Shown one piece after another: positions 1 to 64,000 of a DNA stretch of 64,000 nucleotides (positions within the stretch are counted from its first letter, which is position 1; every line of letters begins with the position of its first letter). Location of the stretch: positions 1 to 64,000 of the forward strand of contig JAUIFP010000002.1 in NCBI GenBank assembly GCA_030430365.1, given 5' to 3'. Under the pieces are notes generated by a model. It was not told the origin of the DNA and did not search any database. It saw nothing but the letters and a program-made list of their open reading frames with translations. Both the position numbers and the translations under genes were made by a program. The stretch is from Alphaproteobacteria bacterium. Lineage in GTDB: Bacteria > Pseudomonadota > Alphaproteobacteria > Sphingomonadales > Sphingomonadaceae.

Positions 1-7
1 CAAGGGA

Positions 8-1177
8 GTGGCCCATCGTATGACCTCGGACGCTGCGCCGCGGCTTTCCAAGGAGACAGCCTTTCACCCGCGTACGGCACCGCTGTGCCGCAAGTTCGAA
101 GAATATCGCGGGTATTGGCTGCCGACTGAATTCACCGATACGGGAGCCATCGCCGAATATTGGGCATGCCGCGAACGCGCCGCGATCATGGACCTTTCCG
201 CTCTGCGCAAGTTCGAAGTGACTGGCCCGGATGCCGAGGCATTGCTCGACCTTGCCGTGCCGCGAAACATCCGCAAGCTCTCGGTCGGCCAGGTCGTTTA
301 TACTCCGATCTGCTACGAACATGGCGGCATGATCGATGACGGGACGATTTTCCGGCTCGACGATCACAATTTCCGCTTCGTTTGCGGGGACGATTACACC
401 GGCGTGTGGCTGCGCGAATTGGCGGCAGAGCGCGGATTGAAGGTGTGGGTCCGGTCTTCGACCGAGCAATTGCACAATGTCGCGGTGCAAGGCCCCAAGT
501 CGCGCGAAATCCTCTCGCAGATCATGGTGACGCCGCCGCATCTGGCCCCGATTTCGGAACTGCGCTGGTTCCGCTTCACTACCGGCAAGATTGCCGGGCA
601 CGCGGTCGTGATTTCACGCACTGGCTATACCGGCGAACTCGGCTTCGAAGTTTGGTGCCACCCGAATGTGGCGCCGGAAGTGTGGGACGCGATTATGGAA
701 GCGGGCGAGCCGCACGGTATTGCACCGCTTGGCCTCGCGGCGCTGGACATGTTGCGGATCGAGGCCGGCCTGGTCTTTGCCGGGTATGATTTCGGCGACG
801 ACACGGATCCGTTCGAGGCCGGGATCGGCTTCACTGTGCCCAAGGAAAAGCCCGCAGCCTATATTGGCGACGAGGTGCTGGCGGAGCGGCGGGTCCATCC
901 ACGCCACAAGCTCGTCGGTCTCGACGTCGAAGGGCGCGAAGACATTGCACATGGCGACTGTGTGCATAGCGGCCGGGCTCAGGTCGGCGTGGTGACCAGT
1001 GCGATGCGCTCGCCCATTCTGGGCAAGACGATTGCGCTTGCACGGGTAGAGCCGGCGGACGCTGAAATCGGAACCAAGCTGGAAATCGGCAAGCTCGATG
1101 GTCAGCAGAAGCGCATCGCGGCCACCGTCGTGCGCTTTCCCCATTACGATCCGGACAAGACGAGGGTGCGGTCCTGA
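8..1177 (+). CDS. GcvT/aminomethyltransferase-like, folate-binding family protein (possible HODM/Dmm accessory subunit)
   Basis: GcvT-like pattern in translation (MDLSALRKFEVTGPDAEALLD, SRTGYTGELGFEVW, LGLAALDMLRIEAG). First gene of a tight same-strand run with DmmA/reductase/DUF3445 genes. Start may be ATG at 20. Confidence 0.85.
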   Translation: MAHRMTSDAAPRLSKETAFHPRTAPLCRKFEEYRGYWLPTEFTDTGAIAEYWACRERAAIMDLSALRKFEVTGPDAEALLDLAVPRNIRKLSVGQVVYTPICYEHGGMIDDGTIFRLDDHNFRFVCGDDYTGVWLRELAAERGLKVWVRSSTEQLHNVAVQGPKSREILSQIMVTPPHLAPISELRWFRFTTGKIAGHAVVISRTGYTGELGFEVWCHPNVAPEVWDAIMEAGEPHGIAPLGLAALDMLRIEAGLVFAGYDFGDDTDPFEAGIGFTVPKEKPAAYIGDEVLAERRVHPRHKLVGLDVEGREDIAHGDCVHSGRAQVGVVTSAMRSPILGKTIALARVEPADAEIGTKLEIGKLDGQQKRIAATVVRFPHYDPDKTRVRS

Positions 1178-1246
1178 TTGGCGGCATGAATGCGAGGCCA
1201 TGCCGATGATCAAAGTTTCGCTCTGACAGGAGACATACAGGAAACC

Positions 1247-1819
1247 ATGTCGAAAAGCAGACCTACCTATTCTCCGCTCTATCTCGACAAGACGGGTAAA
1301 CGGCATCTGATCGTGTGCGACACGGCGGAAATCCCGGCCGATGCGCTCGCCGATGGCGTGACCCCGGATATGTTCGACGAACGCTGGACCATAGCCGGGC
1401 ATAGCAAGGCCATTCCCGGAACCGAGCGCGGTGCAGTGGCAGATCACGAATTCCGTTCGATGAACCACATGCTGATCGCATTGAGGCGAAGGCTGGGCGA
1501 AGAGAAGATGGGCTTCCGCCTCTATGCCGTGGGCGCCGAAGGTTTCCTGTGGGAAGTGCGGACCGCAGCCATCGCCGTCGGCATGGGCGGGGGCGAAGTC
1601 CAGCTCAATCAGGTCGGCAGCCAGGCCCGGCGTGTCTTCTGCAACCATTGCCGGACGATCACCGAAGGCGTGACGACCAACATCGTCGAATGTGCCGGAT
1701 GCGGCGCGCACCTGTTTGTGCGCGATCATTTTTCCCGCCGCCTTAACGCCTTTGCCGGTTTCCAGGTCGATGCCGAGGAGCCGGGCGACATTCCAGAAAT
1801 CGAAGAGATTTATCGATGA
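1247..1819 (+). CDS. dmmA: Dimethylamine monooxygenase subunit DmmA-like protein with C-terminal zinc ribbon
   Basis: C-terminal FCNHCRTITEGVTTNIVECAGCGAHLFVRDHFSRR zinc-ribbon pattern; located between GcvT-like gene and reductase/DUF3445 genes. ORF opens at 1190; ATG 1247 has an upstream aggaga. Confidence 0.65.
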   Translation: MSKSRPTYSPLYLDKTGKRHLIVCDTAEIPADALADGVTPDMFDERWTIAGHSKAIPGTERGAVADHEFRSMNHMLIALRRRLGEEKMGFRLYAVGAEGFLWEVRTAAIAVGMGGGEVQLNQVGSQARRVFCNHCRTITEGVTTNIVECAGCGAHLFVRDHFSRRLNAFAGFQVDAEEPGDIPEIEEIYR

Positions 1820-2760
1820 TTAGACATGATCCCCTCATGCTGCGGGTCAGCCGGATCGAGAGCCTTTCGCCTACTCTCAGGCGTATCATCCTGAAGTCCG
1901 CCAATGGCGAACCGCTCCCGGTCGCGGGGCCGGGCGCACATCTTTCGCTGACGCTGGCTTCTCCCAAGAAGGTCTATCGCAATTCCTATTCGGTCGTTTC
2001 CTTTTCGGGCGACCATTACGAGCTCATCGTGCGGCGCGTGGAAGATTCGCGCGGCGGGTCGGCGTTCGTTCATGAGAACTTGAAGGAAGGCGATCTGCTG
2101 CCTTCCACCGTGCCGCTCAATCTCTTCCCGATCCAGGTTGGGTCCCGCAAGCGGTTGCTTATCGGCGGCGGTATCGGCGTCACCCCGCTGCTGTCTTTCG
2201 CGAAGGTGCTTCAGGAGAGCGGCGACCGTTTCGAGATGCATCAGTTCGTCCGCGAAGACGAGAAGGAAGTCTTCGAGAACCTGGTGCAGGGCGTCGGCAG
2301 CAAGAATATTCACATCCACACGCGCAGGCCGAAGGACGGCGAGATCCAGGCGCTGCTGGAAGAGCAGCCGCTCGGCACCAGCATCTATATGTGCGGGCCA
2401 GACGGCCTGATGGCGGCGGTGGACGAAGCCGCCGAAGCGCTGGGCTGGCCGGAGAACCATGTTCACCGCGAAGTGTTCGGCGCGGCTGGCGGCAAGCCTT
2501 TCAAGGCCAAGCTCGCCAAATCGGGTTGCGAGCTGGAGGTCGGCGAGAATCAGAGCCTTCTGGAAGCGATCGAGGAAGCCGGCGTTCCGATCAATTCGCT
2601 CTGCCGTGGCGGGGCCTGCGGGGAGTGCATGACATCGCTTCTCGAAGGTGACCCGGAACACCGCGACCATTTCCTCAACAAGGAGGAAAAAGAGTCCGGA
2701 AAACTCATCATGCCGTGCGTGTCGCGGGCCAAATCCGCGCAGCTCGTGCTCGATATCTGA
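1816..2760 (+). CDS. dmmB: Phthalate-dioxygenase-reductase-type ferredoxin reductase (FMN/NAD domain plus C-terminal 2Fe-2S), HODM reductase subunit
   Basis: RNSYSVVS flavin motif, LLIGGGIGVTPLLSF nucleotide motif, CRGGACGECM...C plant-type 2Fe-2S motif; overlaps upstream stop. Confidence 0.85.
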   Translation: MIRHDPLMLRVSRIESLSPTLRRIILKSANGEPLPVAGPGAHLSLTLASPKKVYRNSYSVVSFSGDHYELIVRRVEDSRGGSAFVHENLKEGDLLPSTVPLNLFPIQVGSRKRLLIGGGIGVTPLLSFAKVLQESGDRFEMHQFVREDEKEVFENLVQGVGSKNIHIHTRRPKDGEIQALLEEQPLGTSIYMCGPDGLMAAVDEAAEALGWPENHVHREVFGAAGGKPFKAKLAKSGCELEVGENQSLLEAIEEAGVPINSLCRGGACGECMTSLLEGDPEHRDHFLNKEEKESGKLIMPCVSRAKSAQLVLDI

Positions 2761-2772
2761 CGAGGTTATTCA

Positions 2773-3828
2773 ATGTCGATTGCATATAAGCCCGACGAAA
2801 CTTTTCGCGACGATTTCGTTTATTCGAACAGTGACGCAGCGATCCTGCGCTTCCCGTTTCCGTTCATCGAAGACGAGTACATGTACTCGGTGAACATCGA
2901 GCCCCATGTAAGGGGCGGGGAGACGGGCGCGTTCGACGCGGTGTTCGATGTGGACGAGCACTATATTGCCGAATGCCGGGAGCGCGCGATGGTCCTGGAG
3001 CAGGATCCCAATCGCTGCATGGTTCTGCCGCACATGATGACGGCCCAGTGGGATACGCTGGAGCTGATCATGGAATCCCTGGCGGAGGATTATCCCGAGG
3101 ACTTCACGCTGGAAAAGGATGGCGACGCCTGGACCTGGACGAACCGTCCGCTCGGCATCAAGGACAGCTTCGTTTTCGGCGACGTGGACAGCCTGCCGCT
3201 GGAGCCGTTCGAATATATCACGCGCCAGGCGCAGGGCGATTTCACGCTGCAGGATCAGCGAGAGAACAACCTGTTCATGGATGGCGGCATGGTCACGACC
3301 CAGGCCGACTGGTCGCTGGAATTCGATCTCGGCATGTCATTTCACGAATGGCATGGCCCCGTTCCGGTCGCCCATGAAATCAACGTTTTCGATCGCGCGC
3401 TGCAATATTTGCTTCGCCTGCAATACGGCCATCCGGTGCGGCGGCTGAACTGGACGATGACGGTGAACCCGCGGCTCGACACATCCCCGGAAAACTATCC
3501 GATCTGGGGCCCGGACCGCATGACGCTGACGCCGGAAAATATCGGCGGCAAGCTGCATTTGCGCGTGGAGCTCCAGACGCTGTTCCGGCTGCCGCGTTCC
3601 AATGCGATTCTTTTCGGTATCCGCTGCTATCTCGCATCGCTCGACGAGCTTACCAGCGTGCCCAAATGGGGCCGGCGCCTGCACCGGGTTCTGCGCGATC
3701 TGCATCCGGAAATCGCGGAATACAAGGGAACGACGCGTTATCGCGAGATGGCCGTCGAATATCTTTCTCAATTCGATGACGGAGAACCAACTTCTTCCGG
3801 TATTGGACCGGACGTAGAAAGTCTCTGA
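2773..3828 (+). CDS. dmmC: DUF3445 heme-dependent oxidative N-demethylase alpha-like subunit
   Basis: Full-length ORF recognised as DUF3445/HODM-alpha type (RFPFPFIEDEYMYSVNIEP...NRPLGIKDSFVFGDVDSLPLEPFEYITRQAQGDFTLQDQRENNLFMDGGMVTTQADWSLEFDLGMSFHEWHGPVP); directly follows the reductase. Confidence 0.8.
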   Translation: MSIAYKPDETFRDDFVYSNSDAAILRFPFPFIEDEYMYSVNIEPHVRGGETGAFDAVFDVDEHYIAECRERAMVLEQDPNRCMVLPHMMTAQWDTLELIMESLAEDYPEDFTLEKDGDAWTWTNRPLGIKDSFVFGDVDSLPLEPFEYITRQAQGDFTLQDQRENNLFMDGGMVTTQADWSLEFDLGMSFHEWHGPVPVAHEINVFDRALQYLLRLQYGHPVRRLNWTMTVNPRLDTSPENYPIWGPDRMTLTPENIGGKLHLRVELQTLFRLPRSNAILFGIRCYLASLDELTSVPKWGRRLHRVLRDLHPEIAEYKGTTRYREMAVEYLSQFDDGEPTSSGIGPDVESL

Positions 3829-3847
3829 TGTTTGGATTATTGCCGCA

Positions 3848-3866
3848 GTTTCTTTCGACAAGAAAC
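3848..3866. promoter_or_regulatory. Inverted repeat gtttctt-tcgac-aagaaac upstream of XRE-cupin regulator
   Basis: Perfect 7-bp arms, 5-nt spacer, ~15 nt before the ATG at 3882. Confidence 0.4.
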
Positions 3867-3881
3867 ATTTAGGGGGCGGTC

Positions 3882-4514
3882 ATGAAGGCGGTTGAAACTC
3901 GGGCGGCAGCAGAAGAAACGGTATCCAACGCGCCGGCGGCGAGCGAACGCGCGCTAGAGCGCGCTCTTGGGGTTCAGATCAAGCAGGAACGCCGCAAGCT
4001 CGACCTTTCGGTTGCCGATCTTGCCAGTGCTGCGGGCATCTCGACCGGCATGATGTCGAAGATCGAGAACGGCCAGATTTCTCCATCTCTCTCGACCTTG
4101 CAGGCCATTTCCGGGGCGCTTTCGGTTCCGCTCAGCAATCTTTTCGCCTCATTCGAGGATCGGCAGGATTGCTCTTACGTGGCCGCCGGCACCGGTTTGG
4201 CGATCGAGCGGCGCGGGACCAAGGTCGGCCACGGCTATCAGCTGCTCGGCCACCTTCTTCGCGGCGATGTGGTGGTCGAACCCTATCTCATCACACTGAC
4301 CGAAGATGCAGAGGCGCATACCAGCTTCCGCCATGCCGGCGTGGAGTTCCTCTACATGCTGACGGGCGAGGTGATCTATCGCCACGGCACCGACGTCTAC
4401 CACCTCCATCCAGGCGATTCGCTTCTGTTCGATTCCGGCGCCTTGCACGGCCCGGAAACGCTGATCGAACGGCCGATGACCTATCTTTCGATCATCGTCT
4501 ATTCGCCCACCTGA
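3882..4514 (+). CDS. XRE-family regulator with C-terminal cupin domain
   Basis: HTH (LSVADLASAAGISTGMMSKIENGQISPSLSTLQAISGALSVPLSNLF) plus cupin (HAGVEFLYMLTGEVIYRHGTDVYHLHPGDSLLFDSGALHGPE). Confidence 0.9.
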   Translation: MKAVETRAAAEETVSNAPAASERALERALGVQIKQERRKLDLSVADLASAAGISTGMMSKIENGQISPSLSTLQAISGALSVPLSNLFASFEDRQDCSYVAAGTGLAIERRGTKVGHGYQLLGHLLRGDVVVEPYLITLTEDAEAHTSFRHAGVEFLYMLTGEVIYRHGTDVYHLHPGDSLLFDSGALHGPETLIERPMTYLSIIVYSPT

Positions 4515-4642
4515 GGCAATCGCACGCTACAGAAGCCTCGTTTCGTATTTTCCTATAGAGAAAAAATTGTTCTTTTTAGTTGAAAATGGGGTCGCTCCAG
4601 ACTAGGTGAATCAGGAGCAAAAAACTGTAGGGCCGTTGTCAA

Positions 4643-5530
4643 ATGTGCGGGATTGTCGGGCTGTTTCTGAAGAACAGCAAATATGAATCGCAGCTCGGGG
4701 CGCTGATGGCAGATATGCTGTCGGAAATGTCCGATCGCGGGCCGGATAGTGCGGGTTTCGCAATCTATGGCGGCACGGGCGAGGGGCTCAAAATGACCCT
4801 TCGTGGCGAGAATCTTATGGATATTGCGCAGGAGCTTTCCCTCCATCTTGGAGAGACGGTGACGTGCAAACTTCACGGAAGCCATGGCGTGTTGTCTCTG
4901 CCGGAAGGCACGGCCGAAGAGGTTCGTGCATGGCTGGCCGAAAATCACCCCGATACCGTTGTGACGGGCGCCGGAAAGCGCATCGAGCTATACAAGGAAG
5001 TCGGTCTTCCGGCCGATGTGGCTAGCGCCTTCGGTCTCGCAGAGATGTCGGGCACGCATGGTATCGGCCATACGCGCATGGCAACGGAATCGCGTGTCAC
5101 GACGGACGGGGCGCATCCTTTCTCGACCGGTCCCGATCAGTGCCTCGTGCATAATGGTTCGCTGAGCAATCATGCGAGCCTGCGGCGCGTGCTGAAGCAC
5201 CAGGGCGTAAAGATCGAAACCGAGAACGATAGCGAGGTGGCTGCAGGCTATCTCACCTGGAAAATGCATGACGGCGCCAGCCTGGCGGAAGCCCTGAAGG
5301 CCGGTCTCGACGATCTGGACGGTTTCTTCACCTTCGTTGTCGGGACGGAGGACGGCTTTGCTGTCCTGCGCGATCCCATCTCATGCAAGCCGGCCGTTAT
5401 GGCCGAGACTGACGATTATGTGGCGTTCGCTTCGGAATACCGTGCGCTCGCCGGCCTTCCCGGAGTGGAAGATGCTCATGTTTTCGAACCCGAGCCATCT
5501 CGGGTCTATGCTTGGAGTCACGTGAATTGA
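4643..5530 (+). CDS. mgsA: Class II glutamine amidotransferase, N-methylglutamate synthase subunit A-like (GlxB/MgsA)
   Basis: MCGIVGLF N-terminal nucleophile, SDRGPDSAGFA, GIGHTRMAT, LVHNGSLSNH motifs; followed by GXGXG and FMN-synthase genes. Confidence 0.85.
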   Translation: MCGIVGLFLKNSKYESQLGALMADMLSEMSDRGPDSAGFAIYGGTGEGLKMTLRGENLMDIAQELSLHLGETVTCKLHGSHGVLSLPEGTAEEVRAWLAENHPDTVVTGAGKRIELYKEVGLPADVASAFGLAEMSGTHGIGHTRMATESRVTTDGAHPFSTGPDQCLVHNGSLSNHASLRRVLKHQGVKIETENDSEVAAGYLTWKMHDGASLAEALKAGLDDLDGFFTFVVGTEDGFAVLRDPISCKPAVMAETDDYVAFASEYRALAGLPGVEDAHVFEPEPSRVYAWSHVN

Positions 5531-6216
5531 ACGAGGTCGATCTCAACGAAACATCGGTCCGCGATTTCAACGGTCAGCTGCATGCACTTGATGAACAAAG
5601 CAATGCGCTGGCCTGGCGTGCGCTGAACCCTGCCGGCCGGCATTGCCTGGCAGTCGGGTTGGACGCGCCGTGCGAAGTCACGATTGCCGGTCATGCCGGG
5701 TATTATTGTGCCGGTATGAACAGCCAGGCGACGGTTGTTGTCGAAGGCAACGCAGGCGTGGGCTGCGCGGAAAACATGATGTCCGGACATGTCCATGTGA
5801 AGGGCGATGTCAGCCAATCAGCCGGCGCAACCGCGCATGGCGGGTTGCTGGTCGTCGACGGCAATGCATCGGCGCGCTGCGGCATATCGATGAAAGGCAT
5901 CGATATCGTGGTGAAAGGTTCGATCGGGCCGATGAGCGCCTTCATGGCGCAGGCCGGGCGGCTGGTCGTCCTGGGCGATGCCGGCGATGCACTGGGTGAC
6001 TCGATCTACGAGGCGCAGATTTTTGTGCGCGGAGACGTGAAGGGATTGGGGGCAGACTGTGTCGAGAAGGTCATGCGCGATGAACACGCGCTGGCTCTCC
6101 GAGAGTTGCTCAAGGCCGCGAATGTCGATGATTCCATCAGCCCGGAGGAGTTCCGGCGCTTTGGTTCTTCCCGTTCGCTTTACAACTTCCACGTCGACAA
6201 TGCGGGGGCATATTAA
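5527..6216 (+). CDS. mgsB: GXGXG-domain protein, N-methylglutamate synthase subunit B-like (GlxC/MgsB)
   Basis: Repeating G-rich beta-helix of the glutamate synthase alpha C-terminal type (GHAGYYCAGMNSQATVVVEGNAGVGCAENMMSGHVHVKGDVSQSAG). TTG 5527 overlaps the mgsA stop; the ORF is open from 5512. Confidence 0.8.
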   Translation: MNEVDLNETSVRDFNGQLHALDEQSNALAWRALNPAGRHCLAVGLDAPCEVTIAGHAGYYCAGMNSQATVVVEGNAGVGCAENMMSGHVHVKGDVSQSAGATAHGGLLVVDGNASARCGISMKGIDIVVKGSIGPMSAFMAQAGRLVVLGDAGDALGDSIYEAQIFVRGDVKGLGADCVEKVMRDEHALALRELLKAANVDDSISPEEFRRFGSSRSLYNFHVDNAGAY

Positions 6217-6217
6217 A

Positions 6218-7549
6218 ATGAAGTCCGGTGACATTCCACGCACCGTGCCGCGGCAATCGGCAACGTTCGATCCATACACGATGTCGGAGATCCGGCGTGC
6301 GGCGGCCACGGGGATCTACGATATCCGTGGCGGCGGGGCCAAGCGGTCCGTACCGCATTTCGACGACTTGCTTTTCCTTGGCGCGTCCATTTCGCGCTAT
6401 CCGCTGGAAGGCTATCGGGAGAAATGTGCGACCAACGTGACGCTGGGCACGCGTTTCGCTTCCAAGCCGATCGAGCTCGACATTCCGATCACCATTGCCG
6501 GGATGAGCTTCGGTTCGCTTTCTGCGCAAGCCAAGGAGGCGCTCGGCCGAGGGGCCACGATCGCCGGGACGTCCACGACCACGGGCGATGGCGGCATGAC
6601 GCCTGAAGAGCGTGGGCATTCGAAAAAGCTTGTCTATCAATATCTTCCCAGTCGTTACGGGATGAATCCTGCCGATTTGCGCAAGGCCGACGCCATCGAA
6701 GTGGTGGTGGGGCAGGGCGCAAAGCCCGGCGGCGGCGGCATGCTGTTGGGTCAGAAGATTTCGGATCGCGTCGCGGAGATGCGCACGCTGCCCAAGGGGA
6801 TCGATCAGCGGTCCGCTTGCCGGCATCCGGACTGGACCGGTCCGGACGATCTCGAGATCAAGATCCAGGAACTGCGTGAAATCACCGGCTGGGAAAAGCC
6901 GATCTTCATCAAGATCGGTGCCACGCGCCCTTATTACGACGTCGCTTTGGCGGTGAAGTCCGGCGCGGATGTGGTCGTGCTGGACGGAATGCAGGGCGGC
7001 ACTGCCGCAACGCAGGATGTGTTTATCGAGCATGTCGGTATTCCGATCCTGTCGGCGATCCGGCCCGCAGTACAGTCGCTTCAGGATCTCGGCATGCACC
7101 GCAAGGTGCAGCTCGTTGTCTCAGGCGGTATCCGCAATGGCGCCGACGTTGCGAAGGCGCTGGCAATGGGTGCGGACGCCGTTTCGATCGGCACGGCCGC
7201 GCTGGTTGCCCTGGGCGACAACGATCCGAAATACGAAAAGGAATATCAGGAGCTTGGCTCTACGGCCGGCGCCTATGACGATTGGCACGAAGGCCAGGAC
7301 CCTGCGGGGATCACCACCCAGAATCCCGATCTGTCGGCGCGGCTCGATCCGGTTGCAGCCGGCCGGCGTCTGGCGAATTATCTCGCAGTGCTGACACTTG
7401 AGGCGCAAACCATCGCGCGGGCTTGCGGCAAGTCCCATGTCCGTAATCTGGAACCGGAAGATCTCGTGGCGCTGACCGTGGAGGCTGCCGCCATGGCGCG
7501 CGTACCTCTCGCCGGTACCTCCTGGATTCCCGGAGCCACGACCTTTTAG
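6218..7549 (+). CDS. mgsC: FMN-binding glutamate-synthase-family protein, N-methylglutamate synthase subunit C-like (GlxD/MgsC)
   Basis: MSFGSLSAQAKEALGRGA, GEGG-like TTTGDGGMTPEE, GQGAKPGGGGMLLGQKI, DGMQGGTAATQDVFIEHVG, SGGIRNGADVAKALAMGADAVSIGTAAL. Start ATG 6218, in frame within the longer ORF opening at 6059. Confidence 0.9.
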   Translation: MKSGDIPRTVPRQSATFDPYTMSEIRRAAATGIYDIRGGGAKRSVPHFDDLLFLGASISRYPLEGYREKCATNVTLGTRFASKPIELDIPITIAGMSFGSLSAQAKEALGRGATIAGTSTTTGDGGMTPEERGHSKKLVYQYLPSRYGMNPADLRKADAIEVVVGQGAKPGGGGMLLGQKISDRVAEMRTLPKGIDQRSACRHPDWTGPDDLEIKIQELREITGWEKPIFIKIGATRPYYDVALAVKSGADVVVLDGMQGGTAATQDVFIEHVGIPILSAIRPAVQSLQDLGMHRKVQLVVSGGIRNGADVAKALAMGADAVSIGTAALVALGDNDPKYEKEYQELGSTAGAYDDWHEGQDPAGITTQNPDLSARLDPVAAGRRLANYLAVLTLEAQTIARACGKSHVRNLEPEDLVALTVEAAAMARVPLAGTSWIPGATTF

Positions 7550-7602
7550 CCGGCGAATTCCATCTTACTGAGGCGCCCGCAAACCATCAGGAAGCTAGTC
7601 AA

Positions 7603-8901
7603 ATGACCAAATTGTCCAAGATCGCATCGGAAAAAGGCATTTCCTATTTCCTGGTCAGTTTCACCGATTTGTTCGGTATCCAGCGTTCGAAGCTCGTCCC
7701 GGCCGCGGCTATCGATGGTATGATGGACGATGGCGCGGGGTTTGCGGGCTTTGCCGCATGGCTGGATCTCAGCCCTGCAGACCCGGACATGTTTGCCGTG
7801 CCGGATCCGGACAGCATGATTCAGCTGCCGTGGAAGCCCGAAGTGGTATGGCTGGCTGCTGATCCGGTTATGGAAGGCAAGCCTGTGGAGCATGCTCCGC
7901 GGAATCTGCTCAAGGCACAGATTGCCAAGGCCGCAGAGATGGGGCTGCAGATGAAGTCCGGTGTGGAGGCGGAGTTCTTCCTTCTCTCGCCCGATGGGGA
8001 ATCGCTTTCGGACGCGGCCGATACGCAGGAAAAGCCATGCTACGATCAGCAGGCTTTGATGCGGCGTTATGACACGATCAGCGAGATCTGCGATGCCATG
8101 CTTTCGCTTGGCTGGAATCCCTATCAGAACGACCACGAGGACGCGAACGGCCAGTTCGAAATGAACTGGGATTACGGGGACAGCCTGGAAACGGCCGACC
8201 GCCATGCTTTCTTCAAGTTCATGGTCAAATCAATTGCCGAAAAGAACGGCCTGCGCGCGACCTTCATGCCCAAGCCGTTCACCAACCTGACCGGCAATGG
8301 CTGCCACACCCATGTCTCCGTCTGGAAGGGCAAACAGAACCTGTTCGCAGACGATGCGGGCGAGCTTGGCCTTTCGGCGCTCGGCTATCAGTTTATCGGC
8401 GGGTTGCTGCACTCGGCGCAATCTCTGGCGGCAATCACGAACCCGACCGTCAATAGCTACAAGCGCATCAATGCCCCTCGCACGACTTCGGGTGCGACGT
8501 GGTCGCCAAGTTCGATCAGCTATACCGGCAACAACCGCACGCACATGATCCGCATCCCGGATGACGGCCGGCTGGAGTTTCGTCTCGCCGACGGTGCCAC
8601 GAATCCCTATCTGCTGCAGGCGTGCATTCTGGCTGCTGGTCTGGACGGAATTGAAAACGACAGGGAACCGGGCAAGCGGATCGACCTCAACATGTACACT
8701 GAAGCGCACAAGGCACCCGACGTGCCGAAGCTGCCGCTGAACATGCTCGATGCACTCAGGGCTTTCTCATCCTCCAGCGTTCTGAAGGACGCATTTGGCG
8801 AGGAGTTCATGACAGCTTACGCCAAGCTCAAGATGGATGAGTGGAATGCGTTCACCCAGTCGATGACGAAGTGGGAACGCGCCAACGCAATCGATTGCTG
8901 A
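7603..8901 (+). CDS. gmaS: Glutamine synthetase-family protein, gamma-glutamylmethylamide synthetase-like
   Basis: Glutamine synthetase motifs (VEAEFFLL, NGCHTHVSVWKGKQNLF, NSYKRINAPRTTSGATWSPSSISYTGNNRTHMIRIPDDGRLEFRLADGATNPYLLQACILAAGLDGIE); adjacent to mgsABC. Confidence 0.8.
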   Translation: MTKLSKIASEKGISYFLVSFTDLFGIQRSKLVPAAAIDGMMDDGAGFAGFAAWLDLSPADPDMFAVPDPDSMIQLPWKPEVVWLAADPVMEGKPVEHAPRNLLKAQIAKAAEMGLQMKSGVEAEFFLLSPDGESLSDAADTQEKPCYDQQALMRRYDTISEICDAMLSLGWNPYQNDHEDANGQFEMNWDYGDSLETADRHAFFKFMVKSIAEKNGLRATFMPKPFTNLTGNGCHTHVSVWKGKQNLFADDAGELGLSALGYQFIGGLLHSAQSLAAITNPTVNSYKRINAPRTTSGATWSPSSISYTGNNRTHMIRIPDDGRLEFRLADGATNPYLLQACILAAGLDGIENDREPGKRIDLNMYTEAHKAPDVPKLPLNMLDALRAFSSSSVLKDAFGEEFMTAYAKLKMDEWNAFTQSMTKWERANAIDC

Positions 8902-8910
8902 GGCCGGCCG

Positions 8911-8939
8911 GCCCCGGTGCCCAGAGAGGCAGCCGGGGC
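8911..8939 (+). terminator. Hairpin downstream of gmaS-like gene
   Basis: gccccggtgcc-cagaga-ggcagccggggc, one bulge; no long T-tract. Confidence 0.4.
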
Positions 8940-9025
8940 TTGGCCATTCATGGGAGAGGTTGACTGGGGCCTGGGCAAACCCGCCCGACGGCTTGACGCT
9001 GCGAGCGAATGAGGACGCGAAGACT

Positions 9026-9865
9026 ATGACCGAACCGATGCCAAATCGCTGGGCGGGCACGATGGGCAAGCGCTGGCACTCAAACTACACGCAGTTCGAA
9101 GGCATGCTTTCCGATGTCGGCGACGCTTTGCTGGAGTTCGCGCAGCTCGCGCCGGGCGAAAACATATTGGATATCGGTTTCGGCGGCGGCGCAACCGCGT
9201 TGGATGCCGCGCGATCGATCGGCCCGGAAGGGCAGCTGGTTGGTGTCGACATCTCGGCCGACCTCGTTCAACTGGCCAATGAGCGGGCGTCACAGGAAGG
9301 CCTTTCCAACGCCCGTTTCATCGAGGCTGACGCCGGCACCGTCGAAATTCCGGATGTGAAGTTCGATGTATTGCTGTCCCGTTTCGGGGTGATGTTTTTC
9401 GAAGATTCCTACGCGGCCTTTAAGAACATGCACTCCTTGCTGAAGCCCGGAGCCCGCGCAGCATTGGCTGTATGGGCACCTGCCGAAGGCAATCTGTGGA
9501 TGAGCAGCATGCGCGAAATCGTCGGCAAATATGTCGAGATGCCGCCGGCAGACCCGCGCGCTCCCGGACCGATGGCATTTTCGGATTTCGCCTATTTCAC
9601 CGATATCCTCGAGAAAGCCGGCTTTTCGGATATCTCCAAGAAGGACTGGACTGGCTCTCTCTATGTTGGAGGCAAGGGTGCGGATCCTGCGCGTGCCGCA
9701 GATTTCGGGATGGAATCGCAGTCTGCTGCGGACATGATTGCCGAGCTGCCGGAAGACGCGAAGGCATCCATTCATGCCGAGCTCCTGGAGCTGGCGACAC
9801 CCTATTACAACGGTTCCGATGTCGTAATGTCAGGTGATGTATTCTTCGTATCGGCAACTGCCTGA
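9026..9865 (+). CDS. Class I SAM-dependent methyltransferase
   Basis: ILDIGFGGGATALDAA motif I, VGVDISADLVQLANE, LLSRFGVMFFEDSYAAFKNMHSLLKPGARAALAVWAP. Confidence 0.85.
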   Translation: MTEPMPNRWAGTMGKRWHSNYTQFEGMLSDVGDALLEFAQLAPGENILDIGFGGGATALDAARSIGPEGQLVGVDISADLVQLANERASQEGLSNARFIEADAGTVEIPDVKFDVLLSRFGVMFFEDSYAAFKNMHSLLKPGARAALAVWAPAEGNLWMSSMREIVGKYVEMPPADPRAPGPMAFSDFAYFTDILEKAGFSDISKKDWTGSLYVGGKGADPARAADFGMESQSAADMIAELPEDAKASIHAELLELATPYYNGSDVVMSGDVFFVSATA

Positions 9866-9981
9866 GATACGCAGAATTCCTATGGCCGCTTTCATCATCG
9901 AATATGCCAGGAATCTCAAAACCTGCTATGCTGCAAAGCAGCATAATATAGGTTTCACGCAATAGACGGGCGGATAGAGCT

Positions 9982-11586
9982 ATGGATCGCAGAGACCTGC
10001 TTCGAAACACGATCTTTGGCGGTGCCGCCTGCGCATTCGGCCCCCTGGTGTTGGGTGGTTGCGGTTCTTCCGGTTCCTCTGCGGCGGCAAGCGACACCTT
10101 GCGGGTGATGACGGCGCAGTCTCTTTCCAGCCTGGATCCGATCTGGACTACGGCCCCGGGCACCAGGATGTTCGGTTACCTTGTCTACGATCAGCTGATC
10201 GCGATGGACGAGAACTATAATCCTCAGCCGCAAATGGCCGAAGGCTGGACGACCGAAGATGAAGGCCGCAGCTATACGATTTCTCTCAGGGACGGATTGA
10301 AGTTCCACGATGGCGAACCGGTCAGGGCCCAGGACTGCGTGCCTTCGATCGAGCGATGGATGGCGCGCGACAGTTTCGGGCAAATCCTTGCGCAGTTCGT
10401 CGATGCGCAGGAAGTGATCGACGATCGCAGCTTCCGAATTCTCCTCAACCGCCCCGTGCTGCAGCTTCCGGCGGCGCTGGCGAAATTGTCGGCGCCGGCC
10501 TGTCTGATCATGCCGGAGCGGCTGGCGAAGACCGATCCGGCTCAGCAGGTGACGGAGGCCATCGGATCGGGTCCTTACCGGTTCATGGCCGACGAATGGG
10601 TGTCGGGCGCCAGTTCCGCCTATGAGCGTTTCGAGGATTATGTTCCCCGCGATGAACCGGTTTCGGGATTGGCGGGCGGGAGGATTCCGGCAATTGGGCG
10701 CATCGAGGTCAGCCAGGTGTCGGACCCATCCACGGCCATGTCCGCATTGATGGGGGGAGAGCAGGATTATTGGGACGTGCCGCCGCACGATCTCATTCCA
10801 TTGCTGAAGCAGGATGACGGTATTGAAGTCAATCGGCGTACGACTTCAAGCGTCTATTATATGATGCAATTCAATCACCTGCAGCCGCCTTTTGACAATC
10901 TTGCACTTCGTAAGGCAGTTGCGATGGCGGTGGACCAGTCCCAGTTCCTTGCGTCCGTTTCGGCGCCTGGATCCAATGAGGCTTGTTACAGCTACTACTC
11001 CTGTGAATCTCCGTACGCATCCGATGTCGGCAGCGAGTTGATGCGCGAAACCGATATGGAAGATGCAAAGGCCGCGCTGGCTGAGTCAGGCTATAATGGT
11101 GAAAAGGTCATATTGCTGGCGACCATGGAAGGGCCCAACGCCGGCCTTGGTCAGGTGGCGGAAGACCTGTTCCGCAGGCTTGGCCTGAATGTCGAACTTG
11201 TCGGGATGGACTTTGCCTCCATCACGCAGCGCAGAACCAATCGTCAGTCGGTCGATGAAGGGGGCTGGAGTGTCTTCCTGACCGCCTGGCTGGGTGACGA
11301 TATCAACAATCCGGCGGTGCACCCAATGCTGCGCGGCGCCGGAGAAGAAGGCTATTCCGGCTGGGCAAGCGATCCTGAGCTGGAACGGTTGCGAGTGCAA
11401 TGGGCCGTTGCGGGAACTGAAAGCGAGCAGAAGGATATTGCCCGGACGATCCAGGAGCGGGCTTACGCGAACGTTCCTTACGTCCCACTCGGTTCATCCC
11501 GTCTGGAATCGGCCTATAGCAAGGATTTGACGGGAATTTTCGATACGCCTGTCAATGTTTACTGGAACATCGGGAAGTCCGCTTGA
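9982..11586 (+). CDS. ABC transporter substrate-binding protein, family 5 (peptide/opine type), Tat lipoprotein
   Basis: N-terminal MDRRDLLRNTIFGGAACAFGPLVLGGCG (Tat motif plus lipobox); LRVMTAQSLSSLDPIWTT, SYTISLRDGLKFHDGEPVRAQD. Confidence 0.9.
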   Translation: MDRRDLLRNTIFGGAACAFGPLVLGGCGSSGSSAAASDTLRVMTAQSLSSLDPIWTTAPGTRMFGYLVYDQLIAMDENYNPQPQMAEGWTTEDEGRSYTISLRDGLKFHDGEPVRAQDCVPSIERWMARDSFGQILAQFVDAQEVIDDRSFRILLNRPVLQLPAALAKLSAPACLIMPERLAKTDPAQQVTEAIGSGPYRFMADEWVSGASSAYERFEDYVPRDEPVSGLAGGRIPAIGRIEVSQVSDPSTAMSALMGGEQDYWDVPPHDLIPLLKQDDGIEVNRRTTSSVYYMMQFNHLQPPFDNLALRKAVAMAVDQSQFLASVSAPGSNEACYSYYSCESPYASDVGSELMRETDMEDAKAALAESGYNGEKVILLATMEGPNAGLGQVAEDLFRRLGLNVELVGMDFASITQRRTNRQSVDEGGWSVFLTAWLGDDINNPAVHPMLRGAGEEGYSGWASDPELERLRVQWAVAGTESEQKDIARTIQERAYANVPYVPLGSSRLESAYSKDLTGIFDTPVNVYWNIGKSA

Positions 11587-11635
11587 CCGTGGGCATGAAA
11601 GGCTTCGCGCGGTTTTGCTCACGAGGTTGTAGCCA

Positions 11636-12577
11636 ATGCTCAGCTATGTGATCCGCCGGGCCCTGCTTACCATTCCGGTGGTCGCAATCGTCGCGGCGAT
11701 CGTTTTCGCGATGCTCTATTTCACTCCTGGCGATCCGGCGCTGGTCATTGCCGGCGATCAGGCCACGCCGGCGCAGATCGAGCGTATCCGCGTTGCACTG
11801 CATCTCGATCAGCCGCCTTATGTCCGTTTCTTTGCCTGGATTGGACAGTTCTTGCAGGGCGATCTGGGCGTCTCGGTTTTTACCGGGCAGCCGGTGACTT
11901 ACATGATCGCGCAGCGGCTTGAGCCTACTTTGTCGCTGGTGGTTCTGGCTGTGCTGATCTCGGTCGGCGTGGGTGTTCCGGCCGGCGTTATCGCCGCGTG
12001 GCGGCAGGGTGGAACGTTCGACAAGGTGTTTGTCACGGCAAGCACGTTTTCCTTCTCCGTGCCGGTATTCATTACGGCTTACGGGCTGGCTTATATCTTT
12101 GCCACGACGCTCGGCTGGCTGCCGGTGCAGGGTTTTTCCCCGATAGAGGACGGCGTGGGCGAATTCATTTCGCGCCTCATCATGCCGGCCATTGCAATCA
12201 GCATGATTTATGCAACCTTGATCGCCAATGTGACGCGGTCGTCCATGCTGGATGTCCTTGGCCAGGATTACATTCGAACGGCAATCACCAAGGGCGTTCC
12301 GCGCAGCCAGGTGCTTTTCCGTCACGCGCTGAAGAACGCTGCGATCCCCGTGATCACGGTTGTCGGTAACGGTATTGGCGTTCTGATCGGCGGCACTGTG
12401 ATCATCGAGACGATCTTTGCCATCCCCGGGATCGGACGGCTTACCGTCGATGCGATCATGCATCGCGACTATCCGGTGATCCAGGGCGTCGTTCTGCTCT
12501 CCAGCATCGCTTACGTGCTGCTCAATCTCATAGTCGACCTGACTTACGTCGTCTTCGATCCGAGGGTCCGATATTGA
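11636..12577 (+). CDS. ABC transporter permease, DppB type
   Basis: LSYVIRRALLTIPVVAIVAAIVFAMLYFTPGDPA; ALKNAAIPVITVVGNGIGVLIGGTVIIETIFAIPGIGRL. Confidence 0.93.
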   Translation: MLSYVIRRALLTIPVVAIVAAIVFAMLYFTPGDPALVIAGDQATPAQIERIRVALHLDQPPYVRFFAWIGQFLQGDLGVSVFTGQPVTYMIAQRLEPTLSLVVLAVLISVGVGVPAGVIAAWRQGGTFDKVFVTASTFSFSVPVFITAYGLAYIFATTLGWLPVQGFSPIEDGVGEFISRLIMPAIAISMIYATLIANVTRSSMLDVLGQDYIRTAITKGVPRSQVLFRHALKNAAIPVITVVGNGIGVLIGGTVIIETIFAIPGIGRLTVDAIMHRDYPVIQGVVLLSSIAYVLLNLIVDLTYVVFDPRVRY

Positions 12578-12579
12578 AG

Positions 12580-13458
12580 ATGCAGGCGATCTCTATTCCT
12601 AGCAAGGCGAAGCCAGCGAAAGCGATCAGCCTGCGCAGGCGTCTGCCTGGCAACCCCAAGGTCTGGGTGGGCGCGGCGATCCTCGTGTGCCTGGGCCTGG
12701 CGGCGGCGTTTCCGGGTCTGCTGGGCGCTGGCGATCCCTACCTTCTCGATGTCGAGAACCGGCTTGCCCCGGTTTCGGCAGCGCATCCTCTTGGCACTGA
12801 CAGCCTTGGCCGCGACCTCTACACATTGGCGCTTTACGGCGCGCGCGTTTCGCTGGTCGTCGGCTTTGCCTGCGCGGTACTGGCCGCGATACTGGGCGCC
12901 TTTGTCGGCCTGCTCTCGGCCTCCGTGCGCTGGCTGGATCCGATCATCATGCGCATCCTGGATGGCATTCTGGCGATACCGGCCATCATGTTCGCGATTC
13001 TGCTGGTCGCCGTGGCGGGGGGATCGCTGCAGAATGTGATCATCGCGGTCACTTTCATCGAAGTTCCGCCAGTGGCACGCCTGGTTCGCAGTGTTGCGCT
13101 TTCCCTGCGCGAACGTCCCTTTGTGGAAGCGGCAGTCGCCGCGGGCTCCGGTCTGCCGAGGATCATCGTGTTCTATTTCGTACCCGGGATCATGGCACCG
13201 CTCCTGGTCCAGGCGACCTTCATCTGGGCGGCGGCTATGATGATCGAAGCTGCGCTGTCCTTCATCGGGGCGGGCGCACCGCCATCCACGCCATCCTGGG
13301 GCAACATCATGTCTGCTGGCCGCTCGCTCTGGCAGATCAAGCCCATGCTGATCTTCGTGCCGGCCGTGATGCTGTTCGTCACGGTGATGGCAGTAAATCT
13401 CCTGGGCGACGGTCTGCGCCAGTGGCTCGATCCCCGCCGGAAGAGGCAGAGACCCTGA
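12580..13458 (+). CDS. ABC transporter permease, DppC type
   Basis: HPLGTDSLGRDLYTLALYGARVSLVVG; EAALSFIGAGAPPSTPSWGNIMSAGR. A TTG start at 12574 is also possible. Confidence 0.92.
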   Translation: MQAISIPSKAKPAKAISLRRRLPGNPKVWVGAAILVCLGLAAAFPGLLGAGDPYLLDVENRLAPVSAAHPLGTDSLGRDLYTLALYGARVSLVVGFACAVLAAILGAFVGLLSASVRWLDPIIMRILDGILAIPAIMFAILLVAVAGGSLQNVIIAVTFIEVPPVARLVRSVALSLRERPFVEAAVAAGSGLPRIIVFYFVPGIMAPLLVQATFIWAAAMMIEAALSFIGAGAPPSTPSWGNIMSAGRSLWQIKPMLIFVPAVMLFVTVMAVNLLGDGLRQWLDPRRKRQRP

Positions 13459-14447
13459 TGCACGCACCGCTTCTTTCAGTCGAGAATTTGAGGACTGCGT
13501 TCACCGGAGGCGTGCAGGATATCGTCGCGGTCGACGGTATGTCGTTCACCGTCAATGCGGGCGAGACGGTGGCGATCGTCGGAGAGTCCGGATCCGGCAA
13601 ATCGGTCACTGCGATGTCGGTTCTGCGGCTTCTCAATAATGCCAGGCTTGAAGGGCAAGTCGTCTTCGAAGGGCGCGATCTGCTCTCTCTCCATGCGAAC
13701 CAGATGCGCGAAGTGCGCGGCAACAAGGTTGGAATGATCTTCCAGGAGCCGATGACGGCGCTCAACCCGGTGATGAAGATCGGTGCGCAAATCGCCGAGG
13801 CGTTCATTCTGCGCGAAGGCATGAAGAAGGCCGAGGCAAGGGCGCAGGCGCTGCGGCTGCTGGAGCTTGTCGGAATTCCCGATCCCAAGCGGCGGCTGGG
13901 CGAATATCCCCACCAGCTTTCCGGCGGCATGAGGCAGCGCGTGATGATCGCCATCGCGCTTGCCAGCAATCCCGCCCTGCTGATCGCCGATGAACCGACG
14001 ACGGCGCTGGACGTCACGATCCAGGCCCAGATACTCGATCTGCTGAAGGATCTGCGCAAGAAAACCGGGACCGCAGTGATTCTGATCACGCATGATCTGG
14101 GAATCGTTGCGGAAATCGCCGACCGTGTCGTGATCATGTATGCCGGGCGCAAGGTCGAAGAAGGGCCGACGGCACAGATCCTCGAGCGGCCTTCCCATCC
14201 ATACACCAAAGGCCTCGTCGGGGCCGTACCTGTGCCGGGATCGGCAGGATCCGGGCAGCGCAAACGCCTGACCGAGATTGCCGGCAATGTGCCGTCACCG
14301 ACCGAGCGGCCGGAGGGCTGCCCGTTCGCACCGCGTTGCGATCAGTCGAAGGAGATCTGTCGGACGGTGGTGCCCGAATTCATCCAGGTCGATTGCACCC
14401 AGCGCGGCTGCGCCTGCCACATGGTCGAAAGGCTGGAACTGCAATGA
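13458..14447 (+). CDS. ABC transporter ATP-binding protein, DppD type
   Basis: Walker A GESGSGKSVT, signature LSGGMRQRVMIAIALA, Walker B LLIADEPTTALDV; C-terminal CPFAPRC oligopeptide-ABC motif. Confidence 0.95.
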   Translation: MHAPLLSVENLRTAFTGGVQDIVAVDGMSFTVNAGETVAIVGESGSGKSVTAMSVLRLLNNARLEGQVVFEGRDLLSLHANQMREVRGNKVGMIFQEPMTALNPVMKIGAQIAEAFILREGMKKAEARAQALRLLELVGIPDPKRRLGEYPHQLSGGMRQRVMIAIALASNPALLIADEPTTALDVTIQAQILDLLKDLRKKTGTAVILITHDLGIVAEIADRVVIMYAGRKVEEGPTAQILERPSHPYTKGLVGAVPVPGSAGSGQRKRLTEIAGNVPSPTERPEGCPFAPRCDQSKEICRTVVPEFIQVDCTQRGCACHMVERLELQ

Positions 14448-15430
14448 ACGAATTGCTCGACGTATCTCAGCTGAAGAAATATTTTCCGAACAATAACGGG
14501 TTCAGGGCGGGGAGCCCGATCAAGGCGCTCGACGGCGTTACGTTCTCCATGAAGCGCGAAGAGACGCTGTCGATCGTCGGTGAGAGCGGCTGCGGCAAGT
14601 CCACCTTGGGACGAACCATTTTGCGCCTCAGTGAGCCCACCAGCGGCAATGTGTGGCTCGATGGCTTTCCCGTCGGCGGCGCCTCGCCGCGGGACCTGCG
14701 GCGGCTGCGCCAGCGTATGCAGGTGGTGTTTCAGGATCCGGCGTCGAGCCTCAATCCGCATATGCGCATCCGGGGAACGCTGGCCGAACCGATCACCAAT
14801 TTCAAGCTGGAGAAGGGCCGCTCGGCAATCGATGACCGCGTTGCGGAATTGCTCAAGATGGTGGGCCTTCCGCCGGAAACGATGCGCCGCTATCCGCACG
14901 AATTCTCCGGAGGGCAGCGTCAGCGTATCGCCATTGCCCGCGCGCTGGCTTCAAACCCGGATCTCTTGATCTGTGACGAGGCCGTCTCCGCGCTCGACGT
15001 TTCGGTGAAGGCGCAGATCGTGAACCTGCTTAACGACCTGAAGGAACAGTTGGGCCTGGCGAATATGTTCATCAGCCACGATCTCGCCATTGTCGAGCAT
15101 ATGACCGACCGGGTCGCCGTGATGTATCTGGGGATCATTGTGGAGATCGGAGACCGCGATTCCGTATTCCTGCAACCGGCACATCCTTACACTCGCGCGC
15201 TTCTCTCATCGGTGCCGACGATCGATGCCAGCAAACGGCGAGAGCGTATTGTTCTTAAGGGGGAAGTCCCTAGCCCTGCCAACATTCCCAAGGGATGCCG
15301 TTTCCGTACTCGCTGCCCGCTGGCGTTCGGCCTCTGTGCAGAGGAAGAGCCGAAATTGCGGGAGATCGGTGATACGGGACATTTCGCCGCCTGCCATCTC
15401 AGCGAAGAGAGCGCCACGGCTTCGGCCTAA
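14444..15430 (+). CDS. ABC transporter ATP-binding protein, DppF type
   Basis: Walker A GESGCGKSTL, signature FSGGQRQRIAIARALA, Walker B LLICDEAVSALDV; C-terminal CRFRTRCPLA. Confidence 0.95.
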   Translation: MNELLDVSQLKKYFPNNNGFRAGSPIKALDGVTFSMKREETLSIVGESGCGKSTLGRTILRLSEPTSGNVWLDGFPVGGASPRDLRRLRQRMQVVFQDPASSLNPHMRIRGTLAEPITNFKLEKGRSAIDDRVAELLKMVGLPPETMRRYPHEFSGGQRQRIAIARALASNPDLLICDEAVSALDVSVKAQIVNLLNDLKEQLGLANMFISHDLAIVEHMTDRVAVMYLGIIVEIGDRDSVFLQPAHPYTRALLSSVPTIDASKRRERIVLKGEVPSPANIPKGCRFRTRCPLAFGLCAEEEPKLREIGDTGHFAACHLSEESATASA

Positions 15431-15520
15431 GCAGGGCTGCTACAGCATTTCCAATTTGGTAATCGGCGCAGCAGCATGATCTTGCCGCTGGTTGCGGGCT
15501 CTTGCCTGGCCCAAAGAAAT

Positions 15521-15548
15521 CTGGGCGGATCCCGAAGAATCCGCCCAG
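15521..15548. terminator. Bidirectional hairpin between convergent dppF-like and LLM monooxygenase genes
   Basis: ctgggcggat-cccgaaga-atccgcccag: perfect 10-bp stem, 8-nt loop. Confidence 0.6.
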
Positions 15549-15600
15549 CAGGGGTACCGTCGGCAGGTGATCGACGGATCTAGGAAGATTGCCCCAATTC

Positions 15601-16902
15601 TTAGAAGGCCATCAGATTCTCACGCAGCGTCTTGTGGCCATATTCCTTGCGCATGAGCCCGCGCTTCTGCAGCGTGGGGACCAGACCTTCGGTGATCTTC
15701 TTGACGAAACTCGGTTTGAAGTGGCCGCTCACCAGGAATCCGTCGCCGCCAATTTCCTGCATCGCTTCTTCCATTTGCGAGGCAATCATATCCGGCGTGC
15801 CGACCATCGCACCGAAGCCGGAGGATTCCGGATCGGTCATGATCTCGCGCAGCGTTGCCTGAGGACCATAGCGAGCGAACATCTGCAGCATCGTCTGCAT
15901 TCCATTCGTCTTGATCTCGCCAACCGGCTCGTCGAGATCGAACTTCGAAAAGTCGATGCCCGAAAGGAACGACATGGCCGCAAGCGAGTGCTTCAGGCGC
16001 TTCTTGCGAAGTTCGCCGAAACCGGCCTTGTATTCTTCGGCTTCTTCCTTGCTGTCCACCACAACCGGCGAGATGGCAAAGAGCACCTTCATGGAATCGG
16101 GATCGCGGCCGAACTCGATGGCATGTGCGCGTACGTCTTCGCGGTACTTTTTCATGTCTGCCACGCCGTGGGCTTGTGCCAGGACCACCTCGGCATTTCG
16201 TCCGCTGAACTTGCGGCCTCTGGGCGACCCGCCGGGAGCCACAATCACAGGGCGGCCTTGCGGACCGCGCGGGACATTGAGCGGACCGCGGACCTTGTAG
16301 TGATCACCTTCGAAATTGACGGCTTTCACTTTCGAAGGATCGATGAAGACACCATTCTCCCCGTCCATCTTGACCGCGTCTGGCTCCCACGCGTCCCATA
16401 GGGCGTTGCAAACGTCAATATATTCGTCAGCCATGTCGTAGCGCAGATCGTGTTCGATCTGCTTGTCATAGCCATAGTTCTGCGCGGCGGCGTCGCTGGT
16501 GGCTGTAACAACGTTCCAGGCAATCCGGCCGTCGCTGTAATGGTCCATCGTGGCCATTGACCGGGCAAGCAGCCAGGGCGGATAAAAGGTCGATGTCATG
16601 GTCACTGCGAGACCGAGCGAATTCGTCGCCTCGGTGATATAGGGCGCGACCATGACCGGATCGAATTTAGGCGTCATGGCTGCGTGCTGTAGGTAGAAGT
16701 CCATCTTCCCTTCATAGGTATATGGGACTGCCGAGGTATCCTCCAGGATCAGCAAGTCGAAGCAGGCGTCTTCCAGATCCTTTGCCGTATCCCGGAAGAT
16801 ATCCGGCTTGGTCCAGTCATACTGGGAAGGATAGTCAGGCTCGTTCCAGCCTTGGATTGTGATGCCGGACCCCAAGAACCAACCGAGGTGAAACTCGCTC
16901 AT
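15601..16902 (-). CDS. LLM-class flavin-dependent monooxygenase of the NtaA/SnaA/DszA type
   Basis: DYPSQYDWTKPDIFRDTAKDLEDACFDLLILEDTSAVPYTYEGKMDFYLQHA; STFYPPWLLARSMATMDHYSDGRIAWNVVTATSDAAAQNYG; PVIVAPGGSPRGRKFSGRNAEVV. The longer ORF extends upstream without a coding-like start; ATG at 16902 chosen. Confidence 0.88.
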   Translation of the reverse strand: MSEFHLGWFLGSGITIQGWNEPDYPSQYDWTKPDIFRDTAKDLEDACFDLLILEDTSAVPYTYEGKMDFYLQHAAMTPKFDPVMVAPYITEATNSLGLAVTMTSTFYPPWLLARSMATMDHYSDGRIAWNVVTATSDAAAQNYGYDKQIEHDLRYDMADEYIDVCNALWDAWEPDAVKMDGENGVFIDPSKVKAVNFEGDHYKVRGPLNVPRGPQGRPVIVAPGGSPRGRKFSGRNAEVVLAQAHGVADMKKYREDVRAHAIEFGRDPDSMKVLFAISPVVVDSKEEAEEYKAGFGELRKKRLKHSLAAMSFLSGIDFSKFDLDEPVGEIKTNGMQTMLQMFARYGPQATLREIMTDPESSGFGAMVGTPDMIASQMEEAMQEIGGDGFLVSGHFKPSFVKKITEGLVPTLQKRGLMRKEYGHKTLRENLMAF

Positions 16903-17064
16903 AATAAACTTTTCCCCGCAAATGTGTGATGTCTCATTGGGACACGCGCAGGCCCTCCTGACTATCCTCTTTTTGCGAAGTCTCCGATAATGTCTGTCGA
17001 AGATGCAGCTCGGACTTGCTCCGCAGGCCAAAAGCCTCTGAATGGAGTGTAAGGAGATTTGCAG

Positions 17065-18435
17065 TTGGGTGCCAATCAACAATCTATACGTCCGTTTTTG
17101 GAGCATTTGCGAGCGCAAGGTGAGCTGCTGGAGATCGAGGAGGAGGTAGATCCTTATTTCGAGCTTTCGGCGCTTCTTTCGCTGACCGATCCGCAGTTTG
17201 CGCTGCTGTGCAAGGCAGTGGCGGGCTCCCCTTTGCGGGCCTGCGGAAACCTTCTGACCAGCCGCGAACGGATAGCCACCGTTCTCGGGATAACTCCGCA
17301 AGAGATATCCAGAACCATCCAGCAATCGATCGCGGCCCCAGTGATGCCCGAAGCGATAACAGGCGATGCTCCCGTGCAGGAGCGGGTGGTCAGCGAGAAC
17401 CCGCTGGCAGAGCTGCCGATACCGACCTTCTTCGAAAAGGAAGAGCGGCCCTATGTCACCTCCGGCGTCATTCTGGCGCGGGATCCGGAAACGGGAAGAG
17501 GCAACGCATCCTTTGCCAGGCTTGGCCGGCTGGACGATCGCAGCGCGCTGATCGGGATTGCACCCAACCACCACCTCGCGCTCTTCGCGCGTCGCGCAGC
17601 CGCGATGGGCCGGCCGCTGGAAATCGCCGTTGCAATCGGCGCGCACCCGGCAATCCAGCTCGCTGCCTGCCTGTATCTCGGTGTCGGTGACGATGAACTC
17701 GAATGCGCAGGCGCATTGCTCGGTTCGCCCGTCAGAACGGTTGGCGCCAAGACCGTCGATCTCAACGTTCCGGCCGAGGCGGAAATCATTCTGGAAGGGC
17801 GCATCCATCCGGACAAGCCGGTGCAGGAAGGTTTCATCTCCGAATATCACGGCATGTATGAAGATTACGGCCCCGGACTGCTGGTGGAATTCTCTGCCAT
17901 GACCAGGCGGGAAGATGCGGTCTTCCAGGCGATCGAACCGGGCTATCACCATGAGCATATCTATCTCGGCGCCTTGCCGATCGCTTCGGGCCTGCTGCAT
18001 TCCTTGAAGGGCGTTATGCCTAATGTGCTGGACGTGGCGGTCACGCCGGCCGGGGCGGGGCGCACGGATGTCGTTGTACAGATCGACACGCCCAAGCCTG
18101 GACAGGCACGAAGGGCCATGATGGCTGCGTTCGGTGCCGTCTCCATGCTAAAGCGTATTACGGTGGTCGATGCGGACATCGATCCATGGGATGCTGCGCG
18201 GGTGGATTGGGCCCGAGTCAACCGTATGAAATATGAACGCGATCTTCTTCTGCTGCCTCATTCGGGGACCGATCGGTCCGAGCCGATGGAGGCTGGCGGA
18301 CTGGTTACCAAGATGGGCATGGACGCGACCGCCAAGCCGGACGACCGGGTAGAAGGCACCGATGTCGCCATGCCTCCGGCGGAATATCTGGAACGGGCCC
18401 GTGCAATTCTGGGCCGCCTGCAGGATCGCAAATGA
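17065..18435 (+). CDS. UbiD-family prenylated-FMN-dependent decarboxylase
   Basis: PEAITGDAPVQERVV, PIPTFFEKEERPYVTSGVILARDPETGRGNASFARLGRLDDRSALIGIAPNHHLA, EAEIILEGRIHPDKPVQEGFISEYHGMYEDYGPG. TTG at 17065 fits the aaggag RBS better than TTG 17059. Confidence 0.9.
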   Translation: MGANQQSIRPFLEHLRAQGELLEIEEEVDPYFELSALLSLTDPQFALLCKAVAGSPLRACGNLLTSRERIATVLGITPQEISRTIQQSIAAPVMPEAITGDAPVQERVVSENPLAELPIPTFFEKEERPYVTSGVILARDPETGRGNASFARLGRLDDRSALIGIAPNHHLALFARRAAAMGRPLEIAVAIGAHPAIQLAACLYLGVGDDELECAGALLGSPVRTVGAKTVDLNVPAEAEIILEGRIHPDKPVQEGFISEYHGMYEDYGPGLLVEFSAMTRREDAVFQAIEPGYHHEHIYLGALPIASGLLHSLKGVMPNVLDVAVTPAGAGRTDVVVQIDTPKPGQARRAMMAAFGAVSMLKRITVVDADIDPWDAARVDWARVNRMKYERDLLLLPHSGTDRSEPMEAGGLVTKMGMDATAKPDDRVEGTDVAMPPAEYLERARAILGRLQDRK

Positions 18436-19013
18436 GCAAGCCGCGCGTCATCGTCGCCATTTCCGGGGCATCCGGTGCCATGATCGGCATTGAGGCGCTG
18501 CGCCTCCTGCGGGAGAGAGGCACGCATGAGACGCATCTGATTGTTTCGCCATCGGGCGCGATGACGATCGCGCAAGAGACCGATATGACTGTGAAAGACG
18601 TGGAGGCGATGGCGGATGAAAGGCATTCTTTCCGCGACATCACCGCGTCTCTGGCGAGTGGATCCTTCGCAACGGAAGGCATGCTGATTGCGCCTTGTTC
18701 TGTCCGCACGCTGGGCGCTCTGGCCGTTTCGCTGGGCGATAACCTGATTGTGCGCGCCGCAGACGTCTGCCTCAAGGAACGCCGCAAAGTTGTGCTCATG
18801 CTGCGTGAAACGCCGCTGCATCTCGGGCAAATCGAGTTGATGGCGAATGTAACCAGATCCGGCGCGATCGTCATGCCGCCGGTGCCCAGCTTTTACACTC
18901 GGCCGAAGGATGTTGCGGAACTGATCACGCAATGTGCGGCAAGGGCGCTCGACGTGCTGGGAATTCCGGTGGACGATCTGAAGCGGTGGCCGACGAACGA
19001 AGCCGGATCCTAA
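18432..19013 (+). CDS. ubiX: UbiX-family flavin prenyltransferase
   Basis: RVIVAISGASGAMIGIEALRLLRERGTHETHLIVSPSG; IAPCSVRTLGALAVSLGDNLIVRAADVCLKERRKVVLMLRETPLHLGQIELM; stop/start overlap with the UbiD gene. Confidence 0.93.
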   Translation: MSKPRVIVAISGASGAMIGIEALRLLRERGTHETHLIVSPSGAMTIAQETDMTVKDVEAMADERHSFRDITASLASGSFATEGMLIAPCSVRTLGALAVSLGDNLIVRAADVCLKERRKVVLMLRETPLHLGQIELMANVTRSGAIVMPPVPSFYTRPKDVAELITQCAARALDVLGIPVDDLKRWPTNEAGS

Positions 19014-19158
19014 TCCCCAAGTAAAGCCTATACGCCTTCGCTTATACGGCCTTCAGCAAAATAATGGGTTCCTCTTAAAGCCTTGTCGGGCCAGTTTTTT
19101 ACTTCGGTCAGGGGGCGACATTTCCTGACGGCACTCTTGCAGCGCAGAAGGAGGGGCT

Positions 19159-20511
19159 TTGGACCAGGTCTTTGTCGGTACGGTGGTTTTGCCCGATCGT
19201 GTCATTGAGCGCGGCTATGTTCTCGTTGCCGACGGATTGGTACAAAAGGTCGGTGAAGGGGACCCTCCCAGTGGGGAAGTGCATGGCGGCCCCGACTTTC
19301 TCGTCCTTCCTGGGGCAATCGATTCACAGGTGCACAGCCGCAGCCAGGCCGACCAGGAGGACTTCATCTGGTCCACCAAGAGCGCGGCTTCCGGCGGCGT
19401 TACCGCCATTGTCGACATGCCTTACGATGATGGCCTGCTGATCGCGGACCGTGAACGGTTCGAGATCAAGCGCAAGAACGCTGCCGAACAATCCCGCGTC
19501 GATTTCGCGCTCTACGCCACGATCGATCCGGAAGACGGCACCCGTCATATCGACGATCTGGTTGCTGCAGGGGCCGCGGCATTCAAGTTTTCGACCTTCG
19601 GGAACCATCCCAAGCGGTTTCCGCGTATCCCGCCGCATCTCATGTATGCGTGTTTCGAGGCCATCGGAAAACACGATCTCATGGTCGGCGTGCACAATGA
19701 AGATGACGAAACCGTTCGCGCCGCGAGCGAGCAGGTAAAGCAGGCCGGGATCGACGATTATTCCGCGCACAGCCTTTCACGTCCTCCCATCGCCGAAGCT
19801 CTGGCGACCGCGCAGGTATTCGAAATCGGCGCGCATACCGGCTGCGATGCGCATATCGTGCACTGCTCGATAGATCGCGGATACCGCATGGCCGAAGCCT
19901 ATCGCCAACAGGGTTATGTCTCGACCATAGAGGCCTGCGTTCACTATCTGGCACTTAATGAAGAGGACGACGTTCGGCGCCTCGGCGGTTTCGGTAAGGT
20001 CAATCCGCCGATCCGCAAGAGCGACCAGACCGAAGCGCTCTGGCGTCACCTCGTGGCCGGCAACGTAACCGTGGTTTCAACCGACCATGTAAGCTGGTCG
20101 GCCGACCGCAAGGAAGATCCCGATATCATGAAGAATGCCGCCGGGATGCCCGGCCTCGAAGCACTCTATCCCCTGGTGCTGAAGGGGCTCGATCAGCGCG
20201 GATACGATTTCACTCATGCCGCGCGCGTTCTCGCTGAAAACCCGGCGAAACTGTTCCGGCTCGAAGGCGTCAAAGGGGCCTTGCGCGAAGGCCGGGATGG
20301 CGATGTCGTACTCGCGCGGCGCGATCCCTATGTCTATCATGCGGCCGATAGCGGTGCGAATGTGGTCGATTGGAGTGCCTATGAAGGAATGGAACTTCCC
20401 TTCAGGATCGATTCCGCATTCCTGCGCGGCAAGGCAATCATGGCCGAAGGCGAAGTGCTGGCTGAGCCCGGCAGCGGCCGTTTCCTCGTTCCGGGCATGA
20501 CTTCGTCATGA
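19159..20511 (+). CDS. Dihydropyrimidinase/allantoinase/dihydroorotase-like cyclic amidohydrolase
   Basis: LPGAIDSQVHSRSQ, AASGGVTAIVDMPYD, AAAFKFSTFG lysine region, DAHIVHCSIDRG, VSTDHVSWS; TTG start preceded by gaagg. Confidence 0.85.
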   Translation: MDQVFVGTVVLPDRVIERGYVLVADGLVQKVGEGDPPSGEVHGGPDFLVLPGAIDSQVHSRSQADQEDFIWSTKSAASGGVTAIVDMPYDDGLLIADRERFEIKRKNAAEQSRVDFALYATIDPEDGTRHIDDLVAAGAAAFKFSTFGNHPKRFPRIPPHLMYACFEAIGKHDLMVGVHNEDDETVRAASEQVKQAGIDDYSAHSLSRPPIAEALATAQVFEIGAHTGCDAHIVHCSIDRGYRMAEAYRQQGYVSTIEACVHYLALNEEDDVRRLGGFGKVNPPIRKSDQTEALWRHLVAGNVTVVSTDHVSWSADRKEDPDIMKNAAGMPGLEALYPLVLKGLDQRGYDFTHAARVLAENPAKLFRLEGVKGALREGRDGDVVLARRDPYVYHAADSGANVVDWSAYEGMELPFRIDSAFLRGKAIMAEGEVLAEPGSGRFLVPGMTSS

Positions 20512-21776
20512 GCGATGACGTGATCCTCCGGCCAACGGTCAACAGCGATCGGTTGTGGGCCGATCTCATGGCCATTGGCGAGATTACGGATCCGGATCGC
20601 CCCTATACGCGCCGGTCGTTCACGCCCTTGTTCGAAGAAGGACGCGCTTTTCTGCGCGAGAAGTTCGAAGCCTTTGGGGCGCAGGTGAAGCTGGATGCAG
20701 CCGGCAACATGATTGCCCGGCTGGAAGGGAGCGACCCTCAGCTCGGCGCCATCGCCATCGGATCGCACAGCGATACTGTGCCGTCGGGCGGTCGGTTTGA
20801 CGGAGTTGCCGGCGTGATCGCGGGTCTGGAGATATTGCGCGCCATCGCGGAAAGCGGATGGAAGCCGCGTCATCCGATAGAAATCATCGATTTTCTTGCC
20901 GAGGAGCCGAGCGATTTCGGCCTTTCCTGTGTCGGCAGCAGGGGAATGACCGGCCAACTCGACGGCGAAATGCTCGCCATGGTCGATTCCGGAGGGCGGG
21001 TGCTCTCAAACGCGCTTGAGGAAGTCGGCGGGGATACCGCCACACTGCCCAGCGCCCTGCGCGAGGACATCGCAGCATTCCTCGAATTGCATATCGAACA
21101 GGGGCCGGTGCTGGAGGATCGAGGCGTCGATATCGGTGTCGTTGGCACCATCGTCGCCATCAGGCGTATTGAAGTGGCTTTCGAAGGCCGCGCCGCCCAT
21201 GCGGGAACGACCCCTATGGATCTGCGCCAGGATGCGGCGGTCGCCGGCGCCGCGACTCTGGTGAAAATTCGCGAGACTGCAGAGCGTTTCGCTGCCGACA
21301 AAGACAGCTATTTCGTTGCCACGGTGGGCATAGTCGAGGTGAAGCCCGGCGGTTCGAATGTCGTTCCGCGCACGTGCCGCCTGGTGATAGACGCCCGCAG
21401 CGACAAGCCCGAGATCCTCGACCGGTTTCAGGAGATCATCGATAGCGAAAGCGTTGCGGCTGCAGCCTCTGCCCGCGTGGAGCGCAAGAGTTACGAGGTT
21501 CTTTCGGACGGCGTCCCGGCGCATTGCGACGAAGAGCTCCAGCAGCATATTCGCGTTGCTTCCGAAGAGCTAGGATATGCCAGCCTGGATTTGCCGAGCG
21601 GGGCCGGCCACGACGCGGCCTTTATGGCGCGGATTTGCCCGGTGGCGATGGTGTTCATCCCATGCCTTGGCGGGCATAGCCACACGCCGGTCGAATGGTC
21701 GGATCAGGCAGAGGTCACTGCAGGCACAGAAGTTCTCCTGCGCGTGGTCGAACGCATAGACCTGGCGGGCGGTTAG
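20508..21776 (+). CDS. M20-type Zn hydrolase: N-carbamoyl-amino-acid hydrolase/allantoate amidohydrolase family
   Basis: AIGSHSDTVPSGGRFDGVAGVIAGLEILRAI, FLAEEPSDFGLSCVGSRGMTG, ELHIEQGPVLE, LPSGAGHDAAFMARICPVAMVFIPCLGGHSHTPVEWSD. Confidence 0.93.
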   Translation: MSDDVILRPTVNSDRLWADLMAIGEITDPDRPYTRRSFTPLFEEGRAFLREKFEAFGAQVKLDAAGNMIARLEGSDPQLGAIAIGSHSDTVPSGGRFDGVAGVIAGLEILRAIAESGWKPRHPIEIIDFLAEEPSDFGLSCVGSRGMTGQLDGEMLAMVDSGGRVLSNALEEVGGDTATLPSALREDIAAFLELHIEQGPVLEDRGVDIGVVGTIVAIRRIEVAFEGRAAHAGTTPMDLRQDAAVAGAATLVKIRETAERFAADKDSYFVATVGIVEVKPGGSNVVPRTCRLVIDARSDKPEILDRFQEIIDSESVAAAASARVERKSYEVLSDGVPAHCDEELQQHIRVASEELGYASLDLPSGAGHDAAFMARICPVAMVFIPCLGGHSHTPVEWSDQAEVTAGTEVLLRVVERIDLAGG

Positions 21777-23638
21777 CCGGCGATTTGTTGTACCGGCATG
21801 TCTTCCACTTCGCGGGTGGGCAATTTTGCCGCGAGATTGCCGCGTAGCAGCGTCACCAGTTCCCTTTCGGCAGGTGTCAAACTCCGGTCGCCGGAATAGA
21901 CGAGGAACAGAGATCGCTCGATATGCGGATCGACGATCGGATGGGCGCTGAGCTCTCCGTTCAGGATTTCCGTCCGTACAGCCGAAGCAGGCATGATCGT
22001 GCAAATGGGCTCGCGGGTCAGCAGCCCGATCAGCATGGTCAGGGCGTCGATCTCATGCTTGGGCTTCAGATTGACGCCGTTTTCCTTCGCGGCAACGTCC
22101 AGCAACTGCCTGAGACCGAATTGCGAGGTCGGCAGAGCGAGTGGGAGTTGCGTGAGATCGCGGAATTTGACCGGCCCGGGCGGCACAAGATTATAGCGGG
22201 GGTCGGCAATAACGGCCAGATCCTCGGTCGCATCCAGGGCGAAACGCGGAAATTGCGGAAGGGAGGATTCCACCACGGCCATTCCGACCTGACCGCGAGC
22301 GATCCAGTCCTGAAGCACGGCCTTGGGTGCCTCCTGCACGGCAAGGCTCATCTCCGGATAGCGGTCGCGCAGCTCCAGAACGGCCTCCGTAATCCGGTTC
22401 ACCAGATAGCCGTGCTGATTGACCGATGGGAGGATGCCGATGCTGAGGCGGCCCCCATCTGCAAGCGAGGCGGACATTCCGCTGAGCCTGAGTTCGCGCA
22501 GCCGCCGTTCCAGCGTCTTTGCCCCGGGCGCGAAGCGCCGGCCCGCATCGGTGGTCGTGAGGCCGGCGGACTGCCGGCGAAACAGCGGCTCGCCCAGTGT
22601 GGCTTCCAGCTTGTGCAATTGCTGGCTCAGCGCGGGCTGGGCAATGCTGGCGCTATGGGCGGCGGCGGAAACCCGGCCGAGATCGTGCGTCAGATTGAAG
22701 TAGCGGATGCGCCGGGCCGTGAGCGTCGGCTGGAAGACGTAAGGCGGGGTCGTGGCATTGAGCTGCTCACGAAGCGTCGTCAGGAATTCGGATGCAATTT
22801 CGCTGTTCGCTTCCGCCTTGCCCATGATCCGGCTCTTGAGCGGCGGATCCAGCGGAGTGATCGACATGGAATTGAGACGCGCCGCGAGTACGCTGGAGGG
22901 AACCATGAAGGTCAGGCCGGCATGCTCATGCTGCAGCTCCGGCATGGAGCAGGGATGATCCTTCAACTGGCGCACATTGCTGACGCCCTGCTTGCGCAGA
23001 TAGGCGGTGGCTTGCGCGATGAGCGGCGATGGAAGATCGGGCAGGGCGACCGGGCGGGACCGCAGGACGTCCTCGTCCGGTTGGGCCGGATTGCGCCGCA
23101 CCAGCACCCAATCGTCTACCATCAGTTCAATCTCGTCCGCCTCCTGGCGGCCAGTGGTGTCGAGGGAGATGCGCGCGCGTTCGGCATTGGTGATGCCAAG
23201 CGCTTCGCCAGGTGTCGAGGCGATTTCCGGGCCATCTTCCAGCGTCCAATTGGGATGGACGATCATCAGTGGCCGGCGTTCCGCCATGGCGGCGGCTGCG
23301 CGGCTGATCGCCTTGGTTATCTGGCCGAACGCAAAGTTGAGCTCGATGTCGATCTCGAGCAGGGATTTCGAATGATCTTCCTGCTCCTTGGCTGCATTCA
23401 CGGCAAAGCGTTCGATCATCATCAGCGGCAGGGTTGCGCGATAAAGCCATCTGGCAGAGGGAAGGGGGGAGATGCCGGAGCCGAGTTTGCGCAAGAGCGG
23501 GACGCCAAGTGCACCTTCAAGGGACTTCAGGCTGGTGCTCAGCGTGGAGGAGGCGATCCCGATATGCTTGGCTGCGATTCCAAGGTTCTCGTGTTCGCAA
23601 GCTACCAGAAAATAACGTAAGTCTCTAAAATCTATCAT
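21773..23638 (-). CDS. Double LysR-type regulator (two HTH plus effector-binding modules in one polypeptide)
   Basis: First HTH MIDFRDLRYFLVACEHENLGIAAKHIGIASSTLSTSLKSLEGALGVPLLRK; second HTH LTARRIRYFNLTHDLGRVSAAAHSASIAQPALSQQLHKLEATLGEPLFRRQSAGLTTTDAGRRF, followed by a classical LysR effector domain. Same frame with no stop. Confidence 0.88.
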   Translation of the reverse strand: MIDFRDLRYFLVACEHENLGIAAKHIGIASSTLSTSLKSLEGALGVPLLRKLGSGISPLPSARWLYRATLPLMMIERFAVNAAKEQEDHSKSLLEIDIELNFAFGQITKAISRAAAAMAERRPLMIVHPNWTLEDGPEIASTPGEALGITNAERARISLDTTGRQEADEIELMVDDWVLVRRNPAQPDEDVLRSRPVALPDLPSPLIAQATAYLRKQGVSNVRQLKDHPCSMPELQHEHAGLTFMVPSSVLAARLNSMSITPLDPPLKSRIMGKAEANSEIASEFLTTLREQLNATTPPYVFQPTLTARRIRYFNLTHDLGRVSAAAHSASIAQPALSQQLHKLEATLGEPLFRRQSAGLTTTDAGRRFAPGAKTLERRLRELRLSGMSASLADGGRLSIGILPSVNQHGYLVNRITEAVLELRDRYPEMSLAVQEAPKAVLQDWIARGQVGMAVVESSLPQFPRFALDATEDLAVIADPRYNLVPPGPVKFRDLTQLPLALPTSQFGLRQLLDVAAKENGVNLKPKHEIDALTMLIGLLTREPICTIMPASAVRTEILNGELSAHPIVDPHIERSLFLVYSGDRSLTPAERELVTLLRGNLAAKLPTREVEDMPVQQIAG

Positions 23639-23769
23639 CAATATGTGCCAAAATGCCTGTGAAAGGCACCCCGGTGTACAAGGCGCCCTTGATGCAAATT
23701 TGCCTCTCGGGACTTTTTTTTGATTCTGAATAAACAATATGCCGAACATGTGGCCCGACTGCAAGCGTT

Positions 23770-23869
23770 GTGTTGCAATGCAGCACTCCAAATCTGCCAA
23801 TGCAGTTTCAAATCGGGACTGAAACTGCCTCTTGCGCGCGCGTGCATTTTCCATCCGGTGCGTCGGATG
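23770..23869. promoter_or_regulatory. Cluster of three inverted repeats between the divergent double-LysR and FMO genes
   Basis: gtgttgca-a-tgcagcac (23770-23786, one mismatch); gcagtttca-N9-tgaaactgc (23802-23828, perfect); catccg-N6-cggatg (23852-23869, perfect). Confidence 0.5.
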
Positions 23870-23971
23870 TGCCGTCTGCTTCAGCAAGAACTGGACATAT
23901 AAGATAGGCTGATTAGTTAGGTAACGAATCTAATGTGTGGAAGTTGGCCACGCGCGTTTGGGAGCAGGACG

Positions 23972-25759
23972 ATGAACGAACAGAGCAACCCGCTTTCCGG
24001 CTGGCTCAAGCGGTTTGGTGCCGCTCTCAATGCGCCGCGGGATGCCGACTGGAATGAGCTGTTCGTGGAGGATTGCTACTGGCGCGACTTCGTGTCCTTC
24101 AGCTGGAATATCGTGACCGTGGAAGGCTTGAAGGGGATCGCGGATATGGCGATTGCCCAGGCAGAGGCGATTGACGTGCATTCGCTGGAGCCTGACGATG
24201 CCGATCTCCCCATGACGGACGAAACGCAGGGCTGGTTCACGTTCGAGACGAAAACGGCGCGTTGCCGCGGCCATGTTTTGTTCGAAGGGGAAAAGGCCAA
24301 GGTCCTGTTCACGGCCATCGTCGAGTTGATCGGTTTCGAAGAACCGGCTGGTGAGCGCCGTCCGCTGGGTGTCGAGCACAAGGCGAAAAAGGGCCGGACA
24401 TTCTGGCCGGACCACAGGGCGGAAGAAATCCGTACGCTTGGCCATACCGAGCAGCCTTATTGCCTGATCGTGGGTGGCGGACAGAACGGCCTGCAATTGG
24501 CAGCGCGAATGAAGCGCCTGAATGTCCCGACTCTGGTTGTGGACGCATTGCCCAATATCGGGGACTGCTGGCGCGTGCGTTACAAGTCGCTCTATCTCCA
24601 CGATGCGATCTACATGGATCATTTCCCCTATTTGCCGTTCCCCGACCACTGGCCGCTCTACACGCCGACCGGCAAGATGGGCGACTGGCTGGAAATCTAT
24701 GCGAAGGTCATGGAACTGAACGTGTGGAACAGCACCATTTGCACCGGCGCCCATTATGACGAGGCAGCCGGCGAATGGGAGGTGACCGTCGTCAGGGATG
24801 GTCAGGAAATGACCTTGCGGCCCAAGCAGCTGGTGCTGGCAACCGGCCTGTCCGGCGCGAAGAACATGCCCAAGATAAAGGGGATGGATCGCTTCAAGGG
24901 GCAGCTTTGCCATTCGGCGGACCACGATTCAGACAGCGATGTCGCCGGCAAGAAAGTGGTCGTGATCGGCGCCAACAATTCGGCCCATGATATCTGCACC
25001 GATATGTGGGAAGGCGATGCGGACGTCACCATGATCCAGCGCTCGCCCACGATCATCGTGCGGGCGGAGACCATGCGCGGCTTCTCCGGCCAATTGCCAT
25101 ATGCCAATCCGGACATTCCCAGCGAGTTCGGCGATCTCATGCTGGCGACTACGCCTTTCCGCATGCGCTATGAAGGCGAAACCGGGATGACCGAAGCGCT
25201 CAAGGAAATCGATGCCGATTTCTACGATCGCCTGGAGAAGAGCGGTTTCATGCTCAGCCATGGAGAGGATGGCACCGGCTTCCTGATGGCCTATCATCGC
25301 CGCGCCGGCGGCTACTACATTGATGTCGGCGGCTCCGAATTGATTGCCAATGGCGAGGTCAAGCTCGCTCAGGGCGAAATTCAGGAGATCACCGAAGACG
25401 GCGTGCAGATGGAAGACGGCACCTTCCTTCCTGCCGACATCATCGTCTGCGCCACGGGCTATCGCCCGATGAACGAATTCGTGGGCAGGCTGATTTCTCC
25501 CGAAGTGGAAGACAAGGTCGGTCTGTGCTGGGGCCTGGGTTCCGACACGGAAGGCGACCCCGGCCCGTGGGAGGGCGAACTGCGCAATATGTGGAAGCCC
25601 ACTGCACAGGAAGGGCTGTGGTTCCAGGGAGGCAACCTGATGCAGTCACGCATCCATTCGCTTCATCTGGGGCTGCAGATAAAGGCACGGATGGAAGGCC
25701 TGGAGACGCCGGTCTACCAGCCCGATTTCGCCAAGCAGCGCGAACCAGTAATCGCCTGA
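23972..25759 (+). CDS. Flavin-containing monooxygenase-type NAD(P)/FAD oxidoreductase with N-terminal NTF2-like domain
   Basis: NTF2-like N-terminus (DWNELFVEDCYWRDFVSFSWNIVTVEGLKGIADM...HVLFEGEKAKVLFTAIVELIGFEE); FAD motif CLIVGGGQNGLQLAARMKRL; FKGQLCHSADHD; second Rossmann KVVVIGANNSAHDICTDM; ATGYRPM. Confidence 0.88.
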   Translation: MNEQSNPLSGWLKRFGAALNAPRDADWNELFVEDCYWRDFVSFSWNIVTVEGLKGIADMAIAQAEAIDVHSLEPDDADLPMTDETQGWFTFETKTARCRGHVLFEGEKAKVLFTAIVELIGFEEPAGERRPLGVEHKAKKGRTFWPDHRAEEIRTLGHTEQPYCLIVGGGQNGLQLAARMKRLNVPTLVVDALPNIGDCWRVRYKSLYLHDAIYMDHFPYLPFPDHWPLYTPTGKMGDWLEIYAKVMELNVWNSTICTGAHYDEAAGEWEVTVVRDGQEMTLRPKQLVLATGLSGAKNMPKIKGMDRFKGQLCHSADHDSDSDVAGKKVVVIGANNSAHDICTDMWEGDADVTMIQRSPTIIVRAETMRGFSGQLPYANPDIPSEFGDLMLATTPFRMRYEGETGMTEALKEIDADFYDRLEKSGFMLSHGEDGTGFLMAYHRRAGGYYIDVGGSELIANGEVKLAQGEIQEITEDGVQMEDGTFLPADIIVCATGYRPMNEFVGRLISPEVEDKVGLCWGLGSDTEGDPGPWEGELRNMWKPTAQEGLWFQGGNLMQSRIHSLHLGLQIKARMEGLETPVYQPDFAKQREPVIA

Positions 25760-25818
25760 CGCACTCCTTCTGACCGTTTAGGCGATCGCCCTTCTGGGCG
25801 AGGCTTTCGCCGTGCCGC

Positions 25819-26052
25819 CTATTCTGGGTCGAATACGACTTCGGCCATGCGCTTTGCCCATTCCTCGGGTGAAGGCATCAGCGTGATATCGTTGCGGTGG
25901 AGGATCTTCCATTCGCCATCCATCCGCACGAATTCGTCTTCGTACTGGCCGCTTAGCACGGGCGTGGGGCTGCCGTTCCTGCCCCTGATGATGGAGAGCT
26001 GGCGCGATTTGGCCATTCGATTATCGACGATGCCACCGTTCCGCCAACTCAA
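25819..26052 (-). pseudogene. N-terminally truncated SnoaL/NTF2-like domain remnant
   Basis: 77-aa ORF ends LSGQYEDEFVRMDGEWKILHRNDITLMP, matching the C-terminal strands of a SnoaL domain; N-terminal helices are absent. Confidence 0.45.
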
Positions 26053-26440
26053 TTCTTTCGCGTCGCGATAACTCTTCGCGATCTACCTTGCCGGCTGCAA
26101 CTGCGCGTGATGGTTGACTAGTTCTGGAAGTGGCGGCGATGCCACACCCTTCCAGAAAGCGCCTATTTGTTTCCAACTCCGACAAACCAGCTATCCATAT
26201 AGGTCAAGGCAATGTTGGATTCCTAACTGTAATGAAACGTTATCGCAGTGAAAGCCTTAGCCAGCTTGATGAATGGAGGGGCATCAAAGTGGTTTTCCGA
26301 TCAAATGCCCTAGAAATTTGGGTTCGGCGAGTTGCACTTGTCAGGTTTCAAAAGTCCTTTCCGCACTGCGCCGCAAGCAGAAGGCATCTGTGAATTTTTG
26401 ACTGGAATGCCCGTTACCATCGGGATGAGGAGCATAAGAA

Positions 26441-28945
26441 ATGAAAATATCAGGGAGCATTAGTCACCGCCGCACGCAATTGGCGCTACTTTCGGTGACA
26501 GGTCTTGCAACCGTTATGGCGGCTGCACCGGCAGTCGCGCAAGACAACACCGGCGACGATAACGTGATCGTCGTGACGGCGCAGATGCGCGAACAGAATG
26601 TTCAGGATATTCCGCTGTCGATTACCGCGGTCAGCGGCGAAATGCTGGAAGCTCGCAGCCAGACAAACTTGCGCGAAATTTCGGCCCAGACGCCGAACGT
26701 ACTTCTGCAACAGAATCCATCAGGGCAAGGGAACTCGATGCGCGCCTTCATTCGCGGCGTTGGTCAATCCGACCAGAGCCCGTCAGTGGAGCCGGGCGTC
26801 GGTATCTACGTCGATGACGTCTATTTCGGTACGGTTACGGCATCTGCCTTCGACCTCGTGGATCTTGATCGCGTCGAAGTTCTGCGCGGACCGCAAGGCA
26901 CACTTGCCGGCATGAACTCGCAGGGTGGTGCGATCAAACTCTACTCTCGCAAGCCGGAAGGTGAAGGCGGTTATGTTGAAGCATCGGTCGGCACGATGGG
27001 GCGCCGCGATTTCAAGGCAAGCGCGGACTTCACCGTTGTCCCGGATTCCGTGTTCGCACGCGTAACCGGTGTTTCGCGCAATCGTGACGGGCATATCACC
27101 ATGTACAATTATGCTTGTCTCAATCCGGACGATCCGGATGTGGTTTCGGGCGCAATCCCGGGTCTGATCTCCAGCGGCGACTGCAAGAGCGGCGAACTGG
27201 GCAACCAGCAGATGTATGCTGTTCGTGGCGCTCTGCGTATTGCTCCCATCGGTAGCCCGCTCGAAGTCAACCTGATCGGTGATTATACCAAGGACACGTC
27301 GAACACCCAGGCATCGGTGCTGCTGGCATCGGCTGAGTCCGCCACCAAGGGCAACGCCAGCGGTTATATCGATCGTTCCGGCATGAGCATTCCCTATCAA
27401 GGCGTAGCTTATGACGACCGTTTTGTGCCTTATGGCCAGTATCGCCGCGCCGGATCCGTACTAAACGATCCCTACGCGACTTACGCGAATTTCTACGATC
27501 CGGGTGTTACCTATATGGCGATCGGTCCGCAGGTCGGGCCGCCCTCATCTGTACCTGCCGGCGATCCGAATGGTCCCTTCATTGCCGAGAATGCCAGCCA
27601 AGTTGAAGGTTGGGGTGTTTCCGGTACGATCGATTATGAACTCAGCGATACCCTCGCACTGAAGTCGATCACCGGATATCGCAGCTATGATACGGTTAGC
27701 GGCAACGACAACGATAATTCGCCAGTCGTGTTCATTCAAAGCTCCGACTGGTACGAACACGAGCAGTTCAGCCAGGAACTGCGCCTGTCGGGCAACCTCG
27801 CCGACAATACGGTGCACTTTACCATCGGCGGCATCTATTACGATGCGGCAACGCGCCCCCTTTCGCGCATTCATACGCCGTTCTCGGGCTTTGGTCCGCC
27901 GGACAAGCCGACCTTCTCCTTCCTCAATGACGATACGGCTGACGTGAAGGTGCTGGCCGGGTTCGCCAATGCAGCTTGGGACATCACCGAGGCATTGACG
28001 ATCGAAGGCGGAATCCGCGTCACGGACGAACAGAAGGACTACACCTTCGGCCGTCTGAATCCGGATGGCCGCAGCGACTATCTGCCGCTGTCCAATCCTC
28101 TGAACCAGCTCACGGGATTCACGGATACCTACAAGGCGACGATCACCGACTATCGTGCGGTCATCTCGTATAAGGTTACTCCGGATGTTATGACCTACGC
28201 GCAATTTGCGACTGGTCATAAGGGCGGCGGTATCTCGCCGCGTCCTTACAACGTCTTCCAGATCCGTCCCTTCGGTGCCGAAAAACTTCGTTCGTATGAG
28301 GCTGGCTTCAAGACCGACCTCATGGATCGCCGGGTGCGGATCAATGGCGCTGTGTTCTACATGGAATATCTTGGATACCAGGGTATCCCCGATTTCTGCA
28401 TTGACGAGAATGGCGATCGTGTTGACCAAAATCCACGCGGCCTTTGCGGTCAATATTTGAACCTTGCCGACGCTGAAGTGAAGGGCTTCGAACTGGAAGC
28501 CTTCCTTGAGCCGGTGGACGGTTTCAATATCGACGCATCGCTCAGCCTTACGGACTTCACCTTCGGTGCCCCGACTTATTCGACGACGTCGGTCGTCGAA
28601 GGCGCCAATCGTCCGGGCATTGGTGAATGGAAGTGGAGCGTTGGCGCTCAGTACGAGTTCGATCTTGGGGAGGCGGGCACGCTTACGCCGCGCGTAGATG
28701 TTGCCTATACACCGGGCTACTGCGGCAACTTCGCCTGCGATCCGAACGCAGTTGTCGAGAGCTATACTCTCGCCAATGCACGCTTGACCTTCCGCACGCT
28801 TGACAAGGATTGGCAGGTTTCGGTGGAAGCCACGAACCTGTTCGACAAGCTTTATTACATCAACAAGTTTACGAACGGCTTCTACGCGACCGGCCAGCCA
28901 GGACGCCCGGCCGAATACGCAGTTACAGTTCGCCGCAATTTCTGA
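26441..28945 (+). CDS. TonB-dependent outer membrane receptor
   Basis: Signal peptide; TonB-box-like VIVVTAQMREQNVQDIPLSITAVSGE; plug FIRGVGQSDQSPSVEPGVGIYVDDVYFG, DRVEVLRGPQGTLAGMNSQGGAIKL; terminal VRRNF. Confidence 0.96.
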   Translation: MKISGSISHRRTQLALLSVTGLATVMAAAPAVAQDNTGDDNVIVVTAQMREQNVQDIPLSITAVSGEMLEARSQTNLREISAQTPNVLLQQNPSGQGNSMRAFIRGVGQSDQSPSVEPGVGIYVDDVYFGTVTASAFDLVDLDRVEVLRGPQGTLAGMNSQGGAIKLYSRKPEGEGGYVEASVGTMGRRDFKASADFTVVPDSVFARVTGVSRNRDGHITMYNYACLNPDDPDVVSGAIPGLISSGDCKSGELGNQQMYAVRGALRIAPIGSPLEVNLIGDYTKDTSNTQASVLLASAESATKGNASGYIDRSGMSIPYQGVAYDDRFVPYGQYRRAGSVLNDPYATYANFYDPGVTYMAIGPQVGPPSSVPAGDPNGPFIAENASQVEGWGVSGTIDYELSDTLALKSITGYRSYDTVSGNDNDNSPVVFIQSSDWYEHEQFSQELRLSGNLADNTVHFTIGGIYYDAATRPLSRIHTPFSGFGPPDKPTFSFLNDDTADVKVLAGFANAAWDITEALTIEGGIRVTDEQKDYTFGRLNPDGRSDYLPLSNPLNQLTGFTDTYKATITDYRAVISYKVTPDVMTYAQFATGHKGGGISPRPYNVFQIRPFGAEKLRSYEAGFKTDLMDRRVRINGAVFYMEYLGYQGIPDFCIDENGDRVDQNPRGLCGQYLNLADAEVKGFELEAFLEPVDGFNIDASLSLTDFTFGAPTYSTTSVVEGANRPGIGEWKWSVGAQYEFDLGEAGTLTPRVDVAYTPGYCGNFACDPNAVVESYTLANARLTFRTLDKDWQVSVEATNLFDKLYYINKFTNGFYATGQPGRPAEYAVTVRRNF

Positions 28946-28973
28946 CAGCGACGAACTAAAATTTGAAAATTGG

Positions 28974-29021
28974 ACGGTGGGGCTGATTGCCGAAAGGCAG
29001 CAACCCCGCCGTTTCTTTTTT
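28974..29021 (+). terminator. Rho-independent terminator after TonB receptor
   Basis: acggtggggctgattgcc-gaaa-ggcagcaaccccgccgt followed by ttcttttttg. Confidence 0.8.
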
Positions 29022-29105
29022 GATTTGGAATTGGCGGACGGCAAATGCTGATCCGCGGACAATGGCCCTGAAGAATCAAACGGCCGCTAAGATTGGGAGA
29101 AGGAT

Positions 29106-30212
29106 ATGGATTTTGATCGCCGCACACTGTTGACTGCCGCATCGGCAACCGCAGCATTGGGTGTTGCCGGTGGCGCCGCCGGCTCAGCGAAAGCAGTGCC
29201 TTCAAGCCAGATCCGCATCGGCACGGAAGAGGCCTTTTCCACCAAAGAACATATGAAGGCCATGAAAAATCTGGTCGATGCAAATCCGGAAGTGATACGC
29301 TTCGATTATAAGCTGTGGCGAATGATTACTTCCGATCTAGAGGCCGATACCCCCAAGCGCCTGTTAGATTTCGAGAATATTCGTATCCCCGAAATGGACG
29401 AATACGGCGTCACTATGCAACTGCTTTCGCTCACTTCACCAGGTGTGCAGATGCTCGATACGGATACGGCAATCGGCGTAGCGCGAAGCACGAATGATGA
29501 GTTGGCAGGTGTGATCAAGCGCCATCCAACGCGCTTCGCAGGCCTGGCAAGTGTGGCTCCGCAAAATCCGCAAGAGGCAGCACGAGAGATTGAGCGTGCG
29601 AAAACGCAGCTCAAGCTTAACGGCATCGTGATCAATTCGCATACCAACAACGAATATCTGGACGACCAGAAATACTGGCCGATCCTGGAGGCCGCTGAAG
29701 CCTTGGATATGCCGATTTACCTACATCCGCGCACACCATCCGATCAGATGCGTCCGCCTTTCGACGACTACAACATGGGGAGCGCCTTCTGGGGCTATGG
29801 TTTAGAAACGTCGACGCATTTTGTGCGCCTCATGATGAGCGGCTTGTTCGATCGTTTCCCCAAACTCAATGTCGTCCTGGGCCATATGGGCGAGGCGGTT
29901 CCTTTCTGGATCTGGAGGTTGGATTACATGAGCGCAGCGGGCGTGAGCCGCGGCGAAACGCCCATCAAGCTGAAGCCCAGCGAATATCTGCGCCGAAACC
30001 TCAAGATCACAACCAGCGGGCAGGAGAATCCCGACGCGCTGCGCTATTCTATCGAGACTCTCGGTGCGTGGAACGTGATGTGGGCGATCGATTATCCTTA
30101 TCAGGAGACGCCCGGAGCAGTCTATTTCATGGACAATGCGCCGATCTCGCAGGCTGAAAGAGATGCGATCTACTGGCAGAATGCGCAGCGCATCTTCAAC
30201 ATTCAACGATGA
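29106..30212 (+). CDS. Amidohydrolase_2 (ACMSD/decarboxylase-like) family protein with Tat-type signal
   Basis: MDFDRRTLLTAASATAALGVAGGAAGSAKA; IRIGTEEAF; IYLHPRTPSD; LNVVLGHMGEAVPFWIWRLDYM; NVMWAIDYPYQ. Confidence 0.88.
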   Translation: MDFDRRTLLTAASATAALGVAGGAAGSAKAVPSSQIRIGTEEAFSTKEHMKAMKNLVDANPEVIRFDYKLWRMITSDLEADTPKRLLDFENIRIPEMDEYGVTMQLLSLTSPGVQMLDTDTAIGVARSTNDELAGVIKRHPTRFAGLASVAPQNPQEAAREIERAKTQLKLNGIVINSHTNNEYLDDQKYWPILEAAEALDMPIYLHPRTPSDQMRPPFDDYNMGSAFWGYGLETSTHFVRLMMSGLFDRFPKLNVVLGHMGEAVPFWIWRLDYMSAAGVSRGETPIKLKPSEYLRRNLKITTSGQENPDALRYSIETLGAWNVMWAIDYPYQETPGAVYFMDNAPISQAERDAIYWQNAQRIFNIQR

Positions 30213-30249
30213 GCCGCTCCAACATGCTTGCGGCAATGGGAGAGAAAAA

Positions 30250-31374
30250 GTGCAAAGAAGGGATATTCTAGGTTTAGCTGGCGCAATTGGCGCTGCGGCT
30301 GCACTTCCAGGTGTGGCAAATGCGCAGCGCAGCCTGGAGGAAGGACGCTTCCCGAAACCGAGCGGGAAGTACAAACGGATCGGTACAGAGGCCGCTTTCG
30401 CAACCCAGCCACAGCTCGATGGTTTCCGGGATATCGGCAAATACCTTGCGGAAGGTGCGGACCTGTCCTTCACCCAGATTTTGCTGGGCGACAGTGATTA
30501 CGCCAAGGATATGACGCCGCGGCTTCTCAATATCGGGGAAGGGCGCATTGCCGAAATGGATGACGGCGGCGTCGCAATGCAAGTACTTTCGCTGACGTCG
30601 CCAGGTGTCCAACTGTTCAGCGCCGACACTGCGGTTTCGATCGCGCGGGAGAGTAACGATATCCTGGCCGAGGCAATCGCAAAGCATCCCAGCCGTTTTG
30701 CCGGGCTTGCCGCTTTGTCCCCGCAGGATCCGAAGCGTGCGGTAGTGGAGATGGAGCGAGCCGTAACGCGGCTCGGCCTCAATGGCTTCATCGTCAATTC
30801 GCACACTGACGGCCATTATCTCGATGAAGAGCAAAACTGGCCTATTCTCGAAGCGGCGGAGGCACTCGGTCGCCCGATCTACATCCACCCCCGTTCGCTG
30901 CCGGAAACTTCGATCGCTCCGTTTCGGCCATATGGGCTTGGCGGAGCTTCATGGGGTTATGCGGTGGAGACAGGTACGCACGGCATGCGTCTGCTTTTCA
31001 GCGGCGTCTTCGACCGTTTCCCCAACCTCAAGATCGTACTGGGGCATATGGGCGAAGGAATCCCTTATTGGGTCTATCGCTTCGATCACATGTATGAGAC
31101 TGCAAGGCGCAATTGGGGAACTGGCGGGCTCGTTAACACGCCAAGTTTCTACCTCAAGCGCAACATGATGATCACCACCAGTGGTATGTTCTCGGAATCA
31201 GTGCTGAAATACTGCCTCGAAGTGATCGGGCCGGACAACATCATGTGGGCGGCGGATTATCCCTATCAAAACAATCGTGAAGCAGCGGCTTTTCTTGATG
31301 CCGCTGCAATTCCGGAAACTCAGAAGATCCAGATTTATTCCGGAAATGCGGAGCGGATATTCCATTTGAACTGA
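30250..31374 (+). CDS. Amidohydrolase_2 (ACMSD/decarboxylase-like) family protein with Tat-type signal; paralog of preceding gene
   Basis: GTG start giving MQRRDILGLAGAIGAAAALPGVANAQ; RIGTEAAF; IYIHPRSLPE; LKIVLGHMGEGIPYWVYRFDHM; NIMWAADYPYQ. Confidence 0.88.
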   Translation: MQRRDILGLAGAIGAAAALPGVANAQRSLEEGRFPKPSGKYKRIGTEAAFATQPQLDGFRDIGKYLAEGADLSFTQILLGDSDYAKDMTPRLLNIGEGRIAEMDDGGVAMQVLSLTSPGVQLFSADTAVSIARESNDILAEAIAKHPSRFAGLAALSPQDPKRAVVEMERAVTRLGLNGFIVNSHTDGHYLDEEQNWPILEAAEALGRPIYIHPRSLPETSIAPFRPYGLGGASWGYAVETGTHGMRLLFSGVFDRFPNLKIVLGHMGEGIPYWVYRFDHMYETARRNWGTGGLVNTPSFYLKRNMMITTSGMFSESVLKYCLEVIGPDNIMWAADYPYQNNREAAAFLDAAAIPETQKIQIYSGNAERIFHLN

Positions 31375-31383
31375 TGAGAAGGC

Positions 31384-31411
31384 GGGCCCGACCGTTAGAA
31401 TGGCCGGGCCC
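31384..31411. terminator. Bidirectional hairpin between convergent amidohydrolase and DUF8021-like genes
   Basis: gggcccg...cgggccc arms between stops at 31374 (+) and 31421 (-). Confidence 0.5.
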
Positions 31412-31420
31412 TTCACTCGC

Positions 31421-32347
31421 TTATTCCCAAGGCGTAGGCATATTGAGCGGAATGAAGGTCACGACGCCTTCCGCATCCATGACCGTGTCTCCTTCGATGC
31501 GCACGAGTTCGGCAACAAGCCGGCTCATCGGATAGGGGCGTTGCAGTTCCACCTCGGTGCCATCGGCAGCGAAGAAGCTCGCTTCCTTGGCAGGCAGATC
31601 CTGAACGCTGATGGCGACGACCAATCCGCGCTCTGTGTCGACCACGGGGAAGCGCCGGTCGCGAATGCGCTCGACCGGAGCGAACAGGCCAGCGCTGAAG
31701 ACGGAGGCGCAATCCTTCTGGGCCGGGTCGATTTCTCCTTCCGCGGAAGAAATCTGCACGCCGTTTTCCAGCATTTTGCAGTCTTCGCCGAAGTCGGCCA
31801 GCAACGTGCCGTTATTGCGCTGCTTGGTCGCGAGGTAGTTGTCTGCGACATCGATCAACCTGTCGCGCGAGCGGCGATCGGATGCATTGACCATGCCCGT
31901 CATGTCGTCCGAAATTGCGAATGCGCGCGGATCGCCAAACGGCATGGGCCAGGGCGTGCGTCCAGCGATCACTTCGATCTCGCTGATCTCGCCGTCCGGC
32001 GCCTTGATCCGCACAGCGCCGAAGGATGGTTCGTCATGGTCCCAGATCGTGCCGAACCACATGACGTTGCCAGTGGTTTCGTCCGCGACCGCCAGCGCCT
32101 TCGAGCCGACAGTTTCGCCGACCGAGCCCCACCAGGCGTCGCCGATCGTCAGCGAAACATTGTTCTCGGTATAATAGACGGGATCGGGATCGACCCAGGG
32201 CAGACGCTGATAATCCTGTTCTGCAATGGCGACCGTGAATTCGTCTGCAAGTTTCAGCAGGCATGCTTCGTCGCAGCTTCCGGCGGAGGCGGGGCTGGCG
32301 GCCAAGGCGATGGCACTCGCGGTGATAAGGCTGGCAAGCGCGCGCAT
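31421..32347 (-). CDS. Secreted NTF2-like/DUF8021-type protein
   Basis: Signal peptide MRALASLITASAIALAASPASAG; CDEACLLKLADEFTVAIAEQD, YTENNVSLTIGDAWWGSVG, RDRRFPVVDTERGLVVAI, shared with the next upstream gene. Confidence 0.6.
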   Translation of the reverse strand: MRALASLITASAIALAASPASAGSCDEACLLKLADEFTVAIAEQDYQRLPWVDPDPVYYTENNVSLTIGDAWWGSVGETVGSKALAVADETTGNVMWFGTIWDHDEPSFGAVRIKAPDGEISEIEVIAGRTPWPMPFGDPRAFAISDDMTGMVNASDRRSRDRLIDVADNYLATKQRNNGTLLADFGEDCKMLENGVQISSAEGEIDPAQKDCASVFSAGLFAPVERIRDRRFPVVDTERGLVVAISVQDLPAKEASFFAADGTEVELQRPYPMSRLVAELVRIEGDTVMDAEGVVTFIPLNMPTPWE

Positions 32348-33321
32348 TATTGGTCTCCCTCGTCGGCCCAGGGCGAATGCATGCCATAGGGAACGTAATC
32401 GAAGCTCGCTTCGATGGTGAAAATCTTGCCGTCGATGATCTTGAAGGCTTCCATGATCGAAAGCGAATTGGGCCATTTCAGAAGCGTCTTCATGGTTCGG
32501 CCATCGGTCAGTTCGTATTCGTCGAAATAGTTCGCGTGATCGAAGAAGTTCATGCCCACGACGATGCCGCGTTCGACGTCGATCAGGGGGAAGCGCCGCT
32601 CGCGCAGCTGCTTGTTGATCCGGTAAATGCCGAGTTTGAACTGTTCTTCGCAGCCCTGAGCCACGGATGCGGAGTTGTTCGAGTTCTTGGTAACGGCAGT
32701 TGTGCTGATGCCGTTTTCGAGCCGCGAGCAATCGTCCGTGAAATGGGCAAAGACCTGCCCGTCATTATATTCGACCGTGTTGAAATAGGAATCCGCGATG
32801 GCGCGCAGCCTTGCGCGCGGCTTGGCCTGATCTTCGGGGACGGCCTCCGTCCAGGCCGGGTGATGCGGCTCTTCGCCGGTGCCGAAGATCAGCGGCATGC
32901 CGGTGACGCGCGAGACCACCGTTTCGGCCTCGTCGATTTCGCCGGCGCGGCTGACATGCAGCCTTATGGCCAGGAAAACCAGATTGCCGTGCTCATAGGC
33001 ATGGCCGAACCAGGCGACATTGCCGGTCACCACGTCGGCCGGCATCATGCCGTCGGCGGGGTCTGCCGCACTGACGGAGCCCCACAGGCCTTCGCCGATT
33101 GGCATCTCGACACTGTTTTCGGTGAAGCGAACATCTTCGGCAAAGGGCGCCCGCGAGGGATCCTTTGCATTCAGCGCCTCGACATAGGAGAGCGCGAAAC
33201 CTTCCAGGCAAGCTCTATCGCAATTGCTGCGCGGAAGCGCCGTCTCTTCGCCATACGCCTGCGCGCAGACGGGGGCCGCCGCAACCAGGCAGATTGCCCC
33301 AAGGGCACTGCGGATCATCAT
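32347..33321 (-). CDS. Secreted NTF2-like/DUF8021-type protein; paralog of downstream gene
   Basis: Signal peptide MMIRSALGAICLVAAAPVCAQA; CDRACLEGFALSYVEALNAKD, FTENSVEMPIGEGLWGSVS, RERRFPLIDVERGIVVGM; TAATG overlap with the next gene. Confidence 0.6.
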   Translation of the reverse strand: MMIRSALGAICLVAAAPVCAQAYGEETALPRSNCDRACLEGFALSYVEALNAKDPSRAPFAEDVRFTENSVEMPIGEGLWGSVSAADPADGMMPADVVTGNVAWFGHAYEHGNLVFLAIRLHVSRAGEIDEAETVVSRVTGMPLIFGTGEEPHHPAWTEAVPEDQAKPRARLRAIADSYFNTVEYNDGQVFAHFTDDCSRLENGISTTAVTKNSNNSASVAQGCEEQFKLGIYRINKQLRERRFPLIDVERGIVVGMNFFDHANYFDEYELTDGRTMKTLLKWPNSLSIMEAFKIIDGKIFTIEASFDYVPYGMHSPWADEGDQ

Positions 33322-33520
33322 TCCTCTCCCACTGTTCCTTGGCAGCAAGGTGGCAGCGGGCAATGCGGCTGTCATTGTTCGAATTGTCTTGCCGGCTTGG
33401 CTCACATGGAAGCGGCATTGCGCTTGCTGGCATCGTCCAACTAGGTTTCCGCCGCGTAATCACACCCCTGGGCGATTGGGCGGTCACGGCCCGAAGCCAC
33501 CACGAATGGAGACGGATGAA

Positions 33521-34105
33521 ATGCGAAAAACTCGTTTGGCAGTGCCTCTTGCAATGGCTGCGGCCATGGCATTCCCGGCATGGGCCGCACATGCGGAAGA
33601 CCAGCAGGAACTCACCCTGGAACAGCGGGTGGACCAGCTGGAATCGGAAAAGCAGATCCGCGAAGTCATCATCGAATATGGCGAATATCTCGATGCCCGT
33701 GACTATGCCGGCTATGCTTCTCTATTCGCCAGCGACGGGACCTGGACCGGTGGGTTCGGCAACGCAACCGGCCCTGCGGCCATTCAGAAGATGCTGGAAG
33801 ACAATCTGGGCATTCCGGAAGAGGGCTTCGTCAATAAGGACAACTTCCATCTGGACACGACTGTGATCGTCGACGTGCACGGCGATACGGCAGAGGCGCG
33901 CTCGCGCTACATGTTCTACACGCGCACTGAAGACAATCGCCCGCGTCCGCTGCTGGCGGGCCGCTATTTCGATGAATTCGTCCGCGAGAACGGCGAATGG
34001 AAGATCAAGACCCGCAAGTCCCACGGCGTGATTCCCTATCGTGACGGCAATGCTCCGCCGCCGGACGCGCCGCCGCCGGGTGTACAGGATGTCATGAAGA
34101 AATAG
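33521..34105 (+). CDS. SnoaL/NTF2-like protein, secreted (signal peptide)
   Basis: MRKTRLAVPLAMAAAMAFPAWAAHA signal; IREVIIEYGEYLDARDYAGYASLFASDGTWTGGFGNATGPAAI; LLAGRYFDEFVRENGEWKIKTRKSHG. Confidence 0.88.
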   Translation: MRKTRLAVPLAMAAAMAFPAWAAHAEDQQELTLEQRVDQLESEKQIREVIIEYGEYLDARDYAGYASLFASDGTWTGGFGNATGPAAIQKMLEDNLGIPEEGFVNKDNFHLDTTVIVDVHGDTAEARSRYMFYTRTEDNRPRPLLAGRYFDEFVRENGEWKIKTRKSHGVIPYRDGNAPPPDAPPPGVQDVMKK

Positions 34106-34135
34106 GCTTGCCGGACTGAACAGCGCGGCAGGCAA

Positions 34136-34564
34136 TCATGCTTCAGGCACGGGGAGGTCCAAAGCGACGTCCCTGCGCCTGAAGCGCCATCCTTCCGGCA
34201 GTTTGATCAGGTCGTCTGAATAGCTCCCGGCGAGAGCAGGCCGGATTCCATCCGCGCCTTGTTCGAGCAGGAGCCAGCGCGACCAGCAGCTTGCACTTGC
34301 ACCCTCGCTGGCGATGGTGATCGAAAAATTGCTGAAGATGTGCACGCAAGGCGGCGTGCCTGCGAATTCTCTGGCAACGAACTCGGCCAGGGCAGGCCGC
34401 CCGGAGATGACGCCATAGTGATCGCCGCCAATCCATTCGCCATCTGGTGCGAACAGCGAAGCCCAGCCCAATGCATCGCGCAGGTCGAGCAGGCGGCCAT
34501 ATTCCGCCATCAAACGCCGGATGGCTTCCGTCTCTTCGCAATTGCAGGCTGGAGCTTGATCCAT
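34136..34564 (-). CDS. SnoaL/NTF2-like protein
   Basis: EAIRRLMAEYGRLLDLRDALGWASLFAPDGEWIGG; LAGSYSDDLIKLPEGWRFRRRDVAL. Confidence 0.82.
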   Translation of the reverse strand: MDQAPACNCEETEAIRRLMAEYGRLLDLRDALGWASLFAPDGEWIGGDHYGVISGRPALAEFVAREFAGTPPCVHIFSNFSITIASEGASASCWSRWLLLEQGADGIRPALAGSYSDDLIKLPEGWRFRRRDVALDLPVPEA

Positions 34565-34766
34565 GGTTTCGGAAGGCGTTCCCTCACTGTTTCACCGGGC
34601 TGGATACCGCGCGATTGCAGCGTTGCCAAAGCACGCGGCCAATCCGGTCTACCTGCGCAGCCAGATCGGTCTACCGGCAACCGGGAAATCCCGGTTTATT
34701 GAAGTGCAACGGCAAACTAGAACTGTGTTTGTCTGCAGGCTGCAAATCAGCCGCATGGGAGAATAG

Positions 34767-35285
34767 ATGTCTGACGCTGCTATGCCGCCCGGTTCCGGAG
34801 CGGCACAATCCGTTGAAGAACGCCTGCGCGCCTTGGAGGATGAACGCGAGATTCGCGATCTCATCATTACCTATGCGCAGCGGCTCGATGCGCGCGATCA
34901 CAAGGGATACGCGCGGCTGTTTGCACGGGAAGGGCGCTGGTCCGGCCGGATGGGAGACGCGACCGGCCCCGAGGCGATCGAGGCGATGCTGGTGGAAGGG
35001 TTCGGCCCCATGCCAGAGAATTTCGTCAACACCCAGAACTTTCACCTGATGAGCAACATCGTCATCGAAGTGGATGGCGACCGTGCGAAGGCGGAATCCC
35101 GCCTCGTTTATTTCGTGCGCACGGCCGAAGCGAAGCCCACGGCCATGCTCGCCGGGCGGTATTATGATGAGCTGGTGCGCGAAGACGGGCGCTGGCGCTT
35201 TTCTTACCGCCGCGTGGTCGGCGAGATACCGACCCGCGATGAGCGCCCAGTCAGAACACCGGAGGAAGATGGACATGTCCGCTGA
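34767..35285 (+). CDS. SnoaL/NTF2-like protein
   Basis: EIRDLIITYAQRLDARDHKGYARLFAREGRWSGRMGDATGPEAIEAML; LAGRYYDELVREDGRWRFSYRRVVGEIP. Confidence 0.88.
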   Translation: MSDAAMPPGSGAAQSVEERLRALEDEREIRDLIITYAQRLDARDHKGYARLFAREGRWSGRMGDATGPEAIEAMLVEGFGPMPENFVNTQNFHLMSNIVIEVDGDRAKAESRLVYFVRTAEAKPTAMLAGRYYDELVREDGRWRFSYRRVVGEIPTRDERPVRTPEEDGHVR

Positions 35286-35928
35286 GCGGCAAGAACGTAT
35301 CGAAGCGCGTATCGCGCAGCTGAATGCAGAGCTGCAGAAGCGCGAGGACTACCAGGCGATCATACGCCTGCAGCGGGCCTATGGCTTCTATATCGACAAG
35401 GGATACTGGCGGGATGCCAGCGATCTTTTCACTGAAGACGCCACTTACGAACAGGGTGTCGACGGCGTCTTTGTCGGGCGCGACCGTATCCATCAGGTCA
35501 TCGTGAAGCTTTCCGGCGGCAATCCCGGACCGGGCCTGCCTTTCGGACAGCTTTACGAGCGCTTTCAGCTTCAGCCGGTGATCAGCGTCTCTGAAGACGG
35601 GCAGAGCGCCTTCGGGCGCTGGCACGAACTTGCCATGCTCGGCCAATATGGCGAACACGCCGAATGGGGGGAGGGCGTCTACGAAAACCGCTATCGCAAG
35701 GAAGATGGCGTCTGGAAGATCGCCGCGCTGCACTATTTTCCCAACTTCGTGGCCCCCTATGAAGGCGGCTGGGCTGTGCTCAAACCGGTCGAAGGTGACT
35801 GGCGCTCGCCCGAATTGGCCGACTTCCCGCCCGATGCACCTCCCACGGTGAACTACAAGCCGTTTCCGGACCAATTCACGGTGCCGTTCCACTATCCCCA
35901 TCCGGTCACCGGAAAGGCGGTGGCGTGA
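35275..35928 (+). CDS. SnoaL/NTF2-like protein, long form with YPHPVTG tail
   Basis: IRLQRAYGFYIDKGYWRDASDLFTEDATYEQGVDGVFVGRDRIHQ; VYENRYRKEDGVWKIAALHYFPNF; VNYKPFPDQFTVPFHYPHPVTGK. GGAGG upstream of ATG 35275. Confidence 0.88.
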   Translation: MSAERQERIEARIAQLNAELQKREDYQAIIRLQRAYGFYIDKGYWRDASDLFTEDATYEQGVDGVFVGRDRIHQVIVKLSGGNPGPGLPFGQLYERFQLQPVISVSEDGQSAFGRWHELAMLGQYGEHAEWGEGVYENRYRKEDGVWKIAALHYFPNFVAPYEGGWAVLKPVEGDWRSPELADFPPDAPPTVNYKPFPDQFTVPFHYPHPVTGKAVA

Positions 35929-37265
35929 TGAGTGAACACCTGCTCGACGCGCTGGAAGCGCATCTCGATTCCATCGAGCTCAGGATTGCCCGCCAGGCCT
36001 CTCACGAGGCGATAGAGCGGCTCCAGCGCTCATACTGCTATTTCATCGATAGGGGGCTCTGGACGGCCGCAGCAGACCTCTTCGCGGACGATGCGACGGG
36101 GGAATGGGGACAAAGCGGCGTATACAAGGGCAAGGAACGCATTCGTTCCTATCTCGCCCTGCGCGGGCCCGAAGGCCTCGGCGAGGGCGAGCTCAACACC
36201 CATATCACGTGCCAGCCAATCATTACCGTTGCCGATGACAACATGTCTGCCAAGTCGCGCTGGCGCAGCGACAATATGCATTGCACCGATGGCACTGGCA
36301 GTTGGAGCGAAGGGACCTACGAAAACGTCTACGTCAACGATGGCGGTGTCTGGAAGACCGCTTCCATGCATTATTACGTCACGCTGATCTGCGATTACGA
36401 CAAGGGGTGGATCGCGGGCGATATCCCTATGGATCCACCCAGCGAGACGCTGCCGCCGGATTCTCCGCCGACGGAAGTCTATGAATCGCTGCCAGGTGCC
36501 TATCTGCCGGCTTATCATTATCCCAATCCCGTGACGGGAGAGCAGCCGAAGAAGCCCGACCTTCCCGAATTGCCGGAAAGCGGCAAGGACACGCTGGCCG
36601 ATGCAGTTGCGGCGCTTTCCACCAGGGTCGAGCGGCTCGAAGACCAGCGGGCCTGTGAGAAGCTTCAGCGCAGCTATGGCTTCTATGTCGACAAGGCGAT
36701 GTGGAACGACGTGTCCGATCTCTTCGTGGACGATTCAACGCTGGAAATCGGCGGCCGCGGTGTCTTCCTGGGCAAGAAGCGCGTGCTCGAATATATGGGC
36801 ATTGGCCTCGGGCCTACCGGTCCGCAGCGCGAACAGATCATCAACCATCAGCAGTTCCAGGGCGTCGTCACCGTAGCCGAAGACGGCAAGACGGCGCGCG
36901 GACGCTGGCGCGCCTTCGTTATTGGCGGCAGTTCGTGGGCACCGGTCAATTGGGGCGATTGCCTGTATGAGAACCACTACAAGAAGGTGGATGGCGTCTG
37001 GGTGATGGACAAGCTGCATGCACCGTTCACCATGTACACGCTCTATTCCGACGGATGGCACAAGGCGACCACGCCCAATACGCGGCCCGAAAGCTTCCCG
37101 CCGCCGCCCGATCTGGCACCCACGGTGGTCTATCTGACCTATCCCAACTATTATTGCGAGCCGTTCCACTATCCCAATCCGGTCACCGGAAAGGAGGCGC
37201 CGCCACCCAATCCTGCAGCGGGAGGAGTGGCGAATATGGCGGACTTCGCCAGCGAAGAGAGTTGA
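35925..37265 (+). CDS. Tandem two-domain SnoaL/NTF2-like protein
   Basis: Two complete domains: IERLQRSYCYFIDRGLWTAAADLFADDATGEWG...YHYPNPVTGE and CEKLQRSYGFYVDKAMWNDVSDLFVDDSTLEIGGRGVFLGKKRVLEYM...FHYPNPVTGK. Confidence 0.88.
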   Translation: MMSEHLLDALEAHLDSIELRIARQASHEAIERLQRSYCYFIDRGLWTAAADLFADDATGEWGQSGVYKGKERIRSYLALRGPEGLGEGELNTHITCQPIITVADDNMSAKSRWRSDNMHCTDGTGSWSEGTYENVYVNDGGVWKTASMHYYVTLICDYDKGWIAGDIPMDPPSETLPPDSPPTEVYESLPGAYLPAYHYPNPVTGEQPKKPDLPELPESGKDTLADAVAALSTRVERLEDQRACEKLQRSYGFYVDKAMWNDVSDLFVDDSTLEIGGRGVFLGKKRVLEYMGIGLGPTGPQREQIINHQQFQGVVTVAEDGKTARGRWRAFVIGGSSWAPVNWGDCLYENHYKKVDGVWVMDKLHAPFTMYTLYSDGWHKATTPNTRPESFPPPPDLAPTVVYLTYPNYYCEPFHYPNPVTGKEAPPPNPAAGGVANMADFASEES

Positions 37266-37271
37266 ACGGGA

Positions 37272-38651
37272 GTGAGCTCTCCCCCGGATTTGTCGGTCAA
37301 AGCCGCTGAGACGTCAGGCAATGTCGACGCTCTGATCGATCTGCCGCGGCTGACCGGCCTGCAGATCGGATTGTTCCTGATTTGCGCTTTCGTGCTGTTC
37401 GCAGAAGGCTACGATTTGCAGGCGCTGGCGCTGGCCGTACCGCAGATTTCCGGGGAGTTTGGCATCCCGCCGGCGGATTTCAGCCTGGCCCTTTCCGCCA
37501 GCCTGCTGGGCATGGCGCTGGGCGGGGCAGGGTTCGCTCCGCTGGGCGACAGGATCGGACGAAAGCCGATGCTGATCCTTGCCATGGTGCTGACCGGCGG
37601 TAGCACGCTGGGTGCACTGATATATCCGACCACCTATTGGATTGCTTTTTGCCGCCTGATCACGGGGGTTGGGCTGGGCGTCACGACTGTCAATGCATCG
37701 GCCATGATGAGCGATTACGCGCCCGCCAGATGGCGGTTCATGATCATGACGGTCGTCAATTGCTCTGTGCCACTGGGCGCTTTCAGCGCGGCCATGATTG
37801 CCCCGGACATTATCGAGCATATGGGATGGCGCGGCATCTTCTGGATCGGCGGCTGGGTACCGTTGGGGGCTGCAGTGGTCGTCTGGCTGGCCATGCCTGA
37901 ATCTCTCAAATGGCTGGTTGCCGTGCGCCCCGGCGATCGGCGTATCGCGCGGATTGCCCGCTCCATTGCGCCGGGCATCGATCCGGCGAAGCTGTTCCTG
38001 TCCGAGCGCGAGGAGCATACCCGTCAGTCGGTACTTGGGCTGATGTCCCCCAATCACCGCGTCCGCACGCTGGTTGCGTGGCTCGGCACTGCGGCAGGCG
38101 CCTTCTGCCTTTACATGATGATTTCCTGGCTGCCGACCGTGCTGCGCGAAGCGCAATGGAGCACGACCGACGCCTTGCGCGGAACTGCAGCAGTCCAGCT
38201 GGGCGGTATCTTCGGCGGGTTGCTGATCGCCTGGGCGATCGACCGGCGCTGGCTCGTGGCGGCAATTGTGGCCGGCTATGGCGTATCCTCGGTCGGCCTG
38301 CTCAGTATCGGTCTGCTGCCCGAAAGCGTGCTCGGCTGGCAGTTTCTGTTGTTGCTTGTCGGGGCGGGCATATCCGGCATGCAGGGGATATGGATGTCGA
38401 TTGCGGTCGGGCTCTATCCGCTCGAACTCAGGGCGACCAGTGCCGGCTGGATGGCCGCGATCAGCCGCATCGGTGCCGTATCGGCGCCGTTCGCCGGGGG
38501 ATTGGCGGTTGCCGCCAGTATGGAGGCCAGGAACCTGTTGATGGCGCTGGTGGTCCCGATCGGGGCGACCGTCATCGCAGTAGTGCTGGCGCGCAAACAT
38601 TTCGTTCCGCCGCCGCCGGTGGTGGAAGAAGGAGAAAAGCCGAATGAATGA
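37272..38651 (+). CDS. MFS transporter, aromatic acid:H+ symporter (AAHS)-like
   Basis: EGYDLQALALAVPQISGEFGI, LGDRIGRKPMLI, ARWRFMIMTVVNCSVPLGA; ~12 hydrophobic segments; GTG start. Confidence 0.85.
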   Translation: MSSPPDLSVKAAETSGNVDALIDLPRLTGLQIGLFLICAFVLFAEGYDLQALALAVPQISGEFGIPPADFSLALSASLLGMALGGAGFAPLGDRIGRKPMLILAMVLTGGSTLGALIYPTTYWIAFCRLITGVGLGVTTVNASAMMSDYAPARWRFMIMTVVNCSVPLGAFSAAMIAPDIIEHMGWRGIFWIGGWVPLGAAVVVWLAMPESLKWLVAVRPGDRRIARIARSIAPGIDPAKLFLSEREEHTRQSVLGLMSPNHRVRTLVAWLGTAAGAFCLYMMISWLPTVLREAQWSTTDALRGTAAVQLGGIFGGLLIAWAIDRRWLVAAIVAGYGVSSVGLLSIGLLPESVLGWQFLLLLVGAGISGMQGIWMSIAVGLYPLELRATSAGWMAAISRIGAVSAPFAGGLAVAASMEARNLLMALVVPIGATVIAVVLARKHFVPPPPVVEEGEKPNE

Positions 38652-39210
38652 ACAGGAAATGGCGGCGTTGGCGGCCGATATCCGCTATCTCAAGGATCGG
38701 GCCGATATTCTAGATTGCATGAACCGCTATACGCGGGGTGCGGATCGCCTGGACCGGGATCTCCTGCTGTCGGCCTATCATCCAGATGCCACCGACGATC
38801 GCGGCGCCTTTACGGGCGGCCCTGTAGCACGGGTCGATTGGTTGCTGGCCTATCTCAGGACACTCGATCACACGACTCATCACATCACCAATTTCACTTT
38901 CGATATCGATGGCGATGTCGCGCATTGCGAAAGCTATGTCCTTACAACTCTGATGCCGGCGGGCTCGAAGGAGGCCACGATCGGTTGCGCTCGCTATATT
39001 GACCGGTTCGAACGGCGCTCCGGCGAATGGAAGATCGCGCACCGCGAAGCGGTGATGGACTTCAACTTCACTGTGCCCACAAGTGAGCTTCCGCCCAAAG
39101 TGCTCAGCAGCGCGAGGGACCGAACCGACAGATCCTATGCCCGCCCGCTGGAACTTACCGCCGAAGGGCTGGCCAGGATGCAGGCCGGGCTCAATTCGCC
39201 TGCGGACTAA
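38644..39210 (+). CDS. SnoaL/NTF2-like protein
   Basis: DILDCMNRYTRGADRLDRDLLLSAYHPDATDDRGAFTGG; HHITNFTFDIDGDVAHCESYVLT; RYIDRFERRSGEWKIAHREAVMDF. Confidence 0.9.
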   Translation: MNEQEMAALAADIRYLKDRADILDCMNRYTRGADRLDRDLLLSAYHPDATDDRGAFTGGPVARVDWLLAYLRTLDHTTHHITNFTFDIDGDVAHCESYVLTTLMPAGSKEATIGCARYIDRFERRSGEWKIAHREAVMDFNFTVPTSELPPKVLSSARDRTDRSYARPLELTAEGLARMQAGLNSPAD

Positions 39211-39433
39211 GTGCCGCGATCTCGCCTTCCACAACAAGGTTTGAGCGCGAGCGGGGGCTAATCACGCATCGAATCATGTTATAATTGAACATTTAGAGTT
39301 ACTAGGATGCGAAGCACATTAGCCACACTCTGGCACTGGTTTTCCCGCGGACCTGTACAAGGCTTGCCTATTGCCGCGGCGTTCCATATCCAGTTTCGCC
39401 AAAGTGAGCGTAGACTGACTTGGAGGAGAGGCC

Positions 39434-40393
39434 TTGTCGCAAGTCACAGATAGACCTTGCGAATTTCTGCGTCCCCTTGTCGATTTGAGTAATGTCGAAC
39501 AAGGTGACCGGGCGCTGACGTGGGACGTCGCGGTTCGCAATACATTTCCCGGATTGTCGGTTAAGCTGGAGAGCGGCGGGGTCTCTTTCGGTTCGATCAA
39601 CTGCATGCCGATCGGATCGGGGCAGCTTTTCCAGATCGATTCCGAACCTGCGCTGGTGAGCTTTCGGCCTCCCAAGATGGACACGATTGTTCCGCATTTC
39701 TCGCTGATGGTGCAGTCGAAAGGCACGATGGTCGCAAGCCAGGCGGGCCAGGTCTGCATGCTGGGCGAAGGCGATCTCTGCATGATCGACGAGGCGAAGG
39801 CATTTCGCCTGACTGGCGAAGAGCGGACCGAGTTCCTGCTGCTGAGGCTGCCGCGTGCTGCGGTGCTTAGCCGCTATCCGCATCTTGAACGCGTGATCGC
39901 CAGCACCCTTTCCGGCCACGAACCGGGCACCAAACTTCTCAGCGAGACATTGCTGCGCCTGGCGAGCGAGGCAGGCCTGCTGCAGGACCTTCAGCGCAGC
40001 GCGATGATGAATGCCATCATTCACATGCTGGGCGTGGCAGAGCCGTTCCTCGGCCTGCCTGCCGGTGCCGATTGGCGTGTGCGCCGCGCGCTCGACTATA
40101 TCGAGCTCAATCTGTCGGTCGCAGGGCTGACGGCGGAAGTTGTGGCGCAGGACCAGCATATCAGCCGCCGCAGGCTGGACCAGCTGATGCACGACGCTTT
40201 CGGCCATTCCATCGCAAGCCATCTTTGGAGCCGTAGGCTGGAGCAAGCCGCTGCAGATTTGCGTGATCCCCACCGTTCCGACCTGTCGATTGCGCAAATA
40301 GCCTTCGCGAACGGCTTTGAGGATGCGGCCCATTTTACGCGGGCGTTCAAGCGCAAATATCGCATTACACCAGGGCAATGGCGACTGAACTGA
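39434..40393 (+). CDS. AraC-family transcriptional regulator
   Basis: C-terminal double HTH: LSVAGLTAEVVAQDQHISRRRLDQLMHDAFGHSIASHLWSRRLEQAAADLRDPHRSDLSIAQIAFANGFEDAAHFTRAFKRKYRITPGQWR; TTG start. Confidence 0.92.
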   Translation: MSQVTDRPCEFLRPLVDLSNVEQGDRALTWDVAVRNTFPGLSVKLESGGVSFGSINCMPIGSGQLFQIDSEPALVSFRPPKMDTIVPHFSLMVQSKGTMVASQAGQVCMLGEGDLCMIDEAKAFRLTGEERTEFLLLRLPRAAVLSRYPHLERVIASTLSGHEPGTKLLSETLLRLASEAGLLQDLQRSAMMNAIIHMLGVAEPFLGLPAGADWRVRRALDYIELNLSVAGLTAEVVAQDQHISRRRLDQLMHDAFGHSIASHLWSRRLEQAAADLRDPHRSDLSIAQIAFANGFEDAAHFTRAFKRKYRITPGQWRLN

Positions 40394-40537
40394 CGGGAGA
40401 GCCGTGAGGCTTGAGGAAGGCTCACACGGTCAAGCCGTGATTCCAGTTTGGTCCATTCAAAGGGGTGTTCAGACGATTCAGCGCGCCTATCATGTCCCAA
40501 AGGCTGCACCAAAGCAGCGCTGATATGTAGAGGACTG

Positions 40538-41293
40538 ATGAGGCATTCAACTCTCGCATCCACGGGATTGCTCCGGGCTGCTCTCGCTCCGATCAAGATC
40601 GCGGCGCTTGCGGCACCCGCTTTCCTGCTGGCGCCGCAAGCCGCCCATGCACAATCCGCCATCGATCAGGAAATCGACGCGCTTACGACGCGTGTCGAAG
40701 TGCTCGAAGGCACTCGCGCAGTTAAGAAGCTGCAGCGTGCCTTCGGCTTCTATGTCGACCGCGGGCTGTGGGGAGAAGCTGCCGACCTGTTTGCCGATAA
40801 TGGCACGATCGAGATCGGTCTTGACGGCGTCTATGTCGGCAAGGACCGGATCGAAGAATATCTGCGCCGCCTGCATGGCGGGCAGGAGGGGCTCATCTAT
40901 GGCCAGCTCAACGAATGGGTGACGCTGCAGCCAGCTATTTCCGTGGCTTCCGATGGCCGCTCCGCAACTGCGCGCTGGCGCGACAATGGCATGCTTGGCC
41001 AGTACAAGGAGCATGCCGAATGGCGCGATGGTATCTACGAGAATACCTATGTGAAGGAAGGCGGGATCTGGAAAATCCAGTCCCTGCACCTGTACGTGAA
41101 CTTCCTGGCGCCCTTCGAAAAGGGCTGGGCGCGTCTCGAGCCGGGCGAAGGGCTGCAGCCGAGCGAAACTTCCCAGGCGTTTCCGCCCGATCGTGGGCCC
41201 AGCGTAAACTACAAGCCGTTCCCCGATGTACAGATTCCGCCATTTCAGGCGCCTAACCCGGTGACCGGCCAACCTGTGAAAGGAGCGATGTGA
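40538..41293 (+). CDS. SnoaL/NTF2-like protein, long form, secreted
   Basis: Signal peptide ending AAHAQ; VKKLQRAFGFYVDRGLWGEAADLFADNGTIEIGLDGVYVGKDRIEEYL; VNYKPFPDVQIPPFQAPNPVTGQ. Confidence 0.88.
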   Translation: MRHSTLASTGLLRAALAPIKIAALAAPAFLLAPQAAHAQSAIDQEIDALTTRVEVLEGTRAVKKLQRAFGFYVDRGLWGEAADLFADNGTIEIGLDGVYVGKDRIEEYLRRLHGGQEGLIYGQLNEWVTLQPAISVASDGRSATARWRDNGMLGQYKEHAEWRDGIYENTYVKEGGIWKIQSLHLYVNFLAPFEKGWARLEPGEGLQPSETSQAFPPDRGPSVNYKPFPDVQIPPFQAPNPVTGQPVKGAM

Positions 41294-42060
41294 TGCGCAC
41301 AGGCAAAAAGCTCCTGCAGTTCTGCTGCATCGCCGCAGTAGGGCTGACGCCGCTGACACTTGCGACGCCCACCATGGCCCAATCGGTGGAGGCCCGCCTT
41401 GCAGCCTATCGTGAACGTGTGGAGCGTTTGGAGGACCAGGCCGCGATCGAAAACCTCCAGGCGAGCTTCGGCTATTATTTCGACAAGGGCCTGTGGGATG
41501 AGGCAGCTTCGCTGTTCGCCGATAACGGCACCTACGAATATGAACAGCAAGGCGTCTATGTCGGCAAGGATCGTATCCAGCGTGCAATGTTGCTGCTGGG
41601 GCCGCAAGGGCTGGCACCGGGCTATCTCAACAATCACATGATGCTTCAAAACGTCATCATCGTCGACGATGACGGGCAAACGGCGACTGGCCGTTGGCAG
41701 GGGCCGATCCAGCTTGCTGAACCAGGTGCCAATGGCGAATGGGCAGTCGGCATCTACGAGAATGAATATGTGAAGGATGGCGGCGTCTGGAAGATTTCCA
41801 AGCTGCACTTCTATCTGACTGCCAAGACGGATTATGACCGGCCCTATACATCAGGCTCTCAGCCCATGCAGGGACAGAGCGCTTTGTTCCCGCCGGATCG
41901 TCCGCCAAGCGAAGTCTATCGCAGCTTCCCGGCGGCTTATATTCCGCCGTTCAGCTTCAAGCATCCTGTGACGGGTGAACCACTGACTGACCTGCCGATG
42001 GCAGGCGACGATGTCGTGGGGCGTGCGCCGATCGAATTCGAAGACGAAGCGGGCGAATGA
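41290..42060 (+). CDS. SnoaL/NTF2-like protein, long form, secreted
   Basis: Signal peptide ending TMAQ; IENLQASFGYYFDKGLWDEAASLFADNGTYEYEQQGVYVGKDRIQRAM; YIPPFSFKHPVTGE. Confidence 0.88.
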   Translation: MMRTGKKLLQFCCIAAVGLTPLTLATPTMAQSVEARLAAYRERVERLEDQAAIENLQASFGYYFDKGLWDEAASLFADNGTYEYEQQGVYVGKDRIQRAMLLLGPQGLAPGYLNNHMMLQNVIIVDDDGQTATGRWQGPIQLAEPGANGEWAVGIYENEYVKDGGVWKISKLHFYLTAKTDYDRPYTSGSQPMQGQSALFPPDRPPSEVYRSFPAAYIPPFSFKHPVTGEPLTDLPMAGDDVVGRAPIEFEDEAGE

Positions 42061-42860
42061 TGCTCCGCAGGATTGCTTCAGCTGCATCTCGTGCTGCGCT
42101 TGCAGCGCCATTGCTGCTTGTCGCCGCGCCCGCGGCCGCGCAGTCGGCAAGCGAGCGCCTAGATGAACTGGATGCGCGAATTTCCCGTCTGGAGGATATG
42201 AACCAGATCGAGCGGGTTCAGCGCACCTACGGGTATTTCGTCGACAAGGGACAATGGACGCCGCTTGCCGAGCTGTTCACCGAAGATGCGACGCTGGAAA
42301 TCGGAGGGAAAGGCATCTTCCTGGGGCGGGACCGCGTGCTCGAATATATGCAGACTGCATTCGGCAAGGATGGCGCGGGTGAGGGGCGCCTGGCCAACCA
42401 CATGCAGTTTCAGCCTATCCCCGACATTTCGCCGGACGGTGAGACGGGATGGATCCGTTCGCGAGCCTACGTGATGAGCGTCGGCTGGGGGCTGCCGCTC
42501 TACGAAAACGAATATGAGAAGGGCGAAGACGGCAAGTGGCGGATCAGCCGCCTGACCGGGCCTTTCACCATGTACACAAGCTGGGAAGGGTGGGGCAAAT
42601 GGGCCATGAACAACACCTGGCCCGACAAGTTCGATCCGCCGCCGGATCTGCCGCCATCGGTCGTCTATCTGACCTATCCGGCCTATTACATCATCCCATT
42701 CCATTATCCGAACCCGGTGTCCGGTGAGGCCTTCATTCCCGATACGGGCGAAGTCGGAGCCTATCACCGGCCGCCCGGAAATCCCGAACAGGCCGCCTCG
42801 CTGAAAGTGGGGCGCACTGCCAACGGGACACAACCGATTGCCGAACCTCCAAGGGACTGA
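42057..42860 (+). CDS. SnoaL/NTF2-like protein, long form, secreted
   Basis: Signal peptide ending PAAAQ; IERVQRTYGYFVDKGQWTPLAELFTEDATLEIGGKGIFLGRDRVLEYM; VVYLTYPAYYIIPFHYPNPVSGE. Confidence 0.88.
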   Translation: MMLRRIASAASRAALAAPLLLVAAPAAAQSASERLDELDARISRLEDMNQIERVQRTYGYFVDKGQWTPLAELFTEDATLEIGGKGIFLGRDRVLEYMQTAFGKDGAGEGRLANHMQFQPIPDISPDGETGWIRSRAYVMSVGWGLPLYENEYEKGEDGKWRISRLTGPFTMYTSWEGWGKWAMNNTWPDKFDPPPDLPPSVVYLTYPAYYIIPFHYPNPVSGEAFIPDTGEVGAYHRPPGNPEQAASLKVGRTANGTQPIAEPPRD

Positions 42861-43661
42861 GTGATGGCCAGGAACAGAACTTTTGCCGGTTTGGCAGCTG
42901 CAGCGATGCTTGCGGTGACTGCAATGCCCGCGCAGGCGCAGACCGCCAGCGAGAAACTGGATGCGCTTAATATGCGGATCGAGCGGCTCGAAGGCATGAA
43001 CCAGATCGAGCGCCTGCAGCGGACCTATGGCTATTTCGTCGACAAGGCGCAGTGGTCCCAGCTTGCGGAGCTTTTCACCGAAGATGCGACGCTGGAGATC
43101 GGCGGCAAGGGCCTGTTCGTCGGCAAGCACCGGGTGCTTGAATATATGCAGAAGTCCTTCGGCAAGGATGGCATACGCCCCGGCGTACTCATCAATCACA
43201 TGCAGTTTCAGCCGATCCCGGATATCTCCGCAGATGGAAAAACGGGGTGGCTGCGCCAACGCGCCTATGTGATGGCCAATGGCGGATGGGGCTTGCCGCT
43301 CTACGAAAACGAATACCGCAAGGGTGACGATGGCAAGTGGCGGATCAGCCGTCTGACCGGGCCGTTCACCATGTATACCGACTGGGAAGGGTGGGGTGAG
43401 AACGCCACGAACAACACTTGGCCGGACAAGTTCGGACCACCGCCGGATCTACCGCCCACGGTCATCTATCTGACCTATCCGGGCTATTACATCATACCCT
43501 ACCACTATCCGAACCCTGTAACGGGCAAGGCTTTCATACCTGATCAAGGCGAGGTGGGGGCCTATCACCGTCCACCAGGCACTGCAGAGCAGGAAGCCAC
43601 TTTGAAGGCTGGGCGTACGGTGTACGGGACACAGCCGATCATGGAACCGCCAAGGGATTGA
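42861..43661 (+). CDS. SnoaL/NTF2-like protein, long form, secreted; close duplicate of preceding gene
   Basis: Signal peptide ending PAQAQ; IERLQRTYGYFVDKAQWSQLAELFTEDATLEIGGKGLFVGKHRVLEYM; VIYLTYPGYYIIPYHYPNPVTGK. Confidence 0.88.
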   Translation: MMARNRTFAGLAAAAMLAVTAMPAQAQTASEKLDALNMRIERLEGMNQIERLQRTYGYFVDKAQWSQLAELFTEDATLEIGGKGLFVGKHRVLEYMQKSFGKDGIRPGVLINHMQFQPIPDISADGKTGWLRQRAYVMANGGWGLPLYENEYRKGDDGKWRISRLTGPFTMYTDWEGWGENATNNTWPDKFGPPPDLPPTVIYLTYPGYYIIPYHYPNPVTGKAFIPDQGEVGAYHRPPGTAEQEATLKAGRTVYGTQPIMEPPRD

Positions 43662-43861
43662 TTGCCGGCTGTGGTTCCGCTTGGTGCGGCTGGCCCGGCT
43701 GGAACCTGCGATTAAGCGGATTCAATCGCCGGAATTAAAGCTGGCAAATTGCATGCGTGCGATATCGGGATTCGTTTGCCCTAAGAAAGGGGTGTGCAAA
43801 TCCATGCCGGATGGCGATATGTTGCAGTGCACCCGAAGCCGGACAGGATTTGCCGCCAGAC

Positions 43862-44809
43862 ATGACTGAATTTTCGGTCGTCATTCCACTATACAACAAG
43901 GCCGAGCACATCGCCGAGACCTTGCGCAGTGCCCTGGCGCAGGAGCACAGGCCGGCGGAGATCATCGTTGTCGACGACGGTTCGACCGATGGCGGAACGG
44001 AAATCGCGGAATCCTATGACGATCCATTGGTGAAAGTCTTTCGGCGTTCGCCGCCGGGGCCGGGGGGCTATGCGGCCCGCAATCTGGGCGTCGAGAGGGC
44101 CAAAGGCGAATGGATCGCCTTTCTCGATGCAGACGATGTCTGGACACCCACGCATTTGACGGGGCTGACGCAAGCCATTCGCCGCGCAGGCGGACCGGAA
44201 ACGGTTGGCGGTGCCTTTTCCCGTTTGAGTAAGTTCTCCGAAGAGGGAGAGGAAGCCTATGCGATCGCTGAAGATCTGATCGAGCCGGGCAAGCCATTGG
44301 ATGCGAATCTCGTCATTCAGGCGTGGCTACGTACGCGGCATTGCCCCTTATGGACCGGCGCGGTGGCGTTCAGGCGGCAATTGCTGCTCGATGTAGGCGG
44401 CTTTCCGGCTGGAAAGGCCAGGCGCGGCGGTGACAAGGATCTTTGGCTCAGGGCAATGCTCCGTGAGCCCTTGGCATTCTCGCCGCAAATCAGCGCGAAG
44501 TTCCGCCAGGACGCCGTCAACAGAGTCACACACGGCACGGCCCATACGGACGTTCCCATTGTCGTGACGACGATTGCCGAGCATTTGCCTACCGGAGATG
44601 CGGAGCGTGATCGCTTGCTCCAATTGCTATCCAATCAGGAACTGGCACTTTACGCCCGCCACTCGGCAGGCCGGGGCACGCCTGTCGGCAAGGAGTTTTT
44701 CGGCTGGGTCCAGCCGGAGCAGAAGATGTTGACCGCTGCGCGGATTTTGCTTTTTATGTCGATTGCGCATGTAATGCAGCTGTGGCGGCCTAAACGGCGC
44801 CGCGCCTAG
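43862..44809 (+). CDS. Family 2 glycosyltransferase
   Basis: FSVVIPLYNKAEHIAETLRSALAQEHRPAEIIVVDDGSTDGG; WIAFLDADDVWTPTHL. Confidence 0.92.
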   Translation: MTEFSVVIPLYNKAEHIAETLRSALAQEHRPAEIIVVDDGSTDGGTEIAESYDDPLVKVFRRSPPGPGGYAARNLGVERAKGEWIAFLDADDVWTPTHLTGLTQAIRRAGGPETVGGAFSRLSKFSEEGEEAYAIAEDLIEPGKPLDANLVIQAWLRTRHCPLWTGAVAFRRQLLLDVGGFPAGKARRGGDKDLWLRAMLREPLAFSPQISAKFRQDAVNRVTHGTAHTDVPIVVTTIAEHLPTGDAERDRLLQLLSNQELALYARHSAGRGTPVGKEFFGWVQPEQKMLTAARILLFMSIAHVMQLWRPKRRRA

Positions 44810-44963
44810 CGCTCATTGGCGGCAAATCCCTGATGTGCTTGCCAGGGTCCGAATGAAGCGCTCATGTTGCCTTAAGCTGAGTACGCTCAAGAAGGGCGCC
44901 TTAACTGTATCGGGAAATGGATCGTCGGCTGACTGGCCGCCTTTTTCGACTGGAGACGCCGTG

Positions 44964-45875
44964 ATGACTAGAACAGCGCCAAAGACAAGCAATGGGCACC
45001 GCAGTGTGCGCCGCAGAACTGCATTCGCAGCCACATCGGCCGTATTCGCCGCGGGTTCGCTGCTCTTCGCAAGCGGAGTAAGCGGCAAGGCCATTACCTT
45101 GCAGGGACCGGTTCCCGAACGTGAGATCGGCCCTGTCAGCCAGAGCGGTTTCTACCGTCTCATCGAATCCGCCAAGAACGCCAAGATCGGCCATTTGCGG
45201 ATTTACGACATCAAGGGCGTCGACGCGACGCGCAGCGGCATCCGGATTCGCGGGCAGGTCGATCGGGTCGAGATGCAGAATATCGATATCTCGCATTCGG
45301 CCGAGCCGAACAAACGGCCCCATTTGCCGATCGGGATTCATTTGCAGAACGGCAATGTCATTTCGATCGAGCGCGCCACGCTCAGCGGTTTCCAGATGGA
45401 TGTTGGTTCGGATGAATATGCCAATGGAGACGGGATCGCCGCAGAACGTGGTGTCAACTCATTGATACTTCGCGACGTTTCAGTCCGTGATAACAGCGAT
45501 GGAGGCTTCGACCTCAAGGCGAAGTCCACGCGAGGCGACAATCTTTTCGCCAGCGGCAATGGGCGTAATTACCGGATCTGGGATCGCACCAAATTCACAG
45601 CGGGGACCCTGGAAAGCGTTACGCCTTATGTGCGAGCGGGGAATTCGGGCAGCGCCCATTTCTGGGTCAAGGGCAATGACACTGGCCCTCCAAGCATCAC
45701 CATCGATCATTTGGTGGTACGCTCTGACAACACTGCTCCCATTTTCTGGGTTCAGGATGGCGGCGCCAATATCCGGATCGGCCGCTGCACACTCGATGTG
45801 CCCAAAGGGACCACATTCGTGAGAGGTGGCTCTAAGAACATCAATGTCAAAGCCGGGCCGGGCTGTTCCACCTGA
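44964..45875 (+). CDS. Secreted right-handed parallel beta-helix protein
   Basis: Hydrophobic signal AAGSLLFASGVSGKA; repeating short beta units (MQNIDISHSAE, ISIERATLSGFQMDVG, LILRDVSVRDNSDGGFDLKA, NLFASGNGRNYRIWD). Confidence 0.65.
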   Translation: MTRTAPKTSNGHRSVRRRTAFAATSAVFAAGSLLFASGVSGKAITLQGPVPEREIGPVSQSGFYRLIESAKNAKIGHLRIYDIKGVDATRSGIRIRGQVDRVEMQNIDISHSAEPNKRPHLPIGIHLQNGNVISIERATLSGFQMDVGSDEYANGDGIAAERGVNSLILRDVSVRDNSDGGFDLKAKSTRGDNLFASGNGRNYRIWDRTKFTAGTLESVTPYVRAGNSGSAHFWVKGNDTGPPSITIDHLVVRSDNTAPIFWVQDGGANIRIGRCTLDVPKGTTFVRGGSKNINVKAGPGCST

Positions 45876-45880
45876 GCTGC

Positions 45881-46756
45881 TCAGGAACGCTGCGCCGATC
45901 CTCCCATGGCGAGACGGATAAGTTCACCGGAATAGGCCGCCCAGATTCTCAGCGCCAGAATTGAGACCGGCAGTTTGCGCCGCAGCTGCACGCCCGGTGC
46001 TGACCAGATCCCGCCCCATTTGCGCAGCAAGTCAACGGCCGCGCGGCGTTGAAGGCGGATAAACCCTGCTGGGCCGGCCTGCTTATGCCAATTGCCGCCG
46101 GCAACGCGCCTTCGCTTGCCAATCAGTTCATCGGCACTGGCTCTGGCTGGATGGCGCACATGCGCTTTCTCACAATAGATCACCGGATGGCCGGCCGCCG
46201 CGATTTCTTCTGCCAACGCCCAATCGCCGCCGGATTTGAGTTCTGCATCGAAAGGGCCGACTTCCCTCAGTACCGCAGCGGGACTGGCCCAATTGGCGGT
46301 CACGCACTGGTTGCGCGAAGCCAGCGTTTGCTGGCGAAAGGCGAACAGTGAATCGAAGATGGCCGCATCAGTCATGGGGCCATCGGTGAAGGTGCTGATC
46401 CGCCCTGCGATCACCCCGGCACGTGGTTCTTGCGCCAGGGCATCGACAATGCGTTCCAGCCATTCGGGATCGGGAATGCAATCGGCATCCGTGAATGCAA
46501 CGATCTCGCCGCTGGCATGGCGAAGACCTAGGTTTCGAGCGGCATAGGAGCCGGGTGCTGTCTCGGTCAGCAATGTGCAGCCTGGAAAGGAGCGGACGAT
46601 CAACACCGTGTCGTCGGTCGAACCGTTGTCGATCACCAGAACCTGCGTCAGCTCCGCCGGATAGGTTTGCGCCTCGATTGCTCGCAGGCATTTCCCAATC
46701 GTGGCTTGTCCATTCCAGACAGGTATGATCACCGAAACGCTCGGTTGTTCCGACAT
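45881..46756 (-). CDS. Family 2 glycosyltransferase
   Basis: VSVIIPVWNGQATIGKCLRAIEAQTYPAELTQVLVIDNGSTDDT; EIVAFTDADCIPDPEWLER. Confidence 0.93.
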   Translation of the reverse strand: MSEQPSVSVIIPVWNGQATIGKCLRAIEAQTYPAELTQVLVIDNGSTDDTVLIVRSFPGCTLLTETAPGSYAARNLGLRHASGEIVAFTDADCIPDPEWLERIVDALAQEPRAGVIAGRISTFTDGPMTDAAIFDSLFAFRQQTLASRNQCVTANWASPAAVLREVGPFDAELKSGGDWALAEEIAAAGHPVIYCEKAHVRHPARASADELIGKRRRVAGGNWHKQAGPAGFIRLQRRAAVDLLRKWGGIWSAPGVQLRRKLPVSILALRIWAAYSGELIRLAMGGSAQRS

Positions 46757-46911
46757 CTTGGCTCGCTAGAAGTTTGTCCGGGTTGCGAGTTCTATCAGGT
46801 TGGGATCGCAGGTCGAGCCCGATGCAACGGTTCGTCCCGCAATTGCGTCAGATCGGGATATAGTATGTTGCGCTGCAACCAAAGCATTGCGCACGTTGTT
46901 GTATAGGCGAT

Positions 46912-47820
46912 ATGCCCCGTGACGTAATGCAGAACTGCTATTTTATCTTGTCCTTGAAATCCTCTGGGTCGAGCATCGTTCAGCGCAAGCTTGCGGAGTT
47001 CCCCGGCATGCAGCCTTTGACGGCCACCATGCATAGCGAGAGCGAGACGCTGTTCTGGACCAAAGCCGCGTCCATGCTCGGCCTCCCGCAGAACCAAATG
47101 GAAAATAGCGAGGTTCCGATGTCCGCGCAGAGGGCCGAACAGTCGCTACGGTCCTTTCTGCGTCAAAACGGTCTGCCTGATGATATGCCGCTGAAGTCCG
47201 AAAGCGACTTCTTCGCCGCATTTTCCGCCCTGGTGAAGCGGTTGCCTGGCCATTTCGTGGAGAAGACGCCGCACCACCTCTACCAGCCCAGCTGCATTGC
47301 CCTGATGGAGCGCTATGCCAATCAGAGCCAATCTGCCGGAATTCACTGTCATTTCATCGGCCTTGTCCGAAATCCGATCGATACGCTGTACAGCAGCTGG
47401 CGGCGCTTCGGCGTGCGGCCGTCACGCGAAGCTAAGCACTGGCTTACGGCCTACCGCGAATTGCGCGCTCTGTCCGAACGCAGCGAGGATGTGCACATCA
47501 TACGTTACGAGGATCTGGTTTCCGGCCGGGCGGATTTGTCCCATCTGACAAGCATCGAGCCTCGAGAAAACGAAGGAGAACGATTTGTCAGCAGTTCGGT
47601 GCAAAAATGGCGCAGCGATCCGAAGTTCAGTTATCAATTGTCGGATGAGTGCCGCGAACTTGCGCTGGACTATGGCTATGACGAAGAAGAGCTCAGCAAC
47701 GACAATTGCCGTCCGTGGCCGATCACCAATGAGATTCGTGCGGGCGCATGGCAGTGCTTTTCACGGTTGCCGTTTGCCTGGCAGTCACGGGCCAAGCAAG
47801 TCGCTAAGCGGTTCCTGTAG
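46912..47820 (+). CDS. Sulfotransferase family protein
   Basis: 5'-PSB-like loop FILSLKSSGSSIVQRKL; 3'-PB-like FIGLVRNPIDTLYSSWRRFG; YEDLVSG. Confidence 0.78.
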   Translation: MPRDVMQNCYFILSLKSSGSSIVQRKLAEFPGMQPLTATMHSESETLFWTKAASMLGLPQNQMENSEVPMSAQRAEQSLRSFLRQNGLPDDMPLKSESDFFAAFSALVKRLPGHFVEKTPHHLYQPSCIALMERYANQSQSAGIHCHFIGLVRNPIDTLYSSWRRFGVRPSREAKHWLTAYRELRALSERSEDVHIIRYEDLVSGRADLSHLTSIEPRENEGERFVSSSVQKWRSDPKFSYQLSDECRELALDYGYDEEELSNDNCRPWPITNEIRAGAWQCFSRLPFAWQSRAKQVAKRFL

Positions 47821-47945
47821 TCGGTCTTTGCCGAGATGATCATCACTTCCCGAATGCGAACTGCAGACCGGCCAATTGTGCCCAGTGCCTTGCATTGCCG
47901 CTGTGCCAGCGCGCTCGCCCTTTGCTGCGACAGACAATTCCGCTG

Positions 47946-49061
47946 ATGACATCGAGCAAGCCTATCCGGATCGCAGTGATTGGTCTGCGCGGCATCCCAG
48001 GTATCATGGGCGGTGTCGAAACGCATTGTGAGGAATTGCTTCCCCGCATCGCGGCAAAGGCGACCGACTTCGAAATCGAGATCTACGGCCGCGCGCCCTA
48101 TATGGGCAGGGAAGAGAAGGAAGTGGGCGGGGTGCGTGTCGTGCCGTTGCCCTCGTCGACCGGAAAATCGACTGAAGCTTTCGTATCAACGTTGCTCGCC
48201 GTGCTCCACGCGCGGCGCAGGCGTGCCGATCTCGTCCATATCCACGCGATCGGGCCCGGCCTCCTCGTTCCATTGGCGCGGCTTCTGGGCATGCCGGTCA
48301 TACTGACGCATCACGGCGCGGACTATAATCGTGCCAAGTGGAACGGATTTGCCAAACGCATGCTCAGGCTTGGCGAAAATATGGGCGTGCGTTTCGCAAA
48401 GCGCGTCATATGTGTGTCGCCATCCCTACGTGACAATCTGGCCCAGCGCCTCCCCAAGCGAGCGGATCGCCTGCAATTCGTCCCCAATGGCGCCGCCACG
48501 ATCCCGCAGCCGGAGAGGCCTGACGCGGAGATATTGGATGAAATGGGGCTGGTGCAGGGCAACTTTCTCTTGGCCGTGGCGCGGCTGGTGCCCGAAAAGG
48601 GGCTGGACTACCTGATCGATGCCCACAAGAACGCCCCAAATGCACCGCCATTGGTCATAGCCGGGGCGGAGCAGCATCAGGATGGGCATGCCGACCTGCT
48701 CCGGCGCAAGGCGGATGATCGCGTCATCTTCGCCGGAGCATTGCCGCGTGACCGGCTGGGCGTTCTCTACCGCAATTGCGGTCTCTTCGTGATGCCATCG
48801 TACCATGAAGGACTGCCGATTGCTGCACTGGAGGCGATGGGCAGCAAGGCGCCCATCCTTCTCAGCGATATTCAGCCCAATCTTGATCTCGGGCTGCCTC
48901 CGGGCAACTACTTCCCGGTCGGAGACGCGGCGGCGCTGGCGGAGGCCATAAACGGTCCCCTGGATCGCTTCGATACCAGTGGAACGACCGCGAACGCTCA
49001 GTTCGACTGGGACGCGATTGCCGCGCGTACTGCAGAGATTTACCGGGAAGTCGCCGGCTGA
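47946..49061 (+). CDS. GT4-type glycosyltransferase
   Basis: IAVIGLRGIPGIMGGVETHCEELLPRI; VARLVPEKGLDYLIDA; VMPSYHEGLPIAALEAMGSKAPILLSD. Confidence 0.93.
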   Translation: MTSSKPIRIAVIGLRGIPGIMGGVETHCEELLPRIAAKATDFEIEIYGRAPYMGREEKEVGGVRVVPLPSSTGKSTEAFVSTLLAVLHARRRRADLVHIHAIGPGLLVPLARLLGMPVILTHHGADYNRAKWNGFAKRMLRLGENMGVRFAKRVICVSPSLRDNLAQRLPKRADRLQFVPNGAATIPQPERPDAEILDEMGLVQGNFLLAVARLVPEKGLDYLIDAHKNAPNAPPLVIAGAEQHQDGHADLLRRKADDRVIFAGALPRDRLGVLYRNCGLFVMPSYHEGLPIAALEAMGSKAPILLSDIQPNLDLGLPPGNYFPVGDAAALAEAINGPLDRFDTSGTTANAQFDWDAIAARTAEIYREVAG

Positions 49062-49104
49062 GCTTCCGCAAGACGGGTGCGGCCGATGATGCGCGAATAG
49101 CCGC

Positions 49105-50316
49105 TTAGCTGTTCAATTGTTCGAATTCGGTGATCCGGTTGCGCTTGTATTCCACCGCGATGTTGGATTTGGCTGCTGCACTGACCGGGAAGCCGCCCGG
49201 AAGGTCTTTCGCGGATTTCCAGCCCATCACATGGCAATAATCGCGGTTCCCGCAAATGTCGTCCATCGCCTGCTTCTGTTCGCTACGGCTCATCTCCGCA
49301 TTCAGCAGCACGATATAGACGCCGCCGTTGGGATGGGAGGACCGCAGCTCGTAAGGGGGCAAGGGCTTCATATTCAGGCCAGCCACCATGAAGTCGGAAG
49401 GTGATGCGACAAGTTGGTTGCTTGCATCCGTGTGCGCGTCATCGCCCACGACCAGGACTTCCTCGCCGTCCTGATGGGCCAGATCGGCAAAAGAGAATTC
49501 ACCGATCGCCGGTTCGTTGCCACGATATCTTTGTGAAAAGCCGCGGCTCGTGCCCATGCCTCCCTTCCACTGGAAGAACAGGTGGGTCTGCACGGCGGCG
49601 ACCTTGTCCAGGCTTGCGCTCCAATCCGGGTGGACCCAATCGGTATGGTAATGCGTTGCTAGGCCGACTTTCGAAAAGACAGCGCCCCGCAGGGCCTCTT
49701 CCGCCACCTTTTCAGCGGCATGGACGGCTTGCATGCTGTAGCGCCGCTGCAATGAACCATCACAGGTGAAAGTGAACTGGCAGCCCGTTACGCGCTCGAT
49801 CCCCTGAGAGACAACGCCGCAAACCGTATTCGGGAATACCGGGTGGCGGACGCGGTTGAGAATGACTTGGGCAACGGCGCGCTGGCCTTCAACGTCATGA
49901 CCGGCTTCATAGAGCTGCGCCATCGCAAGACATGCACGTGCCCGTTCCCAATCGCGGTCCGAACCGCGCCAGGAAAAGGCCTTGGCCTGGTGCAATTTTC
50001 CCGAAGCGAATGGGATGGAATTGTTCAGCGCGGTCGCAGTTTGCCGAGCGGCCTGATCACGATCTGAATCAGACGACAAGGCCGCGCCGTCCGGCCCCAA
50101 ATTCGCCAGTTGGAGGGTCGCTGGAGGAACCGAAGCGTCTATCTTGCTCTCTTCGTCCCGCTGGAACGCTGCGCTGGCATCGCCAGGTGCCATTGCGAAA
50201 GCCAGCAGCGCAGAGCCAATCACTAGGATCAGCAAATAGGGCATGATGCTGATCACCGTCCACGCGGCCGAAGATGGCAAGTTCGCAAAGCGGAGGTTCT
50301 TGGGCTGACCGGTCAT
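49105..50316 (-). CDS. Cell wall hydrolase (SleB/Hydrolase_2-like)
   Basis: ACLAMAQLYEAGHDVEGQRAVAQVILNRVRHPVFPNTVCGVVSQGIERVTGCQFTFTCDG; ATHYHTDWVHPDWS. Start placed at MTGQPKN. Confidence 0.85.
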   Translation of the reverse strand: MTGQPKNLRFANLPSSAAWTVISIMPYLLILVIGSALLAFAMAPGDASAAFQRDEESKIDASVPPATLQLANLGPDGAALSSDSDRDQAARQTATALNNSIPFASGKLHQAKAFSWRGSDRDWERARACLAMAQLYEAGHDVEGQRAVAQVILNRVRHPVFPNTVCGVVSQGIERVTGCQFTFTCDGSLQRRYSMQAVHAAEKVAEEALRGAVFSKVGLATHYHTDWVHPDWSASLDKVAAVQTHLFFQWKGGMGTSRGFSQRYRGNEPAIGEFSFADLAHQDGEEVLVVGDDAHTDASNQLVASPSDFMVAGLNMKPLPPYELRSSHPNGGVYIVLLNAEMSRSEQKQAMDDICGNRDYCHVMGWKSAKDLPGGFPVSAAAKSNIAVEYKRNRITEFEQLNS

Positions 50317-50553
50317 ACTGCGATGCAGCATACGGGACGCACACCGATTCGAATAGTTAATTTCTCGTTGATCGCTTGTCCCGCACCTTGTTGGAGAGGC
50401 CTTGGCGGCCAGCGCATTCCGTGTCGTAAAGTGGCCAAATTTGGGCTGCGAAGGCGCTGTCATCGAAGACCGACAAATGCTTAGCGCGGCTTTCTCTATC
50501 CAGGCGAAGAAGAAAAAACGTGTGAAACAAGGGCTTCTGGCTACGTTTGACAT

Positions 50554-50784
50554 ATGATATGCAGTAAAAAAAGAATTCACGTTGTGCCGGAGAGGTTGTT
50601 CGGAGGGGTCGCAGTGAAAAGAGAAGTGTTCGATGTGGGAAAGGTGCAGCCGATCGATGCGGTCGGTTTCTGTCCAGCCATCTATGAGGGCGGTATGGAG
50701 TCTTTCGTACGGGTTGTTTCCAGAATAGCCGGTATCATCGCACTGCCAGTTGCGATTATCGGGTTGATCTGGGTCCTGAGCTGA
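50554..50784 (+). CDS. Small hypothetical protein with C-terminal transmembrane segment
   Basis: 76-aa ORF ending VSRIAGIIALPVAIIGLIWVLS; start may be ATG 50695-50700 region; no recognised family. Confidence 0.3.
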   Translation: MICSKKRIHVVPERLFGGVAVKREVFDVGKVQPIDAVGFCPAIYEGGMESFVRVVSRIAGIIALPVAIIGLIWVLS

Positions 50785-51272
50785 CCTCCATTTTCGCCAT
50801 TCCGCATTAGAGCAACGGAAGCCATTGATTCGGGGTCGCTCCGGCTCCCGGCGCCTATCTGTCGTTGGAATTCGGCAGGCTGTGCTTTTTTTGCGAACTC
50901 CAAACCGTCCCTCGAACGCCCTCTTCGGGCGTATTTGCGCGGGCCTAAATCGTCTGCGCAGGCGATATTGAAGAGGGCTTTCTGAGCCTCCCGGCCGAAT
51001 GCGGCTTTCTAAAATTATCTATTTAATTCAGTTAGTTAATTTCCTATGAGTAACGCGTCGGCCATTGTCTTTCGATGGCTTTGTCCGCTGTTGCCCGTTC
51101 AGATAGGCAGCCTCAGCTCAAGCGGACACTGCCGAAAACCGCTCCATTCCGGCACAGAACTAAGCCTTTCGGGCTATTGGACCATCAAGGGTCTTGAGAT
51201 AATAAAAGATCGCATCCGTGCCGTATGCGATGACGTCTAACCGGCCCCAAGGCCTGCCTTATCGCGGGAAGC

Positions 51273-52676
51273 GTGAGCATGAACAAGCGGTTCCAAGCGA
51301 ACAGAGCAACAATCGGTATCGATTCACCTTTCAACGTGACTGTTCAGTCCAAGACCGGACTGCGTCTGCGTATGTACGGTTACTTCCTGCTGATGGACGT
51401 CGCGTCCATTTTTGGCGGGTTTCTGGTGGCCAGCCTATTCATCAACTCGTCGAAGTCGTTCATCGAGGGGCTTAGCTCTGCCACGATCTTCGCTGTCATC
51501 TATCTCTTCGGTGCCTTCTCGGGGAACCTGTACAACAGGACCGCACTCGAAACACCGCGGAGAAACTTCTACAAGGCCGTAAATTATTTTCTGATCGCGA
51601 CGCTATCGACCGGATTGATCCTGGTCGTTGCGCGGCCACCATCCTTTCTCTTCGACATTCGCCACATCCTGGGGGCCGGTTTCGCCGCGATCCCGTTTGC
51701 TCTCTTCAGGCATTTCTACGCGCAGTACATCACAAGTTTGCCGATCGGTGTCGTGCTCAACACCTTGCTGATTGTGGATGACGAAGACGTGGGCTTCCAT
51801 GGGGCTGAGCATTACACCCACATGGACAAGATCGGCATTTCATTGCAGCTGGACAATCCCGGCATGCTGGAAGCGATTGGCGTGTTGATAGCAAATTTCG
51901 ATCGCGTGGTTGTATCCTGTTCTCGCGAGCGCAGACCATCCTGGACGCTGTTGCTGCGTGCGGCGAATATCCAGGGCGAGTTCGTTGAGACGACACCGCA
52001 TGCGGAAGAGGTGATCGGCGTTGCGGAATTTTGCGGCTGGCCGACGCGCGTTGTTTCCGAAGGGCCGCTCAATCTTGCTGACCGGGCCAAGAAACGAATG
52101 CTCGATCTTGCCTTGACCGTTCCGCTTCTGGTCATCCTGGCGCCGCTGCTGGCCATCACGGCGATTGCCATCAAGCTTGAATCCCGTGGGCCAGTGCTCT
52201 TCCGCCAAGACCGGCTCGGTAGAGGCAATCGCCTCTTCAAGATCCTGAAGTTTCGGAGCATGCGCGTTGAGGACAGCGACGAACGCGGTGACCGCTCGAC
52301 CAGTCGCTATGATGAGCGGATTACCCGGGTAGGTCGCTTTATTCGCAAGACCAGCATCGATGAGCTGCCGCAATTGATCAACGTGCTCTTGGGCGACATG
52401 AGTCTGGTCGGGCCGCGTCCTCACGCTTTGGGTTCAACAGCGGAAGAGAAGCTGTTCTGGCAAATCGACAAGCGGTATTGGCTGCGTCACGCCTTGAAAC
52501 CCGGAATTACCGGCCTTGCGCAGGTGCGCGGATTCAGAGGAGCGACCGAGAGCAAAACCGATCTTACGGACCGGTTGGCGGCCGACCTGGAATATCTCAA
52601 TAACTGGAACATGGTTGCGGAAATCGGGATACTCTTCCGCACTGTGGCCGTGCTGTTCCACAGGAACGCTTACTAG
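51273..52676 (+). CDS. Polyprenyl-phosphate sugar phosphotransferase (priming glycosyltransferase, WcaJ/WbaP type)
   Basis: N-terminal hydrophobic segments; [99 protein letters not shown]. Confidence 0.95.
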
Positions 52677-52721
52677 TCGCCGGCTGCCCGAGCGTTGGGA
52701 TTGGTTTGCCGGGCAAGCCGG

Positions 52722-53369
52722 TCAGAAATAGCGTTCGCCGATCCGCAATTGATCACCGGGATGGACGAGGATGTCGCTATCGATTGCAACGCGGATTTCC
52801 TTGTCGAAACCTTTTCGCCAGAGAAATGCGTATGTCTCGTTCGCCCGGTAGGAAAAACCGCCCGCGATCGCGACCGCCTGCAGCACCGTGACACTGTCCT
52901 TTATGGTGTAGCGGCCGGGATTTTCGACTTCGCCGACGATGGAAAAAGGTTCTGCGGTGCGTAGTTCGATAGTCACTTGCGGCTGAGCAAGATAACCATC
53001 GGAAAGCCGGTCGATCATCGACAGCCGCAACTGTTCGGGTGTCCGGTCTCGGGCGGGGATTCTACCAAGAAGAGGAAACGAAATGTCTCCCTGGTCATCC
53101 AACGCGTAAACGCCGTTGAGCTGTTCTTCGCCGAATACGGAAATATAGACTTCGTCGCCCGGCGCCAGCAGCTGCGCGGTCTGTACCCCCGGGAACTGTT
53201 CGTTGGTGTAGGCCGTTGGAATTGTGCACGAAGCACCCAGAAAAGCTACAGCGATCCCGGCCGCCCGAATGGAATTACGCACTGAGAAACACTCCTTTTC
53301 GCCCAGGCGGGATACGGTGCGACCATAACGAGATGAACACCGTTTCGTATCACAACAACTCAATTGCAA
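52722..53369 (-). CDS. Polysaccharide export protein (Wza-like)
   Basis: LLAPGDEVYISVFGEEQLNGVYALDDQGDISFPLLGRIPARDRTPEQL; FSIVGEVENPGRYTIKDSVTVLQAVAIAGGF; lipoprotein-like AFLGASC. Start probably downstream (GTG, VRNSIRAAG). Confidence 0.9.
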   Translation of the reverse strand: MQLSCCDTKRCSSRYGRTVSRLGEKECFSVRNSIRAAGIAVAFLGASCTIPTAYTNEQFPGVQTAQLLAPGDEVYISVFGEEQLNGVYALDDQGDISFPLLGRIPARDRTPEQLRLSMIDRLSDGYLAQPQVTIELRTAEPFSIVGEVENPGRYTIKDSVTVLQAVAIAGGFSYRANETYAFLWRKGFDKEIRVAIDSDILVHPGDQLRIGERYF

Positions 53370-53450
53370 GAAGCCTATCCTGGCTTCCTGCCGAAGTGCG
53401 GCAAAATTGCTTCTCCTTTTTCATGGCCTGGCAAGATAGGGTGTTCGGCA

Positions 53451-54584
53451 ATGCATAAAAGTCGAATACTGTTCGTTATCAATTCGCTTGCCGGAGGCGG
53501 AGCGGAGCGGGTTTTCAGCCGCATACTTCAGGAATCGGTGGGACGCAGTGAAGAATACGAAATCGCCGTCGCTTTGCTCGATCAAGATCCGCCCGCTTAT
53601 GAGTTGCCGGAGCAATTCAGGCATTTCCAGTTGGACGCGCGGCATAGCCTGATCCGCAGCCTCGTTTCGCTGCGCAAGGTCATCGACGAGTTCGATCCGG
53701 ATCTGGGCGTAGCTTTTCTTACGCGGGCAAATCTCGCGGCAACAGGGCTCATGCGGCTCAAGGGGCGTCCCTCCATCATCAGTGAGCGGGTCAACACGGC
53801 CGCGCATTTGTCGACCGGCCGCCTGGCAGGCGTGACGCGGGCAATGGTTAAGTTCGGTTACCCGATGGCGAACGAGATATTGGCGGTGTCGGAAGGGGTG
53901 CGGCAGGGATTGATCGAAGATTTCGCGATTTCGCCCGATAAGATCAGCGTTTTCTATAATCCTGTCGACACGCAGAGTATCGCCGAAAGTGCCAAGGCTG
54001 CAGCCGATTTCGATGTGCGCGCCAGCGATATTGTTGCGATGGGGCGCCTTGTCCCGAACAAGAACTTTGCGCTTGCCATTAGCGCATTTGCGCGGAGTGG
54101 CTGGCAAGGACGCTTGGTGATCCTGGGCGAGGGGCCGCTGCGCGAGGATTTGAATGCGCTGGCGGAAGAATTGGGCGTTGCGGACCGTGTCTGCCTGCCG
54201 GGCTTCGTTGCCAACCCATATGCGGTTCTTGCGCGCGCAGCTCTCTTTCTCTTGAGCTCCAATGCGGAAGGGTTTCCGAATGCGCTGGTCGAAGCGATGG
54301 CCCTGGGCTTGCCTTGCGTCGCGACCGATTGTCGCTCTGGCCCTGCGGAGATCCTTCGGGCGGCGCAGCCGGCATTTGGCGGGGTCGAGGAAGGGGTAGG
54401 GGGGCTGCTCGTCCCCTGTAATGACGTATCGGCAATGGCTGAAGCAATCGACGCTTTGAGCGATCCTCAGCGCGCTGCGCAATTCACGCAGTCGGGGCTC
54501 GAGCGGGTACAGGACTTTTCCGTTGCGCGCTGCGTTGAATCGCTTTGGCAGGCCGTAGAGCGTCAGCTACCGAGTGAACGATAG
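53451..54584 (+). CDS. GT4-type glycosyltransferase
   Basis: RILFVINSLAGGGAERVFSRIL; AMGRLVPNKNFALAISAFA; LSSNAEGFPNALVEAMALGLPCVATDCRSGPAEIL. Confidence 0.94.
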   Translation: MHKSRILFVINSLAGGGAERVFSRILQESVGRSEEYEIAVALLDQDPPAYELPEQFRHFQLDARHSLIRSLVSLRKVIDEFDPDLGVAFLTRANLAATGLMRLKGRPSIISERVNTAAHLSTGRLAGVTRAMVKFGYPMANEILAVSEGVRQGLIEDFAISPDKISVFYNPVDTQSIAESAKAAADFDVRASDIVAMGRLVPNKNFALAISAFARSGWQGRLVILGEGPLREDLNALAEELGVADRVCLPGFVANPYAVLARAALFLLSSNAEGFPNALVEAMALGLPCVATDCRSGPAEILRAAQPAFGGVEEGVGGLLVPCNDVSAMAEAIDALSDPQRAAQFTQSGLERVQDFSVARCVESLWQAVERQLPSER

Positions 54585-54597
54585 GCAGAGCGTTTGC

Positions 54598-54939
54598 TCA
54601 GCCGAATATCGATATCGCCGAGGCGATTATCGCAGCCCAACCGATCAACGAACTGCCGACGATGATTGCCACACGCAGCGCACCCGGCAACAGGTGTTCA
54701 TTATGGCTGTCCTGCCCGGGGTATGACTGCAAAATCGCGCTCTCCAGGGCGAGTTGCTGTTGCCGTGCTGGTGAAAAACTATCAGTTGCAGGAAAAGACG
54801 CAACATCAACATTGCGAAGCGCCCGCGGTTGTGCACTGGCTATTCCAGTTGCGTTGCGATCTCGCGCAGTCGCGGCGTGGCCGGCATTCGCCGGTCGGCT
54901 AGCAGTCGCTGGCGCCATGGCCGCCTGAATATTCGACAT
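54598..54939 (-). CDS. Hypothetical protein with C-terminal transmembrane segment
   Basis: 113-aa ORF ending LRVAIIVGSSLIGWAAIIASAISIFG; fills the gap between convergent/divergent EPS genes; no family recognised. Confidence 0.4.
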   Translation of the reverse strand: MSNIQAAMAPATASRPANAGHAATARDRNATGIASAQPRALRNVDVASFPATDSFSPARQQQLALESAILQSYPGQDSHNEHLLPGALRVAIIVGSSLIGWAAIIASAISIFG

Positions 54940-55119
54940 TTCCGTTCCCCTGTGTCCGGAGACTTTTGATAGCGGGCCAAGGTTAAGAGAAGATTTTGTT
55001 TTGACTGAAATTCGGGGCAGCGGTAGATTTACTTCTGTCAGCGGACGAAGATTTCGCCGGCCATATTCAAAATCAATTGCTAGCGCACAACGGCGTCTGC
55101 CACAGCCTTGGGACGATCA

Positions 55120-55704
55120 ATGATCGATGTGACCATCGAATTTTTCCGCCGGTTCTTCTTCCCGTTTCTGCTCGGTCTCAGCATAGCCGCCTGCTCCACG
55201 GGAGGTATCCCGCCACTGCCTGCCGAAACGGCAGCGCGGACGACGGATGCCTATCGCTTGGGGCTGGGCGACAAACTGCGGATCAATATCTATGATGAGC
55301 CGGATCTAAGCGGCGAATTCCAGGTTTCCGGAACCGGCGTAGTAAATATGCCGCTCATTGGTTCGGTGCCCGCGACTGGTCTCACAGCAAGCGAGCTTGA
55401 GCAGGCTCTCGTCGAAGCCTTCAGTCAGGGATACATCAAGAACCCACGGATCGCCGTGGAAGTGTTCGACTTCCGCCCATATTACGTGCTCGGCGAAGTC
55501 AACAAGCCCGGGCAGTATCCGGCCCAGGAAGCACTGACCATTCAAGCAGCAATCGCCACAGCAGGCGACTTTACCTATCGCGCGGACCGCAGTCGGATAT
55601 TCCTTCGTCCAGCCGGTGAGAGCCAGGAATACGAAGTCCCGATTGAGCGTCCAATCCGTATCTTGCCAGGGGACACCATCAGAGTGGGCGAGCGGGCTTT
55701 CTAG
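55120..55704 (+). CDS. Polysaccharide export lipoprotein (Wza-like), second copy
   Basis: LLGLSIAACSTG lipobox; YRLGLGDKLRINIYDEPDLSGEFQVSGTGVVNMPLIGSVPATGLTASELE; YVLGEVNKPGQYPAQEALTIQAAIATAGDFTYRA. Confidence 0.93.
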   Translation: MIDVTIEFFRRFFFPFLLGLSIAACSTGGIPPLPAETAARTTDAYRLGLGDKLRINIYDEPDLSGEFQVSGTGVVNMPLIGSVPATGLTASELEQALVEAFSQGYIKNPRIAVEVFDFRPYYVLGEVNKPGQYPAQEALTIQAAIATAGDFTYRADRSRIFLRPAGESQEYEVPIERPIRILPGDTIRVGERAF

Positions 55705-55737
55705 CATTCTTTTGGGGGCAATTTAGGGGGCAATCCA

Positions 55738-57213
55738 ATGGCGAAGCGAAGCAATTCCCGCACCATGAATCTGGCTGCGCTGGGTACGTGCCTGATCCTC
55801 GGCACTCTGCAGGCACAGCCTGCGGCGGCCCAGGCGGGTGAGGACGCGCTGACGATCGGCAATAATGCGGACGATCCGACGGCAGTCGACGATCCGATGG
55901 CAGTGGACGTGACACAACCGGATGCCGCTCCGGTGGAAGTGCCCGCCGAGCAGGCTGACACTCGTCCGCTTAAATTGCCGGAGCCGGAAAGTTACTCCGT
56001 CACCTCACCGGAAATCGCAACCACACGCAGTTTGCGTTCGCAAAGTGCGCGCGGTAAAACAGTATCCGGCCGGGCCCGGCATGAATATGACCCCGTCGGC
56101 ATCCGGGCGGGCAGCTTCCTGGTCTATCCATCGGTTAGCGCGAGTACAAACGGCACGACAAATCTATATCGCCAGCCCACCGGCGATGCCGATGTGTTCT
56201 GGAGGGGCGAAGGCGCGATTGATGCCATTTCGCAGTGGTCCCGCCACGAACTGAATCTTACCGCATCCGCTGGCCATAGCATCTATGTGCAGCACTCCAC
56301 CGAAGACGCGACCACCGCATTCGCGGGTGCCGGATGGCGCATCGACGTCAATCGCGATATTGCGCTGGAAGCGGGGGGATCATACGAACACGGTGTGTCC
56401 AGCCGCAACGCCGTGGACGAGGTGCAGGCGTTCTTGTTCCCCACCGAGTGGGACGAGATCAAGGCAGATGCCACACTCAGGCGCAGCACCGAACGCTGGG
56501 AAAGCAGTCTGTCCTTTGGCTTCCGCGACCGGCAGTTCAACAACAACACCTTGCTGGATGGCACGCGGGTCTCCTTCGATGACCGCGAGTTCCAAGTTTA
56601 TCAGATTGGCGGCGAAGTTGCCTATGGCTTCAGCGGGGGCCGGCAGATCTTCGTCAGCGGTTCATGGAGCAAGCGAAATTTCGATGTTGTCTCGGTTCCC
56701 CGCCGCGACGTCAGGATTGCCGAAGTTCTGGCCGGCCTTGAGAGCGAGATCACGCCGCTGCTGCATGGTCGCTTCGGCGCAGGCTATGTGAACAGCAATT
56801 TCAAGGACCCAAGCGTAGGCACCCGTGAGAGCTTGGCGCTCGATGTCGATCTGGACTACCTTCTGAGCGAATTGACGACGCTTTCGCTTCAGGCACGCCG
56901 TACGCTGGGAGGTGTCGCCGACGTCAACTCGGTAGGGTTCACACAGACATATGTCCGCGCCGGCGCCGACCACGAGTTCCTGCGCAATCTGATTTTCTCG
57001 CTCTACTCGACCTATACCAAGGCGGACTATTTCGGTGCCAATAACGGCGATATCGATCTCTATGGTGCGGACTTCTCCGCCCGCTGGCTCGTCAATCAGA
57101 AGATGGAATTCGATCTGCTGGTGGAATATAACAAGCGCGACGAGGCAGTCATTCAGCCGAACAATGACATCGACGCGCTGTTCGGCTCCGTAGGCTTCAC
57201 ATATAACTTCTGA
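55738..57213 (+). CDS. Outer-membrane beta-barrel protein (BBP2-type, exopolysaccharide-associated)
   Basis: Signal peptide, low-complexity linker, then alternating beta strands to a terminal aromatic (FGSVGFTYNF); immediately downstream of the Wza-like gene. Confidence 0.78.
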   Translation: MAKRSNSRTMNLAALGTCLILGTLQAQPAAAQAGEDALTIGNNADDPTAVDDPMAVDVTQPDAAPVEVPAEQADTRPLKLPEPESYSVTSPEIATTRSLRSQSARGKTVSGRARHEYDPVGIRAGSFLVYPSVSASTNGTTNLYRQPTGDADVFWRGEGAIDAISQWSRHELNLTASAGHSIYVQHSTEDATTAFAGAGWRIDVNRDIALEAGGSYEHGVSSRNAVDEVQAFLFPTEWDEIKADATLRRSTERWESSLSFGFRDRQFNNNTLLDGTRVSFDDREFQVYQIGGEVAYGFSGGRQIFVSGSWSKRNFDVVSVPRRDVRIAEVLAGLESEITPLLHGRFGAGYVNSNFKDPSVGTRESLALDVDLDYLLSELTTLSLQARRTLGGVADVNSVGFTQTYVRAGADHEFLRNLIFSLYSTYTKADYFGANNGDIDLYGADFSARWLVNQKMEFDLLVEYNKRDEAVIQPNNDIDALFGSVGFTYNF

Positions 57214-57231
57214 ATGAAGCCGGTCGCCGGC

Positions 57232-57281
57232 TGCGCTATGGCGCCGCAGCGGGTCTGCACCCGCTGCGGCGCCATAGCGCA
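57232..57281. terminator. 23-bp perfect stem-loop between convergent barrel and Wzc-like genes
   Basis: tgcgctatggcgccgcagcgggt-ctgc-acccgctgcggcgccatagcgca: all 23 base pairs Watson-Crick, 4-nt loop; no long T-tract. Confidence 0.8.
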
Positions 57282-57290
57282 AGCCATGCA

Positions 57291-59426
57291 TCAATCTACG
57301 GAGTCATACCGCTCGTAATAGAGATACTCACTGCCGGATTCTGAACGATCGCGTATGTCGACAAGCGACAGGATGCATCCATCGACATTGGCATCTACGC
57401 TATTCAGCGCGTCGAGCGCCAATTCCACGGCCGATGTCGGGGTTTTACGCCACCGCACGATCAGGAGCACGGAATCCGCCATGGCTGAAATCGCTCGTGA
57501 CTCGGCAACGGGAATGACTGGTGCTGTATCCAGGATGATGAGATCGTAGAGGCTCTTCAGATGGTTCAGCAGCTTTTCCATGGCTGGCGAGCCAGCCAAT
57601 GAATAGTTCAAGCTGCCGCCACCGCGCTGCGGCAGCACATGCGCACCCGATGCCGGATCCATCACGATGGCATTTTCCACCGATGCTTCGCCGTTCAGCA
57701 CATCGCGCAGCCCGTATTCGATATTTTCGAGCAGCGCCCGGCTGACCGCGCGGCGCCTTACGTCACAGTCGATGATCAACGTGCGCAGACCCATGTTGGC
57801 TGCAGTGCGCGCCAGGCAGATAGAGCTGGTCGTCTTGCCTTCCGATGCCAGCGAAGACGTCAGCGCAACGGTTTTCGGCGCATTGGGAGCCATGCCTATC
57901 CCTAGGGCCGTGATGATCGATCGGAAGGACTCCCCAAAGACGGATTCCGGATCCTCCAATAGATAATTTGCTAGCTCCAGGGGCGCTTCGGTCGCCACTT
58001 GAGTCTCCGACATCGTAGCGACATCCGGGATGGCTGCGATCACACGCACGTCCAGGGCGTCTTCCACTGCACGGCGTGAACGAAAGCCTTTTTCGTTGGC
58101 TTCGAAACCTATCGCGGTGAGTGTGCCGGCCAACAGTGCCGCAAGCAGCCCGCCAAGGCCAAAGGCCGGAAGGCTCGGGAAAGACGGAACGATCGGCAGG
58201 GATGCTTCGGCAATCACATAGGCATTGCTGCGTTCAGTACCCTGTGCGGCACTTGCGAGCCGGTAGCGATCGAGAAAAGCCTGATAGAGCTGCCGCGTGC
58301 TTTCCGCTTCCCGTTCCAGTTCGGCGAGCCTGACAGAAGCATTGTTGCCTGCCATCAATTCGCCTTCGGCGCGGTTCAGCGAACCTCTGATCGATTGCAC
58401 GCGATTTTGTGCAGCCCTCGCTTCGGCGACGACGGCAGCCTGGATATTGGCGCGTTCCGAATTCAGGTTGGCTTGCTCGGCTGCAAGGCTGCGGTTGATC
58501 GCGTCGAGCTGGTTTTCGATGTTGATGATCGTGGGGTGCTTTTCTCCATAGCGGGCCATCAGGCTTTGCTGCTGGGCCAAGAGACGGGCACGCTGTTCGC
58601 GCAGCTGGTTTACAACGGGGCTGGTAACGACATTCGAAATGGCGCCTTGGCGCGCGGCTTCCGCACGCGCCTGAGCGGCTGCGGCTTCGGCTTGGGCATT
58701 GGCCAACTGCGTACCGAGTACCGACAGCTCTTGCTGCGCGGCCGTGCTGTCGCCCTTAATGTCAACGAGGTTGGTGGAGGCCCGATAGCGAGCGACCTCA
58801 GTCTCAGCGGCCAGCAATTCCTCTTTAAGATTCTTGATCCGATCGGCCAGGAAATCGATCTCTTCCGTACGCTGTTCGCCCTTGTCGCTCTGCTGGCCAC
58901 CAATATAAGCCGCGACAATGGCCTGAGTGATCTTATGAGCCATCTCGGGATCGTTGTCGGTATATTCCAGCGTGATTGCGTAGGACTCGCCCTCACGAGT
59001 GACTTCTGAATTTGCGCTCAGAGTGTTGGCGGCACGCTCAATCGATGGCTCATCGTCTTCGTCACCGCCATCCTCGGGCAATCCGTAGCCTGGCTTGTTC
59101 GCCAGCCCTAGTTCCTCTGCGGCCCGGCGCATCACTTCGGGAGATTCTAGAATATGGACTTCCGTGTCCACCGATGGCGAATCGGTCGTCAATTCCCTCC
59201 CGCCGCTATTGGTATCGACCAAGTCGGTATTCTGACGTTCGACTGCAATTCGCGCTACAGACGTGAATTGCTTCTCCTGAAAGAGATAGAGAATCGCGGT
59301 CAGCGCGAGCACGATCGCGACTGCAATCAGAATCGGCCGCTTGTGGCGGACGAAGATGACTACAATTTCGCGCGCATCGAACAGCTTTGGCTGGCTTGAT
59401 TCAGAAGCGGTATTCTGGCCGGTCAT
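57291..59426 (-). CDS. Wzc-like chain-length determinant with C-terminal BY-type tyrosine kinase
   Basis: Wzz-like N-terminus, coiled coil, ALTSSLASEGKTTSSICLARTAANMG Walker A, LIIDCDVRR, YDLIILDTAPVIP; Tyr-rich tail SGSEYLYYERYDSVD. Confidence 0.94.
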   Translation of the reverse strand: MTGQNTASESSQPKLFDAREIVVIFVRHKRPILIAVAIVLALTAILYLFQEKQFTSVARIAVERQNTDLVDTNSGGRELTTDSPSVDTEVHILESPEVMRRAAEELGLANKPGYGLPEDGGDEDDEPSIERAANTLSANSEVTREGESYAITLEYTDNDPEMAHKITQAIVAAYIGGQQSDKGEQRTEEIDFLADRIKNLKEELLAAETEVARYRASTNLVDIKGDSTAAQQELSVLGTQLANAQAEAAAAQARAEAARQGAISNVVTSPVVNQLREQRARLLAQQQSLMARYGEKHPTIINIENQLDAINRSLAAEQANLNSERANIQAAVVAEARAAQNRVQSIRGSLNRAEGELMAGNNASVRLAELEREAESTRQLYQAFLDRYRLASAAQGTERSNAYVIAEASLPIVPSFPSLPAFGLGGLLAALLAGTLTAIGFEANEKGFRSRRAVEDALDVRVIAAIPDVATMSETQVATEAPLELANYLLEDPESVFGESFRSIITALGIGMAPNAPKTVALTSSLASEGKTTSSICLARTAANMGLRTLIIDCDVRRRAVSRALLENIEYGLRDVLNGEASVENAIVMDPASGAHVLPQRGGGSLNYSLAGSPAMEKLLNHLKSLYDLIILDTAPVIPVAESRAISAMADSVLLIVRWRKTPTSAVELALDALNSVDANVDGCILSLVDIRDRSESGSEYLYYERYDSVD

Positions 59427-59575
59427 ATGAATTCCCTTTCGGTCCCTTCACGTGCCAACCCTCTCTTATCGTATTCTATTATCGGCAATTTATGCATGTC
59501 AGGAAATTTGTCCATTCGTATCGCAGAGCTGCGCATGTTTTGTGTGTCGAAACAAGACATTTGTTGTTCAATCGA

Positions 59576-60910
59576 TCAAGTCGCACGCACGGAGTGGCGT
59601 TGCCGCCTATGCGTTTGCTTCGACTGGGTGACTTGTGAAAGACGGTAGCTGCTGAACCCGCACAAAATGCCATAAAACAGCAATCCTTCTACGATCCAGA
59701 AGGGCATGGTCGACATCGACAATATGAAGAACGAGAGATGGCCCGCAATTGCGATGTTGTGCCGTGAGCGCAAGGCCAGCCGAAACTGCCAGCCCCAAAG
59801 AACTATCAGGGCTACCAGCCCGACTATGCCATACTCATAGAGCGTCGAGATCGCCGTGTTGTGGGCATATAGTTCAAATTCCTCGCTCCAGCTTTCGGGA
59901 CCGTAGCCAACCAGATGCTGGATCGGAGAGCCCCTGCTGTAGGAATCGATGTACCTGCTCCAGATATATGCTCGGCCGGAAAAGACCGATCTTTGTTCGG
60001 CTGTGAAACTCCTGGGATCGCGGATCAGTTCCGTGTCGGGATCCAGTGCGGTCGCAATGTCGGAAAAGCGTTCCTGGTTCGGCAGGATGAAGGCAGCCGC
60101 CATGCCCGCAATCAGCATCGGCATGAGTATTGAGAGCGACCAGCGCTGATTGGGGCGGAAGCTTTGCAGCAACCACACGAAGACCGCCATCCCGATCAGC
60201 GGTGCCATTGCGATAATGGTCGTGCGATAGTTTGCGAGCACAAGGGCGGCAAAGCCAATCGCCAGGCTGATTAGCCTGACAGACAATCGCATGTCTCGGA
60301 TCAGGCAGAGCACAAGCAGGCCGCATGCCAGCGCGATTGAGAATCCGGCCTCGTGACTGAAACCGCCGATGAAGCTCTGCGAACCGTCATTTTCGCCCAT
60401 TTTGCTGATATTCAACACCAGGGACATCAGCTGATAGACAAACGGAATGCTCATCGGCAGCAGCAGCATCTTGAGCGTTCGATTGGCCCCCACGTCCTTG
60501 CAGGCATCGACGAAGGCCAACATTACGATCGCGAGATAGCCGAACTTGGCGAGTACCTCGATTGCATCCATCGGCACGCGGTTGATGGCCGCGCTGAGCA
60601 CAATGACAACGGCATATATTATGATCGGCATCAAAGCCGGATCGACCAGCCGCTCTCGTCGAATTAGCAACAGCCCCACACCGATCACCGCGATTGTGGC
60701 CAGCGCGCTATAGGACACGCCGAATGGCGATGCAGCGAACGTGAAAGTGTGGAACTCCGCGACCACAAATCGGATCGTGACTGCGAAAATAAGGAATCGC
60801 AGGGCCCCGCTTCTGACGGTCCGGCATTGCAGGAACGCGAGAAAGAGATAGGCAAGTGCAATCGGTGCCGATACCGCGATGGGAAGCGGTGGGCTGAGTA
60901 TGCTATCCAT
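59576..60910 (-). CDS. O-antigen ligase/polymerase (Wzy)-like membrane protein
   Basis: Polytopic; FSGRAYIWSRYIDSYSRGSPIQHLVGYGPESWSEEFELYAHNTAISTLYEYGIVGLVAL, typical of a Wzy_C loop. Confidence 0.82.
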   Translation of the reverse strand: MDSILSPPLPIAVSAPIALAYLFLAFLQCRTVRSGALRFLIFAVTIRFVVAEFHTFTFAASPFGVSYSALATIAVIGVGLLLIRRERLVDPALMPIIIYAVVIVLSAAINRVPMDAIEVLAKFGYLAIVMLAFVDACKDVGANRTLKMLLLPMSIPFVYQLMSLVLNISKMGENDGSQSFIGGFSHEAGFSIALACGLLVLCLIRDMRLSVRLISLAIGFAALVLANYRTTIIAMAPLIGMAVFVWLLQSFRPNQRWSLSILMPMLIAGMAAAFILPNQERFSDIATALDPDTELIRDPRSFTAEQRSVFSGRAYIWSRYIDSYSRGSPIQHLVGYGPESWSEEFELYAHNTAISTLYEYGIVGLVALIVLWGWQFRLALRSRHNIAIAGHLSFFILSMSTMPFWIVEGLLFYGILCGFSSYRLSQVTQSKQTHRRQRHSVRAT

Positions 60911-61051
60911 CTCTCATTGCCCCTTCAGCAGACTTGCCGGCTCCAATGCCAAGCTGCAGCGCGCTCGCCTGACCACGGCGCAAAAGCGGCATTGCCGCAA
61001 AACCGGCAGATTGGCCAAAGCAATACATTTCGCTTTCCAGCCACCTTTCGC

Positions 61052-62257
61052 TCACGGATTGTTTCTCAATGAATTGCCGAGGCCATTTGTGGACGCAGCT
61101 AATGCAGTGGGCTGCTGCGGACTATTGTCGTCCATGCCTGCATCGCTGAACGCCTCTGCCTCGGACAAGGAGATGTCCAATTCGACATCGCCGAGGCGGG
61201 TCAGGTCACAAATCTGCGCTGACTGAGTTAGCGGATCTGCGGCGCATTGCTGCATCATCTTGGCTTGGAAATTGAAGGTTCGCGCGAATTGCTGTTCCAG
61301 TAAAGACTTCTGCGTGTGGACGTTATTTGGTCCGAGCGCCTGATCGGCGAGGGCACATTCCGCGAATGAGAAATTATACCCTGCAGGAATGTAAGGCTCA
61401 AAAAAATAGGTGTCATTGCGTGCGGACTTGTATTCATTGCCTGTGATGTAGTGCAAAGCCCGTTCGAGCGTGTCAGATGCCCAGAACGAGCTATTAGGGC
61501 AGTTCCGGCGCAAGATCGCCAAACCGTATAGATTGAATGCGTGGTACGCGATTTCCTTCAGGCGAAGTTTGGCCTGCGCTTCCCGGCCCATGCGCCATTC
61601 GCGCAGCTGGCGGCGCAATGTGGCGGACAAGCCGCTGCGCGCGGCCGCGTGCCTGATACGCCCATTGGGACGCAGTATCATCGTATGGCGAAGAGAATCG
61701 ACAAAGGTCTCAACGTTCTTGGGCATGGCCAAGCCCTGGACGGAGTAAACGATCGATACCGCCGCGACGAAACGGATCTGATGATTGATCGTCCAGTCGA
61801 TCCCAGGCAGGCTTCCGTCGACTTCCCGGATCGTAAAGAGATTGAGCTTTTCGTCGTAGGGGCACATTTGTGCCAGCTGCATCGCGAGCTCCAAGGCGTC
61901 GGGCCGCGATAACCTTTTACCGGCTTCAGCAAGTGCCTCCATATTGAATGCAGGCCCGATCAGCCCATTGCACTTGTCTTTCCCAGCTTTTCCTCGCTGC
62001 TCGAAAGTGTGCTCCTGCCGGTGTTCGCCTGAGGTGATGAGATAGTCCAGCGCGCGGTTGGCAGCCGCTGCAAAGCGCGGATCGCCTGTCTTCTCGAACG
62101 CGAAGCTCCAGGTGACGAGCCAATGGCTAGTGTTTCGCGCCGGTGTTTCCGGATCATGATAAGGTCCGTTATGCCCAGCGGGCGTGCTCCCGTTCGCACG
62201 CTGAATATCCAGGCCGGCCTCTGCTGACTCGATTAGCAAGGAGTGGAGGCCCGTCAC
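61052..62257 (-). CDS. Uncharacterised protein, possible alpha/alpha-toroid glycan-active enzyme, in EPS locus
   Basis: Helical repeats with GHNGPYHDPETPARNTSHWLVTWSFAFEKTGDPRFAAAANRALDYL; GTGA start/stop overlap with the flippase gene. Confidence 0.6.
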   Translation of the reverse strand: MTGLHSLLIESAEAGLDIQRANGSTPAGHNGPYHDPETPARNTSHWLVTWSFAFEKTGDPRFAAAANRALDYLITSGEHRQEHTFEQRGKAGKDKCNGLIGPAFNMEALAEAGKRLSRPDALELAMQLAQMCPYDEKLNLFTIREVDGSLPGIDWTINHQIRFVAAVSIVYSVQGLAMPKNVETFVDSLRHTMILRPNGRIRHAAARSGLSATLRRQLREWRMGREAQAKLRLKEIAYHAFNLYGLAILRRNCPNSSFWASDTLERALHYITGNEYKSARNDTYFFEPYIPAGYNFSFAECALADQALGPNNVHTQKSLLEQQFARTFNFQAKMMQQCAADPLTQSAQICDLTRLGDVELDISLSEAEAFSDAGMDDNSPQQPTALAASTNGLGNSLRNNP

Positions 62258-63780
62258 AGCGCACCTTTCGTGGGTTGTTTGGTCCGGGTGTCAAATGCAG
62301 GCCAGGCATGGCTGCGAAATTTCCGGACAAGCAGTAATGTGCCTGCATAGGCAACCAGGCCCAAGGCGATCGCTGCGATAGCTCGCGCTACCAAATCGAT
62401 CGGGACAAATTCCATCACGAGAATCCAGACAGCCACGATCGCGACTTGAACCAGCAGCGATCCGGCGAGCGACATTGCAACCAGGGGAAGGGTCGATCCA
62501 ATTTCGCGGTCCAGCACGAGCTGCCGGATGATCGTTCCAAACAGCTTGTTCAGTGCGATCGCCCAGGCAGCCCCGGCGACGCCTGCCCACAGCACGCCGA
62601 AGATCAGCATCGGCAGAAGAAGCACGACCGACGTGATGATGAACAGGGTGAGGTCCAGGCCCGGGCGGCCGATTGCCTTGTAGAGCGTTGAAGTCGTTCC
62701 GCCTGCGGCGTGCGCCATCACTGCGAGCGCCAGGGCTTGAAGCGGTACGCCCATATCGGTCCATGCATCGCCCAGGAAGAACGGCAGAAGCCCCGGACCG
62801 GCCAGAATGATGGAGATCATCAGCGGGAAGATCGCCAGCGTATTCCACGATATGGTTTTGACGTAATTCTCACGGATCGCGTCGAAGTCGTTTTGAATCG
62901 AGGAATAGTGCGTGAACATCACCCGGTTGAGAACCGTCATCAGCTGCATGCGGACAGTGTCGGTCAGGTAGAAGGCAAGCGAATAGAGGCCGACCTGGGA
63001 TTGGCTGAGCATGCGCCCCAAAGTGAAGACGTCGAAATTCTTTGCGGTCGAAACCATGATGTCGTTCAGGAAAACGAGCCCGCTAAAGCCGAAAATCTCC
63101 GAGAAAGTTCCGCGATCCAGGTTCAGCCTCGGCTTCCAGTCACCGGAAACATAAAGAGCAATGGCCAAGACCAACTGAGCGGTGACAATTTGCACCACGA
63201 AGACCCACACATCGGTCGAAATCAGCAGATAGGCGATTGCCGCGAGGATGCTAACGGCCGAAGAGATGATGCGGGCGGTGGTCGCGGCGCGGTAACGTCG
63301 CTGACGAAACAGAATGGCCCGGCCAATACTCGCCACAGGAGTGAAAAGCAGTGTTACGCCGATAACGGCAGTGACTTCTCCCACCGTGACGCTGTCATAG
63401 AACCAGGCCGCCAATGGCGCGACGGCGAGCAGATTGACTAGAAACAGGGTGACCGAAACGATCACGGACGCCGAAAAGGCGGTGTTCACAACATCGACCG
63501 AGAATTTCTCTTCCGGTCGTTGAATGACGGCTGCCGCAAGGCCGAAATCGGTCATGACCTTGACGATCGTGTAAGTCGTCAGGGCCATTGCGATCATGCC
63601 GAAATCGGACGGTGCCAAAATCCGGGCCAACACGAGGCGAAAAAGGAATGTGACGCCGCCATTGATGAAGACGTCGAGCCCGGTCCACAAGACATCCCGC
63701 TTCAGGGAGACTTTGCTTGGCGCAGCCAGCGACCCCTCGGCCGTGGCCGGTGTCTGTTTTGCGGACATGCGTGAGGCCAT
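62254..63780 (-). CDS. Wzx-like polysaccharide flippase (MATE/MOP superfamily)
   Basis: LWTGLDVFINGGVTFLFRLVLARILAPSDFGMIAMALTTYTIVKVMTDFGLAAAVIQRPE; polytopic. Confidence 0.92.
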   Translation of the reverse strand: MASRMSAKQTPATAEGSLAAPSKVSLKRDVLWTGLDVFINGGVTFLFRLVLARILAPSDFGMIAMALTTYTIVKVMTDFGLAAAVIQRPEEKFSVDVVNTAFSASVIVSVTLFLVNLLAVAPLAAWFYDSVTVGEVTAVIGVTLLFTPVASIGRAILFRQRRYRAATTARIISSAVSILAAIAYLLISTDVWVFVVQIVTAQLVLAIALYVSGDWKPRLNLDRGTFSEIFGFSGLVFLNDIMVSTAKNFDVFTLGRMLSQSQVGLYSLAFYLTDTVRMQLMTVLNRVMFTHYSSIQNDFDAIRENYVKTISWNTLAIFPLMISIILAGPGLLPFFLGDAWTDMGVPLQALALAVMAHAAGGTTSTLYKAIGRPGLDLTLFIITSVVLLLPMLIFGVLWAGVAGAAWAIALNKLFGTIIRQLVLDREIGSTLPLVAMSLAGSLLVQVAIVAVWILVMEFVPIDLVARAIAAIALGLVAYAGTLLLVRKFRSHAWPAFDTRTKQPTKGAL

Positions 63781-64000
63781 TCACCCGAGCCTTGAAATTG
63801 CGTCGCGGCGCATCAGGAAGTTATGCTGCACTGCATTATAGGTGGCCCGCAACTCACCGCAAGTGGCTCGCTGACCAAGCCCCAAACTCAGACACTATTA
63901 CGAATAACGTCCGGCCTGAGGTGGGTAACATATTGTAAAATAATATAAATATAGAGACCTTGATTATGGAGTTCGTTGGATGAACTGCGATCTTCTAGGT

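Follow-up and report, generated by a model that had tools for sequence, protein, structure and literature searches.

Seven of the eleven clustered SnoaL_4 domains in a sphingomonad genome formed two copies of one three-part set, A-B-C, whose members probably are three different NTF2-fold subunits combined 1:1:1 into one enzyme; we infer its assembly, chemistry and substrate. The analyzed stretch of 64,000 nucleotides (the window) covers positions 1-64,000 of contig JAUIFP010000002.1 (assembly GCA_030430365.1, Sphingomonadaceae).

The SnoaL_4 array

The array is real and conserved. All ten ORFs with eleven SnoaL domains reported by the first-pass annotation were present at 33.5-43.7 kb, and all eleven domains matched PF13577 SnoaL_4 above the Pfam cut-off of 24 bits, with 71-103 bits for the single-domain ORFs and a joint score of 165 bits for the ORF at 35925 with its two domains. 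The whole-genome scan recovered the same eleven domains together with a weak fragment at 25891-26013. With 39 SnoaL_4 matches in the 3.02 Mb assembly, approximately 0.13 would be expected in a random 10 kb against the eleven observed, indicating clustering far beyond chance. Artefacts or chance matches were ruled out, since every domain exceeded the cut-off and was present across many genomes. The MFS transporter and the AraC regulator described as interrupting the array were both found. A search for a close plasmid match, made in view of possible plasmid carriage, gave none. The gene content of the region was as follows:

26441-28945, plus strand: TonB-dependent receptor upstream of the array (profile), with kin near several A-B-C loci
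31421-32350, minus strand: U1, secreted, matching no Pfam or NCBIfam family, predicted double NTF2 fold (homology to U2, 31% identity)
32347-33321, minus strand: U2, secreted, predicted double NTF2 fold, Lsd19/limonene-epoxide-hydrolase-like (AlphaFold and Foldseek)
33521-34105, plus strand: S1, short SnoaL_4 with N-terminal signal sequence (Pfam, sequence reading)
34136-34564, minus strand: S2, short SnoaL_4 (Pfam)
34767-35285, plus strand: S3, short SnoaL_4, 49% identity to S1 (Pfam, pairwise comparison)
35275-35928, plus strand: S4, copy 1 subunit A, without signal peptide (A clade, 100/96)
35925-37265, plus strand: S5a+S5b, copy 1 B-C fusion, without signal peptide (two SnoaL_4 domains, assigned to B and C)
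37272-38651, plus strand: MFS transporter (profile, with 2A0115, aromatic acid/H+ symporter, as the nearest NCBIfam model)
38644-39210, plus strand: S6, short SnoaL_4 3' of the MFS gene (Pfam, order in relatives)
39434-40393, plus strand: AraC-family regulator (profile search)
40538-41293, plus strand: S7, copy 2 subunit A, Sec-type signal sequence, Trp at the LdpA His97 column
41290-42060, plus strand: S8, copy 2 subunit B, signal sequence
42057-42860, plus strand: S9, copy 2 subunit C, signal sequence, His at the LdpA His97 column
42861-43661, plus strand: C', copy 2 second C, signal sequence, 79% identity to C

The two minus-strand NTF2-fold ORFs (31421-32350 and 32347-33321) and the A-B-C order inside the array had been overlooked in the first-pass annotation. 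Four of the domains, S1, S2, S3 and S6, were short, and S3, the short domain searched for structural relatives, found generic SnoaL_4 structures only. The other seven were longer, with a C-terminal extension of approximately 60 residues.

Two copies of one set

The longer domains paired with each other across the array: S4 with S7 (51% identity), S5a with S8 (46%) and S5b with S9 (51%), the second half of the 35925 product being 51% and 48% identical to the products of 42057 and 42861, respectively. These pairings indicated two copies of one A-B-C unit rather than a flat set of paralogues. Copy 1 consisted of A (35275) and a B-C fusion (35925), and copy 2 of A, B, C and C' (40538-43661). Overlaps of 4 bases joined A to BC in copy 1 and A to B and B to C in copy 2; C and C' abutted without overlap. 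Signal sequences, called by a home-made heuristic scan and not by SignalP, were clear in all copy 2 proteins and absent from the copy 1 proteins. Copy 1 adjoined the gene of an aromatic-acid-type MFS importer, for which NCBIfam 2A0115 was the nearest model with a score below the model cut-off, and the order A|BC, MFS, S6 was kept in close relatives.

Occurrence and fusion of the set in other genomes

Among the 60 relatives compared, several genera showed recurrent adjacent trios, and separate proteins of 640-755 residues carried three domains. With an A-subunit alignment as the query, 79 loci were located in the GTDB representative genomes, a sample which this choice biases towards sets containing A. 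Domains were assigned by subunit profiles, leaving 73 clusters clear of contig ends, the two of the window included. Exactly three domains were present in 62 of these 73, organized as three genes (1-1-1) in 31 clusters, as a single three-domain ORF in 19, as 1-2 in 11 and as 2-1 in one; the remainder comprised four A-B-C-C' clusters, one with two sets, five single domains and one pair. The domain order was fixed, whether as A|B|C, A|BC, AB|C or one ABC chain. The genes were thus not scattered singletons, their clustering being conserved across relatives. Assembly errors as the source of the fusions were rejected, because almost every one of the 19 three-domain and 12 two-domain splits came from an independent contig, and because the complete genome of SYK-6 contained five three-domain SnoaL genes.

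The hosts included Altererythrobacter, Croceibacterium, Sphingobium (with the complete SYK-6) and Caulobacteraceae, as well as Gammaproteobacteria (Steroidobacteraceae, Nevskiaceae) and MAGs of Acidobacteria/Vicinamibacteria, the MAG taxonomy being used as deposited. Within the family of the window organism the A subunit was patchy (approximately 11 of 151 genomes). SYK-6 possessed an A-B-C-PQQ-ADH operon at approximately 1.330-1.335 Mb in addition to the five other three-domain SnoaL proteins. Proximity of its A-B-C genes to LdpA was considered and dropped, as no LdpA-clade gene was located within 1.27-1.37 Mb. This strain has 62 NTF2 homologues, and lignin degraders hold many, according to the passages of a review that deal with them (PMC12997858); the three-part arrangement is absent from those passages. 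A limited literature search found no description of three-domain or heterotrimeric SnoaL proteins, which does not prove its absence.

Phylogeny and relation to LdpA

In the domain tree, A (100/96) and C (100/98) formed clades separate from each other and from LdpA (within a clade of 100/99), the A and C clades being starred in the ultrafast bootstrap; for B, the AU test did not reject a single clade (p 0.45). In a wider quick tree, A, B and C of the window group each made a starred clade (98, SH-aLRT) and the internal branching of the three was largely mirrored, indicating that the three parts travelled together, fused forms included. At the most divergent loci positions 1, 2 and 3 did not each make one clade, which may reflect an ancient three-part design with later reshuffling, or one that originated more than once. 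AU tests of the A plus first-domain and B plus second-domain clades with the divergent sphingomonad T1-T2-T3 fusions (p 0.35 and 0.25) neither supported nor rejected the grouping, and these fusions were therefore counted apart from the A-B-C set.

The kinship with LdpA that had been proposed for the array held for the seven longer domains, whose top solved relatives were NaLdpA and SpLdpA (8abt, 8abu, 8abv and 8abw; E 1e-18 to 1e-47 for the longer domains searched). The profile match to LdpA (E 8e-47, positions 28-234) covered the full chain, the C-terminal extension included. None of the A, B or C domains fell into the LdpA orthologue clade (100/99, comprising nine further genes besides the two solved LdpA), of which the same genome contained a member on a different contig. 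Judged by sequence, A, B and C are related to LdpA, but they are not LdpA orthologues. LdpA, a diarylpropane gamma-formaldehyde lyase, and PcfL are the closest solved relatives and have the long C-terminal extension in common with A-B-C; however, both are single-gene products, in contrast to the three subunit types, fusions, export and His97 loss in A that characterize the set.

Active site

The equivalents of LdpA Asp40 and His97 were kept in C. The structure 8abu, entitled as the NaLdpA H97Q mutant with substrate, differed from 8abt by H97Q on sequence comparison, His97 being the residue changed there for trapping of the substrate, and the Asp and His of LdpA aligned with those of BaiE; LinA uses Asp25-His73 (PMC3507683). 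Asp was found at the LdpA D40 column in all 142 domains. The His97 column differed between the subunits: His was present in 50 of 50 C domains, in 38 of 46 B domains and in 6 of 46 A domains. Periplasmic B domains had it in 34 of 35 cases, against 4 of 11 for the cytoplasmic-type B domains, the other seven of which had Tyr. The term 'cytoplasmic-type' refers to the clade to which window copy 1 belongs and which also includes members with signal sequences. The periplasmic A domains had Trp in 34 of 35 cases (His in one), and the cytoplasmic-type had His in five of 11 and Arg in six. In these alignments, A is largely without the catalytic His, as is B in some lineages.

Proposed assembly of the subunits

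A natural ABC fusion of 664 residues (locus L123, 9920-11911), modeled by AlphaFold with 16 relatives, gave a pLDDT of 82.6 and a pTM of 0.88, a value which, over three equal domains, means that the domain packing was confidently predicted. Foldseek returned LdpA as the top PDB matches of this model. Of the dehydratases and dehydrochlorinase with the same fold family and Asp-His dyad as A-B-C, LinA and scytalone dehydratase (PMC3507683) and BaiE (PMC13101464) are trimers, albeit homotrimers of identical subunits encoded by one gene, for which no A/B/C division or three-domain fusion is reported in these papers. Occurrence in threes, the fixed order, fusions of all adjacent parts, loss of His in one subunit and the trimeric fold together point to a 1:1:1 heterotrimer.

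A two-part precedent is provided by other mixed or fused NTF2-fold enzymes, the polyether epoxide hydrolases: MonBI is inactive alone and activates MonBII, and Lsd19 is a two-domain fusion (PMC13311259, PMC8827043). The fusion of partner subunits is likewise found in A-B-C (A|BC, AB|C, ABC), and the loss of His in A may hint at an inactive partner of the MonBI type. The likeness is one of working and not of membership by sequence, since MonBI-MonBII and Lsd19 are two-part, dimer-type, biosynthetic and outside the SnoaL_4/LdpA group, although the fold of Lsd19 is resembled by U1 and U2.

It is considerably less likely, albeit the best of the alternatives, that A, B and C are three homotrimeric enzymes for successive steps of a pathway, linked for co-expression or channelling. 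Every subunit comprises a whole NTF2 domain and carries a signal peptide of its own, three genes are retained at most loci and C-like single genes without A or B exist, all of which would agree with independent enzymes; yet almost always exactly three occur, in one order and with all adjacent fusion patterns, most A domains are devoid of the catalytic His, the pTM of the ABC fusion is high and the related enzymes are trimers. The multi-step route offered by the first-pass annotation became less likely for a similar reason, the seven domains being two copies of a three-subunit set, and its link to lyases stood. Its other proposal, a lyase family of divergent specificity, fitted less well with a fixed set fused in all adjacent combinations and including subunits without the catalytic His.

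Recent amplification of LdpA-like lyases with a broad range of lignin dimers, making the order and fusions incidental, appears improbable. LdpA is closely related, the C/C' duplication is recent (79% identity) and lignin degraders are described as rich in NTF2 homologues, but C/C' is the only recent duplication, three domains are present nearly everywhere the set occurs, and the divergence of A, B and C predates the split, by descent or transfer, of the sphingomonad and related gammaproteobacterial loci.

Operon context and proposed function

A PQQ-dependent quinohaemoprotein alcohol dehydrogenase was encoded in 34 of 39 periplasmic-type loci, usually directly 3' of C, and a strictosidine-synthase/gluconolactonase-like propeller in 27 of the 39, usually directly 5' of A. 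U-type proteins were present in 23 of these loci, and in SYK-6 a U domain was fused to the propeller directly 5' of A. Matches to S1 adjoining A-B-C were left out of account, many of them being the A-B-C ORFs. Copy 2 of the window had no adjoining PQQ-ADH, the genome holding six other genes of this family. Neither U1 nor U2 matched Pfam or NCBIfam. The AlphaFold model of U2 (pLDDT 88.9, pTM 0.87) matched Lsd19 in Foldseek (E 1.3e-6) and predicted a double NTF2 fold, which is also predicted for U1 from its 31% identity to U2; relatives of U2 were found adjoining A-B-C operons.

The heterotrimeric reading would imply that an A:B:C assembly replaces the homotrimer usual for the SnoaL_4 fold. The copy 2 enzyme would be exported to the periplasm, and copy 1, with its B-C fusion, would remain in the cytoplasm next to the importer. 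C would act as the main catalytic subunit with the Asp-His pair of LdpA, LinA and BaiE, and A, in some lineages also B, would probably shape the pocket, stabilize C or bind another part of the substrate. The chemistry is likely LdpA-like, an elimination by proton transfer that needs no cofactor and takes the form of a dehydration, retro-aldol or deformylation reaction, and the substrate would be bulky, probably aromatic and plant-derived; lignin-derived dimers are the leading candidate, by homology to LdpA and PcfL. The PQQ-ADH context supports a stage of periplasmic oxidation and cofactor-free elimination acting on a bulky alcohol-bearing compound, and in most relatives the adjoining PQQ dehydrogenase would link the elimination to the oxidation of alcohols in the periplasm. 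The short SnoaL and double-NTF2 proteins would be accessory to the two three-subunit sets.

That A-B-C are not enzymes but serve mainly as binders or carriers, passing a hydrophobic compound on to the importer or the PQQ dehydrogenase, is very improbable: non-catalytic NTF2-fold families exist, A is without His and several relatives are lipoprotein-like in the heuristic signal-peptide scan, but the Asp-His pair common to LdpA is invariant in C, and copy 1 is cytoplasmic and without an adjoining PQQ-ADH in the window.

Implications

More tentatively than the heterotrimer itself, the set may represent a new class of obligate heterotrimeric NTF2-fold lyases in Alpha- and Gammaproteobacteria and Acidobacteria. 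These would act mainly in the periplasm and, together with a PQQ alcohol dehydrogenase, would begin the breakdown of bulky aromatic plant compounds ahead of uptake, a cytoplasmic counterpart then handling what is imported. Enzymes of the SnoaL_4 type, such as LinA, BaiE and LdpA, have so far been studied as single-gene products, which are homotrimers where known. If the proposed assembly is true, the annotation and assay of many NTF2 homologues of lignin-degrading sphingomonads which are without assignment would change, since screens of single proteins would miss an activity needing A, B and C jointly, and a periplasmic stage in the catabolism of bulky compounds would be indicated.

Neighbors of the Array and Related Proteins Elsewhere

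Beside the array itself, the window included the following features:
17059-19013, a UbiD-like decarboxylase adjoining a UbiX-like flavin prenyltransferase, both named by sequence impression
23933-25759, an FMO-like monooxygenase with approximately 165 extra N-terminal residues
25822-26082 (-), a short fragment with a match to the end of SnoaL_4
29106-31374, two Amidohydro_2 proteins in tandem with twin-arginine-like signal sequences

The Amidohydro_2 pair was located between the TonB-dependent receptor and U1, one of the paralogues flanking the array; in L066, a near-identical locus, no such pair was found beside the array. The SnoaL_4 fragment is probably a gene remnant. The additional N-terminal part of the monooxygenase looks like another NTF2-type domain, albeit with no confirmation from Pfam. 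The UbiD-like/UbiX-like pair would belong to an aromatic catabolic region.

Further multi-domain SnoaL_4 fusions, outside the A-B-C group, were present in the window's own genome:
L046:7733-9211 (contig C64), a protein of 493 aa in which three SnoaL_4 domains of the short type are joined
L047:6783-7835 (contig C114), a 351-aa protein with two such domains

In Sphingobium sp. SYK-6, a U-type double NTF2 domain was fused to a gluconolactonase/strictosidine-synthase-like propeller (L094:8013-9947), the gene being located immediately upstream of subunit A. The same organism possessed a second three-domain SnoaL set, T1-T2-T3, which was more divergent and was carried by five ORFs at 1.313-1.319 Mb and 3.036-3.043 Mb (L154:2887-5045 and 6429-8605; L157). 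ORFs of this kind had relatives in the vicinity of TonB receptors, U-type proteins, amidohydrolases and PQQ-ADH.
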